Assembly: GCF_000013025.1 (NCBI RefSeq)
Contig: NC_008358.1
Location: 2,356,001-2,420,000, forward strand
From: Hyphomonas neptunium ATCC 15444
GTDB lineage: Bacteria; Pseudomonadota; Alphaproteobacteria; Caulobacterales; Hyphomonadaceae
Length of the DNA: 64,000 bases
Direction: 5' to 3'
Shown here: piece after piece, positions 1 to 64,000 of the stretch
Layout of the letters: every line of letters begins with the position of its first letter
Position numbering within the stretch: the stretch's first letter is position 1
Translations under genes and position numbers: made by a program
Notes under the pieces: model-generated
The model's database searches: none
Seen by the model: only the letters and a program-made list of their open reading frames with translations
What the model was told of the DNA's origin: nothing

Positions 1-1239
1 GACCGGGGTTTCAGCGATGATGCCATCGAGCGAGTCACCCGCGCTATCGGCGACGGCCTGCCGCTCAGCGCGGCGTTCTCCCGCTGGGTTCTGGGCGACG
101 AGATCATCAGCAATGATCTGCGTCTGTCGCCGGAGCGGTTTGATTCTGATGGCCGCGCTCTGCTGTCTGCGGTGGGCTTCTCCAAGAAAGACATCGCGGC
201 GGCGGAAGAAGCCATCGATGGCGCCGTCGAGGACATTGCCGGCAAAGGCCTGGCGGCCGCTGGCCTGTCGCTGAGCATTTCGATGGACGCGGAATTGCGG
301 TTCACATCTGCGGCCGCTCGCGCGCTCAATGGCATGGCAATGCTGCGCGTGCCCGCCCAGGAAGGCCTCAACATGGCGGAGGCGGCGATGGCTGCAGGTC
401 TGTCCGTGCTGCTGACCGGCCACCGGACGCCCCCGTCTGAAGACGTGCGGGATCGTATGGAGCAAATCCTCTCGCTGGCGGATGAAATCGCCGAAGAGGC
501 CGACGCCCTGCCCGATCTGCCCGTGCTCACCGACGCGCTGCCGCCCGTCCGCCGCACACGCCTGCCCGATCGCCGCAAAGGCTACATCCAGAAAGCCACG
601 GTTGGCGGCCACAAGGTCTACCTGCACACCGGCGAATTCGACGATGGCAGCCTGGGTGAAATCTTCATCGACATGCACAAGGAAGGCGCCGCCTTCCGCA
701 GCCTGATGAACAACTTTGCCATCTCGGTATCCCTCGGCCTGCAGTATGGCGTACCGCTGGAAGAGTATGCCGATGCCTTCGTCTTCACCCGGTTTGAACC
801 AGCCGGCGAAGTGACCGGGAATGACCGGATCACGAAAGCCACGTCGATCCTCGACTATATCTTCCGCGAACTGGCACTGTCCTATCTGGGCCGGGACGAT
901 CTTGCCGAAGCCGATGTCACCCATGACGGCCTTGGCCGGGGCGCGGGCGACGCCACCCGCGGCGCCCAAACCGCCCCGTTCACCACCGAAGCTGCCCAGA
1001 TCATCTCTCGAGGCTTCTCCCGCGGCCAACTGCCGGACAACATCGTTATTCTGAACAAGCGTCGCGCAGAAAAGGCATCTGAAGAGGCAGAAGACGGCGA
1101 GGAAGAGACCATAGATCTCACACCCGCCTATCTGGCCCAGCCTTGCCCCGCCTGTGGCAGCTTTACCCTCTTTGAGGCTTCGCCGGACGGCCATCAGGCC
1201 TGCGATACCTGCGGCGAAGAAAGCAGAGCCACTCAATAA
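1..1239 (+). CDS. nrdJ: Class II (adenosylcobalamin-dependent) ribonucleotide reductase, C-terminal part
   Basis: Open from the first base, so the N-terminal part lies outside the window; 412 codons are visible. The reading continues with no stop from base 1 into the segment with [24 protein letters not shown] and [19 protein letters not shown], which is typical of the long NrdJ form. The enzyme reduces ribonucleotides to deoxyribonucleotides using vitamin B12 instead of a diferric-tyrosyl radical. The tail ends with two CxxC pairs (QPCPACGSF and CDTCGEES, last 30 residues), the cysteine-rich region thought to bind zinc or shuttle reducing equivalents. The catalytic cysteines and loop 2 are not in view. 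A cobalamin riboswitch, if present, would be upstream of the window. Confidence 0.93.
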
Positions 1240-1263
1240 CCCCAAAGGCGAGCGCGCTGGCCG

Positions 1264-1288
1264 ATTCTGCCCCTCTCAAGGGGAGAAT
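1264..1288 (+). terminator. Hairpin after nrdJ
   Basis: An interrupted inverted repeat (ATTCT-g-CCCCT, loop CTCA, AGGGGAGAAT) lies 25 bp after the nrdJ stop. No strong T-tract follows, so it may be a weak or Rho-assisted terminator. The remaining 1289-1401 gap is AT-richer (for example the run around 1360-1385) and probably holds the promoter of the next gene, but I cannot assign boxes. Confidence 0.35.
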
Positions 1289-1401
1289 TAACTATGCCGC
1301 AGCGTCACACTGTATTGCACGGCGGCAACAGTTACCGGCCTTTTACACTTCTTACTGTTTGTTCAGTTTAGAGTTTTTAGAATTGCCATTATCCAAGTCA
1401 T

Positions 1402-2139
1402 ATGTTCGCGCCACAAATGCGTCTTATCTCACTGGCCGGTCTCATGGCGGCTGCGTTTGCCAACACGGCACTGGCACAAAGCCAGCCCGTCGCTTGGTCT
1501 CCCAGCTATGTCGGTGCCTGTGCTGACTGCGACCTCTCCGGCCGCAACCTCTCCGGATGGACCCTGAACGGCGCAAATTATGCCGGCGCGCGGTTCGATT
1601 ACGCCTTCATGCGCGGCGTGCGGGCGACCGCCGTCAACATGCAGAGCGCCAATGTTACCGGCGCTGACCTCCGCGGGGCAGACCTGACGAGCGCGCGTTT
1701 TGCGGACGCCACATTCAACAATGCCCGCATGCAGGACGTGCTCGCCTCCGGCGCCGATTTCAGCCGTGCGCGGCTGCAGGGCGCAAACCTCGAAAAAGCG
1801 CGTCTGATTGGCGTGAATTTCGAAGGGGCCTCTCTCCTGTTTGCGCGCCTCGAAACCGCTGACCTGTCGGGGGCAAACTGCACCGGCACAATTCTGGACC
1901 GCGCCAATCTGCGTGGCACCATCTTCGACGGCGCAAACCTGTCGGAAGCCAGCTTCAACGGCGCAGACCTTTCCGGCGCCTCCTTCCGCGATGCGCGGCT
2001 GCCTGGCGCAGACCTCTCAGGTGTCACTGGCTCCGAATCGGCAGATTTCGCCGGAGCTTGCGGTTCGCTGTCGACGCGCCTTCCGGCGGATGTGACCCTG
2101 CCGCTTTGCGATGCACCGGATTTCATCGGCAAAGACTGA
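1402..2139 (+). CDS. Secreted pentapeptide-repeat protein
   Basis: 245 aa. Residues 1-25 form a signal peptide ending ANTALA-Q, so the protein is exported. From about residue 45 to 215 it is built of A(D/N)LxG-type pentapeptides (GADLRGADL, GANLEKARL, GADLSGASF and so on), which fold as a right-handed quadrilateral beta-helix. Cysteines sit just before the helix (CADCDL) and in the C-terminal cap (CGSL...PLC), suggesting disulphides in the periplasm. Cytoplasmic gyrase-protecting pentapeptide proteins (Qnr, MfpA) have no signal peptide, so that role is unlikely. Function is unknown. It is a single-gene unit, with a terminator 20 bp after its stop. Confidence 0.85.
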   Translation: MFAPQMRLISLAGLMAAAFANTALAQSQPVAWSPSYVGACADCDLSGRNLSGWTLNGANYAGARFDYAFMRGVRATAVNMQSANVTGADLRGADLTSARFADATFNNARMQDVLASGADFSRARLQGANLEKARLIGVNFEGASLLFARLETADLSGANCTGTILDRANLRGTIFDGANLSEASFNGADLSGASFRDARLPGADLSGVTGSESADFAGACGSLSTRLPADVTLPLCDAPDFIGKD

Positions 2140-2160
2140 GCGGCCGCTGAATTCTCCACA

Positions 2161-2201
2161 AAACAAAACCGCCGGGCTGATCACCCGCCGGTTCGTTTTT
2201 G
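2161..2201. terminator. Bidirectional terminator between pentapeptide gene and aspS
   Basis: Stem AACCG-c-CGGG, loop CTGATCA, CCCG-c-CGGTT with a single C-C mismatch. TTCGTTTTT follows on the plus strand, and an A-rich run (AAAACAAAA) precedes it and serves as the T-tract on the minus strand. It sits between convergent genes. Confidence 0.8.
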
Positions 2202-2216
2202 GTGTGCGGGCAAGCC

Positions 2217-4046
2217 TCAGGGCTGCGGCTTGACCACGGGCGCAAGGCGGATGTTCAGCTCTTTCAGCTGGCGTTCATCCACCGGGCTCGGCGCGCCCAT
2301 CAACAGATCACGCGCCTGCTGGTTCATCGGGAAGAGGATCACGTCGCGCAGCGAGTCGGTTTCGGCCAACAGCATGACGATCCGGTCAACGCCTGGAGCG
2401 ATGCCGCCATGCGGCGGGGCGCCATAGCGGAATGCGTTGAGCATGCCACCAAACTTCGCCTCAACCACTTCCGGGCCGTAGCCAGCAAGTTCGAAGGCTT
2501 TCAGCATCACTTCCGGGCGGTGGTTCCGGATGGCGCCGGAGGAAAGCTCCACGCCGTTACAGACGATGTCGTACTGGAAGGCCTTGAGATCCAGCTGTTT
2601 CTCAACCGTATCGGCAGCCAGAAGCGCTTCCATGCCGCCCTGGGGCATCGAGAACGGGTTGTGGCTGAAGTCGACCTTCTTGTTGTCTTCGTCCCACTCA
2701 TACATCGGGAAATCGACAATCCAGCAGAAGCGGAAGACGCCCGGCTCGATGATGCCGAGTTCCTCGCCCACGCGAATACGCGCCTGGCCTTGCAGCCTGA
2801 CTGCGGCGGTCTTGTCACCAGCGGAGAAGAAGAGGGCGTCGCCCGCCTTCACGCCGGCTTTTTCGGCCAGAGCGGCCAGAGCGGCCGGCTCGAAGAATTT
2901 CGCAATGGGGCCGGTGGCCGTCAGCGCGCCGTTCTCTTCCACAAAGCGCATATAGCCGAGGCCGGGCGCCTGCATTTCCTTCTTCGCCCACGCGTCCATC
3001 TTGTCGAAGAACGAGCGCGGCTGGTCGCCGGAGTTCGGCGCGGGAATGGCGCGCACGATGCCGCCGCCGCCGACAATCTTCTTGAACACGGCGAGCGTCA
3101 CGTCGTCCCGCATCATGATGTCGGAGACATCCGAGCAGAGGATCGGGTTGCGCAGGTCAGGCTTGTCGACGCCGTATTTCAGCATCGCTTCGGCGTAAGG
3201 GATGTGCACGAACGGGCCTTCGGCGACCTTGCGGCCCTTGCCTTCCCAGTCTGCAAACTCCTCGAACACACCGCGCATGACGGGCTCGATCGAATTGAAC
3301 ACGTCTTCCTGCGTGACGAAGCTCATCTCGATATCGAGCTGGTAGAATTCACCAGGCGAGCGGTCGGCGCGGGCGTCTTCATCGCGGAAGCAGGGCGCGA
3401 TCTGGAAATAGCGGTCAAAGCCCGACACCATCAGCAGCTGTTTGAACTGCTGGGGCGCCTGCGGCAGGGCGTAGAACTCGCCGGGGTGCAGGCGGCTGGG
3501 CACGAGAAAGTCGCGCGCGCCTTCCGGGCTGGAGGCGGTCAGGATCGGCGTCTGGTACTCGGTGAAGCCTTCAGCCACCATGCGGCGGCGCAGGCTCGCG
3601 ATGACCTGGCTGCGCAGAACCATGTTCTTGTGCAGCTGCTCGCGGCGCAGGTCCAGATAGCGATGCTTGAGGCGGATTTCCTCAGGATAGGAGTGATCGC
3701 CGAACACCGGCATCGGCAGCTCGGCCGCCTCGGACTGGACGGAAACCGCCCCGCCGACGACTTCGATCTCGCCTGTGCCGAGATTCGCATTCACGAGCTC
3801 GGCGTCGCGGGCAACAACCTTGCCCTCGACCGTTATGACGCTTTCGGCGCGCAGGCGCTCAACCGTGGCAAAGCCTGGCGAGCCCGGATTGAACACGATC
3901 TGGGTGAGGCCATAATGGTCGCGCAGGTCGATGAACATCACCCCGCCATGATCGCGGCGTCGGTGCAGCCAGCCTGAAATCTTTACGGTTTCTCCCACAT
4001 GGGATTTGCGCAGCTCGCCGCAGGTATGGGTGCGATAGGCATGCAT
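2217..4046 (-). CDS. aspS: Aspartyl-tRNA synthetase (probably non-discriminating, Asp/Asn)
   Basis: 609 aa, the usual length of bacterial AspRS. The N-terminal OB-fold anticodon-binding domain starts with [20 protein letters not shown]. The class II core follows, with motif 2 [10 protein letters not shown], the [13 protein letters not shown] strand and motif 3 [10 protein letters not shown] near the C-terminus. The bacterial GAD insertion domain lies between motifs 2 and 3. gatA, gatB and gatC are all in this window. Alphaproteobacteria with GatCAB commonly charge tRNA-Asn with Asp and amidate it afterwards, so this enzyme is probably non-discriminating; that is inference. It starts at ATG with CGGAGAA 9-10 nt upstream and is transcribed divergently from rnd. 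Confidence 0.96.
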
Positions 4047-4090
4047 CGGGCGAATTCTCCGGAAAATCGCTTGAGTCAGAAAGAAGCGGC

Positions 4091-4120
4091 GTAGGGCACA
4101 GACCCCCTCGCCTTTGTCAA
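4091..4120 (-). promoter_or_regulatory. Candidate aspS promoter
   Basis: On the minus strand a perfect TTGACA (4120-4115) is followed after 18 bp by CCCTAC (4096-4091), giving a leader of about 40 nt before the aspS start. The -35 is strong and the -10 is weak. It lies in the 98-bp divergent gap shared with rnd. Confidence 0.45.
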
Positions 4121-4144
4121 GTTGGTGCGATAAGCGCTCAGGGG

Positions 4145-5311
4145 ATGACTGACAACACCCTGACCCCCATCACAGAGCAGTCCGCGCTCGAAGATCTGTG
4201 CGGCGCGCTCTCCGAATCCGACTTTGTCTGCGTGGACACCGAGTTCCACCGGGAGACGACCTATTGGCCTGAGCTGTGCCTGATCCAGGCGTCTGCGCCG
4301 GGCGTGGAGGGTCTGATAGACCCCAGGGCCGAGGATCTCGACATTCGTCCTTTCCTCGATCTGATCGCCTCTGACCGGCAGCTGAAAGTGTTTCACGCCG
4401 CCCGGCAGGACATCGAGATTTTCAATCGCCTGATCGGCCATCCGCCGGGTCCGATCTTTGATACCCAGGTCGCGGCCATGGCGCTCGGCTTTGGCGATTC
4501 GATATCCTACGACAATCTGATCCAGCGCGTTCTGCGCAAGCATATCGACAAATCCAGCCAGTTTACCGACTGGATGCGCCGCCCGCTCAGCCAGAAACAG
4601 CTCGTCTATGCCCTCGGCGATGTCACCCATCTGCGCGATGCCTATCTGAAAATGCGCGATGAGCTGGAAAAAGCCGGCCGCATGAACTGGGTGCGCGAGG
4701 AGATGGCCGAGCTTGAAGATCCGGCCACTTACGACACCGACCCCATGAATGCCTGGCAGCGCCTGAAGCTGCGCATGCCCAAGAAAGACTATGCCGCCAT
4801 CGTGGTCGCCGTCGCCGCCTGGCGCGAGCGCACGGCGCAGGAGCTGGACAAGCCGCGCCGGCGCATCCTCAAGGATGATGCCATCCAGGAAATCGCCGCC
4901 CAGAAGCCGCGCAGCGAGGAAGACTTCAACCAGCTGCGCGCGGTGCCCAACGGCTTCATCCGCTCCAAGCACGGGCAAGGCCTGGTCGACGCCATCAAGG
5001 AAGCGCTGGCCAATCCGGACGCCTTTGCCCCGGAGCTGACGCGTCCCGTGCAGAATGCCCAGATCCCGGCCGGGGCGCCAGAGCTGCTCAAGGTGCTCCT
5101 GAAGCACGTCTCGGACGAAAACAATGTCGTCCCGCGCCTGATCGCCAATTCCAGTGACATCGACCGGATTGCGCGCGGGGAGACCAGCGAAGACATCGCG
5201 GCGATGACCGGCTGGCGCTACGACATGTTCGGACAGAAAGCGATTGCGCTGCTCTCCGGCAAGCTGGCCGTGTCCTTCAATGGCGGACAGGTGCGCCTGT
5301 TCGACGTTTAG
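4145..5311 (+). CDS. rnd: Ribonuclease D
   Basis: 388 aa. This 3'-5' exoribonuclease trims the 3' ends of tRNA precursors and other stable RNAs. The DEDD exonuclease motifs are visible: motif I VDTEF (Asp31, Glu33), motif [12 protein letters not shown], and motif [12 protein letters not shown] of the DEDDy type. The C-terminal half, from about residue 205, matches the HRDC RNA-binding region seen in RNase D ([20 protein letters not shown]). ATG start with AGGGG just upstream. It converges with ppx, with only 7 bp between the stop codons. Confidence 0.93.
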
Positions 5312-5318
5312 GCCGCGC

Positions 5319-6806
5319 CTAGCGCACCAGCGTCGCCGATTTCAGCCTCAGCATGCTTGCCGCCTGGGAGAGGCGGCGTTCCACCGTTTCCGAAATCAGA
5401 TTGGCATCCTTCCGGCTGACCTTGAGCGTCAGGGTATCGCCTTCCAGATGCAGCGATGCGCGCTGCAGGATCGGCCCGGAGCGCCCGGAAAAGACGGCGC
5501 CAAGGCGCATGAGCAGACCGATCTGCTTTGCCCGTTCAGCCTGCTGCTCAGTGGTCAGCATGATATGCTCGTTCGGGCGCTTGAAATCCTTCTCATACCG
5601 GCAGCCGATCGCATGGGCGATCATCGCCCGTTCCGGATGTGTCACGCCCAGATAGGGCGCGCGCAAGGCTTGGTCATAGGCCATCTCCGCCCGGTGATCG
5701 GGATGGAACCGCCCGGCGCTGTCCGCCATCATGCAGGCGGCCATCTCGATACGGATGTCTGCTGCCGGTGATCCGAAAAGATCGTTTTGAGGCACCAGTG
5801 CCGGAGAAATGAATTCGTGCAGTCCTCGCCCGAAGGCAATCTGGTTATGGTCGAGGCGGGCATATGCGATGATCCCATCCGTCAGCGGATCATCCAGGGG
5901 CATATCCAGCAGATCATGCAATACGCCTTCGCGCACGCCTGCCGCAGAGATCGTCACCCCCTCCAGTGCCCCAAGAGCAAGGATTTCCTCGAGCAGAACA
6001 GCCGCCATCGGGAAATATTTCGCCCGGCGCTTGTCTATCGTTTCGATCTGCTGCCGCGCGGCAGGGTTGGTGAGCGAATCGACACACAGCTTGGCCGCGC
6101 GCGCCACCTGCCCTTCATTGATATGAAACCCCTGCAATACGTGAAGCGGATACTTGTCCATCTCCATAACCAGCCTGCCAAATGCGCGCCAAGCGCCGCC
6201 TACGGCGTAGAAACGCCCCTTGGCACCCTTCAACACGCCACTGGCCTTCAAGCCATCGCGGATACGTTTGCGCAGCTCCTTGGGGTCGGTCACTACGTCC
6301 CCAAGCGCCAAGGGGCCAAGCATGAGGCTTTCACCGGCGTCCGGCCCCTTCTCCAGGCCAATCCGCTTTAACTCCAGGCTTGATCCGCCCAGGTCGCCGA
6401 TCAGGCCGACCGGATTGTGAATACTCAGATCAACTCCGCGCGCAGAAAGGCGCGCCTCATCCTCACCGCTGAGAAGGCGAACCGGCCGGCCGAGAATCTT
6501 GCCCGCCTGTTTGAGAAACGCATCCCCATCGCTCGCCGTGCGCACCGCCGCAGTGGCGACCGCCTGATAGGTCTCAACATTCAGGGCACGGAGAATAGCA
6601 CGGTAGCGGCTAAGCGCTTTCAGCGCCGCCTCGACGCCCTTGGGGGAAAGCTGCCCCGTCTTGGGAACGCCTTCGCCAAGGCCCGCCATCACCTTTTCAT
6701 TGAACGTCTGCAGGATCGACGCGCCCATTACCTCGCAGATAACCAGACGCACCGAGTTGGACCCGATATCGATGATGCCTGCGAGCCTGGATTTCGGGAA
6801 ACTCAT
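5319..6806 (-). CDS. ppx: Exopolyphosphatase / Ppx-GppA phosphatase
   Basis: 495 aa member of the ASKHA-fold Ppx/GppA family, which removes terminal phosphate from polyphosphate and, in some members, from pppGpp. The phosphate-binding motifs are clear: IIDIGSNSVRLVI near residue 12 and GLIGDLGGSSLEL near residue 135. The C-terminal helical/HD-like region contains MMADSAGRFHPDHRAEMAYD. The start overlaps the ppk stop by 4 bp (ATGA), so kinase and phosphatase are translationally coupled and act in opposite directions on the same polymer. It is the last gene of the minus-strand cluster that begins at 10756. Confidence 0.92.
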   Translation of the reverse strand: MSFPKSRLAGIIDIGSNSVRLVICEVMGASILQTFNEKVMAGLGEGVPKTGQLSPKGVEAALKALSRYRAILRALNVETYQAVATAAVRTASDGDAFLKQAGKILGRPVRLLSGEDEARLSARGVDLSIHNPVGLIGDLGGSSLELKRIGLEKGPDAGESLMLGPLALGDVVTDPKELRKRIRDGLKASGVLKGAKGRFYAVGGAWRAFGRLVMEMDKYPLHVLQGFHINEGQVARAAKLCVDSLTNPAARQQIETIDKRRAKYFPMAAVLLEEILALGALEGVTISAAGVREGVLHDLLDMPLDDPLTDGIIAYARLDHNQIAFGRGLHEFISPALVPQNDLFGSPAADIRIEMAACMMADSAGRFHPDHRAEMAYDQALRAPYLGVTHPERAMIAHAIGCRYEKDFKRPNEHIMLTTEQQAERAKQIGLLMRLGAVFSGRSGPILQRASLHLEGDTLTLKVSRKDANLISETVERRLSQAASMLRLKSATLVR

Positions 6807-9043
6807 TTCGGATGGGTCTCACGATAGGACAGGCGTGGCGGTAGACTGACCTCCAGCGCGCTGCCACGACCGGAAAGGCTGGGATTGTCCATAAAATATC
6901 CGTGTGCTGTGAAGGCTGTTTCCGGCGGCGATACATTGAAACGCTCATACTCGCCATCCGAATGCATCAACCAGGATTGGCGCTCATCATTGAGATTTGC
7001 AACCATGATCTGGTTGAGCACCTGCCGATGAACGGTCGGATTGGTAAGCGGCACGAGGACCTCCACCCGGCGCATCAGATTACGCGGCATCCAGTCCGCC
7101 GAGGAGAGAAACACCTTGGCATTGGGTGAGGGCAATGCCTCGCCATTGGCAAAGCAGAGGATGCGGGAATGCTCCAGAAACCGCCCGACAATACTCTTTA
7201 CCGTGATGTTCTCCGAGAACCCCGGAATGCCCGGCCTCAGGCAGCATATACCCCGCACAACAAGAACGGTTGGCACCCCCGCCTGGCTCGCCTTGTAGAG
7301 CGCATCGATCACATCCGGGTCGACCAGGCTGTTCATCTTTGCCCAGACCCCGCTCGGCTTGCCCTTGCGGGCGGCCTGGGCTTCGGCCTCGATCATTTCG
7401 ATAAGCTGTTTTTTCATCGTCACCGGCGACATTCCGATGATCTCGAAAGGGGGCGCGACCTCCGGTGGCTCGCGATAGGCCGTCACATAGTTGAACAGGC
7501 GGTTGGCATCCCGCCCCAGAGCCTGATCAGCCGTAAACAGGGAAAGATCGGTATAAATCCGGGCATTTGTCGGGTGATAGTTCCCCGTCCCATAGTGCGT
7601 ATACGTGCGAAGATCATTGCCTTCCCGGCGCACGACCAGAGACACTTTCGCATGGGTTTTATATTCGATGAACCCATAAACGACCTGCACGCCTGCGCGC
7701 TCAAGATCCCGCGCGAGACGCAGGTTTGCCTCTTCATCAAAGCGCGCCTTGATCTCGACCAGCGCCGTTACGGTCTTGCCCGCTTCGGCCGCCTCGATCA
7801 GCGCGCCAACGATGGGCGAGTTCACGGTCGTGCGATAGAGCGTCTGCTTGATCGCCACGACCTGCGGATCAGCGGCCGCCTGGCGCACGAACTCCACCAC
7901 CACATCGAAACTCTCGAACGGGTGATGCACCAGAATGTCCTTGGCACGCACGGCGGCAAAAATGTCCCCGCCCATCTCGCGGATGCGTTCGGGGTAGCGC
8001 GGCTCATAGGCAGGAAACAGCAGCTCCGGCCGATCCTCCACAATCAGTTCGGACAGGCGCGCCATGCCGAGAATTCCGTCATAAAGCACGATGTCGGAAG
8101 GTTCCGCCCCGATCTCGCGCATAATGAACCCGCGCAACTTCTCCGGCGCGCTTGATTGCATCCGTAGACGCACAATTCGCCCGCGGCGCCGTTGCTTCAG
8201 CAGCACTTCGAACTCACGGATCAGATCTTCGGATTCTTCCTCGATCTCTATATCGCTGTCCCGCACGATGCGGAACAGGCACCGGCCTTCTTCTTCAAAC
8301 CCAGGGAACAGCGTGCCCAGGAACATGCCGATCACGTCTTCCAGCGCAATGAAGCGCACGCCCGGCTTGCTACCCGTCTGCAAGCGGATGAACCGCCGCA
8401 CGAAGGTCGGCATCGGCACAATGCCCACCTGCCCCTCGCCGCCCGTCTCTGAGGCAAGATCAAAGGCAATCGTGAAACCAAGATTGGGAATGAACGGGAA
8501 AGGATGGGCAGGGTCTACCGCCAACGGCGTCAGGATCGGGAAGATGTTGGTGTTGAAATACGTTTCCAGTTCAGCGCGCTCCTTGCGCGTCAGCTCATCA
8601 GGTTCGAGAACATGAATGTTCTCGCGCGTCATTTCCGCCTTCAGCTTGCGCCATTGCTCCTGCTGAGCGGCAATCAGCTTCAGCGAGGCCGCCTCAATCT
8701 CGGCCACCTGCTGAGCCGGTGTCAGCCCGTCCAGGCTCTGCTTGGTCACGCCCGCGCGCACCTGCTCGCGAATACCGGCATAGCGGACCATGTCGAATTC
8801 ATCGAGATTGCTCGCCGAAATCGACAGGAAGCGCAGCCGCTCCAATAGCGGATGGGCAGGGTTATCTGCTTCATCCAGCACACGCTGGTTGAACTGCAGC
8901 CAGGAAAGCTCCCGGTTCAGAAATCGCTGCGGCGATGACATGAGTTGTCTGAGTGCACGCTGCTGTTGCCCGTCCGGCATCGGTTTCCCCTGCTCCGGCG
9001 CCCGGCTTTCAGCCTGCGCCTTCGTCTTCTTCGCGATCTTCAT
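6803..9043 (-). CDS. ppk: Polyphosphate kinase 1
   Basis: 746 aa from the ATG at 9043, which has GAGGG 5 nt upstream; an in-frame TTG 12 nt further up is less likely. PPK1 reversibly polymerises the gamma-phosphate of ATP into polyphosphate at the membrane. Visible: N domain FLNRELSWLQFNQRVLDEA, and the C1/C2 phospholipase-D-like catalytic domains with YGTGNYHPTNARIYTDLSL and SSADWMPRNLMRRVEVLVP. The autophosphorylated histidine is expected in the THYGTGNYH region. Its 5' end overlaps the hdaA 3' end by 35 bp in another frame, and its stop overlaps the ppx start. Confidence 0.95.
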   Translation of the reverse strand: MKIAKKTKAQAESRAPEQGKPMPDGQQQRALRQLMSSPQRFLNRELSWLQFNQRVLDEADNPAHPLLERLRFLSISASNLDEFDMVRYAGIREQVRAGVTKQSLDGLTPAQQVAEIEAASLKLIAAQQEQWRKLKAEMTRENIHVLEPDELTRKERAELETYFNTNIFPILTPLAVDPAHPFPFIPNLGFTIAFDLASETGGEGQVGIVPMPTFVRRFIRLQTGSKPGVRFIALEDVIGMFLGTLFPGFEEEGRCLFRIVRDSDIEIEEESEDLIREFEVLLKQRRRGRIVRLRMQSSAPEKLRGFIMREIGAEPSDIVLYDGILGMARLSELIVEDRPELLFPAYEPRYPERIREMGGDIFAAVRAKDILVHHPFESFDVVVEFVRQAAADPQVVAIKQTLYRTTVNSPIVGALIEAAEAGKTVTALVEIKARFDEEANLRLARDLERAGVQVVYGFIEYKTHAKVSLVVRREGNDLRTYTHYGTGNYHPTNARIYTDLSLFTADQALGRDANRLFNYVTAYREPPEVAPPFEIIGMSPVTMKKQLIEMIEAEAQAARKGKPSGVWAKMNSLVDPDVIDALYKASQAGVPTVLVVRGICCLRPGIPGFSENITVKSIVGRFLEHSRILCFANGEALPSPNAKVFLSSADWMPRNLMRRVEVLVPLTNPTVHRQVLNQIMVANLNDERQSWLMHSDGEYERFNVSPPETAFTAHGYFMDNPSLSGRGSALEVSLPPRLSYRETHPK

Positions 9044-9740
9044 CCAAACCCTCAAGCACCAGGCGCGCCAATGCCAGCCCCGGTGCCTTTCCGGCTATGC
9101 TCACTTCCCCGCTGAGCCTGTCCATAAGGGTCTCAATCGCCTCATACGACAGGTCAATGCGCGGCACGAGGTAATTGATCGTCTCCGGCGACAGTTTCAT
9201 GAAACGCTGAGCCGCTGCGGCCCGAAGCCGCGCCCGCACATGCGCCTCGTCCGGTTGGCTGATTTCGGCCACAGGCATCGAATTGAGGCGCGAGCGCAGG
9301 TCCGCAATGCCCGTCCGCCAGCCCGCAGGCCCGGTATGGGCCACCAGCAACACCCGCCCGCCCTTGGCGGCGATCATATTGTAGAAAAGCAGCAGCGGTT
9401 CATCGCGCCGGGCGGCAATCATGTCCACATCGTCAAGCGCCACATATCCGCCCGCCAGCCCGTCCAGCGCGCCGAGCTTCAGCGCGCCAAACTCTGCCGC
9501 GGTCATGTACTGCCCGCCAAATCGCCCGGCCCAGGCCCGCGCCAGATAGGTCAATCCGCACCGCGCCGGACCGGTCACGCACAGCGCATGCGTCGCCCAG
9601 GCTTCCGGCCGGCTCGCCAGCCCTACTGCCGCTTCATTCGGCCCACCTGAAATCAGCCCGTCCCAATGCGCCACTGGCACAGGGAAGGAAAGTAATGGCT
9701 GAGCCGGACCGTCCTGCGATCCGTTTTTATCAGATGTCAC
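9009..9740 (-). CDS. hdaA: HdaA-type regulator of DnaA inactivation
   Basis: 243 aa, a DnaA AAA+ domain without the DNA-binding domain, as in Hda/HdaA, which with the DNA polymerase clamp stimulates ATP hydrolysis by DnaA and prevents re-initiation. The N-terminus has QPLLSFP (from residue 13), a plausible sliding-clamp-binding motif. The Walker A position reads GPARCGLT (residues 57-64), with Leu where Lys is expected. Walker B is YVALDDVD (99-106). The sensor/lid helices follow (RSRLNSMPVAEI). GTG start overlapping the upstream stop as GTGA. Assignment rests on domain architecture and on its place upstream of ppk, as I recall from related alphaproteobacteria. Confidence 0.8.
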   Translation of the reverse strand: MTSDKNGSQDGPAQPLLSFPVPVAHWDGLISGGPNEAAVGLASRPEAWATHALCVTGPARCGLTYLARAWAGRFGGQYMTAAEFGALKLGALDGLAGGYVALDDVDMIAARRDEPLLLFYNMIAAKGGRVLLVAHTGPAGWRTGIADLRSRLNSMPVAEISQPDEAHVRARLRAAAAQRFMKLSPETINYLVPRIDLSYEAIETLMDRLSGEVSIAGKAPGLALARLVLEGLDEDREEDEGAG

Positions 9741-10756
9741 TGGATACCAGTCGTTGTGACGGCCGAGCGAAGGGTCAGCGTGCCCTCTTCCTGGCTCAGG
9801 GTCACCCCGCGCTGAACCAGATCACTGCGCAGGCGGTTTTCGTCACCGGCATAGGCAAACGCCACCAGTGCGCCTTCACGCGCCACCGCCTTGGTGCGGA
9901 AATCCGATACCAGTGGCGAGCGGGCGAGCGCGCCGCGCAGCGTGTTCCATTCGGCCAGCGACGTATAGCGCACCGACGCATCAACATTGGTGCGGCTGCC
10001 ATCGCGCACGATCGAGGCCTGTTTCCAGGTTTCTCCGAGCAGGCTGGTCACAGCCTTGGCTGCATCCTCGAGTGTCGCAGCGGGCGGCGTCGCGCCAAGG
10101 GGCTCATTTCCCGCCGCCGTAACGGACGACACCACCACCCGCCAGGCGCCTTCGCGGCCCTGCAACTCTGCGACCAGCGCGCGGCGCGCATTCAGCGGCA
10201 CAGCCTCTGCCGAGATTTCCGGCCAGGCGCTGTAGGCGGTGTAGAAATTGCCCGTAGCGGTGACGTAAGGCGCCAGCGCGCCATTGTTGCGCTCACCGAA
10301 AGCCTGCCGCCAGGGATCAGCCGCCGACGCGGTCGCCGTCACGGGAACCATCAGCGCCAGCGGGGCCTGACTGTCGAGATACGGCACGCCCAGGCCATCG
10401 AGATGCGCCCGCACCATCTGCGGGTTCAGCACAACAGCCAGCTTGCCGCGATACCGGCCGGCGCCTGCCGTTTCTTCCTGCACGTCCACGGCAGCGGTCA
10501 GGCGCGAGGCCAGCGCGCCATCGACAGGAACCCCGCCAGCGGCGCTGCGGTCAGAAGACAGGGTAATCTTGTTGATCAACGCGCGCGCCGCCGCGACACG
10601 GGCCGCGCCCATCGCCGCTTCGCGCGCCTGAATGACGGTGGCAGCCTGCTCATCCACCTCAATATCGCGGATTGTGTAGACATCGCGTGTGTCAGCCAAA
10701 GCCAGGGGCGCAGCACCGAAAATCAGGAACGCAGCGGCAACTATCCATCGAATCAT
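9737..10756 (-). CDS. DUF2066 domain exported protein
   Basis: 339 aa with a signal peptide (MIRWIVAAAFLIFGAAPLAL, cut near ALA-D), so probably periplasmic. The rest resembles DUF2066 proteins: an N-terminal segment YTIRDIEVDEQAATVIQARE followed by mixed alpha/beta sequence with no recognisable catalytic motif. First gene of the overlapping minus-strand series DUF2066-hdaA-ppk-ppx; its TGA is embedded in the GTG start of hdaA. Function is unknown. The 146-bp gap to purM on the other strand holds both promoters, which I cannot place with confidence. Confidence 0.75.
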   Translation of the reverse strand: MIRWIVAAAFLIFGAAPLALADTRDVYTIRDIEVDEQAATVIQAREAAMGAARVAAARALINKITLSSDRSAAGGVPVDGALASRLTAAVDVQEETAGAGRYRGKLAVVLNPQMVRAHLDGLGVPYLDSQAPLALMVPVTATASAADPWRQAFGERNNGALAPYVTATGNFYTAYSAWPEISAEAVPLNARRALVAELQGREGAWRVVVSSVTAAGNEPLGATPPAATLEDAAKAVTSLLGETWKQASIVRDGSRTNVDASVRYTSLAEWNTLRGALARSPLVSDFRTKAVAREGALVAFAYAGDENRLRSDLVQRGVTLSQEEGTLTLRSAVTTTGIQ

Positions 10757-10902
10757 CGGGGTCGAACTCCTTGTCGATCACTCTTCTATCAACCCTGCCC
10801 CAATACGGGAACCGGCTGCTTCACTTCTGATCCTTCACTGGAACTTGGGCCATCCTCATGCTAACGCGCCGATTCAGGTAAACTGAGGGGCTAGAATCCA
10901 AG

Positions 10903-11931
10903 ATGAACACGCCGTCCAAGACGCCTCTCTCTTATCGTGACGCTGGTGTCGATATTGAGGCAGGCGAGCGCCTCGTTGATGCCATCTCCCCCATGGCCAA
11001 GGCCACCGCACGCGCCGGCGTGATGGGCGGGCTGGGCGGATTTGGCGCCCTGTTTGATCTCAAGGCCGCAGGCTTCAACGATCCGATCCTCGTCTCGGGC
11101 ACAGATGGCGTCGGCACCAAGCTGATGCTCGCCTTCGAGACCGGCATCCACAACACCGTCGGCATCGATCTGGTCGCCATGTGCGCCAATGACGTGCTGG
11201 CCCAAGGCGCAGAGCCGCTGTTTTTCCTCGATTATTTTGCTACCGGCAAGCTCGAAGGCGGCATCGCAGAAGCCGTCATCGCGGGCATCGCCGAAGGTTG
11301 CCGCCGGTCGGGCTGCGCCCTTGTGGGCGGCGAAACCGCCGAAATGCCCGGCATGTATCCCCCCGGCCATTACGATCTGGCTGGTTTCGTCGTCGGCGCT
11401 GTCGACCGGGAAAAAGTGCTCCCCCGCATGGGCGACATGACGCCCGGCGACACGCTGATCGGCATCGCCTCTTCGGGGCCCCACTCAAATGGCTATTCCC
11501 TGATCCGCCGCATCGTGGAGCGCGAAGGCCTCTTCTATGGCGGTCCCTCGCCCTTCTCCAATTCCGAGACGCTGGGTGAAGCGTTGCTGACGCCGACGCG
11601 CCTTTATGCACCGCTCGTCATGCCGCTGATCCGCTCGGGCCGCATCAAGGGCCTTGCCCATATCACCGGCGGCGGCATCACCGAGAACACCCCCCGCATG
11701 TGCCCGGACACCCTCGTGCCCCGCATCGACCGCGCCGCCTGGACCCCGCCCCCGGTGTTCCACTGGTTGCAGGAAGCCGGACAGGTGGACCTGGAAGAAA
11801 TGCACCGCACCTTCAATATGGGCATCGGCCTTGTTCTCGCCGTCGCGCCCGAAGAGGCAGACGCCGTGATCGCAGACCTGAAAGCGGCGGGCGAAGACGC
11901 GCGCGTTCTCGGTGAGCTTGCCAGCGCATGA
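10903..11931 (+). CDS. purM: Phosphoribosylformylglycinamidine cyclo-ligase (AIR synthetase)
   Basis: 342 aa, normal length. ATP-dependent ring closure of FGAM to AIR in purine synthesis. Visible signatures: SYRDAGVDIEAG at the N-terminus, FGALFDL, VSGTDGVGTKLMLAF, DLVAMCANDVLAQGAEPLFF, GGETAEMPGMY and the late glycine-rich GLAHITGGGITENTPR. It overlaps purN by 4 bp (ATGA), so the two are coupled, an arrangement seen in many proteobacteria. Confidence 0.97.
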   Translation: MNTPSKTPLSYRDAGVDIEAGERLVDAISPMAKATARAGVMGGLGGFGALFDLKAAGFNDPILVSGTDGVGTKLMLAFETGIHNTVGIDLVAMCANDVLAQGAEPLFFLDYFATGKLEGGIAEAVIAGIAEGCRRSGCALVGGETAEMPGMYPPGHYDLAGFVVGAVDREKVLPRMGDMTPGDTLIGIASSGPHSNGYSLIRRIVEREGLFYGGPSPFSNSETLGEALLTPTRLYAPLVMPLIRSGRIKGLAHITGGGITENTPRMCPDTLVPRIDRAAWTPPPVFHWLQEAGQVDLEEMHRTFNMGIGLVLAVAPEEADAVIADLKAAGEDARVLGELASA

Positions 11932-12512
11932 CGCGCCTCAATCTGGCGATCCTGATTTCAGGCCGCGGCTCCAATATGGAGGCCCTGCTGAGCGCCGCCG
12001 AAGACCCGGCCTATCCGGCAAAGCCCGTTCTGGTCGCCTCCAACCGTCCCGATGCCAAGGGCCTTGAAACCGCCGCCGCTGCGGGCATCCCCACGCTCTC
12101 CATCGACCACAAGCTCTATGGCAAGGACCGCGAAGCCTTCGAGCGCGCGCTGGACGAGGCCTTGACTAAAGCTGGCACGGAGATCATCGCGCTGGCCGGT
12201 TTCATGCGCGTGCTCACCCCTTGGTTCGTAATGCGCTGGGAAGGCCGGATGATCAACATCCACCCATCGCTCCTGCCGAAATACAAAGGCCTCGACACGC
12301 ATCAGCGCGCCATCGATGCAGGCGACGCGGAAGCAGGCTGCACGGTTCACTGGGTCAGCGCCGGGGTCGATGAAGGCGAGATCATCGCGCAGGCCTCCGT
12401 GCCCATCCTGCCGGGCGACACCGCAGACACCCTCGCCGCCCGCACCCTGCCGGAAGAACACACACTCTACCCGCGCGCCCTCGCGCTGGCCTGCCAGCAA
12501 ATCCGGCGCTAG
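11928..12512 (+). CDS. purN: Phosphoribosylglycinamide formyltransferase
   Basis: 194 aa. Transfers a formyl group from 10-formyl-THF to GAR. Visible: LAILISGRGSNMEALL at the N-terminus, the folate-site region IIALAGFMRVLTPWFV, the active-site segment NIHPSLLPKYKGLDTHQRAID with Asn/His, and GCTVHWVSAGVDEGEII. Coupled to purM through an ATGA overlap. Confidence 0.96.
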   Translation: MTRLNLAILISGRGSNMEALLSAAEDPAYPAKPVLVASNRPDAKGLETAAAAGIPTLSIDHKLYGKDREAFERALDEALTKAGTEIIALAGFMRVLTPWFVMRWEGRMINIHPSLLPKYKGLDTHQRAIDAGDAEAGCTVHWVSAGVDEGEIIAQASVPILPGDTADTLAARTLPEEHTLYPRALALACQQIRR

Positions 12513-12619
12513 CGCAAAGCCCCTTGCCCCGATGTGGACATGGGGGTGCCCAGCAGCTATCCCCGAAGCCATACCCAGTGCGGGTTCACCGCACGGATTT
12601 ACGGCACAGGGAGAGGCAA

Positions 12620-12934
12620 TTGAGCGACATCGTCATCACCCGCGAGGACGGCGAGCATAAAGGCCGCTACGCCGCGCGCATCGACGGTATCGACGCCGTC
12701 GGCGAAATCGAATTCACCTATCCCCGCCCCGGCATCATCAGCGCCAATCACACGCGCGTTCCAGAGGCCATGGGCGGGCGCGGCGTTGCCGGCGCCCTCC
12801 TCAACTTCATGCTCGAAGACGCGCGCATGACGGGCTTCAAGATCGTTCCGGTCTGCCCCTATGTGCGCGGCCAGTACGCCAAACACCCCGAATGGTCTGA
12901 CCTGTTCACAACGAAGCCGGGCGAAGACCCGTGA
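12620..12934 (+). CDS. Small GNAT-type N-acetyltransferase (YjdJ/COG2388-like)
   Basis: 104 aa starting at TTG 12620, chosen because GGGAGAGG lies 4-11 nt upstream and the family homology (IVITREDGEHKGRYAARIDG) begins directly after it; upstream in-frame ATG codons would add unrelated residues. The core HTRVPEAMGGRGVAGALLNFMLEDAR is the acetyl-CoA-binding loop, and VCPYVRGQYAKHPEW is the characteristic C-terminus of these short acetyltransferases. The substrate is unknown. It ends in a GTGA overlap with the next gene and probably belongs to the purMN transcript. Confidence 0.85.
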   Translation: MSDIVITREDGEHKGRYAARIDGIDAVGEIEFTYPRPGIISANHTRVPEAMGGRGVAGALLNFMLEDARMTGFKIVPVCPYVRGQYAKHPEWSDLFTTKPGEDP

Positions 12935-13962
12935 GCGGCGCGGAGACCCTGCAGCAGATCGTGCTTGCCCAATATTGCGACGGGGTCCCGAAGCCTTCAG
13001 ACTTCCGGCTGGAAACCGCGCCCCTTCCAGAGCCCAAGGACGGCCAGTTCCGCGTGGCGCATGTCTGGTGCTCAGTTGATCCTGGCACCCGCTCACGCCT
13101 CTCAGGCGGCGACAGCTACGCCGCTGCGCTTCCACTCGGCAAACCCATCGACGGCTTCAGCGTGGGCGTCGTTGATGCCTCCAGCAATCCTGACTGGCCG
13201 GTCGGCACGAAGGTGTTCTGTGCGGGCGGCTGGAAGACGCATTCGATCCAGTCCGGCAAGGGCTTCATCGGCAAGGTGATGGACGTTCCGGGCGTGCCGC
13301 TCTCTGCCTGGATCGGCGTACTCGGCGTGCCGGGGCTGACGGCGTGGTTTGGCATGAAGGACGTGGCGCGCTTCAAGGAAGGCGACGCCGTGCTTGTTAC
13401 CTCCGCCGCTGGTCCTGTAGGCGCCACAGCAGGACAGCTCGCCAAGGGCTGGGGCGCGTCAAAGGTTGTGGGCGTGGCAGGCAGCGACGAGAAGTGCCGC
13501 TGGCTGGTCTCCGAAGCGGGCTTTGACGCAGCCATCAACTACAAGACGGCGAGCGATCTTTCCGGCGCGATAGCAGCCGAGTTTCCCAAGGGCGTCGATG
13601 TGCTGTTCGACAATGTGGGGAATGCGATGGTCGATACCGTGCTGCCACTGATGGCGCTGAACGGGCGGATATGCATTTCGGGTCAGGTGGCCGATTACAA
13701 CCTGAAGCCCGAGGAAACACCCGGCATTGTCCACACCAAACCCTTCATCACCCACCGGGTGAACATGCAGGGGCTGGTGGTGTTTGATTTTGCGCGTGGT
13801 TTCCCGGAAGCCCTTGGTTCGATGGCGAAAATGATCGCCTCAGGCGCCCTCAAAATTCAGGAGGATCGCTTCGAGGGCATCGCGGAAATACCTGAAGCCT
13901 TCTGTGGACTTTTCCGGGGGGAAAATTCGGGCCGCCGGGTGGTCAAGGTCGGCGCAGAATAG
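12931..13962 (+). CDS. NADP-dependent MDR oxidoreductase (CurA/YncB/PTGR type)
   Basis: 343 aa with a GTG start overlapping the preceding TGA. Zinc-independent medium-chain reductase. N-terminal GroES-like domain with YCDGVPKPSDFRLE, followed by a Rossmann domain with AAGPVGATAGQLAKGWGASKV, GSDEKCRWL and VDVLFDNVGNAMVDTVL. This group reduces double bonds of enones such as curcumin or prostaglandins; the natural substrate here is unknown. Last gene of the purM unit. It converges with the holin-like gene 6 bp away. Confidence 0.87.
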   Translation: MSGAETLQQIVLAQYCDGVPKPSDFRLETAPLPEPKDGQFRVAHVWCSVDPGTRSRLSGGDSYAAALPLGKPIDGFSVGVVDASSNPDWPVGTKVFCAGGWKTHSIQSGKGFIGKVMDVPGVPLSAWIGVLGVPGLTAWFGMKDVARFKEGDAVLVTSAAGPVGATAGQLAKGWGASKVVGVAGSDEKCRWLVSEAGFDAAINYKTASDLSGAIAAEFPKGVDVLFDNVGNAMVDTVLPLMALNGRICISGQVADYNLKPEETPGIVHTKPFITHRVNMQGLVVFDFARGFPEALGSMAKMIASGALKIQEDRFEGIAEIPEAFCGLFRGENSGRRVVKVGAE

Positions 13963-13968
13963 CGAGGT

Positions 13969-14394
13969 TTAGTCCTCGTCGTCCTCGTCATCATCCTTGT
14001 TCAGGAAGCTGGAGAGGATGAGACCGGCAATCGCGGTGATGGCGACAATCTGTTTGCCACTGCCTTCGGCGCCTGTCAGGGCGGATAGCATGTTGCTTTG
14101 CGGGTCCTGACGGGCAGCTGCGGCGGCCTCTTCGGCACGCTCTTCAGCGGCTGATCTGACCGACATAAGCACGAGGACAGCCCCGCCCATAAGCGCAAAG
14201 CCAAGGGCGATAAACGCCGCCGCTTCCCACGGCCTCATCCGCTCCATAAGGAACAGCGCAAGGGCCAGAACTGCAGCAATATATGCCGTCAGCAGAAGAA
14301 CGGCGATCACGGCGACAGCGCCGAGACCCTTGATGCCGCGGCTCACCTGAGCTTCGACCTTGTTCTGCAAAAGCGAGGACAGGGCGGAGAACAT
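13969..14394 (-). CDS. Holin-superfamily-III / DUF1469-like inner membrane protein
   Basis: 141 aa. Two hydrophobic helices (about residues 26-50 and 58-82), an Ala/Glu-rich cytoplasmic segment, a third hydrophobic stretch (IVAITAIAGLILSSFL) and a very acidic tail (DDDEDDED). This matches the cellular proteins filed under Phage_holin_3_6. They are chromosomal, usually next to ElaB/YqjD-type proteins as here, and there is no other phage gene nearby. Its ATG overlaps the upstream TGA by one base (TGATG). Confidence 0.72.
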   Translation of the reverse strand: MFSALSSLLQNKVEAQVSRGIKGLGAVAVIAVLLLTAYIAAVLALALFLMERMRPWEAAAFIALGFALMGGAVLVLMSVRSAAEERAEEAAAAARQDPQSNMLSALTGAEGSGKQIVAITAIAGLILSSFLNKDDDEDDED

Positions 14395-14741
14395 CAGCGG
14401 CGGATCAGCAGCGAAGCGATGAAGCCGGCGCCAAAGGCGATCAGCAGGGTTTGCAGGGGATTGGACTGGGTCTGTACCCCCAGCGACTTTTCCAAAGTGG
14501 CGGCCTGTTTGTGGATCTGTTTCAGCGCGCGGCGGGCGTCCTTGAGGATTTCCTCACTTATGTCTTCTGCTGTTGTTGCAGCAGATTTCACGGTTTCTTC
14601 TGCAACCTGCTCAACTTCATCGGCGGCCTTGTCAGCGAGGGCGGCCATGATCTCGTCGACCTCCGAGCGGAGCGCGGCGAGCCGGGCTTCAAGGTCGGCA
14701 GTTCCTTGTTTATTGGCGGTTTTTGCGGGCGCTTTGGACAT
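14394..14741 (-). CDS. DUF883 (ElaB/YqjD-like) membrane-anchored protein
   Basis: 115 aa. A long amphipathic helix rich in Ala, Glu and Lys (residues 15-85) is followed by a short C-terminal membrane segment (LQTLLIAFGAGFIASLLIRR). This is the layout of ElaB/YqjD proteins, tail-anchored inner membrane proteins that bind ribosomes in E. coli stationary phase; that role is only known there. It is co-transcribed with the holin-like gene. Upstream it has the phased TGTCC array at 14860-14937 and a TTGACG element just after it. Confidence 0.75.
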   Translation of the reverse strand: MSKAPAKTANKQGTADLEARLAALRSEVDEIMAALADKAADEVEQVAEETVKSAATTAEDISEEILKDARRALKQIHKQAATLEKSLGVQTQSNPLQTLLIAFGAGFIASLLIRR

Positions 14742-14859
14742 GGGACGGGTTACCTGAAACTCAATTTCGAGAGGGAAGACCTATCAGATGTGGGTTGTAT
14801 TTGCGTGAAGGTTAATTGGTAAATTCCACGTCCACCTTAAGCAATTGGGCGTCAAATGG

Positions 14860-14937
14860 CGGACATCCACGAGACAGCCCGGGACACTCCCGGGACAAAT
14901 CGGGACACTTTGGGACAGATCAGGACACTTCCGGACA
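14860..14937 (-). repeat. TGTCC array, eight units at 10-11 bp
   Basis: On the plus strand the hexamer NGGACA (one copy GAGACA) starts at 14860, 14871, 14881, 14892, 14902, 14912, 14922 and 14932: steps of 11, 10, 11, 10, 10, 10 and 10 bp, one turn of the helix. Read toward the downstream DUF883 gene (minus strand) the unit is TGTCC. The array touches the ndk terminator on one side and ends 4-5 bp before a TTGACG (14857-14852) on the other. Likely a regulatory protein-binding array; its binding protein is unknown. Confidence 0.75.
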
Positions 14938-14973
14938 CAAAAAAGCCGGAGGCGGGCGTCCCTGCCTCCGGCT
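14937..14973 (-). terminator. Rho-independent terminator of ndk
   Basis: Perfect 10-bp stem AGCCGGAGGC / GCCTCCGGCT with a 10-nt loop, followed on the minus strand by a run of six T. It starts 34 bp after the ndk stop. Confidence 0.92.
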
Positions 14974-15006
14974 CTGATCTGGTGCCCGAGGGCAGCCAAA
15001 TTTGGG

Positions 15007-15429
15007 TTAGTTGGTGAGGTCAGCCTCGGAGAAGAACTGCGCGATTTCCAGCGCAGCGTTCTCAGCCGAGTCCGAGCCATGAACCGAGTTTTCGCCGATC
15101 GACTTGGCGAACAGTTTGCGGATGGTGCCGTCTGCGGCGTCGGCCGGGTTGGTGGCGCCCATCACTTCGCGGTACTTCGTGATGGCGTCTTCAGCTTCGA
15201 GAACCTGAACGACGACAGGGCCGGAGATCATGAAATCGACCAGTTCGCCGAAGAAGGGGCGCGCGGAGTGGACCGAGTAGAAACGCTCGGCCTGGGCGCG
15301 GGTCATCTGGATGCGGCGCTGGCCGACGATGCGCAGACCAGCTTTCTCGATCACGGCATTGATTGCGCCGGTGAGGTTACGCTCGGTGGCGTCGGGCTTG
15401 ATGATGGAAAAGGTGCGCTGCACGGCCAT
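15007..15429 (-). CDS. ndk: Nucleoside diphosphate kinase
   Basis: 140 aa starting at ATG 15429 ([18 protein letters not shown]), with GGAAG 6-10 nt upstream; the frame stays open upstream but only with non-homologous sequence. Exchanges the terminal phosphate between NTPs and NDPs through a phosphohistidine. The active-site segment [20 protein letters not shown] contains the NxxHGSDS signature with the catalytic His. It has its own terminator and is divergent from yjdM. Confidence 0.97.
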
Positions 15430-15580
15430 GAGGGGCTTCCTGTAGTCTTCTGTTGTTTCGGTGGATTTGCGCGGCCTATAGCGGCGCGGCGCCGCCGGGG
15501 CAAGCGCCGATAGGCGCCCTTGCGCACAGGGAATGCAGGGCGTAGGGCGGCCGTTATCCACAAGCGGAGACCCGTAGCCC

Positions 15581-15916
15581 ATGAGCGACCTTCCCCCCTG
15601 CCCCAAATGCGGCTCCCCCCTGACCTATGAAGACGGCGCCCTGCTGGTCTGCCCCGAATGCGCCCATGAATGGGCGCCGGGCGAAGCGGCGGCGGACGGG
15701 CCCAAGGTGGTCAAGGACTCAGTCGGCAACCCGCTCGCCGATGGCGACACGGTGACCGTGATCAAGGACCTGAAGGTGAAGGGCTCATCGCTGGTCGTGA
15801 AGCGCGGCACGAAGGTCAAGAACATCCGCCTCGTGGACGGGGATCATGACATCGATTGCAGGATTGATGGCGTCGGCGCGATGGGGCTTAAGTCGGAGTT
15901 TGTGAAGAAGGTTTGA
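15581..15916 (+). CDS. yjdM: YjdM/PhnA-type zinc-ribbon protein
   Basis: 111 aa. The N-terminal zinc ribbon has CPKCGSPL and CPECAHEW. The PhnA-like C-terminal beta domain follows ([22 protein letters not shown], then [15 protein letters not shown]). The family is often labelled alkylphosphonate utilisation protein, but the E. coli gene is not needed for that process, and the true role is unknown. A single-gene unit divergent from ndk. Confidence 0.9.
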
Positions 15917-15947
15917 CCAGCTTCCCAACCTACCCCTTCCATCGTCA

Positions 15948-15975
15948 CACTCGATGGCCAAAGGCCATCTGAGTG
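15948..15975. repeat. Palindromic repeat unit
   Basis: CACTCGATGGCC, loop AAA, GGCCATCtGAGTG: a 12-bp inverted repeat with one extra T, 31 bp after yjdM. It resembles in plan the hairpins at 16028 and 16706 (GAYGG.. core inside a CTC/GAG outer arm). The rest of the 15917-16235 gap holds the 16028 unit, a GGCAGGTTGCCTGC palindrome near 16083 and no gene that I can see. Confidence 0.5.
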
Positions 15976-16027
15976 CCCAGCGTCTGGCCTGACCGATTGC
16001 GCCAGCAGAAATATTCCGAGATGGGCT

Positions 16028-16078
16028 CTCAGACGGGCTGCGCCCGTCTAGGGCGACGAACACGGAGGGGTTTGGGAT
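16028..16078 (+). repeat. Direct repeat, left copy, flanking the GNAT gene
   Basis: CTCAGACGGGCTGCGCCCGTC followed by about 30 bp containing ACACGGAGGG and TTTG. It matches the copy at 16706-16757 over about 50 bp with only a few differences (the first 21 bases identical). The core GACGGGC-TGC-GCCCGTC is a perfect inverted repeat. Confidence 0.8.
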
Positions 16079-16235
16079 GTGAGGCAGGTTGCCTGCGCGT
16101 GCGGAGAGCTGTAGCAAGCAGGTGACATCTGAAGACGGAGATTTATGCACAGACGCTCAGTTTGAACCGCGAGTTGCGGAACTTCAACGCGCCCATCGGG
16201 CGTGATCTCTGTGTTATTTTCTCTTCGGAGACATC

Positions 16236-16688
16236 ATGAAAAATCAAATACTGACCGTCCGCCCCTATAACGCGGCAACCGACCTTCCGACATTGCTCGA
16301 CATCTGGTTTGAGGCGTCCCTGCGTGCCCATCCCTTTTTAGGTGAGCACCGTTTGCGTGAGGAACGCATCCTGATGGAAACTGAATACCTGCCAAAATCG
16401 GAAAACTGGGTTGCCTGCGACCAGGGAGAGCCGATTGGATTCATTGGCCTTCTGGATACATTCGTGGGCGGACTGTTCATTGCTCCGGCCCATCAGGGAA
16501 AAGGCGCTGGCCGCCTCTTAACAGCGCATGCGCTGGAACTGAAAGGCAGACTCGAACTGGAGGTCTACACCGACAACCAGCAAGCATATGCTTTCTATGA
16601 AAAGCTGGGCTTTCGGGAAGTCTCGAGGCGTCGGACTGATGACCACGGCCTCCCCTTCGAAAACGCCCGCATGCGACTGACAGGCTGA
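16236..16688 (+). CDS. GNAT acetyltransferase, YjaB-like
   Basis: 150 aa. GNAT fold: N-terminal VRPYNAATDLPTLLDIWFEA, CoA-binding loop APAHQGKGAGRLLTAHAL, and the C-terminal YTDNQQAYAFYEKLGFREV. The order and wording resemble E. coli YjaB (FLS.. near residue 35, ALFI/GLFI before the loop, FYxKxGF). Substrate unknown. By eye it is less GC-rich than its neighbours, especially at the 5' end, and it sits alone between two ~50-bp direct repeats, so it may be an acquired or mobile cassette. Confidence 0.85.
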   Translation: MKNQILTVRPYNAATDLPTLLDIWFEASLRAHPFLGEHRLREERILMETEYLPKSENWVACDQGEPIGFIGLLDTFVGGLFIAPAHQGKGAGRLLTAHALELKGRLELEVYTDNQQAYAFYEKLGFREVSRRRTDDHGLPFENARMRLTG

Positions 16689-16705
16689 GCCTGCCCTGCT
16701 CCACC

Positions 16706-16757
16706 CTCAGACGGGCTGCGCCCGTCGAGGGTAACGCACACGGAGGGTTTTGAGGAT
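16706..16757 (+). repeat. Direct repeat, right copy, flanking the GNAT gene
   Basis: Near-copy of 16028-16078. Here the palindrome is longer (CCCTC-a-GACGGGC-TGC-GCCCGTC-GAGGG). It ends 2 bp from the holC stop codon, so it may also act as the holC 3' hairpin. Confidence 0.8.
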
Positions 16758-16759
16758 CG

Positions 16760-17236
16760 TTAAACCCCCGCCTCTTTCCAGCCGCCACGTTCCGTCTGCT
16801 GAAAATAGCGGGTGGTGAGGCCGGCATCTTTTGCGGCCTTGAACTGGGCGCGCGCCTTGTTGCGGGTGCCGGTGTCGGCGTCTTCGAACATCACCATGCA
16901 GCGCTTGAAGGCCACGTCCACCGGCGCCTCCACGCCGTCCATCAGCATCAGGGCATCGGCGCTGTTGGCGTTGGTGAGCTTTGCCGACAGCAGCACTGGC
17001 TGGCGGGCGACATCCAGACCCGGCGCATCGGCCTGGCCATGCGGCAGGAAGGAGGCGTCGTCGAAGGTCCAGAGCACGGCGTCGAGCTTTGCCAGACGCT
17101 CCGCACGCGGAGACACGGCGAGCACGCGCCAGCCGACTTCGAGGCATTTCTGCAGGAGCGGCGCGGCGGCCTCCTCCAGCGCGCTGCGCGAGAGATGGTA
17201 GAACCACCATTCGGGGGCTGCTGGCTGCATGCTCAA
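16760..17236 (-). CDS. holC: DNA polymerase III chi subunit
   Basis: 158 aa. The chi subunit links the clamp loader to single-strand-binding protein. Visible: N-terminal WWFYHLSRSALEEAAAPLLQK, LDAVLWTFDDASFLPHG, PVLLSAKLTNANSADALMLMDG and FEDADTGTRNKARAQFK, all typical of alphaproteobacterial HolC. It lies downstream of pepA on the same strand, a common pairing, separated by two GC hairpins. Confidence 0.9.
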   Translation of the reverse strand: MSMQPAAPEWWFYHLSRSALEEAAAPLLQKCLEVGWRVLAVSPRAERLAKLDAVLWTFDDASFLPHGQADAPGLDVARQPVLLSAKLTNANSADALMLMDGVEAPVDVAFKRCMVMFEDADTGTRNKARAQFKAAKDAGLTTRYFQQTERGGWKEAGV

Positions 17237-17250
17237 CCCTCTCTCCGCTA

Positions 17251-17309
17251 ACCCCCGCGAAGGCGGGGGTCTGTTATGGTCAATCGAGGCCCCCGCCTTA
17301 AGCGGGGGC
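17251..17309. repeat. Pair of GC-rich palindromes between pepA and holC
   Basis: Two related hairpins: ACCCCCGC-gaag-GCGGGGGT (17251-17270) and GCCCCCGC-cttaa-GCGGGGGC (17289-17309). Neither has a T-tract. They look like members of the CCCCCGC...GCGGGGG repeat family common between alphaproteobacterial genes, and could attenuate transcription or protect mRNA between pepA and holC. Confidence 0.65.
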
Positions 17310-17331
17310 GCTCGGAAACAGGCGGGGCCGA

Positions 17332-18798
17332 TCAGGCCTCGTAGTTATCCACGATCCAGCGGCTGAGCAGGCGCGGGCCGTAGCCCGAGGCCCAGCTTGG
17401 GTCGGTGGGGGATTTCTCGCCTTCGACCCAGGCAACGCCAGCGATGTCGAGGTGGGCCCAGCGGACGCCGTCCTTGATGAAGCGCTTGAGGAACTGCGCT
17501 GCGGTGATCGAGCCGGCGGCCCGCCCGCCGATGTTGCGCATGTCAGCGAACTTCGACTTGATGAGCGAGTCGTATTCCGAGCCCATCGGCAGGCGCCAGA
17601 CGCGCTCGCCTTCGGCGAGGCCGGCCTTGGTCAGCTCGTCTGCCAGGTCGTCCGAGTTGGTGAAGAGGCCCGCATGGTGGTGGCCGAGCGAGATGACGAT
17701 GGCGCCGGTCAGCGTGGCAAGGTCCACGATGGCTTTCGGCTTGAAATGCTCCTGCGCGTACCAGAGCACGTCACACAGGACGAGGCGGCCTTCGGCGTCG
17801 GTGTTCTGCACTTCGATGGTCTGGCCCGAAGCGGAGCGGAGGATGTCGCCGGGGCGGATGGCGTTACCATCAGGCATGTTTTCCACAAGGCCGATGAGGC
17901 CGACGACATTCACCTTGGCTTTCGCCTGGGCGAGCGCGCGCATCGTGCCGGTGACGGCGGCGGCACCGCCCATGTCGCCGCGCATCTCTTCCATGCCGGG
18001 GCCGGGCTTCAGCGAGACGCCGCCGGTATCAAAGCAGACGCCCTTGCCGACGAGAATGACAGGATCTTCGCCCGCCTTGCCGCCGTTCCATTTCATGATG
18101 CCGAGCTGGCTTTCCTTGACCGAGCCCTGGCCGACGCCGAGGAGCGCGCCCATGCCGAGCTTGGCCATCTGCTTCTCGCCGAGCACTTCGACTTCGACGC
18201 CGAGGGCGGAGAGTTCCTTGATCTTTTCGGCAAAGCTCTCCGGGTGCAGGTCATTCGGCGGCATGTTCACAAGGTCGCGCGCCAGATAGGTGCCGTCGGT
18301 GGCGGCATCGAGCATCACATAGGCGGCCTTTGCCGCCTTGGGATCGTCGCAGACGACCGTGAGGGTCGAGAGGCTCGGCTTCTGGTCGGCTTTCAGCTTG
18401 GTGAAATAGGTGTCGAAGCGGTAGGCGGCGAGTTTGGCGCCGGCCGCAACACGAGCAGCCTCTTCAGCCGAATGGGCGGCGATGGAGGCAGACTTGAAGC
18501 CCGAGGAGGCAAATGCCTTCACGAAATGGGCGCCGATGTTTTCCATGGCGCGGGCATCGCGTTTCTTGGGCTTGCCGCCGCCGACCACGACAGCGCGGCG
18601 CGCGTCCGAACCCTTGGGCAGCACAACCGACGCTTGCTGGCCGACTTTGCCATCAAAGCGTCCGCCTTCCAGCGATTCGGAAATCAGGCCGCCGGACGCC
18701 TTGTCGAGCGCTTCTGCGCTACCGGGCAGGCCTGCCCCCTCATCGGCGATGAAGGCGGCGATGTCGGCCTTGGCGGCGTCTGCGAATGTAATCTTCAT
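17332..18798 (-). CDS. pepA: Leucyl aminopeptidase (M17)
   Basis: 488 aa. Cytosolic dizinc aminopeptidase. The family signature NTDAEGRL lies near residue 330, the metal-binding VGKGVCFDTGGVSLKPG near 250, and GDMGGAAAVTGTMRALA just after. PepA can also bind DNA in E. coli (Xer recombination, carAB); nothing in the sequence speaks for or against that here. ATG start after GGAAAC. Confidence 0.96.
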   Translation of the reverse strand: MKITFADAAKADIAAFIADEGAGLPGSAEALDKASGGLISESLEGGRFDGKVGQQASVVLPKGSDARRAVVVGGGKPKKRDARAMENIGAHFVKAFASSGFKSASIAAHSAEEAARVAAGAKLAAYRFDTYFTKLKADQKPSLSTLTVVCDDPKAAKAAYVMLDAATDGTYLARDLVNMPPNDLHPESFAEKIKELSALGVEVEVLGEKQMAKLGMGALLGVGQGSVKESQLGIMKWNGGKAGEDPVILVGKGVCFDTGGVSLKPGPGMEEMRGDMGGAAAVTGTMRALAQAKAKVNVVGLIGLVENMPDGNAIRPGDILRSASGQTIEVQNTDAEGRLVLCDVLWYAQEHFKPKAIVDLATLTGAIVISLGHHHAGLFTNSDDLADELTKAGLAEGERVWRLPMGSEYDSLIKSKFADMRNIGGRAAGSITAAQFLKRFIKDGVRWAHLDIAGVAWVEGEKSPTDPSWASGYGPRLLSRWIVDNYEA

Positions 18799-18919
18799 GT
18801 GTGGAAACTCCGTTTGAAGCGGAAACTAAGCATCGACGCGCCAAGCGCAACTCGTTAGCTAGAGAATTGCTGCCAATTCCGGTTCTGTTTCTGGACGCTA
18901 GAGTGACCGCACCCCACCC

Positions 18920-20062
18920 ATGACCAAGATCCAGCTGCATCTATTAAGGCAGGTTCTGCAGGCCGTGCTGATCATTGTCGGCAGCCTGGTAATGGTTGCG
19001 CTGCTGGCGCAGGGCCTGTCGCGCACCGATGTGATCCTGGAAAACCGGCAATCGGCGATCACCTATTTCTATATCGTCATGCTGGGCTCGCCGCAGGTGA
19101 TTGCCCTGCTGCTGCCGCTGGCGCTGTTCGTGGCAGGGGTCTGGTCGCTTAACCGTATCCACAAGGATTCGGAGATCGTGGTGGCGCAGGCTGCGGGCAT
19201 GACACGCTGGCAGGTGGCTTCACCCGTGCTGCGCCTGGCGATGGTGTGCCTTGTGGTACATCTGGGAGTGAACCTCTGGGTTCAGCCGATGTCGCAGCGG
19301 GCGATGCGGGAAGCCGTTGCCGAGGCGCGAGCAGATCTTGCCGCCGCCCTGTTCCGGGCCGGCCAGTTCACCTCCAATGGCGAACGCCTCACATTTTACG
19401 CGCGCGATCAGGTCGGCGGGGAACTGCGCGGGGTGCTGATCTCCGACATGACGGACCCCGAATTCCCCATGGACATTCTGGCGCGCTCGGCGGCGCTGGT
19501 GTCGGTGGATGGCCAGCCCACGCTGCTGCTGCGCGACGCGCTGAGCCAGCAGCTGGACGAAAACCAGCAGCTCTCGGTGCTGGAGTTCGATCAGTACATG
19601 TTCGATCTGTCGGACTTCATGAAGGAGGATTCAGAGCTGGTTCTGAAAGCCTCTGACAAATTCCTGCATGAGCTCATCTTTCTCGACCGAAAGAACTACT
19701 TTGAAAACAAGGAAGCCGACAGTTTCCTGGCCGAGGCAAATGCGCGGCTGACCTCGCCGATGCTGAACATCGTGATGGCGCTGCTGGCGATCTTTGCGGT
19801 GCTTGGGGGGGATTTCAGCCGGCAGGGCTATGCCAAGCGGATCGGTCTGGCGACCGGGGGGGCGATCTTCGTTCTGGTGTTGCATCTGGCCTTGCAGTCA
19901 GCCGCCGCCGATGACCCCGCCCTCAACATTGCCTTGTGGGTGGTGCCCATTCTGGCCGGGATCATCCTGGGATGGATCTATTTCGGCCGGGGCGCCCGGA
20001 TTGGCCGCAAACAATGGGTGGCGGCGCCGCCACCGGGCTACATTCCGGGAGCACGCAGCTGA
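18920..20062 (+). CDS. lptF: LPS export ABC transporter permease LptF
   Basis: 380 aa. Inner membrane half of the LptB2FG exporter that extracts lipopolysaccharide. Transmembrane segments at about residues 11-32 and 54-75 and a group of three after residue 270, around a periplasmic beta-jellyroll domain (about 120-260). The conserved QAAGMTRWQV coupling helix follows TM2. It overlaps lptG by one base (TGATG). Begins the long plus-strand run to rpmG. Confidence 0.92.
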   Translation: MTKIQLHLLRQVLQAVLIIVGSLVMVALLAQGLSRTDVILENRQSAITYFYIVMLGSPQVIALLLPLALFVAGVWSLNRIHKDSEIVVAQAAGMTRWQVASPVLRLAMVCLVVHLGVNLWVQPMSQRAMREAVAEARADLAAALFRAGQFTSNGERLTFYARDQVGGELRGVLISDMTDPEFPMDILARSAALVSVDGQPTLLLRDALSQQLDENQQLSVLEFDQYMFDLSDFMKEDSELVLKASDKFLHELIFLDRKNYFENKEADSFLAEANARLTSPMLNIVMALLAIFAVLGGDFSRQGYAKRIGLATGGAIFVLVLHLALQSAAADDPALNIALWVVPILAGIILGWIYFGRGARIGRKQWVAAPPPGYIPGARS

Positions 20063-21183
20063 TGCCGGCCTTCTCGCGCATTCAGCGTTACATCCTGCGG
20101 GAATGCCTCTCCGGCCTGGTGCTGGTGCTGGGCATCCTATTGCTGGCGATCCTGATGATCGATGTGGTGGAGCAGATGCGCACTATCGGCGGCGATGTGG
20201 AAATCACGCTGCTGGACGCGCTGCGCCTGTCGCTGATGAAGCTGCCGATGATTATCGAACAGACGCTGCCCTTTGCCCTTCTGGCGGCCACGATGATGGC
20301 GTTCACCCGGCTCAACCGGCGCTCGGAGCTGTCGATCATCCGTGCCAGCGGGCTGTCAGCCTGGCGGTTTCTGACCCCGGTGATCGTTCTGGGTGTGGCG
20401 CTCGGTATATTCTCTTCCCTGGCGCTCAACCCGCTTGCCGCGCGGCTGAGCCAGTCGTTTGAGGCGGAACGCGCGCGGTTGCTGGATGTGGGCCGGGAGG
20501 TAGTTCAGGTGGCTGAAACGGGCGTCTGGCTGCGCCAGGGCGACGATTCCAGCCAGTATGTGATCCACGCGCGGCGGGTGGAGGATGGGGGCCGGACCCT
20601 GCTAGACGTCAAGATCATCGAGGAACAGCGCCTCTATAATGGCCGCCAGCCAACCAATGATTTTGCCTTTGTACGCCGGATCGATGCGGAAAAGGCCGTG
20701 TTGAACGAAGGCTTCTGGCAGCTGGAGAACCTGGTCGAGAACCTGCCCAACCAGGCCCCTGAACGGCGCGCGACGCTGGCCATTCCGACCTCGCTGGACG
20801 CAGTACGGCTGCTCGATGAGTACGCCTCGCCCAATACGGTCGGTTTCTGGGAATTACCCCGGTTCATTTTTGAAACACGGGCGGCTGGCCTCGACACTTC
20901 GCGCTATACGATGCGGCTTTTCACCCTAACGGCGACGCCTGTGCTTTTTACCGCGATGGCGCTGATCGGGGCCCTGGCCTGCCTCCGGCTGCAACGCCTG
21001 GGGGGCACTTCAAGACTGCTCGCAACCGGGGTGCTGGCGGCCATTGGGCTTTATTTCTTCACGCAATTTTCCTCCAGCCTGGGGTCAACCGGCGCGGCCC
21101 CGGCGGTCGTGGCGGCATGGTCACCGCCCCTGTTTGTGCTGTTCGTCAGCCTGGCCTTTATCGCCTACCGGGAAGATGGCTGA
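20062..21183 (+). CDS. lptG: LPS export ABC transporter permease LptG
   Basis: 373 aa from ATG 20062, which shares its A with the lptF stop; an earlier start would run through lptF. Same architecture as LptF: RIQRYILRECLSGLVLVLGI, the RRSELSIIRASGLSAWRFL coupling region, the periplasmic domain, and three C-terminal membrane helices. Together with LptF and an unlinked LptB it forms the LPS extractor. Confidence 0.92.
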   Translation: MPAFSRIQRYILRECLSGLVLVLGILLLAILMIDVVEQMRTIGGDVEITLLDALRLSLMKLPMIIEQTLPFALLAATMMAFTRLNRRSELSIIRASGLSAWRFLTPVIVLGVALGIFSSLALNPLAARLSQSFEAERARLLDVGREVVQVAETGVWLRQGDDSSQYVIHARRVEDGGRTLLDVKIIEEQRLYNGRQPTNDFAFVRRIDAEKAVLNEGFWQLENLVENLPNQAPERRATLAIPTSLDAVRLLDEYASPNTVGFWELPRFIFETRAAGLDTSRYTMRLFTLTATPVLFTAMALIGALACLRLQRLGGTSRLLATGVLAAIGLYFFTQFSSSLGSTGAAPAVVAAWSPPLFVLFVSLAFIAYREDG

Positions 21184-21253
21184 ACCGTAGCGGCCTTGAC
21201 AGCCCCTGCCGCTACAGACCATCTCTGCCGCCCTTGAAGAGGTGGACCCCTGC

Positions 21254-23833
21254 ATGAAACTTGTCGTCGTAGAGTCTCCGGCAAAGGCCAAAACGATCAA
21301 CAAGTACCTGGGGAAGGACTATAAGGTCCTCGCCTCCTACGGTCACATCCGCGATCTGCCCTCGAAAAATGGCTCGGTTGACCCGGAAAACGACTTCGAA
21401 ATGGTCTGGGAGGCCGATTCCAAGTCTGCCAAGCGCATCTCCGACATCGCCAACGCCCTGAAGGACGCCGACACGCTGATCCTGGCGACTGACCCTGATC
21501 GCGAGGGCGAGGCCATCTCCTGGCACCTGGTCGAGGCGCTGAGAAAGCGCCGGGCGCTCAAGAAAGATGTCGCCATCGAGCGCGTCGTGTTCAACGCCAT
21601 CACCAAGAGCGCCGTGACCCAGGCAATGGAGCATCCGCGCGCCATCGACGCCGAACTGGTCGACGCCTATCTGGCGCGCCGGGCGCTGGACTATCTGGTC
21701 GGCTTCAACCTCTCCCCGGTCCTCTGGCGCAAGCTGCCGGGCTCGCGCTCGGCGGGCCGCGTTCAGTCTGTGGCGCTGCGGATCGTGTGCGACCGCGAAA
21801 ACGAGATCGAGAGCTTCCGGGCGCAGGAATACTGGAACATCGTGGCAGAGCTGCGCGCGCCCGACGGCACCGCCTTTGAAGCCCGCCTGCACAGCCTCGA
21901 CGGCGAAACGCTGAAGAAGTTCACCCTCGGCAATCAGGGCGACGCAAACCGCGCGCTGGAGATCGTCAAGGTCGGCGGCTATTCGGTCGTCAGCGTTGAG
22001 GCCAAGCCCGTCAAGCGCAATCCGCCTCCGCCGTTCATCACTTCGACACTGCAACAGGAAGCCAGCCGCAAGCTCGGATTCAACGCCAAGCGCACGATGC
22101 AGGCCGCTCAGAAGCTCTACGAAGAAGGCCGCATCACCTATATGCGTACCGACGGCGTGAACATGGCCGAGGAAGCCTATGTCGCCGCCCGCACGATGAT
22201 CCAGTCCAACTATGGCGCGCGGTATCTGCCGGAAAATACGCGGCGCTATTCCTCCAAGGCGAAGAATGCGCAGGAGGCCCACGAGGCCATCCGCCCGACC
22301 GACTTCAATCTGCGCCCGGAAGATTACCACGGCGACGGCGACCTGAAGAAACTCTACACGCTCGTCTGGCGCCGGGCTGTCGCCTCGCAGATGGAAACGG
22401 CGCTGTTCGAGCGCACAACCATCGACCTTGCCTCCAAGGACAAGCGCGCGGGCCTGCGCGCCACCGGCCAGGTGCTGGTGTTTGATGGCTTCATCAAGCT
22501 CTACACCGAAGGTCATGACGCCGGGGATGATGATGACGACGCCGAAGGCCGCCTGCCGAAGATGGCCGAAGGTCAGCATGCTGACCTCCTGAAGGCGGAC
22601 GCCAACCAGTCCTTCACCCAGCCGCCCCCGCGCTATACCGAAGCCTCGCTCGTCAAGCGCCTTGAAGAACTCGGAATTGGCCGCCCGTCCACCTATGCCT
22701 CCACCATGTCGACGCTGGAAGATCGCGGCTATGTCCGCATCGAGGGCAAGGCGCTGGTGCCGGAAGACAAAGGCCGGCTTGTCACCGCCTTCCTCGAAAA
22801 CTTCTTCAGCCGCTATGTGGAATATGACTTCACGGCCGGCCTGGAAGAAAAGCTCGACGTCATCTCCGATGGCAAGCTCGACTGGAAAGCCTTCCTGCGC
22901 GAATTCTGGCAGCAGTTTGCCGCTGACATTGACGGCACGAAAGACCTGCGCGTTTCTGCCGTGCTCGACGCGCTGAACGAGGCGCTGGGCGCCTATGTGT
23001 TCCCGCGCCAGGACGCCGAAGGCAACCCCATCGAAAACCCGCGCCAGTGCCCGCTCTGCAAAGAGGGCGAGCTGTCGATGAAGCTCGGCAAGTTCGGCGC
23101 CTTCGTTGGCTGCTCGCGCCATCCCGAGTGCAAATACACCCGCCAGTTTTCCTCCGAGGGCGGAGATGCCGCGATCAATCCCGATGGCAACGAGATCGGC
23201 ATCCACCCCGATACCGGCGCCATGATCCTGCTGAAATCAGGCCGGTTTGGCCCCTATGTGGAAATGGCCAATGGCGAAAAGCCAAAGCGCGCCAGCCTCG
23301 CCAAGGCAGACAATGCTGCCGAGCTGACCCTTGAACGCGCCGTGGAGCTGCTCAGCCTGCCGCGCGAAGTTGGTCCGCACCCGGAAGATGGCGAAATGAT
23401 CCTCGCCAATTTCGGCCGCTTCGGGCCGTATGTTCAGCATGGCAAAACCTACGCCAACCTGAAAGACCCGCGCGACGTGTTCACCATCGGCGTCAACCAC
23501 GCCGTCTCGCTGATCGAAGACAAGAAAGCCCGCGGCTCAGCCCGCGGGGGCGCCGCAGCGCTCAAAGCCCTCGGCGATCACCCGGACGGCGGCGCCATCG
23601 AGGTGTTCGAAGGCCGCTACGGGCCTTACGTGAAATGGGGCAAGGTCAACGCCACCCTGCCCAAGGAGATCACGCCCGACGTGGTGACGCTGGAACAGGC
23701 CATCGAACTCGTAAACGCTAAAGGCGGCAGCGCGAAGAAAAAGGCCCCGGCCAAGAAAGCAGCCGCGAAAAAGCCGGCGGCAAAGAAAGCTGCGCCGAAG
23801 AAAAAAGCGCCGGCGAAGAAGGCTGAGGAATAG
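21254..23833 (+). CDS. topA: DNA topoisomerase I (type IA)
   Basis: 859 aa from ATG 21254, with AAGAGG upstream; a GTG 12 nt earlier is possible. Relaxes negative supercoils. Toprim domain with VVVESPAKAKTINKYLG and TDPDREGEAISWHLVEAL. The active-site tyrosine is in the EEGRITYMRTDGVNM motif. The C-terminal part has one C4 zinc ribbon (CPLCKEGEL...CSRHPECKY), then at least three degenerate repeats of the LxxGxFGPYV type without cysteines, and ends in a lysine/alanine-rich tail (KKAAAKKP and similar, last 45 residues) that probably contacts DNA. Confidence 0.96.
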   Translation: MKLVVVESPAKAKTINKYLGKDYKVLASYGHIRDLPSKNGSVDPENDFEMVWEADSKSAKRISDIANALKDADTLILATDPDREGEAISWHLVEALRKRRALKKDVAIERVVFNAITKSAVTQAMEHPRAIDAELVDAYLARRALDYLVGFNLSPVLWRKLPGSRSAGRVQSVALRIVCDRENEIESFRAQEYWNIVAELRAPDGTAFEARLHSLDGETLKKFTLGNQGDANRALEIVKVGGYSVVSVEAKPVKRNPPPPFITSTLQQEASRKLGFNAKRTMQAAQKLYEEGRITYMRTDGVNMAEEAYVAARTMIQSNYGARYLPENTRRYSSKAKNAQEAHEAIRPTDFNLRPEDYHGDGDLKKLYTLVWRRAVASQMETALFERTTIDLASKDKRAGLRATGQVLVFDGFIKLYTEGHDAGDDDDDAEGRLPKMAEGQHADLLKADANQSFTQPPPRYTEASLVKRLEELGIGRPSTYASTMSTLEDRGYVRIEGKALVPEDKGRLVTAFLENFFSRYVEYDFTAGLEEKLDVISDGKLDWKAFLREFWQQFAADIDGTKDLRVSAVLDALNEALGAYVFPRQDAEGNPIENPRQCPLCKEGELSMKLGKFGAFVGCSRHPECKYTRQFSSEGGDAAINPDGNEIGIHPDTGAMILLKSGRFGPYVEMANGEKPKRASLAKADNAAELTLERAVELLSLPREVGPHPEDGEMILANFGRFGPYVQHGKTYANLKDPRDVFTIGVNHAVSLIEDKKARGSARGGAAALKALGDHPDGGAIEVFEGRYGPYVKWGKVNATLPKEITPDVVTLEQAIELVNAKGGSAKKKAPAKKAAAKKPAAKKAAPKKKAPAKKAEE

Positions 23834-23898
23834 CCATTCACCCTCCTTTCAGCTTCCCTCTGCCCGTATGCGGAGGAAGCTGACCGGAGGCCTATGCC

Positions 23899-24237
23899 AT
23901 GCTCTTGCCTGCCCTGTTTTCGTCGATTGCCCTGATCGGGACGCCAGTTGCCGCGGCAAGCCCGTATGAAATGGAACTCTATGTCAGCGGGTATGATCGC
24001 GAGACGGTCTTTCTTGCGGCGCCCGGATTGGCGGATGCGGGCCCCCTGCCGGTATTCCGGATATGCTATGACAGCGCCGCAACCTCGCCCGCGCCGCAAA
24101 TATTGAGCGTACATGTCGGCGAACGCCGGCAAATGCTCACGCGGGGAAAATGCAGCTTCTTTGCAGGCGACGACATCGAACTGGCCGTCTGGAAAGCGGA
24201 CGGATCGATCCGCGCCAGCGTTACTCTGCTGCGCTGA
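23899..24237 (+). CDS. Small secreted protein, two cysteines, unknown function
   Basis: 112 aa. ATG at 23899 with CGGAGG 8 nt upstream. Signal peptide 1-20 ending VAAAS. The mature part carries PVFRICYDSA and, 29 residues on, RGKCSFFAGDDIEL, and ends in RASVTLLR. The same plan (PVxxxC, G-x-CxF, V-x-L-x-R end) occurs in the next gene, so the two look like diverged tandem paralogues, probably with a disulphide in the periplasm. I do not recognise the family. Confidence 0.7.
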   Translation: MLLPALFSSIALIGTPVAAASPYEMELYVSGYDRETVFLAAPGLADAGPLPVFRICYDSAATSPAPQILSVHVGERRQMLTRGKCSFFAGDDIELAVWKADGSIRASVTLLR

Positions 24238-24302
24238 GATTGACACCGCCAGAGCCTCAAGCAACTTCCTGAAATACAGAATCGCGGGACCGCAGAACCA
24301 TC

Positions 24303-24662
24303 ATGATCCGGAATGCCTTCCTGATAGCGCTCGCCGCCGCGCTGGCCGCCCCGGCCTTCGCCCAGGTGCCTCCGCCCATCCGCGTCACCGCGAAGGGCAA
24401 GGAAGTCGTGCCCGTTTTGGTCAGCCAGCCTTTGCCGGAGGGCGCGCAGGTGCTCTCCACGCCGGTGTTGCAGGTGTGCCATGGCGGCGGGAACGCGGTG
24501 AACGCCGTGCTTCTTTCCGGCGATCCGGACTTTGACGAGGCCGAGACTATCGAGACTGTGGTGGTGCCCGGCCAATGCGTGTTCATCTCGGCGCGGCTGG
24601 TGCGCCTGACGACCAACTCCGAGGGCGGCAGCACCGCCATCCTGGTGCAACTGGTACGCTAG
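24303..24662 (+). CDS. Small secreted protein, probable paralogue of the preceding one
   Basis: 119 aa. Signal peptide MIRNAFLIALAAALAAPAFA-Q. The mature part has PVLQVCHGGG, then after 33 residues PGQCVFISARLV, and ends TAILVQLVR, mirroring the gene at 23899. No Shine-Dalgarno is obvious. It lies 60 bp before rnr and may be transcribed with it. Function unknown. Confidence 0.7.
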   Translation: MIRNAFLIALAAALAAPAFAQVPPPIRVTAKGKEVVPVLVSQPLPEGAQVLSTPVLQVCHGGGNAVNAVLLSGDPDFDEAETIETVVVPGQCVFISARLVRLTTNSEGGSTAILVQLVR

Positions 24663-24721
24663 AACCGGGTTTCGCATAAAAGGCCGCGCAATTGGGCGCG
24701 AATTCGCCTATATCCGGCTCC

Positions 24722-27016
24722 ATGAGTTTTCCAGATAGACAGACTGTCCTTGATTTTCTGAAAGAAAATCCGGACGCGACCAGTAAAGCCGACATCGCCA
24801 GGGGCCTTAAAGTGAAGGGCCAGGAGCGCGCCGTGCTGCGCGATGTGCTCAAACAGCTTGAGGAAGAAGGCAAGCTGGAGCGCACCGGCAAGCGCAGCTT
24901 TGCGCAGGCCGACCGCCCGCCCCCTTCGGGCCTCGTTGAATTTACCCGCCTCACCAAAGAGGGCGATCTTGTCGGCCAGTGCGTCGGCGATAGCGGCCTT
25001 TTCGGGCCGGAGCTGATCTATGGCGGCCCCTCGGGCAAGAGCCGGGGCCGCGCGCCGGGCAAGGGCGACCGGGCGGTCTGCAAGATCGTCGGCCGCGAGG
25101 ATGGCGAATGGCGCGCCTATGTCATCACGCTGCTGGAGAAGCGCCTCAGCGACCGCATCGTCGGCCTCTATGAACACGCCCCGCGCGGTGGCCGGGTCAT
25201 CCCCGCCAGCCGCAAGGAGCGGCGCGAGCTGCTGATCCAGGAGGGCGACCGCAAGGGCGCCAAGGATGGCGATCTCGTCGTGGCAGAGCCAAAGCCGCAG
25301 GGCCGCCGCCAGCTTGGCCCGCCGCTGGGCGTGGTCAAAGAGGTGATCGGCCATATCACCGATGCCCGCTCGGCCAGCCTCATCGCGATCTATGCGCATG
25401 ACATTCCGGTGGACTTTCCAGAAGCCGCGCTTGTCGAAGCACGCGAGAAGGAACCGGCGGACGCTCCGCGTACCGATCTTCGCAATACGCCGCTGATCAC
25501 CATCGACCCGCATGACGCGCGCGACCATGACGATGCCGTCTGGGCCGAGCAGACCGAAGATGGCGGCTGGAAGGTGATCGTGGCGATTGCCGATGTGGCC
25601 GCCTATGTCACCGAAGGTTCCGCCCTCGACAAGGAAGCGGAGAAGCGGGGCAACTCGACCTACTTCCCCGACCGGGTCGTCCCCATGCTGCCGTTTGAGC
25701 TGTCGGCGGACGCTTGTTCCCTGCGCGAGAATGAAGACCGGCCGTGCATGGCGGTGGAGATGATCTTCTCTGCTGACGGCCACAAGAAGCGCCACCGCTT
25801 CCTGCGCGCCACGATGCGCTCGGCGGCAAAGCTCTCCTATGAGGAGGCGCAGGCCGCCATTGACGGCAAGCCCGGCGGCAAGGCCGAGGAGCTTCTGGAA
25901 ACGGTGCTGAAGCCGCTCTGGGGCGCCTATGCGGCCGTCTCCAAGGCGCGCGACATCCGCAGCCCGCTCGATCTCGACATGCCTGAGCGCCGGATCATGT
26001 TCACCCCCGAGGGTGAGCTGGACGGCATCGTGACGAAAGTCCGCCTCGACGCGCACCGCCTGATCGAAGAGTTCATGATCCAGGCCAATGTCGCGGCCGC
26101 TGAAACGCTGGAGCAGAAGAACAGCCCCGTCATGTACCGCGTGCATGATACCCCGTCGGACGCGAAAGTGGCGGCGTTTGCGGAGTTCCTGCAGACGCTC
26201 GACATGAAATGGAATATTGGCGAACGTCCGCAGACGCACAAGTTCAACAAGCTGCTCGCAGAGATACGCGGCGGGGATTATGAAGGCATGATCTCCCAGA
26301 TGGTGCTGCGCACGCAGGCGCAGGCGATCTATTCGGAAGAAAACCTCGGCCACTTCGGCCTCAACCTCGCCAAATATGCCCACTTCACCTCGCCCATCCG
26401 CCGCTACGCAGACCTGATCGTCCACCGCGCGTTGATCCGGGCGCATGATTTCGGCCCCGATGGCCTTTCCGAGCGCGGCGCCGCGCGGCTTGAGGAAGTT
26501 GCCGAACATATCTCGATGACAGAGCGCCGCTCGATGGCCGCTGAACGCGACGCGACCGACCGCTATCTGGCGATCTTCCTGTCAGACCGGGTCGGCGCCG
26601 AGTTTGATGGCCGCATCACGGGCGTCACGCCGGCCGGCCTCTTTGTGGCGCTGGCAGGCTCAGGCGCCGATGGCTTCGTGCCGATCTCGTCCATCTCGGA
26701 AGATTACTGGATACATGACGAGGCGGCGGTCGCCGTCTATGCGCGCGGCTCGGGGAAAACTTTCTCCATCGGCCAGATTGTGCGTGTACGTTTGCGCGAA
26801 GTCACCCCGCTTCAGGGCGGGCTGCTGCTGGAGATGCTGTCAGAGCCTCTGCCGGCACCACCAGGCCGCCAGGCTGCGCGCCAGGCGATCACCCGCGAGC
26901 GCGGCGGCCCACGCAGCCGTAGCGGCGGAGGCGGCGGTGGTGGCCCACCCCGCAGAGGCAAACCGAAATTCGACAAACGCACCCTGCCCAAGAAGGGCAA
27001 GCCGAAGCGGCGGTGA
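24722..27016 (+). CDS. rnr: Ribonuclease R
   Basis: 764 aa from ATG 24722 (MSFPDRQTVLDFLKENP); a TTG 30 nt earlier is not favoured. Processive 3'-5' exoribonuclease that degrades structured RNA. N-terminal winged-helix domain (1-70), cold-shock domains, RNB catalytic domain with the Asp cluster TIDPHDARDHDDAV near residue 265, the HFTSPIRRYADLIVHRAL signature near 560, an S1 domain (about 620-705), and a low-complexity Gly/Arg/Lys tail such as SGGGGGGGPP, which usually helps binding to structured RNA. Confidence 0.95.
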   Translation: MSFPDRQTVLDFLKENPDATSKADIARGLKVKGQERAVLRDVLKQLEEEGKLERTGKRSFAQADRPPPSGLVEFTRLTKEGDLVGQCVGDSGLFGPELIYGGPSGKSRGRAPGKGDRAVCKIVGREDGEWRAYVITLLEKRLSDRIVGLYEHAPRGGRVIPASRKERRELLIQEGDRKGAKDGDLVVAEPKPQGRRQLGPPLGVVKEVIGHITDARSASLIAIYAHDIPVDFPEAALVEAREKEPADAPRTDLRNTPLITIDPHDARDHDDAVWAEQTEDGGWKVIVAIADVAAYVTEGSALDKEAEKRGNSTYFPDRVVPMLPFELSADACSLRENEDRPCMAVEMIFSADGHKKRHRFLRATMRSAAKLSYEEAQAAIDGKPGGKAEELLETVLKPLWGAYAAVSKARDIRSPLDLDMPERRIMFTPEGELDGIVTKVRLDAHRLIEEFMIQANVAAAETLEQKNSPVMYRVHDTPSDAKVAAFAEFLQTLDMKWNIGERPQTHKFNKLLAEIRGGDYEGMISQMVLRTQAQAIYSEENLGHFGLNLAKYAHFTSPIRRYADLIVHRALIRAHDFGPDGLSERGAARLEEVAEHISMTERRSMAAERDATDRYLAIFLSDRVGAEFDGRITGVTPAGLFVALAGSGADGFVPISSISEDYWIHDEAAVAVYARGSGKTFSIGQIVRVRLREVTPLQGGLLLEMLSEPLPAPPGRQAARQAITRERGGPRSRSGGGGGGGPPRRGKPKFDKRTLPKKGKPKRR

Positions 27017-27111
27017 GCTTGCGCCGCGGCTCGGCCATGCTGCGCCGCAACGCGCAGACCTCTCCCAACGTCACGGTTTCAGAGGCCGGGATTCGCCTAT
27101 AGGATTGCCAT

Positions 27112-27837
27112 ATGTCCGGCATGCTCAAATCCGCTTTCGACAAAGAAGAAGACGGCGACGTCATCATCAAGGGGAAGCCAAGCCTGCGTCCGAAGGATGC
27201 GGCAACGCTGATCCTCGTGCGGCGCGACCAGACCCAGCCGCGCGTGCTGATGGGCAAGCGGGCCGGTGGCAGCGCTTTCATGCCCGACAAATACGTGTTC
27301 CCCGGCGGGCGCGTCGACCCGCATGACGGCAAGGCGGTTGCCTGGCAGGAACTGCGCGCAGAGGTCGAGGCAAAGCTGCGGCTGCAGTCACGCCGCCTGC
27401 CCCGCTCGATGGCGCTGACAGCGATTCGCGAACTGTTCGAGGAAACCGGCCTCATCATGGGCCGCTCGGCCGAGATGCCGGACACCTGCCCGGTTGGCTG
27501 GGACGATTTCCACAGGATGGACATCGCGCCTGATCTTGCCCCGCTGACCTTCATCGGCCGCGCCGTGACCCCGCCTTACCGCCCCCGGCGCTTTGACGCG
27601 CGCTTCTTCATGGCCGAGGCCGAAGAAGCGCTGATCGACGAGCGCCCCCCGGTAGACGGGGCGGAGCTCTCGGACCTGCAATGGGTGACGCTGGCGGACG
27701 CCATGAAGCTCGACCTGCCCTCGGTCACCCGGTTCATGCTGGGCGAGATCGGCGAGCGCCTGGCCAAGCCGGATGAGGATCACCGGCCGCCTTACCTGCG
27801 CTGGACCCGCAGCGGGCACCAGACCGACCGGCTGTGA
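27112..27837 (+). CDS. Nudix hydrolase
   Basis: 241 aa. The Nudix box is split by an insertion: PGGRVDPHD near residue 63, then TAIRELFEETGL near 104. That long-insert form is typical of the NUDT7/8/19 and alphaproteobacterial acyl-CoA-type diphosphatases rather than MutT or RppH. The catalytic glutamates of RELFEETG are intact. It hydrolyses a nucleoside diphosphate linked to another moiety; the exact substrate is not decidable here. Follows rnr by 95 bp. Confidence 0.85.
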   Translation: MSGMLKSAFDKEEDGDVIIKGKPSLRPKDAATLILVRRDQTQPRVLMGKRAGGSAFMPDKYVFPGGRVDPHDGKAVAWQELRAEVEAKLRLQSRRLPRSMALTAIRELFEETGLIMGRSAEMPDTCPVGWDDFHRMDIAPDLAPLTFIGRAVTPPYRPRRFDARFFMAEAEEALIDERPPVDGAELSDLQWVTLADAMKLDLPSVTRFMLGEIGERLAKPDEDHRPPYLRWTRSGHQTDRL

Positions 27838-27855
27838 CCGGGCGCTGCCCGGTTT

Positions 27856-27900
27856 TGTCCGGATCTGTCCCGATTTGTCCCAAACTGGCTGAATGTGTCC
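27856..27900 (+). repeat. TGTCC array, 10-bp period
   Basis: TGTCC at 27856, 27866, 27876 and 27896, exactly 10 bp apart, with a decayed copy (TGGCT) filling the 27886 slot and a possible one (TGCCC) at 27846. Same motif, spacing and orientation toward the next gene as the array at 14860-14937. It ends 23 bp before the rpmG -35 element. The 27838-27993 gap otherwise holds only the rpmG promoter and leader. Confidence 0.75.
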
Positions 27901-27923
27901 GGCGCCTGACCGTCTCAGACCGC

Positions 27924-27952
27924 TTGACTTAGGCCCGAAGCCTCGTCAATAA
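27924..27952 (+). promoter_or_regulatory. Candidate rpmG promoter
   Basis: TTGACT (27924-27929), 17 bp, CAATAA (27947-27952); a transcript would start near 27959, giving a 35-nt leader. The TGTCC array occupies about -60 to -105 relative to that start, an activator-type position. Confidence 0.5.
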
Positions 27953-27993
27953 GCGCGTTTTCCAGATTCACCCCTGATCAGAAGGGCCGCGAC

Positions 27994-28161
27994 ATGGCCA
28001 AACCCGCAACCATCAAAATCCGCCTGAATTCCACGGCTGATACCGGCTTTTTCTATGTGACGAAGAAGAACCCGCGCACGATGACCGAGAAAATGGTCCA
28101 GCGGAAGTATGATCCCGTCGCGAAGAAGCACGTCGAGTTCAAAGAAGGCAAGATCAAGTAA
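27994..28161 (+). CDS. rpmG: 50S ribosomal protein L33
   Basis: 55 aa, the normal length for this small protein. Begins [20 protein letters not shown] and continues with [20 protein letters not shown], ending KEGKIK. It lacks the zinc-binding cysteines of the C+ form, so it is the zinc-independent L33 type. AGAAGGG lies 6-9 nt before the ATG. Own promoter and terminator. Confidence 0.97.
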
Positions 28162-28190
28162 GGTCTTGTTCCTTTTGGAACTTTTCAAAG

Positions 28191-28219
28191 AACCCGCGCT
28201 TTCCGGCGCGGGTTTTTTC
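28191..28219 (+). terminator. rpmG terminator
   Basis: Perfect 9-bp stem AACCCGCGC / GCGCGGGTT with a short loop, followed by TTTTTCTT. It ends 6 bp before the stop of the convergent MFS gene. Confidence 0.92.
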
Positions 28220-28224
28220 TTGGC

Positions 28225-29451
28225 CTAATGCTCTGGCCGCCCCTCATGCAGCCGCCGCGCATCCCGCAGCTTCGGGAACAGGAAGGCCGACAGCCCCGCC
28301 ACGCCCACTGCCGCGATTCCCCCCGCCACCACGGTAAACACCGGCCCCAGCGCCGCCGCCATGAACCCGGCCCGCGTCTCCCCCAACTCATTGGAGGCGC
28401 CCACGAAGATCGAGTTCACCGCATTCACCCGCCCCCGCACCGTATCCGGCGTCCAGATCTGCACCAGAATCTCGCGGACATAGACCGACACCATGTCGAA
28501 CCCGCCCACAAACATCAGGGCGAGGATGGAGAGCCAGGCAAGCGTTGAGGCGCCGAACACAGCGGTTGCCAAGCCGAAGAAGGCCACGGAGACGAGCAAG
28601 ATCCACCCCGCATAATCCCGGATCGGGAACGCGGTAATGATGGCGATGGCAATGATGGCGCCAACGCCCGGCGCCGCGCGCAGCAGGCCGAGGCCCATTT
28701 CGCCCACATCGAGAATGTCGCGCGCATAGACCGGCATCAGGGCGATCGCTCCGCCCAGCAGCACGGCGAACAGGTCCAGCGTGATCGCGCCCAGGACGAT
28801 CTTCTCCTTCCAGATATAGCTGAAGCCCCCAAGGAGGCTGGAAAGGGTCGTAGGGGCCTTGTCGACCTTCTGGACGGGCTTGGGGATCGTCAGGATGAGC
28901 GTGGCGCCCACGGCAAAGAGCGTCGTGGCGGTGCCATAGGCGGCCATGGGCGAGAGGCCGTAAAGCAGCCCCCCGGCGACCGGCCCGGCAATGGTGGCCA
29001 GCTGCCAGGACGAGGAAATCCACCCCACCGCATTGGGAAACACTTCCTTGGGCACGAGGTTGACCGCAAGGCTGGTCGAGGCCGGCCCATAGAAGGCGCG
29101 CGCCACACCAAACATCGTGAGCACGCTTAGCACCAGGACGGGCGCAAACTGGTCCGTTGTGGCGAGGAAGAGGATCGTGCCGGCGCAGGCCATCATCAGC
29201 AGCATGGCACATGCCATCACAAGGCGGCGGCCGAGCCGGTCTGCGGCATTGCCGGTGACCACGACGAGGCAGAGCGCCGGCAGGAACTGGACGAGGCCGA
29301 TCCAGCCGAGCAGCGCCGGATCGCGCGTAGCGTCATAGATCTGCCAGCCAACCGCGACCGAGAGCACCTGAACCGAAAAAGAGGTGAAGAAGCGCGAGAT
29401 GAAATAGCGGGTATAGGACGAATACCGGAACGCTTCGAAACGGTCAGACAT
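28225..29451 (-). CDS. MFS transporter, EntS/MFS_3-like
   Basis: 408 aa with about 12 hydrophobic segments. N-terminus FRYSSYTRYFISRFFTSFSVQVLSVAVGWQIYDATRD; the motif A-like loop GNAADRLGRRLVM lies between TM2 and TM3. The proton-driven MFS_3 group includes the enterobactin exporter EntS and various drug exporters. No siderophore or regulator gene is adjacent, so the cargo is unknown. Convergent with rpmG. Confidence 0.85.
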   Translation of the reverse strand: MSDRFEAFRYSSYTRYFISRFFTSFSVQVLSVAVGWQIYDATRDPALLGWIGLVQFLPALCLVVVTGNAADRLGRRLVMACAMLLMMACAGTILFLATTDQFAPVLVLSVLTMFGVARAFYGPASTSLAVNLVPKEVFPNAVGWISSSWQLATIAGPVAGGLLYGLSPMAAYGTATTLFAVGATLILTIPKPVQKVDKAPTTLSSLLGGFSYIWKEKIVLGAITLDLFAVLLGGAIALMPVYARDILDVGEMGLGLLRAAPGVGAIIAIAIITAFPIRDYAGWILLVSVAFFGLATAVFGASTLAWLSILALMFVGGFDMVSVYVREILVQIWTPDTVRGRVNAVNSIFVGASNELGETRAGFMAAALGPVFTVVAGGIAAVGVAGLSAFLFPKLRDARRLHEGRPEH

Positions 29452-29512
29452 GAACGCGCAGGCTCCAGTATGGCTGGTCAGCCGCTGTGGGCCGCTAGCG
29501 CGCCCAAGTCAA

Positions 29513-30876
<1,364 letters not shown>

Positions 30877-30880
<4 letters not shown>

Positions 30881-31269
30881 GCCGCCGGTTCCTTGGGCAT
30901 CAGCGCTTCAACGGCGCGGATGAAGGAGGCAATCTGGATCGGCTTGGAGAGATAGCCCTCGCAACCGGCTTCACGCACGCGCTGCTCATCGGCGCGCATG
31001 GCAAAGGCGGTGACGGCGAGGACGGGAATATGGGCGACTTTCTTGTCGTCCTTCAGCCAGCGGGTGATGTCGAGGCCCGACACTTCCGGCAGCTGGATGT
31101 CCATGATGATGAGGTCGGGAAGCTCCTTGCGAGCAATTTCCACGGCTTTGGCCCCATCACGGCACTGAAAGGTCGTGAAGCCGTATGCGCCCAACAGGTC
31201 GCAAAAGAGGCGCATGTTGAGTTCATTGTCCTCAACAACAAGCACCTTTCCGGATCGCTTCTTGACCAT
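30877..31269 (-). CDS. divK: Single-domain response regulator DivK
   Basis: 130 aa from ATG 31269; an in-frame TTG just before it is less likely. Only a receiver domain: acidic pair VVEDNELNMRLF, phospho-acceptor Asp57 in LIIMDIQLPEVSGLD, Thr in VLAVTAFAM, and Lys in GYLSKPIQI. In Caulobacter DivK~P controls the DivL/CckA pathway and so CtrA activity, and signals to DivJ and PleC. It is upstream of pleD in the same transcript, the order known from Caulobacter. A CtrA-like box lies 67 bp upstream. Confidence 0.95.
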
Positions 31270-31335
31270 CAAAATCCGATTAGTTGACGATTCGCGCGGG
31301 CGTGGATGCGCCAGCTTCAGCTATACTGCAAATTA

Positions 31336-31350
31336 TTAACGCGCCTTTAC
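31336..31350 (-). promoter_or_regulatory. CtrA-like box upstream of divK
   Basis: TTAA-N7-TTAC on the plus strand (GTAA-N7-TTAA on the minus strand), one mismatch from the CtrA consensus TTAA-N7-TTAA. It lies 67-81 bp from the divK start, on the divergent side from dinB. Caulobacter divK is a known CtrA target, which makes the site plausible; it remains inference. Confidence 0.4.
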
Positions 31351-31383
31351 GCCTGCCGCAGGGCGTGTTTGCGGCGACGGCGG

Positions 31384-31398
31384 GAACATGGCAGGAAC
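31384..31398 (+). promoter_or_regulatory. LexA (SOS) box of dinB
   Basis: GAAC-ATGGCAG-GAAC, a perfect match to the alphaproteobacterial direct-repeat LexA site GTTC-N7-GTTC read from the other strand. It ends 9 bp before the dinB start codon, where a bound repressor would block transcription start or elongation. Confidence 0.75.
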
Positions 31399-31407
31399 AC
31401 GTCTGTC

Positions 31408-32682
31408 ATGTCGAGTCTTTGCCGCGATTGCCAGTACAGGTCCGAGGCGGAACTCACCGCCTGCCCCGCCTGTGGCAGCCGCAGGATCGTCTCTCACGCC
31501 GCCCTTTTCAGCCTGACAATCGCGCATGTGGACTGTGACGCCTTCTACGCTTCTGTAGAAAAGCGAGATAATCCAACGCTTAAGGACAAGCCCCTGATCG
31601 TGGGCGGAGGCCAGCGGGGCGTGGTGACGACCTGCTGCTACATTGCCCGGCTTTATGGCGTGCGCTCGGCCATGCCCATGTTCAAGGCACTGAAAGCCTG
31701 CCCGGACGCGGTTGTGGTGCCGCCAGACTTCCGGAAATACCGGGAAGCGGCCAAAGCGATTCGCGCCGAAATGGACCATCTCACGCCCCTCGTGCAGCAG
31801 GTTTCCATCGATGAGGCCTATCTGGACCTGTCCGGAACGGACCGCCTCCACGGCGCCCCGCCGGCTGCCAGCCTCGCCCGGCTGGCCAAAAACGTGGAAC
31901 GGGAAGTGGGCGTGACGGTCTCCGTCGGCCTCTCCTCCAACAAATTCCTCGCCAAGACGGCCAGCGAACTCGACAAGCCGCGCGGCTTTGCCATCATCGC
32001 GCCGGAGGAGGCCGAAGCCTTCCTGGCACCCCATCCGGTCGGCTTCCTGCACGGGGTTGGCCCGAAATTCGCCGAGTCGCTTAACAAGGACGGCTTCTAC
32101 ACCATTGAGGACATCCAGAAGGCGGACCTTAAAAGCCTGATCCGGCGCTATGGCGAAACCGGCGACTGGCTCAAACGCTGCGCCCATGGCCGAGACAACC
32201 GGAAAGTGAACCCGCATGAAGACCGCAAATCGGTCTCCAGCGAGACGACCTTCTTCGAGGACACTGCCGACATCGGCATTCTGGAGGATCACCTCTGGCG
32301 CCTCAGCGTGAAAACCGCTGACCGGGCCAAGGCCGAAGGCGTCTCAGGCCGCGTGGTGACGCTGAAACTGAAAACCTCAGACTTCCACCCGCTGACCCGC
32401 CGCCTGTCCCTCACCGAGCCGACACAGCTGGCCCAGGTGGTGTTCCGGGCGTCCCGGCCCCTGCTGCTGAAGGAAGCCACCGGCCGCGTGAAATACCGGC
32501 TGATCGGCGTTGGCCTGTCAGACCTGTCGGACTTCCGCGCTGATGGCACCGATCTCATCGACCCCAAAGTCGCCAAACGCGCCGCCGCCGAACGCGCCTC
32601 CGACCAGGCCCGCGCCAAGTTCGGCACCGGCGCTGTCGTGACCGGACGAGCTGCAAAATACATCCGGAAACCTGAGGGCTGA
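31408..32682 (+). CDS. dinB: DNA polymerase IV (Y family) with N-terminal zinc ribbon
   Basis: 424 aa from ATG 31408. Translesion polymerase. The catalytic domain starts at IAHVDCDAFYASVEKRDNP; the second acidic pair is VSIDEAYLDLS, the finger/thumb region SVGLSSNKFLAKTASELDKP, and the little-finger domain follows. Residues 1-30 form an extension absent from E. coli DinB with two cysteine pairs (CRDC and CPACGS), a probable zinc ribbon. No C-terminal QLxLF-type clamp motif is obvious. SOS control is indicated by the LexA box at the start. Confidence 0.93.
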   Translation: MSSLCRDCQYRSEAELTACPACGSRRIVSHAALFSLTIAHVDCDAFYASVEKRDNPTLKDKPLIVGGGQRGVVTTCCYIARLYGVRSAMPMFKALKACPDAVVVPPDFRKYREAAKAIRAEMDHLTPLVQQVSIDEAYLDLSGTDRLHGAPPAASLARLAKNVEREVGVTVSVGLSSNKFLAKTASELDKPRGFAIIAPEEAEAFLAPHPVGFLHGVGPKFAESLNKDGFYTIEDIQKADLKSLIRRYGETGDWLKRCAHGRDNRKVNPHEDRKSVSSETTFFEDTADIGILEDHLWRLSVKTADRAKAEGVSGRVVTLKLKTSDFHPLTRRLSLTEPTQLAQVVFRASRPLLLKEATGRVKYRLIGVGLSDLSDFRADGTDLIDPKVAKRAAAERASDQARAKFGTGAVVTGRAAKYIRKPEG

Positions 32683-32737
32683 CTCTGCCTTTGCGGCAGG
32701 TTAGGACGGGCGCGAAGACTTTACAGGAGCTGCCCCC

Positions 32738-33199
32738 ATGTCCACGCCCGAAGCCCGCCTTGAAGCCCTTGGCATCGTTCTGCCGACCCCGATGAAACCG
32801 GTTGCCACCTACGTGCCCTTCGTCATCACCGGCAACATGCTGTTCGTTTCCGGCCAGGTCTCGGCGACGGCGGAAGGCCGCATCCTTGGCCGCCTGGGCG
32901 AGAATATGGAGCTTTCCGCCGGCCAGCAGGCCGCGCGCGTCTGCGGTATCAACCTCATCTCGCAGGCCAAGGCCGCTGTGGGCGAGCTTTCCCGCATCAA
33001 GCGCGTCGTCAAGCTGGGCGGGTTCGTCAACTCTGCGCCGAGCTTCATCGACATTCCGCAGGTGGTGAATGGCTGCTCGGACCTGATGGTCGAGGTGTTC
33101 GGGCCGGAAGTGGGCGCGCATGCCCGCTCGGCCGTGGCCTGCCCGACCCTGCCGCTCGGTGTGGCCGTTGAAGTCGACGCGATCTTCGAGATCGCCTGA
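32738..33199 (+). CDS. RidA family protein
   Basis: 153 aa of the YjgF/YER057c/UK114 family, about 25 residues longer than RidA itself at the N-terminus. LFVSGQVSATAEGRI, the long LGGFVNSAPSFID loop and HARSAVACPTLPLGVAVEVD are visible; the Arg of ARSAV corresponds to the residue that binds the imine carboxylate in RidA. The long-loop subgroup may not be a true 2-aminoacrylate deaminase. AGGAG lies 6-10 nt before the ATG. The next gene starts 8 bp downstream. Confidence 0.88.
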   Translation: MSTPEARLEALGIVLPTPMKPVATYVPFVITGNMLFVSGQVSATAEGRILGRLGENMELSAGQQAARVCGINLISQAKAAVGELSRIKRVVKLGGFVNSAPSFIDIPQVVNGCSDLMVEVFGPEVGAHARSAVACPTLPLGVAVEVDAIFEIA

Positions 33200-33207
33200 G
33201 GCACAAA

Positions 33208-33942
33208 ATGGCCCGCCCCTTTGCCCTGAAGGACTTTGCCTACGCCCATCGCGGGCTGTGGACGAAAGACGGTCTGCCGGAGAATTCCCTCGGCAGCTTC
33301 AGCGCAGCGGCGGACGCCGGCCTCGGCATCGAGCTGGACCTGCGCCCCTCGGCCGATGGCGAGGTGATGGTGTTCCATGACCCGTTATTGCAGCGCATGA
33401 CCGGCGCTGAGGGACAGTTCGAGAACTTTCCGGCCAGCACGCTCAAAACCCACCGCCTGAATGGCGGGGACGAGCCGGTGCCCTCGTTTGACGATCTCCT
33501 CTCCTTCTGGCCTCAGGATCTGCCGGTGCTGGCGGAGATGAAGATCGATGGCAGCACTGATCCGATGGCCTTCGCGCAGACAGTCGGCGCGCGGCTGATG
33601 GACTGGCCGGGCCTCGCCGCCGCAATGAGTTTTTCCGACATTGCCGTGCGCGCGCTGCCCGACGGGCTGATGCGGGGGCAGCTGATCGGACCGAGCAACC
33701 AGTTCGGGGACGCCTATTTTGACAGCTTTGCCCGGCGCGCCATGGCCGATGGCATCGATTACCTCGCCGTCCACTATACCGACGCGGCGCGCGCTGCGGC
33801 CGCCACGGCGGACCGCGGCATGCCTGTCGTCGTCTGGACGGTGCGCACGGAGGCCGATCTGGCCGCCCTGAAACCCTACGGCGCCGCGATAATCTTCGAA
33901 CACTTCAGCCCGGCGCTGGCGCTGGACGCCATCGCGCCCTAG
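33208..33942 (+). CDS. Glycerophosphodiester phosphodiesterase
   Basis: 244 aa of the GDPD TIM-barrel family, which hydrolyses glycerophosphodiesters to glycerol-3-phosphate and an alcohol. Catalytic and metal residues are visible: AHRGLW, PENSLGSF, ELDLRPSADG and VFHDPLLQR. No signal peptide, so cytoplasmic like UgpQ. It follows the RidA gene by 8 bp and precedes the DUF482 gene by 11 bp, suggesting one transcript. Confidence 0.9.
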   Translation: MARPFALKDFAYAHRGLWTKDGLPENSLGSFSAAADAGLGIELDLRPSADGEVMVFHDPLLQRMTGAEGQFENFPASTLKTHRLNGGDEPVPSFDDLLSFWPQDLPVLAEMKIDGSTDPMAFAQTVGARLMDWPGLAAAMSFSDIAVRALPDGLMRGQLIGPSNQFGDAYFDSFARRAMADGIDYLAVHYTDAARAAAATADRGMPVVVWTVRTEADLAALKPYGAAIIFEHFSPALALDAIAP

Positions 33943-33953
33943 ATTTGAGGGCC

Positions 33954-35114
33954 ATGGACGCTGCCCTCCCCCAGATAACTTCCGTCTCCTCCCTCGCCGG
34001 CATTGATCCGGCCGAGTGGAATGCTGTCGCCAACCCGCCCGGCCTGCCTTACGATCCGTTCGTGAGCTGGGAGTTCCTTGAGGCTATGGAAAGCTCCGGC
34101 GCGGCCACCCCGCGCACCGGCTGGCGCGGCGGACATATCCTCGTGCGCGATGGCAATGACCGCCTGCGCGGCGCCATGCCGATGTGGTTCAAATATCATT
34201 CGCGCGGCGAATTCGTGTTCGACCAGTCCTGGGCCGAAGCCTGGCAGCGGGCAGGCGGGGAGTATTACCCCAAGCTGCTCTGCGCCGTCCCGTTCACCCC
34301 GGTCACCGGCCGCCGCCGCCTCGTTGCGCCGGGGCCAGACGCGGAGCTTTACCGCGCCGCCCTGCTCGACGGGGCGCTTCAGCTGGCCGAGCAGACGGGC
34401 GTATCGTCCCTCCACATCAACTTCATCGAGGACGAAGAAGCTCCGCTGTTTGAGAAAGCCGGCTTCCTTTCCCGCACCGATCAGCAGTTTCACTGGCGAA
34501 ATGACGGGTACGGATCATTTGACGATTTCCTCGCCAGTCTCTCCTCGGAGAAACGCAAGAACCTGCGCAAGGAGCGCGCCAAGGCGCAGGCGGGCCTCAC
34601 CTTCCGCCATGTGCAGGGTGAGGAGATCGCCGAAGACCATCTCGACATCTTCTTCGAGTTCTACATGGACACGGGCAACCGCAAATGGGGCTCGCCCTAT
34701 CTGACGCGCAAATCTTTCTCCATCCTCCGGGAACGGATGGCCAAGGACATTCTCTTCATCTTTGCCTGTGAGGGGGATGAGATCATCGCCGGGGCCATGA
34801 ACCTTGTCGGCTCCGAGACGCTCTACGGCCGCTATTGGGGCACGCTCGACGCGCGCCCGATGCTGCATTTCGAGACCTGCTATTACCAGGCCATCGATTA
34901 CGCCATCAAGCATGGCCTCAAGACCGTTGAAGCCGGCGCGCAGGGCGGCCACAAGCTCGCGCGCGGCTACGCGCCTGTTCTCACCCATTCGGCCCACTGG
35001 ATTGCGCATCCGGGGTTTCGCGACGCTGTCTCCGATTACCTTGAGCGCGAGCGCGCAGCGGTTGACGAAGACATGAACTATTTGCGAGATCGAACTCCGT
35101 TCAGGAAAGAATAG
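33954..35114 (+). CDS. FemAB/GNAT-like protein (DUF482, COG3146)
   Basis: 386 aa. The family is distantly related to FemX/FemAB peptidyl transferases and contains a GNAT-like fold. Visible: PYDPFVSWEFLEAMESSG, MPMWFKYHSRGEFVFDQSWA, the central KRKNLRKERAKAQ stretch and LYGRYWGTLDARPMLHFETCYYQ near residue 300. The biochemical function is not established. ATG 33954 was chosen over an in-frame TTG 9 nt upstream; GAGGG lies between the two. Confidence 0.8.
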   Translation: MDAALPQITSVSSLAGIDPAEWNAVANPPGLPYDPFVSWEFLEAMESSGAATPRTGWRGGHILVRDGNDRLRGAMPMWFKYHSRGEFVFDQSWAEAWQRAGGEYYPKLLCAVPFTPVTGRRRLVAPGPDAELYRAALLDGALQLAEQTGVSSLHINFIEDEEAPLFEKAGFLSRTDQQFHWRNDGYGSFDDFLASLSSEKRKNLRKERAKAQAGLTFRHVQGEEIAEDHLDIFFEFYMDTGNRKWGSPYLTRKSFSILRERMAKDILFIFACEGDEIIAGAMNLVGSETLYGRYWGTLDARPMLHFETCYYQAIDYAIKHGLKTVEAGAQGGHKLARGYAPVLTHSAHWIAHPGFRDAVSDYLERERAAVDEDMNYLRDRTPFRKE

Positions 35115-35122
35115 TAGATCAC

Positions 35123-35557
35123 ATGACCCTTCACGCAGCCTACGACCCAGACAACATCTTTGCGAAAATCCTGCGCGGCGACATGCCGAGCCTGAAAGTG
35201 TTCGAGGATGATGTTGCCCTCGCCTTCATGGACGTGTTCCCGCAGAGCGAAGGCCATACGCTGGTGATCCCCAAAGGCATCCAGGCGCGCAACTTCCTCG
35301 ACATTCCACCCGATTATCTGGGCAGCTACATGCTGCGCGTGCAGCGGATCGCCAAGGCAGTGGAGTGGGGCCTGAAGCCTGACGGGCTGCGTGTCATGCA
35401 GTTCAACGGCGCCTCTGCGGGGCAGACGGTCTTCCACCTGCATTTCCATGTCATTCCGGCCTGGGACGGCAAGGAACTTGGCCGCCACGGAACCGGCACG
35501 ATGGCCAAGCCCGAGGAGCTGGAGCCGATTGCAGCAAAGATACGGGCAGCGGTTTGA
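35123..35557 (+). CDS. HIT family nucleotide hydrolase
   Basis: 144 aa with the histidine triad HLHFHVIPAW near residue 108 and the usual N-terminus IFAKILRGDMPSLKVFEDD. HIT proteins hydrolyse nucleoside phosphoramidates, adenylated amines or diadenosine polyphosphates; the substrate is not defined here. Starts 8 bp after the DUF482 gene. Last gene of the dinB-side run. Confidence 0.93.
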   Translation: MTLHAAYDPDNIFAKILRGDMPSLKVFEDDVALAFMDVFPQSEGHTLVIPKGIQARNFLDIPPDYLGSYMLRVQRIAKAVEWGLKPDGLRVMQFNGASAGQTVFHLHFHVIPAWDGKELGRHGTGTMAKPEELEPIAAKIRAAV

Positions 35558-35564
35558 GGCTGTC

Positions 35565-35601
35565 TTAAGCCCCCTCGCCCCTCCGGGGAGAGGGGGCTTA
35601 A
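35565..35601. terminator. Strong hairpin between HIT gene and gatB
   Basis: Perfect 12-bp inverted repeat TTAAGCCCCCTC / GAGGGGGCTTAA with a GC-rich 13-nt loop, located between convergent stops. There is no T-tract, so it may be a repeat-family hairpin working as a Rho-assisted, bidirectional 3' end. Confidence 0.55.
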
Positions 35602-35614
35602 GGGGGGAGACGGG

Positions 35615-37123
35615 TCAAATGCCCAGCTTAGCCTTCAGAATATCGTTCACAGCCTTCGGATTGGCCTTGCCGCCCGAAGCTTTCATCACCTGACCGACAA
35701 ACCAGCCAAGCGTCTGCGGCTTGTCTTTCACCTTGGCGACCTGATCGGGATTGGCCGCGATGATTTCATCGACGACCTTCTCGATCGCGCCGGTATCGGT
35801 GACCTGTTTCAGCCCGTGCTTCTCCACGATGGCAGCCGCCTCGCCCTCGCCCGCAATCATCCGGGCAAAGACATCCTTGGCGATCTTGCCGCTGATCGTG
35901 TCGTTCGAGATCAGCTCGATCAGCCCACCGAGCGCTTCGGCCGAAACCGGGCTCTCTGAAAGCTCTAGGCCTTCCTTGTTGAGATAGCCGAACAGCTCCT
36001 GCGTCACCCAGTTGGCGGTGAGCTTCGCGTCGCGGCCCTTGGCAGCTTCCTCAAAGAAGGCCGCCTTGTCGGCGTCAGAGGTCAGCACGCCTGCGTCATA
36101 GCGGGAGAGACCGTAATCCTTTTCGAACCGCGCGCGCTTCTGGTCTGGCAGCTCGGGCAGCGAGGCACGGATCTCTTCGATCCAGGCCTGCTCGACTTCC
36201 AAAGGCAGAAGATCCGGGTCCGGAAAATAGCGGTAGTCATGCGCGTCTTCCTTCGAGCGCATGGAGCGGGTCTCGCCCTTCACCGGATCGAACAGCCGGG
36301 TCTCCTGATCCACCTTGCCACCGCCCTCGATGATCTCGATCTGGCGGTGGGCCTCATATTCGATGGCCTGCTGGATGAAGCGGTAGGAGTTCATGTTCTT
36401 GAGCTCGCAGCGCGTGCCCAGATGTTTGAAATCGCCGGTCTCGCGGAACTTCTCATACTGGCCCGGCTTGCACACCGAAACGTTCACGTCGGCGCGCAGG
36501 TTGCCCTTCTCCATGTCGCCGTCACAGGTACCCAGCGCGATCACGATGGCGCGCAGCTTCTTGACATACGCAGCCGCTTCCGCCGGCGAACGGATGTCGG
36601 GCTTGGAGACGATCTCCATCAGCGCCACGCCCGAGCGGTTGAGGTCCACATAGGTCGAGTTGGGGTCCATGTCGTGGATCGACTTGCCCGCGTCCTGTTC
36701 CAGGTGCAGGCGCTCGATACGGCAAGGGAAGGCATAATCCTCCTTGCCCGGCACCTCGACATCCACCTCAATCTCGCCCTCGCCCACGATAGGGTGGGCA
36801 AACTGGCTGATCTGATAGCCCTGCGGCAGGTCAGGATAGAAATAGTTCTTCCGGTCGAAACGGCTGTAGGTATTGATCTGCGCCTTCAGGCCAAGCCCGG
36901 TGCGGATCGCCTGCTCCACGCAGAATTTGTTGATGACCGGCAGCATGCCCGGCATCGCGGCGTCCACGAGCGAGACGTTGCAGTTGGGGTCTGCGCCAAA
37001 GGTGGTGGACGCGCCGGAGAACAGCTTGGCGTTGGAGGCCACCTGCGCATGGATTTCGAGCCCCATGACGACTTCCCAGTCGCCGGTTTCGCCTTTGATG
37101 CGGAAGGGGGTGCGCTCGGTCAT
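35615..37123 (-). CDS. gatB: Asp-tRNA(Asn)/Glu-tRNA(Gln) amidotransferase subunit B
   Basis: 502 aa. The tRNA-binding and kinase subunit of GatCAB. Visible: [21 protein letters not shown] at the N-terminus, [36 protein letters not shown] and [14 protein letters not shown], with the C-terminal YqeY/tail domain ([18 protein letters not shown]). It phosphorylates the tRNA-bound Asp or Glu, and GatA supplies ammonia. Downstream of gatA on the same strand, with a small membrane protein gene between them. Confidence 0.97.
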
Positions 37124-37215
37124 CGCTTCTCTCAGGATTATAAGGTTTGTGGCGCCCTTCTAAGGGCAGCCGGGCAGGCTTGTCGAGACGGCGAACTGGC
37201 GCGCCGCCGGGCGGA

Positions 37216-37704
37216 TCAGATCTTGCCGTCCTCGCGGGCGCGGCGCACACGCTCTGCCCTGGCTGCCATCTTCTCCTTCACCGACGCCGAAGACGCAACG
37301 CGGACCGGTTTTTCAGCCTCAGGGGCCGCTGCGACAGGCTCCGGCTCCGGGGCATCGGCCGCGTCGGCTTCCAGCTTGCCGTCAGCGATCAGCTTGCGCC
37401 GGCGCGCGGCAATCCGGGCCTCCCGGTCGAGCTGAGCGCGGCTCTTGCCGCCCAGAAGGCTGCCAAACAGGCTTTTCCGGGGCGCCGCCTGCCCGCGTGC
37501 CTGCAGATCAGACGCGTCTTCCTGGCGCCGCCGGAGCACCGTGGAAATGCGCCAGGCGACATACGCGGCCACCAGAACGCAGACCAGCAGCATCATGCGC
37601 ATTTCCGGCGCAAACAGGCTGTAGCCATTCTGCGCGAGAATACCGGCCATCATCACGAGGCCGATGCCGAGCGTCGCCGCAAAGATTACAAAATAACGGA
37701 CCAT
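37216..37704 (-). CDS. Small membrane protein between gatA and gatB
   Basis: 162 aa from ATG 37704. Two membrane helices (about 4-22 and 30-48), then a cytoplasmic tail rich in Arg/Lys and Ala/Glu (KSRAQLDREARIAARRRKL, and REDGKI at the end). No catalytic motif and not a family I recognise. It begins 10 bp after the gatA stop, so it is very likely in the gat transcript. Confidence 0.7.
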   Translation of the reverse strand: MVRYFVIFAATLGIGLVMMAGILAQNGYSLFAPEMRMMLLVCVLVAAYVAWRISTVLRRRQEDASDLQARGQAAPRKSLFGSLLGGKSRAQLDREARIAARRRKLIADGKLEADAADAPEPEPVAAAPEAEKPVRVASSASVKEKMAARAERVRRAREDGKI

Positions 37705-37714
37705 AGCCCGGAGA

Positions 37715-39187
37715 TTACCACCAGCGATCCGGCTTGGCCACAAAGCTGGCTGCATCTTCCAGCACGCCGCCCACCCGGAAGCACGCGCTCTCGTCCAGCG
37801 CCTTGCCGATGACTTGCAGGCCAAGCGGCAGGCCGCTCGCCGAAAGGCCGGCCGGAACGGAGATGCCCGGAAGGCCGGCAAGGTTTGCCGTCACCGTGAA
37901 AACGTCCATAAGGTACATCTCAAGCGGGTCGCCAGACTTCTCGCCAAATGCGAAGGCCGTTGACGGACAGGCCGGCGTCAGGATCGCGTCGCACTGCTCG
38001 AATGCGCCCACAAAATCCTGGAAGATCTTAGCACGCACCTTCTGTGCCCGGAGGTAATAGGCATCATAATAGCCCGAGGAGAGCACATAGGTGCCGATCA
38101 TCAGGCGGCGCTGCACTTCCTTGCCGAACCCGCTGGCGCGGGAGGCTTCATAGGTCTGCGTCAGGTTGTTGCCTTCCACCCGCGCGCCATAGCGCATGCC
38201 GTCATAGCGGGCGAGGTTGGACGAGGCTTCGGCCGGGGCCACGATGTAATACGCCGGAAGGGCATATTTAGTGTGCGGCAGGGAAATCTCGACAATCTCG
38301 GCGCCGGCGGCTTTCAGCCAGGCAATGCCCTGCTGCCACAGCGCCTCAATCTCTTCGGAGAGACCCTCGATGCGGTATTCCTTCGGAATGCCGATCTTCA
38401 TGCCTTTGACGCCCTTGCGCACATCGCTGCGCCAGTCCGGCGTCTCAACCTTCAGCGAGGTGGAATCCTTGGGATCATGGCTGCACATGATTTCCAGCAA
38501 CAGCGCGCTGTCTTCTACCGTTTTTGCAATCGGCCCGGCCTGATCCAGCGAGGAGGCAAACGCCACCATGCCATACCGGCTGGCGCGGCCATAAGTTGGC
38601 TTGATGCCGACCGTACCGGTGAACGAGGCAGGCTGGCGGATGGAGCCGCCGGTGTCGGACGCCGTCGCCGCAAGGCAGAGATTGCCAGATACGGCAGCCG
38701 CAGAGCCGCCCGAAGACCCGCCCGGTGTCAGCCCCGCATTGTCGCCCTTACGGCGCCAGGGGTTGATCGGCGGACCAAACCGCGAAGTCTCGTTGGACGA
38801 GCCCATGGCGAACTCGTCCATGTTGAGCTTGCCCAGCATGACGGCGCCTTCGTCCCAGAGGTTCTGGGTGACGGTCGATTCGTAGGTGGGGGTGAACTCG
38901 CCCAGGATATTGGAACAGGCCGTCGTGCGCACGCCCTTGGTGCAGTAGAGATCCTTGATCCCCAGCGGCGCGCCTTCCAGCCGTCCGCCCTCGCCCTTGG
39001 CGATGCGGGCGTCCGAAGCCCTGGCCATTTCCATGGCCTTTTCCGGCGTCTCGACGACATACGCGTTCAGCACGCGCGACTTCTCCATCGCCTGCAGAAA
39101 GGCCCCTGTAATCTCGGCAGAGGAAAACTGCTTTGATTTCAGCCCATCCAGAGCGGCGGCGAGGGTCAGATCGGTCAGGTCGGTCAT
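37715..39187 (-). CDS. gatA: Asp-tRNA(Asn)/Glu-tRNA(Gln) amidotransferase subunit A
   Basis: 490 aa amidase-signature enzyme that releases ammonia from glutamine for GatB. The Ser-cisSer-Lys triad is visible: [10 protein letters not shown] (Lys near 78), the glycine/serine run [13 protein letters not shown], and [15 protein letters not shown] with the nucleophilic Ser. First gene of gatA - membrane protein - gatB. gatC is not adjacent but lies 2.6 kb upstream on the same strand. Confidence 0.97.
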
Positions 39188-39323
39188 CGGGGAAATCCCA
39201 TGGAAAAGAACCCACGCCTGCTAGGCGCCAATGCCTGAAAGTTCAAGTGTCCGTGAGGCCGCTTGCTGCGGTTGCGGGGCGGGTGCACAGTCGGCCAGCA
39301 CTCTTTCCCTGCTGGAGACCCCC

Positions 39324-39758
39324 ATGCTGAAACCTGCCTTCTGCGTCCTGTCCGCTGCATTGCTGGCAGCCTGCGCGTCAGCGCCCGGCGAAGCCCGGCC
39401 ACGAGGCGTTGCCGCCTATGCCGACGATGCGCGCCTCGGCGAAAAGGTCAGCAATGTCTGCTTTGCCTCCAGCATCGACGGGTTCAGCCTGAATGAGCGC
39501 GATACGGTCGTGCTGCGGGAGGGCCGCAAGGAATACCTCGTCGAGGTGTTCGGCAATTGCCTCGATCTGGAAAGCGCGATGACCATCGGCATCGATTCTG
39601 CCACCAGCTGCCTCTCGAAAGGCGACGCGCTGATCGTCAGCACATCGCTAACCGGCAGCGATATTGGCCTCGGGCCGCAACGCTGCATGATCCAGGATAT
39701 TTACGCTTGGAACCCTGACGCGGAAGCGGCAGCCGAGCCGGATACCCCCGCCGAATAA
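39324..39758 (+). CDS. DUF6491-like lipoprotein
   Basis: 144 aa from ATG 39324. Lipoprotein signal peptide MLKPAFCVLSAALLAAC with the lipobox LAAC. The mature part has NVCFASSIDGFSLNERDTVV, FGNCLDL, ATSCLSKGD and PQRCMIQDIYAW: four spaced cysteines and the pattern of DUF6491 proteins, which are common in Caulobacterales and of unknown role. Divergent from gatA. Confidence 0.75.
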   Translation: MLKPAFCVLSAALLAACASAPGEARPRGVAAYADDARLGEKVSNVCFASSIDGFSLNERDTVVLREGRKEYLVEVFGNCLDLESAMTIGIDSATSCLSKGDALIVSTSLTGSDIGLGPQRCMIQDIYAWNPDAEAAAEPDTPAE

Positions 39759-39812
39759 TTTTCCCGGCCGCCCCGATGGCGCCCGCTTCGGGGCGTGCTA
39801 TGGAAACGCCCC

Positions 39813-40196
39813 ATGGTCACATCATCAGGGGGCACGCGCGTCGAGGTCAAAACCTCGCCCCTTCACGGACGCGGACTGTTTGCTTCAACCGACATTCCGG
39901 CCGGCGCGCTGCTTGGCGTCTATCCGCTGCTGATCCTGTCGCATGAAGACATTGAGCAGCTCAAACCCACCCGGCTCTACCACTATGTTTTCTATGTCGA
40001 TGAGCGCGAAGACGGCGCCGTCCGCGCCGCCGTCGCCTTCGGCAAGATCTCGATGTGCAATCACAGCCCCGACGCAAATGCAGACTTCTACGTTGACGCC
40101 GAAGCAGAAACCGTCACCCTGACCTCGCGTGTCGCCCTGAAAACGGGCGATGAAATTCTTATTGATTACGAAGATTTTGCTGACGAGGCGCTCTGA
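39813..40196 (+). CDS. SET-domain protein
   Basis: 127 aa, probable start ATG 39813 (a GTG 18 nt upstream is possible). Minimal SET fold: HGRGLFASTDIPAGALLG, ISMCNHSPDAN (the NHS motif of the SAM/pseudoknot site) and LKTGDEILIDYEDF at the C-terminus. SET proteins are SAM-dependent lysine methyltransferases; pre- and post-SET cysteine motifs are absent. Bacterial members of this size are little studied, and the substrate is unknown. Confidence 0.85.
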   Translation: MVTSSGGTRVEVKTSPLHGRGLFASTDIPAGALLGVYPLLILSHEDIEQLKPTRLYHYVFYVDEREDGAVRAAVAFGKISMCNHSPDANADFYVDAEAETVTLTSRVALKTGDEILIDYEDFADEAL

Positions 40197-40244
40197 GCTT
40201 CGCGGCAGGCCAAATGGCCAATCAAAAAAACTGGAGGAAAACAT

Positions 40245-41384
40245 ATGAGCCAGACCGTTCCCGCTACCGGCCTGCAACTGCGCAGCCTTGTCACCAAAGA
40301 CGGCAAGCTGGAGCTTTCGCTCGCCGAAGTCGCCGTGCCTGAGCCCGGCCCCGATGATGTGGTCATCCAGATCGAGGCGACCCCGATCAACCCGTCCGAC
40401 CTCGGCCTCCTCGTCGGCGGCGCTGACATGCGCACCGCCAAGGCATCCGGCACCAAGGACCGCCCCGTCATCACCGCGGATGTGCCCCCGCCCTCCCTGC
40501 GCGCCATGGCCGCGCGCCTCGACCTCTCCATGCCGGTCGGCAATGAAGGCGCCGGTGTCGTCGTGAAGGCAGGCTCATCGCCAGCCGCCCAAGCACTGCT
40601 CGGCAAGCGCGTCACCGGCCTTGGCGGCGAGATGTACGCCCAGTACCGGATGCTGAACGTCGCCCAGGTGATGGAACTTCCCGCCGGCGCCAGCTCGCGC
40701 GATGGCGCCTCCTGCTTCGTGAACCCGCTGACCGCGCTCTCCTTCGTGGAGACGATGCGTCTGGAGGGCCGCAAGGGCATCGTCCACACGGCGGCGGCCT
40801 CAAACCTCGGCCAGATGCTGGTGAAGATCTGCCAGAAGGACAATGTTCCGCTGGTCAATGTCGTCCGCAAGAAAGAACAGGCCGATCTCCTGAAAGGTCT
40901 CGGCGCGAAATACATCGTCGATTCGACGTCGCCAAATTTCATGGAAGAGCTGATCGTGGCTCTCGCTGAAACCGACACCACGCTTGGCTTTGATGCCATC
41001 GGCGGCGGCCCGCTCGCCGGCCAGCTGCTGATCGCCATGGAAGCGGCTGCCGCGCGCAAGATGAAAGAATTCAGCCGCTACGGCTCGGGCCAGGAAACGC
41101 AGGTCTACATCTACGGCCGGCTCGACATGTCGCCGACCACCGTGCCGGCCGGCGTGGGTTTTGCGTGGAATATGTCAGGCTACCTGCTGACGCCGTTCCT
41201 TCAGAAAGCGGGCGCCGAAATCCGCGCCAAGATGCGCCAGCGCGTGATGGACGAACTGACCACCACGTTTGCCAGCCATTACACAGCCGAAATCTCGCTC
41301 GCTGAAGCGCTCAATCTCGATACGCTCCACGCCTACAACGCCAAGGCGACGGGCACGAAGTATCTGATCAATCCGGCGAAGTAA
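40245..41384 (+). CDS. Zinc-independent MDR dehydrogenase/reductase
   Basis: 379 aa with an optimal TGGAGG and ATG. GroES-like domain with VVIQIEATPINPSDLGLLVG, and an insertion (about residues 66-90, MRTAKASGTKDRPVITADVP) not usual in quinone reductases. Rossmann part IVHTAAASNLGQMLVKICQKD, GAKYIVDSTSPNF and LGFDAIGGGPLAGQLL. No catalytic or structural zinc cysteines. Related to quinone or enoyl reductases of the MDR superfamily; the substrate is unknown. Followed by an alphaproteobacterial palindromic repeat. Confidence 0.85.
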   Translation: MSQTVPATGLQLRSLVTKDGKLELSLAEVAVPEPGPDDVVIQIEATPINPSDLGLLVGGADMRTAKASGTKDRPVITADVPPPSLRAMAARLDLSMPVGNEGAGVVVKAGSSPAAQALLGKRVTGLGGEMYAQYRMLNVAQVMELPAGASSRDGASCFVNPLTALSFVETMRLEGRKGIVHTAAASNLGQMLVKICQKDNVPLVNVVRKKEQADLLKGLGAKYIVDSTSPNFMEELIVALAETDTTLGFDAIGGGPLAGQLLIAMEAAAARKMKEFSRYGSGQETQVYIYGRLDMSPTTVPAGVGFAWNMSGYLLTPFLQKAGAEIRAKMRQRVMDELTTTFASHYTAEISLAEALNLDTLHAYNAKATGTKYLINPAK

Positions 41385-41413
41385 GGGGAAGGCTAACCAG
41401 CCCTCTCAGCTTT

Positions 41414-41506
41414 CGTCATCCCGGCTTCGCCGCAGGCGAAGACCGGGACCCCAGCCTGCGACGCTTCTGGGCCCCGGACATTGCCGTCGGCAATTCCGGG
41501 GTGACG
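41414..41506. repeat. Composite intergenic palindromic repeat
   Basis: Two hairpins inside an outer CGTCA...TGACG pair: CCCGG-CTTCGCC...GGCGAAG-a-CCGGG (41420-41447) and CCCCGGA-c-ATTGCC-gtc-GGCAAT-TCCGGGG (41472-41501). This is the GTCATCCCGG...CCGGGGTGACG element frequent between alphaproteobacterial genes. The 41385-41557 gap holds nothing else I can name except a small GGCGGT-AAAG-ACCGCC hairpin at about 41532. Confidence 0.8.
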
Positions 41507-41557
41507 GGCGCAGGACATTCATTCAAATTCAGGGCGGTAAAGACCGCCTCGAAACGC

Positions 41558-41686
41558 CTAGCGTTTAAGGTGTTCCATACCTTTCAGGTCGCCTGGCTTG
41601 GCGACGGCGGCGCCGAGCTTGGGCTTAACTTTTTCCGCCTTCGGTTTGCGGACTTCCTTTTTGGACTTCATTTGACCTTTGGCCAT
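41558..41686 (-). CDS. Very small basic conserved-type protein
   Basis: 42 aa starting MAKGQMKSKKEVRKPKAEKV and ending KGMEHLKR. Lysine-rich with one Pro/Ala/Gly stretch, predicted charge strongly positive. Short MAKGQ-(M/L)-(R/K)S-(N/K) proteins recur in alphaproteobacteria in my recollection, which supports it as real; no function is known. No good Shine-Dalgarno is seen. A hairpin (GGCGGT-CTTT-ACCGCC) sits 10-25 bp after the stop and could terminate it. The gap 41687-41802 upstream has no other gene. Confidence 0.65.
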   Translation of the reverse strand: MAKGQMKSKKEVRKPKAEKVKPKLGAAVAKPGDLKGMEHLKR

Positions 41687-41802
41687 CGGTTCAGACTTTC
41701 AGTGAACGAGGCTGGAATCGCCCCATCTGCTGAATGTGGTCCATAACTGCGTGGAATGTAAGGCGGGCGCCCGGTCTTAATTAAGCGCCTCAACGGGCTG
41801 TC

Positions 41803-42090
41803 TTACTCAACAGCCTTGGGCACGACAAAAAAGCCATGCTCGCTGCGCGGGGCGTTCGCCAGCACCTGGTCCTGGATGTTGCCATCCGTGACCACGTCGT
41901 CCCGCATCGGCAGTTTCGTCTCGACCACCGACGTCATCGGCTCGACGCCCTCGACATCCACTTCATTCAGCTGGTCGATCCAGCCGAGAATGCCGTTCAA
42001 CTCACCGGCAAGCTCGTCCAGGCGCTCTTCCGGCACGGCAATGCGTGACAGGCGGGCAACTTTACGGACATCGTCGCGGGTAACGCTCAT
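41803..42090 (-). CDS. gatC: Asp-tRNA(Asn)/Glu-tRNA(Gln) amidotransferase subunit C
   Basis: 95 aa from ATG 42090 with AGGAG upstream; the frame is open further up but only as the shadow of ruvX. Visible: [40 protein letters not shown] and the C-terminal [18 protein letters not shown]. It clamps GatA to GatB. It is separated from gatA by about 2.6 kb, with plus-strand genes between. Divergent from ruvX across 75 bp. Confidence 0.95.
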
Positions 42091-42165
42091 TGGCAGGCTC
42101 CTGATGGTCTTTGCCCCATACGCCATAGGCAGAGGCCCATCAAGGCTGTAAGGGACGCAGCGAAC

Positions 42166-42621
42166 ATGGCTGTGGTGGATCTCTTCGACCTGCCCCGCGA
42201 GGGCGTGCTTCTGGGCATAGATCCCGGAACCGCCACGATTGGCGTCGCCGCCACCGACCGCATCCGCATGATGGCCTCGCCGGTCGAGACGATCCTCAAG
42301 AAAAAGCTCGCCCCGTCGCTTGAGCGCCTGTTGCACATCTACGACGAACGCGCCGCCGTTGGGCTCATCGTCGGCCTGCCGCTGAATGTCGATGGCAGCA
42401 TGGGCCCCCGCGCCCAGTCTGTCCGCACACTGGTCTCCAGCCTCCTGAAAGTGCGCGATCTGCCCGTCACCTTCCAGGACGAGCGCTATTCCTCCGCCGA
42501 AGCGGGCGACATCATGCGCGCGGCCGGCGCCACCCGCCGGAACCGCGAAGCCCGAATCGACGCTTCCGCCGCCGCCGTCATCCTGCAGGACGCCCTCTCC
42601 CGGCTGGAGCGGCGCCCGTGA
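42166..42621 (+). CDS. ruvX: RuvX/YqgF RNase H-fold nuclease
   Basis: 151 aa. [17 protein letters not shown] carries the first catalytic Asp, [19 protein letters not shown] the second motif with its usual shape, and [11 protein letters not shown] and [15 protein letters not shown] the acidic residues near the end. YqgF acts in 16S rRNA 5'-end maturation in E. coli and was proposed as a Holliday junction resolvase. It overlaps the next gene by 4 bp (GTGA). Confidence 0.93.
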
Positions 42622-43544
42622 ACGCCTTCCTGATCGCGCTGCTGCCGGTCATCCTGATCGTCGCGCTCGGGCAACTCCTCTCCACCCGCCGCTGGATTGC
42701 GCCGGAAGCCTTCCGCTCCATCGACCGGCTCTCCTTCCTCGTCCTCCTCCCCGCGCTGATCGTGCGCGCGCTGGCGAACGCCGAGTTTGACACCGCACCG
42801 TGGCAGATGGTCATCACCCTCATTGCCGCCCAATGCCTGATGGGCGTCGTGGCGCTCGCCGCCTATGGCTGGCCCGGCATCGAGCGGCCCGCCATCGGCA
42901 CAATCATCCAGTCGAATGTCCGCTGGAACACCATCATCGCGCTCTCCCTCGGTGCCGCGCTCTTTGGCGATGAAGGCGTCGCCCTCGTCGGCCTTGCCGC
43001 CGCCGTGATGATCCCGGCCGCCAACGTCCTCTCCGTCTACGCCCTCACCGCCCATGCCGAGCGCCCGCCCGGCGTCAAACCGCGACCATTTCTGGCCATG
43101 ACGCGCAACCCGCTGGTCATCGCCTGTATCATCGGCATCACGCTCGCCGCCCTCCACATCGATATCCCGGTCGCGCTGGATGAAACCCTGCGCATCCTCG
43201 CCAGCGCCGCCATCGCGACAGGCCTCCTCAGCGCCGGGGCGGGCGTAGACCTCAAAGCGCTGGGCCGCGCGGGGGTGCGCACCTTCGTCTGGTCGCTGAT
43301 CCGCCTCATCGGCATGCCCGCCATCGTGCTCGCCATCGGGCTGATGATCGGCCTTACCGGCCTGCCGCTCGCCATCGCCCTGCTTTGCGCGGCCACCTCG
43401 ACGGCCCCCAACTCCTACGTCCTCGCCCGCGAACTCGGCGGCGACACGACGCTGGCGGCCAACCTCATCGCGGTGCAGACACTGCTGGCCGCCATCACGC
43501 TGCCGCTAACCTGGGCGCTGATCCTGTGGCTGGGGGCAGCCTGA
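42618..43544 (+). CDS. AEC-family transporter
   Basis: 308 aa with about ten hydrophobic helices, GTG start overlapping the ruvX stop. N-terminus [19 protein letters not shown], and [17 protein letters not shown] in the first half. The C-terminal half ends [20 protein letters not shown], a hallmark of auxin efflux carrier proteins (plants: auxin; bacteria: malate or other organic anions). Substrate unknown. Position before pyrB suggests co-transcription. Confidence 0.87.
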
Positions 43545-43599
43545 AGGCTTGCCCTGCCCCAGAATCCCGCTTACACCGCCGCAAATCTGAGGTATTCCG

Positions 43600-44547
43600 A
43601 TGGCGCCGCCTAGGCCAGACTACACCTTCACGCACGAGCATCTGCTCGGAATCGAAGGCCTTCATCCCCTCGATATTGGTCATATTCTCGATCTGGCAGA
43701 CAGCTATGCCGAGAAGACCCGCGCCGGTGTCCGCCCCGATCCGGTGCTGACCGGCAAGACGGTGGTAAACCTCTTCTTCGAGACTTCCACACGCACGATG
43801 TCGAGCTTCGAGATCGCTGCCCGGCGCCTCGGCGCGCACGTAATCTCGATGCCCATCGCCAATTCCTCGGTGAAGAAGGGCGAAACCCTCATCGACACGG
43901 CGATGACCCTCAACGCCATGAAGCCGGACGCGCTCGTCATCCGCCACTCCGCCTCGGGCGGCGCAAAGCTCCTCTCTCGCAAGGTCGACTGCGCCGTGAT
44001 CAATGCCGGCGACGGCACCCATGAACACCCCACCCAGGCGCTGCTGGACCTGCTCACCATCCGCCGCGTCAAAAACCGCATCGAGGGCCTCAAAGTCGTC
44101 ATCTGCGGCGACATCGCCCATAGCCGCGTCGCGCGCTCAACCACCATGGCGCTGCATCTGATGGGCGCGCGCGTACATCTCTGCGGCCCCAAGACGCTGA
44201 TCCCTCCGGGTACGGAGACATGGGGCGCCGAAAGCGCAGGCACGGATTTCGACAAGGTGCTGAAAGGCGCAGACGTCGTCATGATGCTCCGCCTGCAGCT
44301 GGAACGCATGAACGGCTCCTTCCTGCCCAGCCGCCGCGAATATTTCCGCTATTTCGGCCTCACCGCTGAGCGCCTCGCCCTCGCCAAGCCAAACGCCACC
44401 GTGATGCACCCCGGCCCGATGAACCGCGGCGTCGAAATCGAAAGCACCATCGCGGACGGGCCGAGCTCGGTCATCACCCAGCAGGTCGAAATGGGCGTCG
44501 CCGTGCGCGAAGCCGTCCTCCACCTTCTCGCCGGAGGAAAATCATGA
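43600..44547 (+). CDS. pyrB: Aspartate carbamoyltransferase catalytic chain
   Basis: 315 aa. First committed step of pyrimidine synthesis. The carbamoyl-phosphate site reads [19 protein letters not shown], and [12 protein letters not shown] and [10 protein letters not shown] are present. No pyrI regulatory gene is near. It overlaps the inactive dihydroorotase gene by 4 bp (ATGA), the arrangement seen in pseudomonads, where the inactive partner builds a dodecamer with PyrB. Confidence 0.96.
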
Positions 44548-45824
44548 GCCTGCAGATAATCAATGCACGCCTGCTTGATCCGGCTACGGAGCTTGACGCG
44601 CCCGGCGCGATCCTCATCGAAGACGGCAAGATCAGCGACATTCGCACAGGCGAAGGCGCGACCTTCAGCGATGCCGCAACCACCATCGACGCAGCCGGCC
44701 TCTGCCTTGCGCCCGGCCTGATCGACCTGCGCGTCAAGACCGGCGAGCCCGGCGACGAGCAGAAGGAAACCCTGCAGACGGCCTCCCGCGCCGCGCTTTC
44801 CGGCGGCATCACCAGCTTTGTCGTGATGCCCGACACGCGCCCCGTCATCGACGATATGGCGCTGGTCCAGTTTATCGCCGAGCGGGCCCGCGAAACCTCC
44901 AAAGCCCGCATCTATCCGGCCGGCGCGCTCACTGTCGGCCTCGCCGGTCTCGCCATGGCCGAGATTGGCCTGATGGCAGATGCTGGCGCGATCCTGTTCA
45001 CAAATGGCGATTGCCCCGTCGCCGACGCACAGGTGATGAAGCGCGCGATGGCCTATGCCGCCAGCCGCGGCGCCACCGTCATGTCCCGCCCCGATGAGCG
45101 CGCGCTGACGGGCAGCGGCGTCATGAATGCCGGCGCCTTTGCCGCCCGCGCGGGCCTCTCGGGCATTCCGCCAGAAGCCGAATGGATCGGCGCAATGCGC
45201 GACGTGACGCTCGCAGAGCAGACCGGCTGCCGCCTGATCCTCGATCAGGTCTCCACCGCGCGCACATTGGAAATCGCCACAGCCGCCCGCAAGCGCGGCG
45301 CCAAGGTATTCACCACGGCGGCCGCCCATTCCCTCTTCTTCAACGAGCGCGATGTCGGCGACTACCTCACCTATTGCAAGGTGAACCCACCCTTCCGCGA
45401 CGAGGCAACCCGTCAGGGCCTCATCCAGGCCTTGAAAGATGGCGAGATCGACGCCGTCGTCTCCGCTCACGATCCTCAGCCCCCGGAAGAAAAGCGTCTT
45501 CCCTTTGGCGAAGCCGCCTTCGGCGCGGCGGGACTTGAGACGGTGCTCTCAGCCCTCCTGAACCTCCACCATGACGGCCCGCTGACTTTGCTGGAAGCCC
45601 TCGCCCCGGTCACCATTGGCCCGGCCAGCATCCTCGGCCTGCCACAGGGCCGCCTCGCCAAGGATGCGCCGGCAGACATCATCCTCTTCAACGCCGGCAA
45701 GCCCTGGCTCTGCGAGCGCGAAGACCTCCTCTCCCGCTCCAAGAACTCCCCCTTCGACGGCCGCCGCCTGCAAGGCCGCGTCATGCGGACGTTCGTGGGC
45801 GGGGAAAGCGTCTTCAAGCGGTAG
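44544..45824 (+). CDS. pyrX: Catalytically dead dihydroorotase homologue (PyrC'/PyrX)
   Basis: 426 aa with full dihydroorotase architecture, but every metal or catalytic motif is altered. The HxH of LHVHLREPG reads LRVKTGEPG; the HxED region reads RPDE ([11 protein letters not shown]); HVSTA reads DQVSTA; and TDHAPH reads SAHDPQ, which removes the catalytic Asp. The remaining fold signatures are intact ([41 protein letters not shown]). Such proteins have no dihydroorotase activity and serve as structural partners of PyrB. An active pyrC must exist elsewhere. The reading frame is clean, so it is not a decaying pseudogene. Confidence 0.92.
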
Positions 45825-45827
45825 GGC

Positions 45828-47303
45828 ATGCAAAAGAAGAATGACCTCACCACAGGCGCCATCGGCCCGGCGCTGATCGCCTTTACGCTGCCCACGCTCG
45901 CCGCCTCGATCCTGCAATCGGCCAACGGTTCGATCGACACAATCTGGGTCGGCCGCCTGCTGGGCGAAACGGCTGTTGCCGCCACCACGAACGGAAATCT
46001 CGTCGTCTTCCTGCTCACGGCCTTCGTCTTCGGTTTCGGCATGGCGTCCACCATCCTCATCGGCCAGTCGATGGGCCGCGATGATGTCGTCGCTGCCCGC
46101 CGCGTCGTCGGCACGGTCGTGGGCTCGTTTTTGCCTGTCTCGACCCTTCTGGGAATTGCCGGCTGGTTTCTTTCACCTGCCCTGCTTGCCGTGCTGGATA
46201 CCCCCGCAGAGGTCGTCCCGCTGGCGCTCGATTTCCTTCAGATCGTCTTCCTCGCCCTGCCCGCCATCCTCATCATGACCATGCTGATGATGGCCCTGCG
46301 CGGGGCGGGGGACGCGATGACGCCGCTGATCTTCATGGCCGTCGCCGTGGTGCTCTGCGCGGTGCTGAACCCTTTCTTCATCCTCGGCATCGGCCCCTTC
46401 CCGCGCCTTGGCATCGGCGGCTCGGCCCTCGCGCTGACGCTTGCCAACTATATCAGCCTCATCGCCATGCTGATCTACATCTACCGGCGCGACCTGCCGC
46501 TGCGCCTGCGCGGGGCAGAGCTTCGCTGGCTGATGCCGGACCTCCCCATCCTGCGCCTGATGGTCGTCAAAGGCTTCCCGATGGGCCTGCAGATGATCGT
46601 CATCTCCGGCTCGCTGCTCGCCATGATGTCGCTCGTCAACCGGCAGGGCGTCGACACCACCGCCGCCTTCGGGGCCACCCAGCAGCTTTGGACCTATGTG
46701 CAGATGCCCGCCATGGCCATCGGCGCCGCCGTCAGCGCCATGGCCGCCCAGAATATCGGCGCCGGGCGCTGGGACCGCGTGGACGAGATCACCCGCCTCG
46801 GGATCATCTATAACCTCCTGCTCACCGGCGCGCTGATCGCGCTGCTCCTCATGGCAGACCGCGCCGCAATGATGGTCTTCCTCGGCAGCGAGAGCAACGC
46901 CGTCGCCATCGGCCAGCACATCACCCGGCTCGCCTCCTGGGGCTTCCTGCCGTTTGCCGTCACGATGGTTCTCTTCGCCACCGTACGCGCGAACGGCCAG
47001 GTGTTCTGGCCGCTGATCATCCTCTTCATCTCCATGTTCCCCGTGCGCCTCGGCTTTGCTTACGGGCTGCAGGGCATGCTCGGCGCCGACGCGATCTGGT
47101 GGAGTTTCCCGGCAGGCATGATCGTCACTATGCTGCTTGCTATCGTGCTTTACCGCTATGGCGGCTGGCGCAACGAGCGCGAGATGCGCGTGCCAGATGG
47201 CGACACCGCAGAGGCCTCCGCCCTCGCCGCCAGCGTGCCGGCCGAAACCACCTCGTCGATCACATCAGCCACCCATTCACGCCGCCGCCGGGACGAGCCC
47301 TAA
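45828..47303 (+). CDS. MATE-family efflux transporter
   Basis: 491 aa, twelve predicted membrane helices in two MatE halves. N-terminal LTTGAIGPALIAFTLPTLAASILQS, loop MASTILIGQSMGRDD, and second half MGLQMIVISGSLLAMMSLVNRQGVDTTAAFGA. Na+ or H+ driven export of cationic drugs or metabolites. Starts 4 bp after the dihydroorotase-like gene. The C-terminal tail is polar and slightly long. Confidence 0.92.
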   Translation: MQKKNDLTTGAIGPALIAFTLPTLAASILQSANGSIDTIWVGRLLGETAVAATTNGNLVVFLLTAFVFGFGMASTILIGQSMGRDDVVAARRVVGTVVGSFLPVSTLLGIAGWFLSPALLAVLDTPAEVVPLALDFLQIVFLALPAILIMTMLMMALRGAGDAMTPLIFMAVAVVLCAVLNPFFILGIGPFPRLGIGGSALALTLANYISLIAMLIYIYRRDLPLRLRGAELRWLMPDLPILRLMVVKGFPMGLQMIVISGSLLAMMSLVNRQGVDTTAAFGATQQLWTYVQMPAMAIGAAVSAMAAQNIGAGRWDRVDEITRLGIIYNLLLTGALIALLLMADRAAMMVFLGSESNAVAIGQHITRLASWGFLPFAVTMVLFATVRANGQVFWPLIILFISMFPVRLGFAYGLQGMLGADAIWWSFPAGMIVTMLLAIVLYRYGGWRNEREMRVPDGDTAEASALAASVPAETTSSITSATHSRRRRDEP

Positions 47304-47383
47304 GCCCCCGCAGCAGGCCATATTGTTCGCGCGCCCATTTGCGCGGATAAAGGCGTTCGTGCCCGCCAATCAGGACCCGCCGA

Positions 47384-47785
47384 ATGCCAACGACGCCAGA
47401 CCTCATCGCCCGCTACTACGCCGCCTTCAACGCCAAGGACTGGGCCGCCATGGCCGCGTGCGTCTCTGAAACCATCAACCATTTCGTCAATGAGGGCGAC
47501 AAGCGCGGCGGCCGCGCCGCCTTTGCAGACTTCATCGCCCATATGGACGATTGCTATGACGAGACCCTCACAGACATCGTCGTGATGGCCTCCCCCGATG
47601 GCACGCGCGCCTCCGCCGAATTCATCGTCAACGGCGTCTACAAGAAAACCGATGCCGGCCTGCCGCCAGCCACCGGCCAGACCTACCGCCTGCCCGCCGG
47701 CGCCTTCTTCGATGTAAAGGACGGCGAAATCACCCGCGTCACCACCTATTACAACCTGAAAGAATGGATACGTCAGGTCTCATGA
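47384..47785 (+). CDS. NTF2-like / SnoaL-like protein
   Basis: 133 aa of the NTF2 cone fold: N-terminal LIARYYAAFNAKDWAAMAAC, central GRAAFADFIAHMDDCYDETL and C-terminal FFDVKDGEITRVTTYYNLKEW. The family includes ketosteroid isomerase and polyketide cyclases; no activity can be assigned. Its stop overlaps the next start (ATGA). Confidence 0.85.
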   Translation: MPTTPDLIARYYAAFNAKDWAAMAACVSETINHFVNEGDKRGGRAAFADFIAHMDDCYDETLTDIVVMASPDGTRASAEFIVNGVYKKTDAGLPPATGQTYRLPAGAFFDVKDGEITRVTTYYNLKEWIRQVS

Positions 47786-48363
47786 TCGTCCGCCCCCTGA
47801 CAGGAGAGGATTTGGAAAGCGCCCTGCCCGCGCTCGCCCGCCTGCGCATCGAAGTGTTTGCCGCCTTTCCTTACCTCTATTCGGGTACGGAGGAATATGA
47901 ACAGACATATCTGCGCAGTTTCGCCAACGCCCGCGATGCTTTCATCGTCGCCGCAGAGGATAATAGCGAAATCGTCGGTTGCGCCACCGGCTCCGCCATC
48001 GATGATCAACACGGCGAATTTGCCGCCCCACTGAGTGAGGCAGGCTTTGACCTCGCCTCCACCTTCTATTTCGGCGAGTCCGTTTTGAAGCCCGGCTATC
48101 GCGGCCGCGGCCTCGGCCACACCTTCTTCGACGCCCGCGAAGCCCATGCCCGCGAACGCGGCTACGCCCGCACCTGCTTCTGCGCCGTGGATCGCCCGGC
48201 AGACCATCCAGACCGCCCCGCCGGCTACAGCCCGCTCGACAGCTTCTGGAAAAAGCGCGGCTACCGCAAACTTCCCGGCCTCACCACCCACTTCGCCTGG
48301 CCCACTGAGCCCGGCGGCCCAAATCTCACCCATCCCATGAACTACTGGATGCGCGAATTCTGA
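47782..48363 (+). CDS. GNAT N-acetyltransferase
   Basis: 193 aa from ATG 47782, coupled to the NTF2-like gene. GNAT signature FGESVLKPGYRGRGLGHTFFDAREAHARERGY near residue 95 and C-terminal FWKKRGYRKLPGLTTHFAW. The N-terminal RLRIEVFAAFPYLYSGTEEYEQTYL is typical of a COG0456-like group. Substrate unknown. Confidence 0.88.
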   Translation: MIVRPLTGEDLESALPALARLRIEVFAAFPYLYSGTEEYEQTYLRSFANARDAFIVAAEDNSEIVGCATGSAIDDQHGEFAAPLSEAGFDLASTFYFGESVLKPGYRGRGLGHTFFDAREAHARERGYARTCFCAVDRPADHPDRPAGYSPLDSFWKKRGYRKLPGLTTHFAWPTEPGGPNLTHPMNYWMREF

Positions 48364-48422
48364 GTAGACAAGCGCAACAAAATGCCCTTCGGATGCGGGC
48401 ATTGCAGAAGGAAAGACCTATA

Positions 48423-50087
48423 ATGCGACAGTTTTCTGGCAAAGCGCTTCTTGCGTCTGCTATCATTCTTGGCGCCTGCGGAGCCCCGCAACCCGCCGCC
48501 CCACCGGCTCCGCCCGCGCCCACAGAGCTTCCCGCCGCCAGCCCCGACGCCATCCGCGCCGACATGGACTTCCTCGCCTCCGACGATCTGGAAGGCCGCG
48601 AAGCAGGTACGCCCGGCTTTGATCTGGCGGCTGATTATGTCGCCGCCGAATTCGCCGAAATCGGCCTCGCCCCCGGCGGCGACGCGGGCACCTATTTCCA
48701 GACCATCTCCTTCCTGCGCTCGGTTCGCGCGCCCGAAGGCCGGCTGATGGAAGTCACCAACACCGAAACCGGCGCCGCTGTTCCGTTCACGGAAAATGTG
48801 GACTACGCGATGGGCAACTCTCTCTCCGCTCCGAATGTTGATGTCACCGGCGAGGCCGTCTTCGTCGGCTTCGGTATCGTCGCGCCGGATCTCGGCCGCG
48901 ATGATTTCGAAGGCCTTGATCTGAGCGGCAAAGTCGCCGTCATGCTTGCGGGCACGCCCAAAGGCATCCAGACCGAGGAGCGCGCCTATTACGGCACCCG
49001 CAAATACGCCAACGCGTCAGACCGCGGCGCCATCGCCGTCGTCAGCCTGGAAACCCCCACCTCGCGCGGCGTCTATCCCTTCGAACGCCTGATCCGCGAA
49101 GGCCGTCTCGACGGCGCAAGCCTCACCTGGCTCGGCCCGGACGGCGCCCCCTTCAGCCGCGCGCCCAATGTACAGAGCGGCGCCAGCGTCCCGATGGAAA
49201 GCGCCGCCAAACTCTTTGAAGGCACAGAGGGTAACTGGACGGACATCGTCGCCGCCGCCGAAGCCGAAGGCGGCAACGTCAAAGGCTTCGCCCTGCCGTA
49301 CACCATCCACCTCACCCAGGCCTCCACCCACGATCAGGTTCAGTCCGCCAACGTCATCGGCATGATCGAGGGCACAGACCCCGTCCTCAAGAACGAAGTC
49401 ATCGTCCTGACGGCCCACCTCGATCATATCGGCATTACAAAGAGCATCGAAGGCGACCAGATCAACAATGGCGCGCTCGACAATGCCAGCGGCATCGCCA
49501 CCCTGCTGGAAGCTGCCCGCATGCTGAAGGCCGGCCCGCCGATGAAGCGCTCGGTCATGTTCATTGCCCTGACGGCCGAAGAAAAAGGCCTCCTCGGCGC
49601 GCAATACTTCGCCGAGAACCCGACCGTTCCGAAGGAAAACCTCGTCGCCAACGTCAATCTCGACATGCCGATCCTGACCTATCCCTTCACAGATCTCGTC
49701 GTGTTCGGCGGCTCGCGCTCGACCATCATCGAGGAAGTGGAAAAGGCCGCCGCCGAGATGGACATCACCCTCAGCCCGGACCCGGTGCCCGATCAGGGCC
49801 TGTTCACCCGCTCGGACCATTTCCGCTTCGTTGAAGCCGGCATCCCCTCGGTCTACCTGATCCCCGGCTGGGAAAATGGCGGCGCCGAGGAATTTGCCCG
49901 TCATATGACCAGCAACTACCACCGCCCGTCGGACGACATGACCAATTCCATCGACTTTGACGCCGCCGCCCGCTTTGCCGCCATCAAGGCCCGCATCGCG
50001 CTCGCCCTGGCGAACGCCGATGAACGCCCGCTCTGGCGGAAGGATGACTTCTTCGCCCGCCAGTTCGATGGCCCGATGGAGCCCTGA
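48423..50087 (+). CDS. M28 family zinc peptidase lipoprotein
   Basis: 554 aa from ATG 48423, with AAGGA upstream. Signal peptide with lipobox ILGAC, then a Pro/Ala-rich linker (PAAPPAPPAP). N-terminal lid FLASDDLEGREAGTPGFDLA, a PA domain insert (about 130-290), and the peptidase core LTAHLDHIG, NNGALDNASGIATLLE, AEEKGLLGAQYF and LFTRSDHFRFVEAGIPSVYL, which include the two-zinc ligands. Probably a periplasmic or outer-membrane-attached aminopeptidase. The 50088-50267 gap begins with a GC-rich hairpin (about 50094-50129) and otherwise shows nothing but a GGAGG before the next ATG. Confidence 0.92.
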   Translation: MRQFSGKALLASAIILGACGAPQPAAPPAPPAPTELPAASPDAIRADMDFLASDDLEGREAGTPGFDLAADYVAAEFAEIGLAPGGDAGTYFQTISFLRSVRAPEGRLMEVTNTETGAAVPFTENVDYAMGNSLSAPNVDVTGEAVFVGFGIVAPDLGRDDFEGLDLSGKVAVMLAGTPKGIQTEERAYYGTRKYANASDRGAIAVVSLETPTSRGVYPFERLIREGRLDGASLTWLGPDGAPFSRAPNVQSGASVPMESAAKLFEGTEGNWTDIVAAAEAEGGNVKGFALPYTIHLTQASTHDQVQSANVIGMIEGTDPVLKNEVIVLTAHLDHIGITKSIEGDQINNGALDNASGIATLLEAARMLKAGPPMKRSVMFIALTAEEKGLLGAQYFAENPTVPKENLVANVNLDMPILTYPFTDLVVFGGSRSTIIEEVEKAAAEMDITLSPDPVPDQGLFTRSDHFRFVEAGIPSVYLIPGWENGGAEEFARHMTSNYHRPSDDMTNSIDFDAAARFAAIKARIALALANADERPLWRKDDFFARQFDGPMEP

Positions 50088-50267
50088 AAATGCGCCCGCC
50101 CGGCCTCCAGATCAGGAGGCTGGGCGGCCTACTCCCCGGAAATCTCAGCGAAACACGGCCCCTCTCGTTAGGTCAGTCGTGGACAGGCCCTTAAGGCTCG
50201 TTAAAGTCCGCCGCGAGACGGCAGCCAGCGCCTTGCGCGAGGCTTCACACCCGGAGGATAAGACGCC

Positions 50268-51815
50268 ATGCACCCCAGTCACCACGCGCGGACCAGCCCT
50301 GACAGACCCGCCATCATCATGGCCGGCTCGGGCGAAACGATCAGCTTCCGCCAGCTCGACGAGCGCTCCAACCAGATCGCCCACGCCCTGCGCGCCGCGG
50401 GCTGCCAGCCGGGCGACACCATCGCCATCTTTGCGGAAAATTCCCCGCGCTATTTCGAAATCTGCTGGGGCGCCCAGCGCGCCGGCCTTTACTATGTGTG
50501 CATTTCCTCGCGCCTCACCGCGCCGGAAGTGAAATACATCATCGAGGATTCCGGCTCGAAACTGCTCATCACCGGTGCCAACAAAGGCGCGGTTGCCAAA
50601 GAAGCCGCCGCCGCCGCAGGCACGAAAGACCTCTGGTCAATTGACGGCGAAGTCGAAGGTTTCAAGCCGCTTGAGGCCCTCGCCGCCCCCTTCCCAACAA
50701 CGCCCATCGCAGACGAGATGGCCGGCACGGACATGCTCTACTCCTCGGGCACAACGGGCCGCCCGAAAGGCATCCGCCCGCCGCTGGAACGGGGCCTCCC
50801 GATCGACGCCGACAACATCCTCGTCCAGATCGCCCGCGCCATGTCCGGCGCCAGCCCGGAGTCGGTCTACCTCTCCCCGGCCCCGCTTTACCACGCCGCG
50901 CCCCTGCGCTGGTGCATGACGTTCACCCGCATCGGGTCCACCGTCATCGTGATGGAAAAGTTCGATCCCGAAGAATTCCTGAAAGCAGTCGAGAAATACA
51001 AGGTCACCCACACGCAGGTCGTGCCGACCATGTTCGTGAAAATGCTGAAACTGCCCGAAGATGTCCGCATGAAATACGACGTCTCCAGCATGACCTTCGC
51101 CATCCACGCCGCCGCGCCCTGCCCGGTGCCGGTCAAGGAACAGATGATCGCCTGGTGGGGCCCGGTCATCGACGAATACTATGCCGGCTCTGAAGGCAAC
51201 GGCATGACCTATGTGAAAAGCCCCGACTGGCTGACCCACAAGGGCACCGTCGGCCGCCCGATCCACGGCCAGGTCCACATCTGCGATGAAGAAGGCAACG
51301 AGCTGCCCATCGGCGAAGAAGGCCAGGTCTATTTCTCCGGCACCGTTCCGCCGAACTATCACAACGACCCGGAAAAGAACAAAGCCGCCCTCAACCCGAT
51401 CCACCCCGACTGGTCGTCCCTCGGCGATGTCGGCAAGCTGGACGCCGACGGCTTCCTCTATCTGACGGACCGCAAGTCCTTCATGATCATCTCCGGCGGC
51501 GTGAACATCTACCCGCAGGAAACCGAAAACGTTCTCATCACCCACCCCAAAGTGGCTGATGTCGCCGTTATCGGCGTGCCCGATGAAGATTTCGGCGAAG
51601 CGGTGAAAGCCGTTGTCCAGCCCATGCCCGGCATCGCGCATTCCGAAGAACTCGCCGCCGAGCTGATGGCCTTCTGCCAGGCAAACCTCTCCAAACTCAA
51701 ATGCCCCAAAAGCATCGACTTTGACCCTGAGCTGCCCCGCCACGCCACGGGCAAACTCTACAAACGCCTCATCCGCGACCGCTACTGGGGCAACAAGAAC
51801 AGCCGCATCGTCTGA
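50268..51815 (+). CDS. Acyl-CoA synthetase (AMP-forming)
   Basis: 515 aa. Adenylate-forming enzyme that activates a carboxylic acid to its CoA thioester. P-loop SSGTTGRPKGIRPP near residue 160, YAGSEGNGMTYV (A5 region), LGDVGKLDADGFLYLTDRK (A7/A8) and the C-terminal acylation Lys in RHATGKLYKRLIRDRY. The group with RPP after the P-loop is FadD-like. The substrate could be a medium-chain, aryl or steroid-side-chain acid; not decidable here. Start with CGGAGG 10-15 nt upstream. Confidence 0.92.
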   Translation: MHPSHHARTSPDRPAIIMAGSGETISFRQLDERSNQIAHALRAAGCQPGDTIAIFAENSPRYFEICWGAQRAGLYYVCISSRLTAPEVKYIIEDSGSKLLITGANKGAVAKEAAAAAGTKDLWSIDGEVEGFKPLEALAAPFPTTPIADEMAGTDMLYSSGTTGRPKGIRPPLERGLPIDADNILVQIARAMSGASPESVYLSPAPLYHAAPLRWCMTFTRIGSTVIVMEKFDPEEFLKAVEKYKVTHTQVVPTMFVKMLKLPEDVRMKYDVSSMTFAIHAAAPCPVPVKEQMIAWWGPVIDEYYAGSEGNGMTYVKSPDWLTHKGTVGRPIHGQVHICDEEGNELPIGEEGQVYFSGTVPPNYHNDPEKNKAALNPIHPDWSSLGDVGKLDADGFLYLTDRKSFMIISGGVNIYPQETENVLITHPKVADVAVIGVPDEDFGEAVKAVVQPMPGIAHSEELAAELMAFCQANLSKLKCPKSIDFDPELPRHATGKLYKRLIRDRYWGNKNSRIV

Positions 51816-51834
51816 TCGCGGGCCGGCAAGTCTG

Positions 51835-51875
51835 AAACGCGGCGCGGGATGGCAAGGGGCTGTCCCGCGCCGTTT
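51835..51875 (+). terminator. First hairpin after the acyl-CoA synthetase
   Basis: AAAC-gc-GGCGCGGGA, 13-nt loop, TCCCGCGCC-GTTT: a 13-bp stem with a 2-nt bulge, followed by CCGTTCC. It starts 20 bp after the stop and is followed by a second, stronger terminator. Confidence 0.6.
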
Positions 51876-51907
51876 CCGTTCCGGGTGCCCGCGCACCCCC
51901 AAACGAA

Positions 51908-51945
51908 AAACACCGGCGAAGCCCTGCCCCGCCGGTGTTTTCTTT
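51908..51945. terminator. Bidirectional terminator between acyl-CoA synthetase and glpX
   Basis: Perfect stem AACACCGGC / GCCGGTGTT, with TTTTCTTT after it on the plus strand and the A-run AAACGAAAAA before it giving a T-tract on the minus strand. Shared by the two convergent genes. Confidence 0.88.
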
Positions 51946-51963
51946 ATAGCTGCAAGCCCCGTA

Positions 51964-52917
51964 TCAGATGCGGCGCGAAGACCGCACATTGCGCACCAGG
52001 CCGTTGGTGGAGGTCATCACCAGCGTGTGCGTATGGATACGGCCATCCTTCTGGACCACGCCGTCCAGCAGCGTTCCCTTGGTCACGCCGGTTGCGCAGA
52101 ACACGGTCTCGCCCGAGGCCAGCTCGTTGAGGCTGTAGGTCTTGCCGAAATCGGTGATCCCGGTACGGCTCGCGCGCTTCTTCTCGTCGTCATTGCGGAA
52201 CACGAGACGGCCGAGCATCTGCCCGCCCACGCATTTCAGCGCGGCGGCTGCCAGCACGCCTTCCGGCGCGCCGCCCTGGCCGACATACATGTCGATGCCC
52301 GTCAGCGGATCGGTGGTAGCGATCACGCCGGCCACATCGCCATCGGTGATCAGCACAACCCGCGCGCCCGCAGAGCGCAGCGAGTCGATGATGCCCTGGT
52401 GGCGCGGGCGATCGAGCACGCACACGGTCATCTCTTCCACCTTGCGCTTGCGGTGCTTGGCCAGCGCCTTGATGTTGTCGGCGGGGCTCGCCTCCAGGCT
52501 GATGATGCCTTCGGGATAGCCGGGGCCAATGGCAATTTTGTCCATATAGGTGTCGGGCGCATGCAGCAGGCCGCCGCGCGGGGCAATCGCCAGCACAGCG
52601 CAGGCGTCCGGCATGGCTTTCGCCGTCAGGGTCGTGCCTTCCAGCGGGTCCAGCGCGATGTCGATTTCCGGGCCGTTGCCGGTGCCGACTTCCTCACCGA
52701 TGTAGAGCATCGGCGCTTCGTCACGCTCGCCCTCGCCGATGACAACCCGGCCCTTGAAGTCCACCGCATTGAAGGCCGTCCGCATGGCATCCACAGCGGC
52801 AGCGTCGGCTTTCTTCTCGTCGCCGTGTCCCACAAGGCGGGACGCCGCAATCGCAGCCAATTCCGCAACATTAACCATTGCATCTGCAAGGCTGGAAGTC
52901 AGAACGCTGTTATCCAT
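51964..52917 (-). CDS. glpX: Class II fructose-1,6-bisphosphatase
   Basis: 317 aa from ATG 52917, with CGGAG 9 nt upstream. Gluconeogenic (or Calvin-type) removal of the 1-phosphate. Visible: VVIGEGERDEAPMLYIGE, the metal site IDIALDPLEGTTLTAKAM (DPLEGT), GIDMYVGQGGAPEGVLAAAA near residue 200, and VTKGTLL. In some species the enzyme also cleaves sedoheptulose bisphosphate. Downstream of hom on the same strand, 52 bp away. Confidence 0.96.
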   Translation of the reverse strand: MDNSVLTSSLADAMVNVAELAAIAASRLVGHGDEKKADAAAVDAMRTAFNAVDFKGRVVIGEGERDEAPMLYIGEEVGTGNGPEIDIALDPLEGTTLTAKAMPDACAVLAIAPRGGLLHAPDTYMDKIAIGPGYPEGIISLEASPADNIKALAKHRKRKVEEMTVCVLDRPRHQGIIDSLRSAGARVVLITDGDVAGVIATTDPLTGIDMYVGQGGAPEGVLAAAALKCVGGQMLGRLVFRNDDEKKRASRTGITDFGKTYSLNELASGETVFCATGVTKGTLLDGVVQKDGRIHTHTLVMTSTNGLVRNVRSSRRI

Positions 52918-52969
52918 AGGTTTTTCTCCGAAACGGGTCATTATTCTTATAGCAGGACGGCCCTAGCAA

Positions 52970-54253
52970 TTAGCTTGCCGTCTCAATTCTGATCAGTCTG
53001 GGCGCGTCAACGGTTACGCCAAGCGCCTCGATGCGGGCAATGGCTGAAAGGATCTGCCGGCGCGGGCAGCGATGGGTCACCACCGCGACCGGGCTGGCGC
53101 CCGTTTCATCAGCCGAATCCTGCAGCAGCTTGTCGACCGACACGCCCTCTTCGGCCAGCGCTTCGGTCAGCGCGGCCAGCGTGCCCGGCTTGTCTGTCAG
53201 GCGCACGCGCAGGAAGAAGGGCGAAATCTCATCCTCGCCGCCTTTGATGAAAGGCTGGGCCACATGGTGGTCAGCCCGCCCAAAGGCGTTGCGAATGGCC
53301 GGGCGGAAGAGCTTCGCCACATCGCCCATCACGGCGCTCGCGGTCGGGCCAGAGCCTGCGCCGGGGCCCGTCAACACAACAGCGCCCAGCGGATCGCCCT
53401 CAACCCGCACAGAGTTCAGCGACCCGTCAATCCGCGCCAGCGCATGGCCCGCCGTCAGCGCCATCGGCTCCACCCGGCAGACAACGCCTTCCGCCTTGAG
53501 AACGCCTTCAGCGATCAGTTTGATCCGGAAGCCCAACCGGTCTGCCAGGCGCAGGTCCAGAAGGCCGATGTCTTCGATGCCGCGCACCGAAACCTTCGAG
53601 AAATCAAGGTCAGCCGAGAAGGCAATCGCCGAGAGGATCGCCGCCTTATGGGCCGCGTCCATGCCTGAAACGTCCAGTGTCGGATCGGCCTCGGCATAGC
53701 CGCGCTTCTGGGCTTCCTCCAGAACGTCCTCATAGGAGCGCCCGGTGTCCAGCATGGTGGAGGTGATGAAATTGCAGGTGCCGTTCAGAATGCCCGAAAC
53801 GCGGGTCACTTCGGTGCCCGCCAGGCTGTCGCGCAGCACGCGCACCACCGGAATGCCCCCGGCCACGGCCGCTTCAAACAGCAGGTCCACCTGCTTCTCG
53901 GCCGCCAGCGCGGCCAGCATGTTGCCATGCTTGGCGATCAGCGCCTTGTTGGCGGTCACCACATGCTTGCCCGCGCGCAAGGCCGATTCCACGGCAAACT
54001 TGGCCGGGCCGTCAGATCCGCCGACGAGTTCGACAAACACGTCCACATTCGGGTCTTCGGCCAGCGTCGCGGCGTCGTCAAACCAGGTATAGCCATCGGT
54101 GCTGACCGGCCGGTTGCGGCTCTGCGAGCGCGCGCTCACGCCCGCAATCTCCACACGCCCCGGCAGCCGCAGGCGATCCTGACGCTGCACCAGTTCAATC
54201 AGCCCGCAGCCCACATGGCCCAGGCCGGCAATTCCAATTCTCAAAGGCCCCAC
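52970..54253 (-). CDS. hom: Homoserine dehydrogenase with ACT domain
   Basis: 427 aa, GTG start with AAGGGG upstream. Reduces aspartate semialdehyde to homoserine for Thr and Met. N-terminal NAD(P) fold IGIAGLGHVGCGLIEL, VTANKALIAKHG, the catalytic segment GILNGTCNFITSTML with YAEADPTLDVSGMDAAHKAAIL, and a C-terminal ACT domain (FFLRVRLTDKPGTLAALTEAL), so feedback inhibition by threonine is likely. It shares strand and neighbourhood with an aminotransferase, an arrangement I recall from several alphaproteobacteria. Confidence 0.96.
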   Translation of the reverse strand: MGPLRIGIAGLGHVGCGLIELVQRQDRLRLPGRVEIAGVSARSQSRNRPVSTDGYTWFDDAATLAEDPNVDVFVELVGGSDGPAKFAVESALRAGKHVVTANKALIAKHGNMLAALAAEKQVDLLFEAAVAGGIPVVRVLRDSLAGTEVTRVSGILNGTCNFITSTMLDTGRSYEDVLEEAQKRGYAEADPTLDVSGMDAAHKAAILSAIAFSADLDFSKVSVRGIEDIGLLDLRLADRLGFRIKLIAEGVLKAEGVVCRVEPMALTAGHALARIDGSLNSVRVEGDPLGAVVLTGPGAGSGPTASAVMGDVAKLFRPAIRNAFGRADHHVAQPFIKGGEDEISPFFLRVRLTDKPGTLAALTEALAEEGVSVDKLLQDSADETGASPVAVVTHRCPRRQILSAIARIEALGVTVDAPRLIRIETAS

Positions 54254-54332
54254 AAGGCGCCCCTTTTCATCTCTTACGGTTCGGGCTGCTGCCTAGCCTT
54301 TTTGGCGCAACCTTGGAAGGGGCAAGCCTCCC

Positions 54333-54416
54333 GCAGGGTGCATTAAGCAAAGCGCAAGGCGCCGCCCCACCCCACCAAACCGGCGCATTGCGGCCACTGG
54401 CCCTAATGCACCCTAC
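54333..54416. repeat. Large inverted repeat, GTAGGGTGCATTA family
   Basis: Outer arms GCAGGGTGCATTA (54333-54345) and TAATGCACCCTAC (54404-54416), with weaker pairing inward (GCGCAAGGCG against CGCATTGCGG). The right arm contains the stop codon of the zinc-ribbon gene. Between 54254 and 54332 I see only the hom leader. Confidence 0.7.
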
Positions 54417-54640
54417 TTTTTCTTGATACCGGCTTTGAAATCCGCCTTGCCCAAATCGCGGCCCTTCTTGAGGTCAGGCTCGCGTTTCGGCGGGGCGGCA
54501 TCTTTCCCGCCCTTGCCCGTCCCATCGCCTTGCGGATTAGGCAGCTGGGAATACCCGCACTTCCAGCAGATCGACACCAGCGGGGCCAGCGGCGCCTTGC
54601 AGATATAGCAACTCCCATCCCCCAACCTCTCCTTCGACAT
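54413..54640 (-). CDS. Small zinc-ribbon protein
   Basis: 75 aa from ATG 54640 (MSKERLGDGSCYICKAPLAP), with GGAGAG-type sequence upstream. Two CxxC pairs 13 residues apart (CYICKAP and CWKCGYS) form a zinc ribbon, followed by a Lys/Gly-rich disordered tail ending GIKKK. Its TAG stop lies inside the GTAGGGTGCATTA repeat. No known function. The gene sits between two copies of that repeat, in the hom-aminotransferase interval. Confidence 0.7.
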   Translation of the reverse strand: MSKERLGDGSCYICKAPLAPLVSICWKCGYSQLPNPQGDGTGKGGKDAAPPKREPDLKKGRDLGKADFKAGIKKK

Positions 54641-54725
54641 CGCGCGCTCCCCTGACCGGCCAATCGCCACTCTCTGACCATAAAGGCGCAAAGCGAGGAC
54701 GTTTCGGGTCAGGGAATTGGGAAAT

Positions 54726-54764
54726 GTAGGGTGCATTAAGGCCAACGGTCGCAATGCACCCTAC
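54726..54764. repeat. Perfect inverted repeat, GTAGGGTGCATT family
   Basis: GTAGGGTGCATT, 15-nt loop, AATGCACCCTAC: 12-bp perfect stem, 3 bp after the aminotransferase stop. Same arms as 54333-54416. It may double as the aminotransferase 3' hairpin. Confidence 0.85.
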
Positions 54765-54767
54765 GGA

Positions 54768-55982
54768 TTACTCCGCAGCCGCAACCGCCGGCTTGATCTC
54801 CTTCACGCCGCGCGCAGCCAGAAACTTCCGGATGTTACGGCCCGCCTGACGGATGCGCTGCTCATTTTCCACGAGCGCGATGCGGACGTAATCATCCCCA
54901 TGCTCGCCAAAGCCAGCGCCCGGCGCGACGGCCACATGCGCCTCGTTGATCAGCTGCAGGGCAAACTCCAGGCTGCCCAGATGGCGCAGCTGTTCGGGGA
55001 TCGGCGCCCAGGCAAACATCGAGGCCTTCGGGCTCGGCACCGGCCATCCAGCGCGGGTGAAGCTGTCCACCAGCACGTCGCGGCGGCCTTTATAGATCGC
55101 GCGCGTCTCCGCCACGCATTCCTGCGGCCCGTCGAGCGCGGCCACAGCGGCCACCTGGATCGGCGTATACGCGCCATAATCGAGATAGGATTTCACCCGC
55201 GCCAGCGCCCCGACGAGCTTCTCATTGCCCGCCACAAAGCCCATCCGCCATCCGGCCATGGAATAGGTCTTCGACATCGTGGTGAACTCCACCGCAATGT
55301 CCTTCGCCCCGTCCACCTGCAGGATCGAGGGCGTGGGCTCCTCGAAATAGATCTCGTTATAGGCAAGGTCCGACAGCACCCAGAGGTCGTGCTTCTTGGC
55401 GAACTTCACGGCCTCTTTGTAGAAATCGAGATCGCACACAGCCGCCGTCGGGTTCGACGGGAAGCACAGCACCATCGCGGTCGGCGGCGGCACGGAATAC
55501 TTCACCGCCCGGCCGAGGCTGGAGAGATACTGCTCGGGCGTATGCGCGGGCACGCCGCGGATCGAGGCCCCGGCAATGATGAAGCCGAAATGGTGCAGCG
55601 GATAGGACGGGTCCGGCGCCAGGATCACATCACCCGGCGCAGAGATGGCCTGCGCGAGATTGGCAAACCCCTCCTTGGAGCCGAGCGTGACAATCACCTC
55701 CCGGTCCCTATCCAGCACCACATCAAAGCGGCGCTTGTAATAATCGGTCAGCGCCCGGCGCAGGCCGGGAATGCCGCGCGAGGCGGAATAGCCGTTCACG
55801 TCCGGCTTGCGGGCCGTCTCGACCAGCTTGTCGACGATATGCTTGGGCGTCGGCAGGTCAGGATTGCCCATGCCGAGGTCGATAATGTCAGCGCCTTTGG
55901 CGCGCAGCGCCGCTTTTGTGCGGTTCACCTGTTCAAACACGTAAGGCGGAAGGCGCCGGATCTTGTGAAAGTCGGTGTTCAT
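54768..55982 (-). CDS. Class I/II aminotransferase (AlaC / LL-DAP aminotransferase-like)
   Basis: 404 aa from ATG 55982 (MNTDFHKIRRLPPYVF). PLP-dependent fold type I. Visible: DLGMGNPDLPTPKHIVDKL, FPSNPTAA, the internal-aldimine Lys in TTMSKTYSMAGWRMGF, and VRIALVENEQRIRQA with the carboxylate-binding Arg. Proteins with this N-terminus are annotated as alanine-synthesising AlaC or as LL-diaminopimelate aminotransferase. Proximity to hom (aspartate family) makes a role in that pathway attractive, but the sequence does not settle it. Confidence 0.88.
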   Translation of the reverse strand: MNTDFHKIRRLPPYVFEQVNRTKAALRAKGADIIDLGMGNPDLPTPKHIVDKLVETARKPDVNGYSASRGIPGLRRALTDYYKRRFDVVLDRDREVIVTLGSKEGFANLAQAISAPGDVILAPDPSYPLHHFGFIIAGASIRGVPAHTPEQYLSSLGRAVKYSVPPPTAMVLCFPSNPTAAVCDLDFYKEAVKFAKKHDLWVLSDLAYNEIYFEEPTPSILQVDGAKDIAVEFTTMSKTYSMAGWRMGFVAGNEKLVGALARVKSYLDYGAYTPIQVAAVAALDGPQECVAETRAIYKGRRDVLVDSFTRAGWPVPSPKASMFAWAPIPEQLRHLGSLEFALQLINEAHVAVAPGAGFGEHGDDYVRIALVENEQRIRQAGRNIRKFLAARGVKEIKPAVAAAE

Positions 55983-55989
55983 TTGGGTC

Positions 55990-56409
55990 TCATTCGTCCT
56001 GGGTAACGCGGGGTACATTGAACTGGCTGCGGATGGCAGCGATTTCGGCTTGGGTAAGGAAATCGGATTCCGGCGGCATTTCGTCGAAACTCCCAATGAT
56101 GCTTGCGGCGATGGCGCGGATTTCCTCAGCTCCGCCCACCGCCACTTCCGCTCGGGGGTCGGCAAAGGCGTCCGACAGCACATCGCCCCGGTCCAGCTGC
56201 GCTTGCAGGCTCGCTCCAGGCTTGTTGTTCGGGTCAACCTCCGGCAACGCCGCCAGCACAGGATACCCTTCGTCCCGCATCCCGGCACGCCGTTCCCCAT
56301 ACCATTCGGGCGCCTCGTTAATGGCCTGGCGCACCTTCGAATAGGTAGATGAACATCCCGCAATTAACAGCAGCGGCACAATCAGGAGGGGAATCGCCGT
56401 GTTTTTCAT
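55990..56409 (-). CDS. Small lipoprotein, unknown function
   Basis: 139 aa from ATG 56409 (an ATG 12 nt upstream is equally possible). Signal peptide MKNTAIPLLIVPLLLIAGC with lipobox LIAGC. The mature part has APEWYGERRAGMRDEGYPVL and LTQAEIAAIRSQF near the end, with no recognisable domain. Starts the minus-strand series toward glpX; its stop is 8 bp before the aminotransferase start, so they are probably co-transcribed. Confidence 0.72.
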   Translation of the reverse strand: MKNTAIPLLIVPLLLIAGCSSTYSKVRQAINEAPEWYGERRAGMRDEGYPVLAALPEVDPNNKPGASLQAQLDRGDVLSDAFADPRAEVAVGGAEEIRAIAASIIGSFDEMPPESDFLTQAEIAAIRSQFNVPRVTQDE

Positions 56410-56479
56410 GGTTAAGCTCATTAAATGACAAACATTCCGAAGGATAGATTAGCCCAAACAAGGGGCGAAACTACGACAC

Positions 56480-58312
56480 ATGGGCGGTAACAAGATACCA
56501 GCATCTGAGACACCCTCCATCGCTTCCCTGCTGATGGCGCAGGACCCGGCACGTCTGCAAGTGCTGATGACCACACTGGCGCTGGCAAATACCGAATCCC
56601 AGGCCCTCCTCACCGAAGTGCTGACCGGCTCTGGCCCCCTCGGCACCGTCTCGCAGGGCGACCCGATGGGCGCCGCCGACGCTTTCAGCAAGGTCGGCAT
56701 GAGCCTGGCGCAGAACCCGATGGCGCTGATGCAGGCCAATATGGACCTGATGAAGGGCTGGATGGGCCTCTGGCAGGAGATGGTCACCGAAAGCATCACT
56801 GCCGAGCCCAAGCCCGAAAAAGACAAACGCTTCTCCGATCCCGAATGGCAGACCAATCCCGGCTTCAAATTCATCCGCAAGGCGTATGACCTGAACGCCC
56901 GCTGGATGATGAGCCTCGCCGACCGCGCGCCCGGCCTGGATGAACCGATCCATCTGCGCGCAAAATTCTTCATGCAGCTGCTGACCGACAGCCTCGCCCC
57001 GACGAACTATCTCGGCACCAATCCGCAGGCCCTCAAGGCCTTCATCGAAAGCGGCGGCGAAAGCGTGCTGGCGGGCATCCGCATGGCGCGCGAAGACGTG
57101 CGCAAGGGCGGTGGCAAGCTCCACATCACCCAGACCGACGAGACCCCGTTCAAGCTCGGCGAGAATGTCGCCACCGCGCCGGGTCAGGTTGTTTTCCGCA
57201 ACGACCTGATCGAGCTGATCCAGTACGCCCCGTCGCAAGCGACCGTCTATTCCAAGCCCCTGCTGATCTTCCCGCCCTGGATCAACAAGTTCTACATCCT
57301 GGACCTGCAGGAAAAGAACTCGATGATCCGCTGGCTGGTCGTCCGTGGGCTGACGGTGTTCGTCGTCTCCTGGCGCTCGGCCGATGGCGTCACGAAAGAC
57401 TACACCTGGGACGATTACGCCAAAAAAGGCATCTATGCCGCCGTCGAGGCCGCCCTGCAGGCGTCCGGCGCCAAGAGCCTCAACGCCGTGGGCTATTGCA
57501 TCGGCGGCACACTGCTCACCTCCACGCTCGGCCATATGGCCGCCACCGGTTACAACAAGATCGACTCGGCAACCTTCTTCGCCTCACAGGCCGACTTTGA
57601 ACTCGCCGGAGACCTGAAAGTCTTCACCGATGGTCCGGGCCGGGATTATGTCTACGGCATCATCGAAAACCATGGCGGCATCATGCCCGGCAAGGACATG
57701 TACGAGACCTTCAACTGGCTCCGCCCGATTGATCTGGTCTGGCGCTATGTCATCGACCAGTACATGCTGGGCAAGGAACCCCGCCCGTTCGACCTGCTCT
57801 ACTGGAACGCCGACCAGACCAACATCCCCGGCCCCGTCCACAAGCGTTACCTCTCCGAATGCTACGCTGAAAACCGCCTTGCTCGCGGCGAATACACCGT
57901 GCTCGGAGAAAAGATCGACATGGCCAACATCCAGATCCCGGTGATGTTGCAGGCCTCAAAGGACGATCACATCGTCCCGTTTGAAAGTGTCTACCGCTCG
58001 GCCAAGCGCTTTGGCGGCGACACCACCTTCATTCTCTCCGGGTCCGGACATATCGCCGGCGTCGTAAACCACCCCGACGCGAAGAAATACCAGCACTGGA
58101 CCAATCCCGGCGTCGCGGAAAGCTCGGCCAATAACTGGCTGGGCGCCGCCACCGAAACCCCCGGCAGCTGGTGGCCCACCTGGTGGGCCTGGCTGAAGCC
58201 GAAATCCGGCCGCAAAGTCAAAGCCGTCGAGCCCAAGGACATGGGCCTGGGCGCCGCGCCCGGCACCTATGTCAAAGTGCGCCTGGAAGACATCAAGCTA
58301 CCACCGCAGTAG
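56480..58312 (+). CDS. phaC: Class I poly(3-hydroxyalkanoate) synthase
   Basis: 610 aa. Polymerises 3-hydroxyacyl-CoA to PHA storage granules. Extended N-terminal region (1-180) with NPMALMQANMDLMKGWMGLWQ, then an alpha/beta-hydrolase domain: FPPWINKFYILDLQEKNS, the lipase-like box GYCIGG with the nucleophilic Cys, Asp in LQASKDDHIVPF and His in SGSGHIAGVVN. C-terminal SWWPTWWAWL is typical of class I. No phaA, phaB or phasin gene is nearby. It ends near a short CACCTC/GAGGTG hairpin and converges with argC. Confidence 0.96.
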   Translation: MGGNKIPASETPSIASLLMAQDPARLQVLMTTLALANTESQALLTEVLTGSGPLGTVSQGDPMGAADAFSKVGMSLAQNPMALMQANMDLMKGWMGLWQEMVTESITAEPKPEKDKRFSDPEWQTNPGFKFIRKAYDLNARWMMSLADRAPGLDEPIHLRAKFFMQLLTDSLAPTNYLGTNPQALKAFIESGGESVLAGIRMAREDVRKGGGKLHITQTDETPFKLGENVATAPGQVVFRNDLIELIQYAPSQATVYSKPLLIFPPWINKFYILDLQEKNSMIRWLVVRGLTVFVVSWRSADGVTKDYTWDDYAKKGIYAAVEAALQASGAKSLNAVGYCIGGTLLTSTLGHMAATGYNKIDSATFFASQADFELAGDLKVFTDGPGRDYVYGIIENHGGIMPGKDMYETFNWLRPIDLVWRYVIDQYMLGKEPRPFDLLYWNADQTNIPGPVHKRYLSECYAENRLARGEYTVLGEKIDMANIQIPVMLQASKDDHIVPFESVYRSAKRFGGDTTFILSGSGHIAGVVNHPDAKKYQHWTNPGVAESSANNWLGAATETPGSWWPTWWAWLKPKSGRKVKAVEPKDMGLGAAPGTYVKVRLEDIKLPPQ

Positions 58313-58340
58313 CCCCACCTCTCCGTGGGAGGTGAAGGTC

Positions 58341-59276
58341 TTAAACCTTGAGCCCCGCGCCCTCATCCAGCCCCAGCGCAATATTCAGATTCTGCACCGC
58401 CGCCCCTGAAGCGCCCTTGCCCAGATTGTCCAACCGCGCCACGAGCCGCGCCTGCTCATCCGTGCCGAACACATAAATCTCCAGCCGGTTGGTATCATTG
58501 CAGCCTTCCGCGTCGAGCGACTTGATCGCGTCCGCTTCCGCAAGCGGAATAACCTTCACAAATGCCTCGCCCGCATAGGCCGCTGTCAGCGCCTTATGAA
58601 TGTCCTTGCGCTTCGGCTTGCCGGGCACCGCCCAGAGCGGCAACGGCACTTCCACGATCATGCCCTGCGCATACCGCCCCACGGCGGGCGTAAACATCGG
58701 CACATGAGAGAGGCCGGAGAACTTCTTCATTTCCGGCGGGTGCTTGTGCTGCTGGCCCAGCGCATAGATGCGGAAATTGTCCTGCGTCTCGCGGTCCTCG
58801 AATTCGGCAATCATCGGCTTCCCGCCGCCCGAATAGCCCGACACGGCATTGACCGTCACCGGCCAGTCTGCCGGCAACAAACCCGTCTTCACCAGCGGAC
58901 GCACGAGGGCAACAAATCCTGTGGGATAGCAGCCCGGATTGGAGATCCGCTTGGCCGCCGAGATGATCGCGCGCTGTCCGCGGTCCATTTCTGCAAAGCC
59001 ATAAACCCAGCCCGACGACACCCGGTGCGCGGTCGAGGCATCAATCACCACCGTGTTCGGATTGCTCACCAGGCTCACCGCAAGGCGCGCCGCGTCATCC
59101 GGCAGGCAGAGGATCACAACATCCGCCTTGTTGATCAGGCGTGCCCGCTCATCGACATCCTTGCGCTTGTCGGCATGGATCGAGATCAGCTCCAGATCGG
59201 TGCGGACTTTGAGCCGCTCGGCAATCTGAAGGCCGGTCGTCCCGGCCTCGCCATCAATGAAAACCTTGGGCAACAT
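58341..59276 (-). CDS. argC: N-acetyl-gamma-glutamyl-phosphate reductase, type 2
   Basis: 311 aa from ATG 59276, with GGAGGGG 5 nt upstream. Third step of arginine synthesis. N-terminal PKVFIDGEAGTTGLQIAERL, catalytic Cys in SNPGCYPTGFVAL, and NAVSGYSGGGKPMI. The short form (about 310 aa) is the type 2 enzyme typical of alphaproteobacteria. Downstream of rpsI but separated by a terminator. Confidence 0.95.
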   Translation of the reverse strand: MLPKVFIDGEAGTTGLQIAERLKVRTDLELISIHADKRKDVDERARLINKADVVILCLPDDAARLAVSLVSNPNTVVIDASTAHRVSSGWVYGFAEMDRGQRAIISAAKRISNPGCYPTGFVALVRPLVKTGLLPADWPVTVNAVSGYSGGGKPMIAEFEDRETQDNFRIYALGQQHKHPPEMKKFSGLSHVPMFTPAVGRYAQGMIVEVPLPLWAVPGKPKRKDIHKALTAAYAGEAFVKVIPLAEADAIKSLDAEGCNDTNRLEIYVFGTDEQARLVARLDNLGKGASGAAVQNLNIALGLDEGAGLKV

Positions 59277-59300
59277 CACGCCCCTCCGCGAAAATAAGGG

Positions 59301-59336
59301 CAAAAACAAACGGGCGCTCCGTTTCCGAAGCGCCCG
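59301..59336 (-). terminator. Terminator after rpsI
   Basis: Stem CGGGCGCT / AGCGCCCG with a 10-nt loop, followed on the minus strand by TTTGTTTTTG. It lies between rpsI and argC and would uncouple them at least in part. Confidence 0.82.
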
Positions 59337-59361
59337 CCAGACATTGGATATGCTGCTGCGA

Positions 59362-59844
59362 TTAGCGCTTGGAGAACTGGAAGCTGCGGCGTGCTTTCGC
59401 TTTGCCGTACTTCTTGCGCTCAACAACGCGCGGGTCGCGGGTCATGAAGCCGAACGGCTTCAGAACGGCGCGCAGGCCCGGCTCATAAGCGACGAGCGCG
59501 CGGGAGATGCCGTGGCGAACTGCGCCGGCCTGACCCATGAGGCCCGAACCCTTGACCGTTGCGATCACGTCAAACTCGGTTGCGCGGCCAGCTTCGATCA
59601 GCGGCTGTGCAATCACCATGCGCAGAACAGGACGCGCGAAATACGTTTCCTGGTCACGGCCATTGATGATGATCTTGCCGGAACCCGGCTTGATCCAGAC
59701 GCGTGCGACGGCTTCCTTGCGGCGGCCGGTGCCATAAGCGCGGCCTTGTGCGTCGATCTTGGGCTCAACGGATTTGACCGGTTGAGCAGACGGCGCGCCT
59801 GTCAGGGTGCCAAGGTCTTGCAGCGAGTTCGAGGTGTCGGTCAT
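59362..59844 (-). CDS. rpsI: 30S ribosomal protein S9
   Basis: 160 aa with an N-terminal extension of about 30 residues common in alphaproteobacteria. Core [20 protein letters not shown] and [19 protein letters not shown]; the tRNA-contacting C-terminus ends RRSFQFSKR. Follows rplM by 7 bp. Confidence 0.98.
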
Positions 59845-59851
59845 ATTTTTA

Positions 59852-60316
59852 TCAGGCCGTTTTCGAGTTTTTGCGGTTCATCGCCTTGAAGTCGACGACT
59901 TCGGGCGCTTGTGCAGTGTGCGGATGCTCGGTGCCGGCGTAAACGCGCAGCTTGCCGAACTGCTTGCGAGACAGCGTGCTTTCGCGCGGCATCATGCGCT
60001 TCACAGCCATTTCGATGGCGCGCTCAGGGAAGCGGCCGGAAAGGATCTTGCCAGCGGTCGTGGACTTGATACCGCCCGGATAACCGGTGTGGCGGTAATA
60101 GACCTTGTCTTCCAGCTTGTTGCCAGTGAACACGGCCTTCTCGGCATTGATAACAACGATGTGATCGCCGGTATCGACATGCGGAGTAAAGTCAGGGCGG
60201 TGCTTGCCGCGAAGACGTTTGGCGACGTAAGAAGCAAGGCGTCCGACAACGACGCCTGTCGCGTCGATCACGACCCAATTGTTCTCTACCCCGACGGGTG
60301 CGTTATACGTTTTCAT
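59852..60316 (-). CDS. rplM: 50S ribosomal protein L13
   Basis: 154 aa from ATG 60316 ([19 protein letters not shown]). Core [40 protein letters not shown] and [19 protein letters not shown]. Conserved rplM-rpsI operon. The frame is open further upstream, but that stretch is the reverse of the lipoprotein gene and is not part of L13. Confidence 0.98.
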
Positions 60317-60353
60317 CGCTCTGCTCAGAGCCTCTACTTTCGGAGTTCCAGGA

Positions 60354-61319
60354 ATGCAAATTAAGGGCTGGCGTTTAAGCGCCGCGTTTCCCTTTGTCAA
60401 CGCAGCCGCCGGGCTCAGCCTGCTTTTTGCGGCAACAGCCTGCGGAAGGCAAGAGTCCCCCACCCCATCCCCCAGCGAAAGCACTGAAATATCAGGGGAA
60501 ATTGAGCTTCCGGCCGTCTGGTCGACCCGCCCTTTGCAGGGAAAAGTCCGCGATGTGGCCCTTTCCTCGGGCTCAGGGGCCATTCTGGCGGTCGCTTATG
60601 ACGCTGGCGGCCTCGAATTTTTCGACATGGAAGGCGATCGTCTGGGCGAACCGACCCGATTCCATCTCAGGGATCTGGCCGATGGCCGCGCCGCCAACAT
60701 CCAGGGAACCCAGCTCACCCTCTTCCCCGGCGTGACCGATGCGGGCGTCCTCAAGGCCTATGTCTTCGGCACCGGCCTCGTCGCCCCGGCCCAGATCGAC
60801 CTGCCCATCCCCGAGGAGCGCATGGTCGAAGGCCTGTGCACGGGAGACGCGGGCACACAGGGCCTCATGCGCCTGGCGTACTGGACCATCTCCGACAACC
60901 GCACCCTGCGCACCGGCGTCGTCAGCCAGGCCGGTGAAGACCTCGTCTGGACCCAGGAGGCTGACACCGAAGCCGGCTTCCCGATCACGTCCTGCGTCTT
61001 TGCCTATGACACGCTGGTCGCCTCCCCGCGCTCAGCAGCATCTGCCTCGCTGACCCGCGGCGACACCTCCGCCCTCTTGTCCATTGAGGCAGGCGGCCCG
61101 CTGCAGATTTCCACGGATCTCGGCATGACCACCAGCAATGTCACGGTCCGCGACGGCATCACCATCACCGCGCCCGACGCGCCAACCGCTGTCACCGCCC
61201 ACGGCACACTCCCCGCCGGCGGCTATCCGGGCGGCGTTGTCGTCATCGCCGGCGAAACCAGCGAAGGCACCCATCAGGTTGTCTTTGTAGACCCCAGCGC
61301 CATCACGCTGGAGGATTGA
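60354..61319 (+). CDS. Putative lipoprotein, weakly beta-propeller-like
   Basis: 321 aa from ATG 60354, with CGGAG 9-12 nt upstream. N-terminal signal [19 protein letters not shown]; the lipobox is imperfect, so lipidation is probable rather than certain. Repeated beta-rich blocks ([20 protein letters not shown], and [11 protein letters not shown] near the end) recall beta-propeller phytases, where LAVYDLDG-like strands recur, but calcium/phosphate-site motifs are not recognisable. Function unknown. The last 17 bp overlap the ctaA 3' end on the other strand. Confidence 0.65.
60372..60400 (-). promoter_or_regulatory. Candidate rplM-rpsI promoter
   Basis: On the minus strand a perfect TTGACA (60400-60395), 17 bp, TAAACG (60377-60372). 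It would give an rplM leader of about 50 nt. It lies inside the signal-peptide codons of the divergent lipoprotein gene. Confidence 0.55.
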
Positions 61320-62358
61320 TCTCCGCCACCGTCTTCGGGCCGCCTGCACGCCACACTGTGTAGACGGCCCAAAGCGTGGTCACCACGCCCAGCCCCTGAT
61401 GCACCAGCGCCAGCCCCATCGGGGCAGCATTGACCAGCGTGAGGATGCCCCACACCGCCTGCGCGGAAACCAGCACCGCCAGAAACGCAAACTCCCGGTG
61501 CACATCCGTCTTCCGGAACGCCCACGCCGCCGCCAGGCTCCCCGCCCAAAGCCCATAGGCCAGCAGGCGGTGATTGAACTGCGTCGCCTCGCGCCCCTCA
61601 AAGAAGCTGCGAACGCCCAGCTCGGCATGTATATAATGAGCGGGAAACACCTCCCCCGCCATCAGCGGCCAGTCGGTATAAGTCCGCCCCGCGTCCAGCC
61701 CCGCCACCAGCGCGCCCGCCGCCATCTGCACGAAGATCAGCCCCATCAGCGCCATCGCCGCCCGCTGCGCCGCCCTCGGCGCCCCGGCCCGCTGCTGCCG
61801 TCCAAGGTCCAGCCAAAGCCACGCGATCACCGCCAGAATAAGCAGCGCCAGCGTAAAGTGCGTCATCAGCCGGTAGGGCGCCACCGACACCCGCTCAGTC
61901 TCGCCAATGCCGCTCGACACCATCCACCAGCCAATCGCGCCCTGAAGCCCGCCCAGCGCAATCAGCCCCACCAGCTTCCAGCCGAGCCCCTGCCCCAGCC
62001 AGCGCCGCCAGGCGAAAAACGCAAAACCCGCCACCGCCACAAGGCCAATCAGCCGCCCGATCTGCCGGTGGCCCCACTCCCACCAGTAAATGAACTGGAA
62101 CTCGGAGAGCGCCATGCCCGCATTGGTCAGCTGATACTGGGTGGTCGCGCGATACTTCTCGAACTCCACCAGCCACGCCGCTTCACTCATCGGCGGCAGC
62201 GCGCCGCTGACAGGGCGCCACTCTGTTATGGAAAGCCCGGAATCGGTCAGGCGCGTCGCGCCGCCGACCAGAATGATGGCATAGACCATCAGGGCCATAA
62301 GGATCAGCCAGCGGCGTATCCAGCCTGCGGCAACGGGGGAAATTGCGCTTGGTGTCAT
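61303..62358 (-). CDS. ctaA: Heme A synthase (Cox15/CtaA)
   Basis: 351 aa with eight predicted membrane helices in two four-helix halves. Oxidises heme O to heme A for cytochrome oxidase. Visible: IILVGGATRLTDSGLSITEWRPVSGALPP split by helix 1, WWEWGHRQIGRLIGL with a heme-ligand His, YRLMTHFTLALLILAV, and the second-half FNHRLLAYGLW and LVHQGLGVVTTLW His residues. Typical alphaproteobacterial (type 2) Cox15. No adjacent cta genes. DUF2842 is divergent, as is often the case. Confidence 0.95.
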   Translation of the reverse strand: MTPSAISPVAAGWIRRWLILMALMVYAIILVGGATRLTDSGLSITEWRPVSGALPPMSEAAWLVEFEKYRATTQYQLTNAGMALSEFQFIYWWEWGHRQIGRLIGLVAVAGFAFFAWRRWLGQGLGWKLVGLIALGGLQGAIGWWMVSSGIGETERVSVAPYRLMTHFTLALLILAVIAWLWLDLGRQQRAGAPRAAQRAAMALMGLIFVQMAAGALVAGLDAGRTYTDWPLMAGEVFPAHYIHAELGVRSFFEGREATQFNHRLLAYGLWAGSLAAAWAFRKTDVHREFAFLAVLVSAQAVWGILTLVNAAPMGLALVHQGLGVVTTLWAVYTVWRAGGPKTVAEINPPA

Positions 62359-62450
62359 GAAGCCTAGATCACTTGACGGGCGCCGCGATCAAGGGTCGCT
62401 GTGGTCGCAGCCCGCCCGGACACGACGGCACAAGACAGAGAGACACGCCC

Positions 62451-62663
62451 ATGCGCAACCCGCGAAAGCCCATCGCCATGCTGCTGATGCTCGCCTGGCT
62501 GGTCATCTATGTCGTTGCCATCGGCTCGCTCAGCGGCCGCATCGGCGCCCTCTCCGGCTGGCTCCAGATGCCCCTCTATATCCTCGCAGGCACCCTCTGG
62601 ATTCTCCCCCTGAAACCCCTCTTCGCCTGGATGAACGCGGTCGAGCCGCCCGAGGAAGACTGA
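62451..62663 (+). CDS. DUF2842 membrane protein
   Basis: 70 aa from ATG 62451, with AGAGAG upstream. Two membrane helices (MLLMLAWLVIYVVAIGSLSG and MPLYILAGTLWILPLKPLF), ending in an acidic tail. This is the DUF2842 pattern, commonly next to ctaA in alphaproteobacteria, so a role with cytochrome oxidase assembly is inferred only from context. Confidence 0.85.
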   Translation: MRNPRKPIAMLLMLAWLVIYVVAIGSLSGRIGALSGWLQMPLYILAGTLWILPLKPLFAWMNAVEPPEED

Positions 62664-62673
62664 GCCGCAATTG

Positions 62674-62961
62674 CTACGCCGTGAGAAAGGCCAGCCGGTC
62701 GTCTACCCGGCCCGGTTTGATTTCGCTGATCTCGGCGCTGACAATGCCTTCGCCCACGAACGGGTCTGCCGCCACCCGCGCCTCAAGAGCCTCGCGCGTC
62801 GTATTGTGTGCCAGAACCGCCCCGCCGATGCCCGGCGCAAGACTGCCCGTCATGAGGAAAACGCCATCGGCGAACCCCTCACTGATCCAGGCATTGTGGG
62901 CCTCCATGAATTGCGGCGCCGCCGCCTTGTTGGCCGCAAATCTGAGCTGAACAAAGAACAT
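62674..62961 (-). CDS. YciI-family protein
   Basis: 95 aa from ATG 62961, with AGGAGG 6-8 nt upstream. Ferredoxin-like YCII fold: MFFVQLRFAANKAAAPQFME, HNAWISEGFADGVFLMTGSL and the late DPFVGEGIVSAEI. The conserved His/Asp pair that gives YciI-type proteins their possible catalytic site is represented by H22 and D85 or nearby. It starts 19 bp after the TetR stop, so it is likely in the same transcript. Confidence 0.83.
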   Translation of the reverse strand: MFFVQLRFAANKAAAPQFMEAHNAWISEGFADGVFLMTGSLAPGIGGAVLAHNTTREALEARVAADPFVGEGIVSAEISEIKPGRVDDRLAFLTA

Positions 62962-62980
62962 CTGCGTCTCCTCCTGAAAT

Positions 62981-63568
62981 TCACCGCGCCGTCCCGGAAA
63001 GACGCGCCGCCTGCGCCTCCACCCAGGTGCACATCCCATCCACTTCGCGCCGCACGAAAGCCTCATCACGGAAGGCATTGGCAAGCGTCGCCGTGCCCTG
63101 CGACCAGACAAGCACATGCAGCGCCAGCGCCTCCGCCTCATCCCCTGCGCCCAGCGTGCGGAATGCCTCCGCCAACCATTCCCGGAACAGCGCGAAGACC
63201 TCCGCGGCGCGCCCCTTGGCGGCATGCTCCAGCTTCGCCAGTTCCTGACACAGCGTCCCCACCGGACAGCCATAGGCCATGATCTTCGTTTGATTTACGA
63301 TCAGAATACGGATGAAGCATTTGATCCGCACCACCGGGCTGGCGCTTTCGAGCGCCCAATCGGTCAACATCGCCCGCGTTGCCTCCAGACGCAGGCCGAT
63401 GACCGCATCGAGGATCTCGTCCTTGGTCCGGAAGTGATAGTAAAAGTTCCCGCGCGACAAACTCACCGTTCCGGCAATGTCAGCAAACGATGTGTGGTCA
63501 AACCCCTGCCGGTAGAACAGATCATCGGCCGCAGCGACAATCATGTCCCGAGTATCTCGCGCGCCCAA
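62981..63568 (-). CDS. TetR/AcrR-family transcriptional regulator
   Basis: 195 aa from TTG 63568, chosen because AGGAGG lies exactly 6 nt upstream; the only upstream in-frame ATG (63634) would sit inside the operator palindrome. The N-terminal helix-turn-helix TSFADIAGTVSLSRGNFYYHFRTKDEILDAV is standard. The ligand domain (about 70-195) has conserved-type YGCPVGTLCQELAKLE, seen in a TetR_C group with a Cys pair. Probably represses itself, the YciI gene and the divergent CoA-transferase-like gene. Confidence 0.9.
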   Translation of the reverse strand: MGARDTRDMIVAAADDLFYRQGFDHTSFADIAGTVSLSRGNFYYHFRTKDEILDAVIGLRLEATRAMLTDWALESASPVVRIKCFIRILIVNQTKIMAYGCPVGTLCQELAKLEHAAKGRAAEVFALFREWLAEAFRTLGAGDEAEALALHVLVWSQGTATLANAFRDEAFVRREVDGMCTWVEAQAARLSGTAR

Positions 63569-63626
63569 TGCATGCCTCCTGCCCGAAGTTTCTTTTTGGC
63601 CCGGATGCCAAGTATGTAATCCGCAG

Positions 63627-63667
63627 TAGGACAAATGACCTAATCTTGCAATAGGTCGTTTGTCCTA
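63627..63667. promoter_or_regulatory. Double-palindrome operator of the TetR regulator
   Basis: Two 16-bp arms, TAGGACAAATGACCTA (63627-63642) and TAGGTCGTTTGTCCTA (63652-63667), separated by 9 bp. They are inverted copies with one mismatch, and each is itself nearly palindromic (TAGGnCAnnTGnCCTA), so two TetR dimers could bind 25 bp centre to centre. Located 59-99 bp before the TetR start and about 112 bp before the divergent gene. Confidence 0.82.
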
Positions 63668-63778
63668 ATATGGGGAAAACTCTCTTCAGGCCTCGTCTCG
63701 AAGGCTTCCCCCTTCTAAACCCGCGCCTGCGCCGCTAACAGAAAAGCCCGCCCCCGCTTCAGCCGCGAAAGACGCCCC

Positions 63779-64000
63779 TTGCCCTATCCCAGCCTCGCCG
63801 AAGCCTTCGAGCAGTTCCGCCACCGTCTGCCGGCGCAGGCCCGCCTCTTCATCGGCGGCGCCAGTGGCGAGCCGCTCGGCCTCGCCCGTCTCTTCAAGGC
63901 AGAACCGGACCTCAGCAGCGGCCTCACCTTCCTCGGCGCCTGGATCGCGGGCATCAACATCACGGACTGGGCCGGCTTCCATAACAATGCCTACGCCGAA
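63779..64000 (+). CDS. Acetyl-CoA hydrolase/transferase-like protein, N-terminal part
   Basis: Runs off the window end; 74 codons visible from TTG 63779. No ATG or GTG occurs in the open frame, which begins at 63719. Visible: AFEQFRHRLPAQARLFIGG, GASGEPLGLARLF and FLGAWIAGINITDWAGF, which matches the first domain of CoA transferases of the acetyl-CoA hydrolase group. It is divergent from the TetR gene, with the operator between, and so probably its target. Start codon uncertain. Confidence 0.68.
   Translation, partial: MPYPSLAEAFEQFRHRLPAQARLFIGGASGEPLGLARLFKAEPDLSSGLTFLGAWIAGINITDWAGFHNNAYAE

Follow-up and report, generated by a model that had tools for sequence, protein, structure and literature searches.

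Runs of the pentamer TGTCC at steps of 10 or 11 bp form at least 73 dispersed arrays in Hyphomonas neptunium ATCC 15444. In the clade that uses this word, the arrays avoid promoters, share their positions between species and are conserved at their core, and a second clade of the genus carries arrays of another word. On balance, we lean slightly toward the reading that they are cooperative protein sites, bound by one protomer per unit, which would act at the scale of the chromosome rather than as operators of single operons. The analysis covers a stretch of 64,000 nucleotides (NC_008358.1, positions 2,356,001 to 2,420,000; hereafter the window, in which all positions below are given), which holds two of the arrays, together with further loci of the same genome and of its relatives.

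Two arrays in the window

The first array lies on the minus strand at 14861..14937 and consists of seven exact TGTCC units and one near-copy at steps of 10-11 bp. Read on the plus strand, GGACA (TGTCC on the minus strand) occurs exactly at 14861, 14882, 14893, 14903, 14913, 14923 and 14933, and the near-copy AGACA at 14872, giving steps of 11, 10, 11, 10, 10, 10 and 10; the eight phased units reported in the initial annotation are thus present. Tandem Repeats Finder assigned periods of 21, 20 and 10 to this array. A search of the window for TGTCC-N5-TGTCC-N5-TGTCC with up to two mismatches gave seven matches compared with 0.09 expected, three of them at this array and four at the second one.

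The upstream gene is ndk, encoding nucleoside diphosphate kinase (15007..15429, minus strand; Pfam NDK, 8.9e-53). Behind it, a stem-loop with a 10-bp stem, a 10-nt loop and a T-run, read from the sequence (14939..14973, minus strand), directly precedes the array; a terminator scan limited to loops of up to 8 nt did not list it. On the other side, TTGACG (14850..14855, minus strand, position read from the sequence) lies 11 bp beyond the last TGTCC. It is probably a degenerate last unit of the array rather than a -35 box, because it is in the register of the array, because no sigma-70-like promoter was found in 14700-15050, and because the profile of array ends has, one step further on, a weak TGG/TGA unit. 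Of the two flanks first described, the ndk stem-loop stands, as read from the sequence, and TTGACG is probably no promoter element. The two genes downstream had been called a DUF883/holin-like pair: the second, a membrane protein (13969..14394, minus strand), is indeed holin-like (Phage_holin_3_6, 2.4e-8), while the 115-aa product of the first (14394..14741, minus strand) had no match over the Pfam cut-off, with no DUF883 match at E 0.001 and DUF3375 below threshold only.

The second array (27846..27900, plus strand) reads TGCCC, three TGTCC, TGGCT and TGTCC, all at step 10, and sits between a NUDIX gene and the gene for ribosomal protein L33. A short hairpin, CCGGGCGCTGCCCGG followed by TTTTGTCC (27838..27852, plus strand, read from the sequence), is placed between the NUDIX stop codon and this array. 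A known RNA family was rejected as the identity of the arrays, with 0 Rfam matches at the gathering score in window positions 13000-29000.

Number and unit structure in the genome

Across the whole genome (3.7 Mb, one contig), 319 pairs of the form TGTCC-N5/6-TGTCC were found compared with 11 for the reversed pattern, and triples at 10/11-bp steps numbered 188 (104 + 84) compared with 0 (0 + 0) in the reversed control. In the window and 79 further loci taken at listed pattern matches, a set smaller than the whole genome, we identified at least 94 TGTCC chains, of which at least 73 had three to eight exact units. Chain steps were mostly 10 bp (216), followed by 11 bp (26), and the rest skipped one or two units. 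The full unit is approximately TTGTCCCGAT, with C, G, A, T and T mostly following TGTCC, such that a G+C-rich TCCSG alternates with an A+T-rich ATTTG. In 464 kb, the distance spectrum of TGTCC peaked at 10, 20 and 30 bp and lone TGTCC outside arrays occurred at 1.02 of expectation; the functional entity therefore seems to be the array rather than the word.

Gene context and chromosomal placement

To describe the context of the arrays, genes were called with a codon-score script. Among the at least 73 arrays, 25 of 73 lay inside genes and 48 between genes under a 60% overlap rule (26 intragenic under a 50% rule), and only 14% of the examined DNA falls outside called genes. The 46 array-bearing intergenic regions comprised 14 convergent, 6 divergent and 26 tandem regions, compared with 42, 84 and 197 among 323 array-free regions; convergent regions were enriched and divergent ones depleted at arrays (p 0.003 for convergent versus divergent; array-bearing regions are longer than array-free ones), with 12-15 divergent regions expected. 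Distances to start codons were spread from 1 to 1019 bp, and the median distance was 51 bp to a 3' end versus 134 bp to a start. The neighbors of arrays with six or more units, judged by eye, looked functionally unrelated and were mostly housekeeping genes.

Because arrays are enriched in convergent and depleted in divergent regions, they are not promoter operators in general. A promoter model was rejected on this depletion and on the lack of a promoter at the 14861-14937 array, and operators of a regulon on the same depletion, the wide range of start distances and an array orientation of 15:12 in tandem regions, which is no clear preference. The initial annotation had treated the first array as a site of the membrane-protein operon, possibly for an activator, with a preference in orientation or distance as the test set in advance; the tandem split speaks against such a regulatory role, and the many arrays beside or inside unrelated-looking genes, together with the divergent depletion, leave an operon-specific site unsupported. 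An accessory role in termination, prompted by the hairpin before both window arrays, was also rejected: a hairpin of 7 bp no more than 50 bp ahead of the array was found for 5 of 48 intergenic arrays (two being those of the window) and 1 of 25 intragenic arrays, no more commonly than in control windows (94 of 861).

Along the chromosome, array spacing was indistinguishable from random (CV 1.00; 85 positions, pairs included, in a list complete only to about 2.77 Mb), and no strand skew was obvious among the same 85 positions, the origin not having been located. Placement thus gives no direct sign of a function in segregation.

Distribution and conservation among relatives

In 42 genomes of the genus, TGTCC triples numbered 188 in H. 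neptunium (G000), 203 in G056, 215 in G058 and 129 in G044, with 6 in G045, 4 in G063, 1 in G042 and none in the other 35; Hyphomonas sp. DS1.007 bears such arrays too. When TGDCC was allowed, G063 rose to 66 triples and G045 to 18, compared with 2 and 0 in reversed controls, which points to mixed or degenerate arrays (TGGCC/TGTCC) in these two genomes. The other 63 genomes of the family, all from outside the genus, had at most one TGTCC triple each. Apart from H. neptunium, none of 385 genomes across the class had more than three, in a scan whose reversed control reached 30 in G289 and 16 in G236 and in which counts of 1-3 are noise.

The array after ndk is composed of TGTCC in G000, G056, G044 and G058 and mostly of TGGCC in G063, takes a degenerate form in G045 and is absent in G051. 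The last genome, a 92% complete draft, had 0 TGTCC triples and 2 TGDCC triples, and the arrays look dispensable there. An ndk tree of 30 of the 42 genomes placed these seven genomes in one supported group. A period-10 scan for other words in 120 kb of the array-free G062, a small sample, found none.

Positions are shared to a large extent. Of 23 arrays in three relatives with syntenic H. neptunium DNA available, 22 share their place with an H. neptunium array; this count includes three (L299, L300, L301) shared by reverse mapping and leaves out two G044 arrays without H. neptunium DNA to compare. The G058 and G044 stretches were picked because they bear arrays. In the only stretch not picked around single arrays (G056 C3 1-200000, on a contig known to be array-bearing), 5 of 5 H. 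neptunium arrays and 5 of 6 G056 arrays were shared; L210, a candidate sixth shared H. neptunium array, was not counted because its match (73%) falls on sequence that L181, L182 and L226 match as well. Between orthologous arrays (22 pairs, one from G044 unaligned), identity to G056, G058 and G044 was 0.98, 0.97 and 0.92 in the cores, 0.65, 0.59 and 0.71 in the spacers, and 0.82, 0.81 and 0.78 in the flanks. The description of a same-face, cooperative-type array given earlier is supported by the conserved core, the free spacers and the lone TGTCC at expectation.

Intragenic arrays can be compared with array-free orthologues outside the clade. Alignment of the array-bearing L203 gene with its G055 orthologue (67% identity) and of the L172 gene with its G074 orthologue (61% identity) revealed no insertion or deletion, and since these alignments are gapless, the two arrays arose in place by substitution; formation without insertion is shown for these two intragenic arrays only. 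By contrast, one G044 gene with 52% identity to the array-bearing L154 gene is 12 residues short where the array lies, a gap that fits an insertion, although this gene sits outside the syntenic position and could be a paralogue. Alignments to genes of 30-35% identity had gaps too (L162, L180, L184, L204, and L154 versus G063), and L189 and G058, both of the clade, differ by three residues. A mobile dispersed repeat such as a REP or MITE element was therefore rejected for the TGTCC clade, given 22 of 23 shared positions, two intragenic arrays without insertion and one doubtful 12-residue gap. Randomly placed copies of a mobile repeat, which the initial annotation had named as evidence against a regulatory role, are accordingly not what was found in this clade.

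A different word in a second clade

Arrays of TRRTC at steps of 10-11 bp are present in nine further species of the genus, with 43-101 triples each (reversed control, 0-1), compared with 0-6 in other congeners (reversed control, 0-4). Typical units are TAGTCCGGTA and TGGTCATGGC, and the units of the two clades are alike, as seen from TTGTCCGGAT in G044 and G058 and TAGTCCGGTA in the TRRTC clade. In the ndk tree, all nine species fall across the midpoint root from the TGTCC group, with an array-poor draft (G066) among them.

Of 17 TRRTC arrays, taken from 34 loci of which 20 were picked for arrays, 8 were in tandem, 5 in convergent and 0 in divergent regions, and 4 were inside genes. This bias is not independent evidence, because a dispersed element has left its shared end sequence at each of the five convergent arrays. 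A stretch of about 100 bp is common to 7 of 20 G055 array loci (L319, L320, L324, L328, L331, L333 and L335), where it holds the array and an end TCATGRCGTAGACGGATGTAATCC or close to it; arrays of G075 (L283) and G074 (L288) have ends related to this repeat. Part of the TRRTC set has probably spread by copying, to judge from these common ends. Inspection by eye also revealed a short 10-bp phased run beside ndk in the TRRTC clade, between the stop codon and a terminator-like hairpin and thus on the other side of the hairpin than the TGTCC array; the ndk 3' regions with this run are L251, L243, L250, L252, L253 and L255, from G055, G076, G054, G059, G040 and G075, respectively.

Similar arrays in viral and other contigs

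Similar arrays were observed in two groups of IMG/VR contigs, in a viral scan that listed at least 120 stretches. In group 1, which among the matches listed includes L396, L406, L410, L413, L415, L419, L425, L430, L443, L452, L454, L457, L459, L463 and others, a long open frame contains, within its 3' end, converging TGTCC arrays of about four units each at step 10. This frame encodes a primase-helicase with AAA_25, and with Prim-Pol in L396; in 19 of the 20 contigs examined, the arrays are 79-84 codons ahead of its stop. Many of these contigs have a small ORF next, whose RHH_5 match was sub-threshold (E 0.01) in the two that were tested. The arrangement resembles a replication origin whose iterons lie within the initiator gene. 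Group 2 (among the matches listed, L398, L400, L407, L434, L448, L451 and L458) has arrays close to TGTCCCGATTTGTCCCGATTTGTCCCGGTATGTCCC, and TTGTCCCGAT is near the commonest unit of the H. neptunium genome as well. The group 2 array stands just after the primase-helicase gene in L398 and L407, whereas in L448 it lies close to the end of the contig, within a small ORF of similar kind. One group 2 primase, used as query at E 1e-20, matched 4 of 105 family genomes, none of them array-bearing, and a link to the phage arrays through this primase was rejected.

In eight other contigs (L035, L069, L077, L103, L108, L115, L139 and L146), labeled as various Bacteroidetes and one Clostridia, a near-identical sequence holds four TGTCC at step 10. 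It is probably one conserved gene, unrelated to the H. neptunium arrays.

Possible function of the arrays

In the explanation toward which we lean, a putative sequence-specific protein would bind with one protomer per 10-bp unit, the consensus in H. neptunium being about TTGTCCCGAT. Protomers would line up head to tail along a single face of the helix, such that only runs of units count, and the assembly would serve a chromosome-scale task such as nucleoid organization, segregation or a similar job at the DNA level. A seed for a filament or nucleoid protein, the other possibility raised in the initial annotation, is the one that survives.

Two rival explanations tie the arrays to transcription. 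They might be operators of a global transcription regulator, some of which control the adjacent gene: 26 of the 46 array-bearing regions are tandem, with one 5' end each and in the share expected, and response regulators and BldC bind direct repeats according to the account in PMC5859096. We nevertheless regard this as unlikely, since only 6 of 46 regions are divergent, genes contain 25 of the 73 arrays, and no common function was seen among the neighbors of large arrays. No more probable in our view, and still the strongest functional rival, are roadblocks or insulators, mostly at 3' ends, against transcription running on between genes. Convergent enrichment and the shorter median distance to 3' ends are as such roadblocks would have them, but promoter avoidance alone would give the same bias, hairpins before arrays are no commoner than elsewhere, and the intragenic arrays, some of them mid-gene, weaken the explanation.

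The remaining rivals concern the origin of the arrays or the DNA itself. A functionless family of mobile or amplified repeats would account for the stretch of about 100 bp at 7 of 20 G055 loci and its end on G075 and G074 arrays, for the patchy presence within the genus and for the 12-residue gap at L154; it is quite improbable, however: in the TGTCC clade, positions are shared but spacers are not, cores are better conserved than flanks, and neither of the two intragenic arrays that have a clear array-free orthologue shows an insertion. Slightly less credible again is a word belonging to a phage or plasmid replication system, with chromosomal copies as decoys, hijacked sites or relics. The viral contigs do have TGTCC arrays with similar spacer words in or just after primase-helicase genes; against this, the few family genomes matched by the group 2 primase bear no arrays, and the H. 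neptunium genome has no RHH_1 match. Just as slim is the chance that a general bending protein reads bent or bendable DNA without sequence recognition. The 10-bp alternation of TCCSG and ATTTG is what such a protein would use, but it is the exact pentamer that is conserved rather than any A+T/G+C phasing, and another clade has another definite word.

Beyond the cooperative protein sites themselves, a wider reading is tentative, and we give it clearly less than an even chance: a chromosome-wide addressing system, in which one DNA-coating protein recognizes on the order of a hundred arrays by a pentamer that has changed from clade to clade within the genus (TRRTC, TGTCC, and mixed TGGCC/TGTCC). 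A change of word would then be a change of specificity, and if so, the protein and the word of its sites would have changed jointly at every array, which somewhat recalls the rapid turnover of recombination or centromere sites in eukaryotes. In one relative, the whole system seems to have been lost. In themselves, dozens of arrays kept in place across species, some of them in coding sequence, imply a DNA-level function under strong selection. The relatives with another word or without arrays offer a ready comparison for finding the protein, which should be present in bearers and missing in G051, and for learning how scattered sites, as a set, can come to use a new word.

Candidate binders were searched with two domain models. 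The BldC-type model HTH_17 had one weak match in the H. neptunium genome (E 4.6e-4) and none at E 0.001 in G074, which has 70 TRRTC triples; matches were present in other array-bearing genomes. A BldC-type binder of this family was rejected on the weak match and on its absence in G074. RHH_1 (CopG-type), searched in eight genomes at E 0.05, had 1-6 matches in G056, G044, G058, G051 and G074 and none in G000, G063 and G045, and a CopG/ParR-like binder was rejected on the 0 matches to the RHH_1 model alone in H. neptunium at this threshold.

Comparison with known systems

The chromosome-organizing sites matS, SBS, parS and KOPS are likewise dispersed, conserved and largely independent of genes. 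They are single short sites, many of them palindromic or unevenly placed along the chromosome, whereas the arrays are multi-unit direct repeats without visible skew. OmpR/PhoB-type sites such as the pho box are head-to-tail repeats of about 10-11 bp with a TGTC-like core, and an OmpR-type protein is possible as the binder; pho boxes, however, are promoter elements with a few units, and the arrays have the opposite, promoter-avoiding context.

The winged-helix oligomers of BldC, Xis and RdfS act at regulator targets or attachment sites, unlike the arrays, which occur at dozens of promoter-avoiding places. In the arrays as in the BldC sites described in PMC5859096, head-to-tail direct repeats recur at about one DNA turn per unit. 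BldC is reported there to bind direct repeats of varying number with directional assembly; BldC and RdfS are both described as head-to-tail oligomers with about one DNA turn per protomer (PMC5859096, PMC11963761), and RdfS is reported to show no consensus motif (PMC11963761).

In the open-access PMC literature, we found these arrays described in no title or abstract. The nearest published counterpart that we found is the class of constant-length, variable-sequence repeats of Subirana and Messeguer 2021 (PMC8161180), tandem repeats with a constant length of 20-21 or 52 nt and a sequence that varies between species. Their function is presented in that paper as open, and a protein polymerizing on the repeat, with a role in the nucleoid, is proposed. 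The Hyphomonas arrays have a fixed step (10/11 bp) and clade-specific words. They differ from the repeats described there in their shorter unit of 10-11 bp, in which a pentamer is conserved, spacers are free and copies share only the core, and in that positions are shared between species, a third of the arrays are inside genes, and related clades have different words. Because Tandem Repeats Finder gives periods of 21, 20 and 10 for the 14861-14937 array, arrays of the present type may have been counted among those repeats. The arrays of Hyphomonas may provide a concrete and testable case of the enigmatic constant-length tandem repeats of bacteria.
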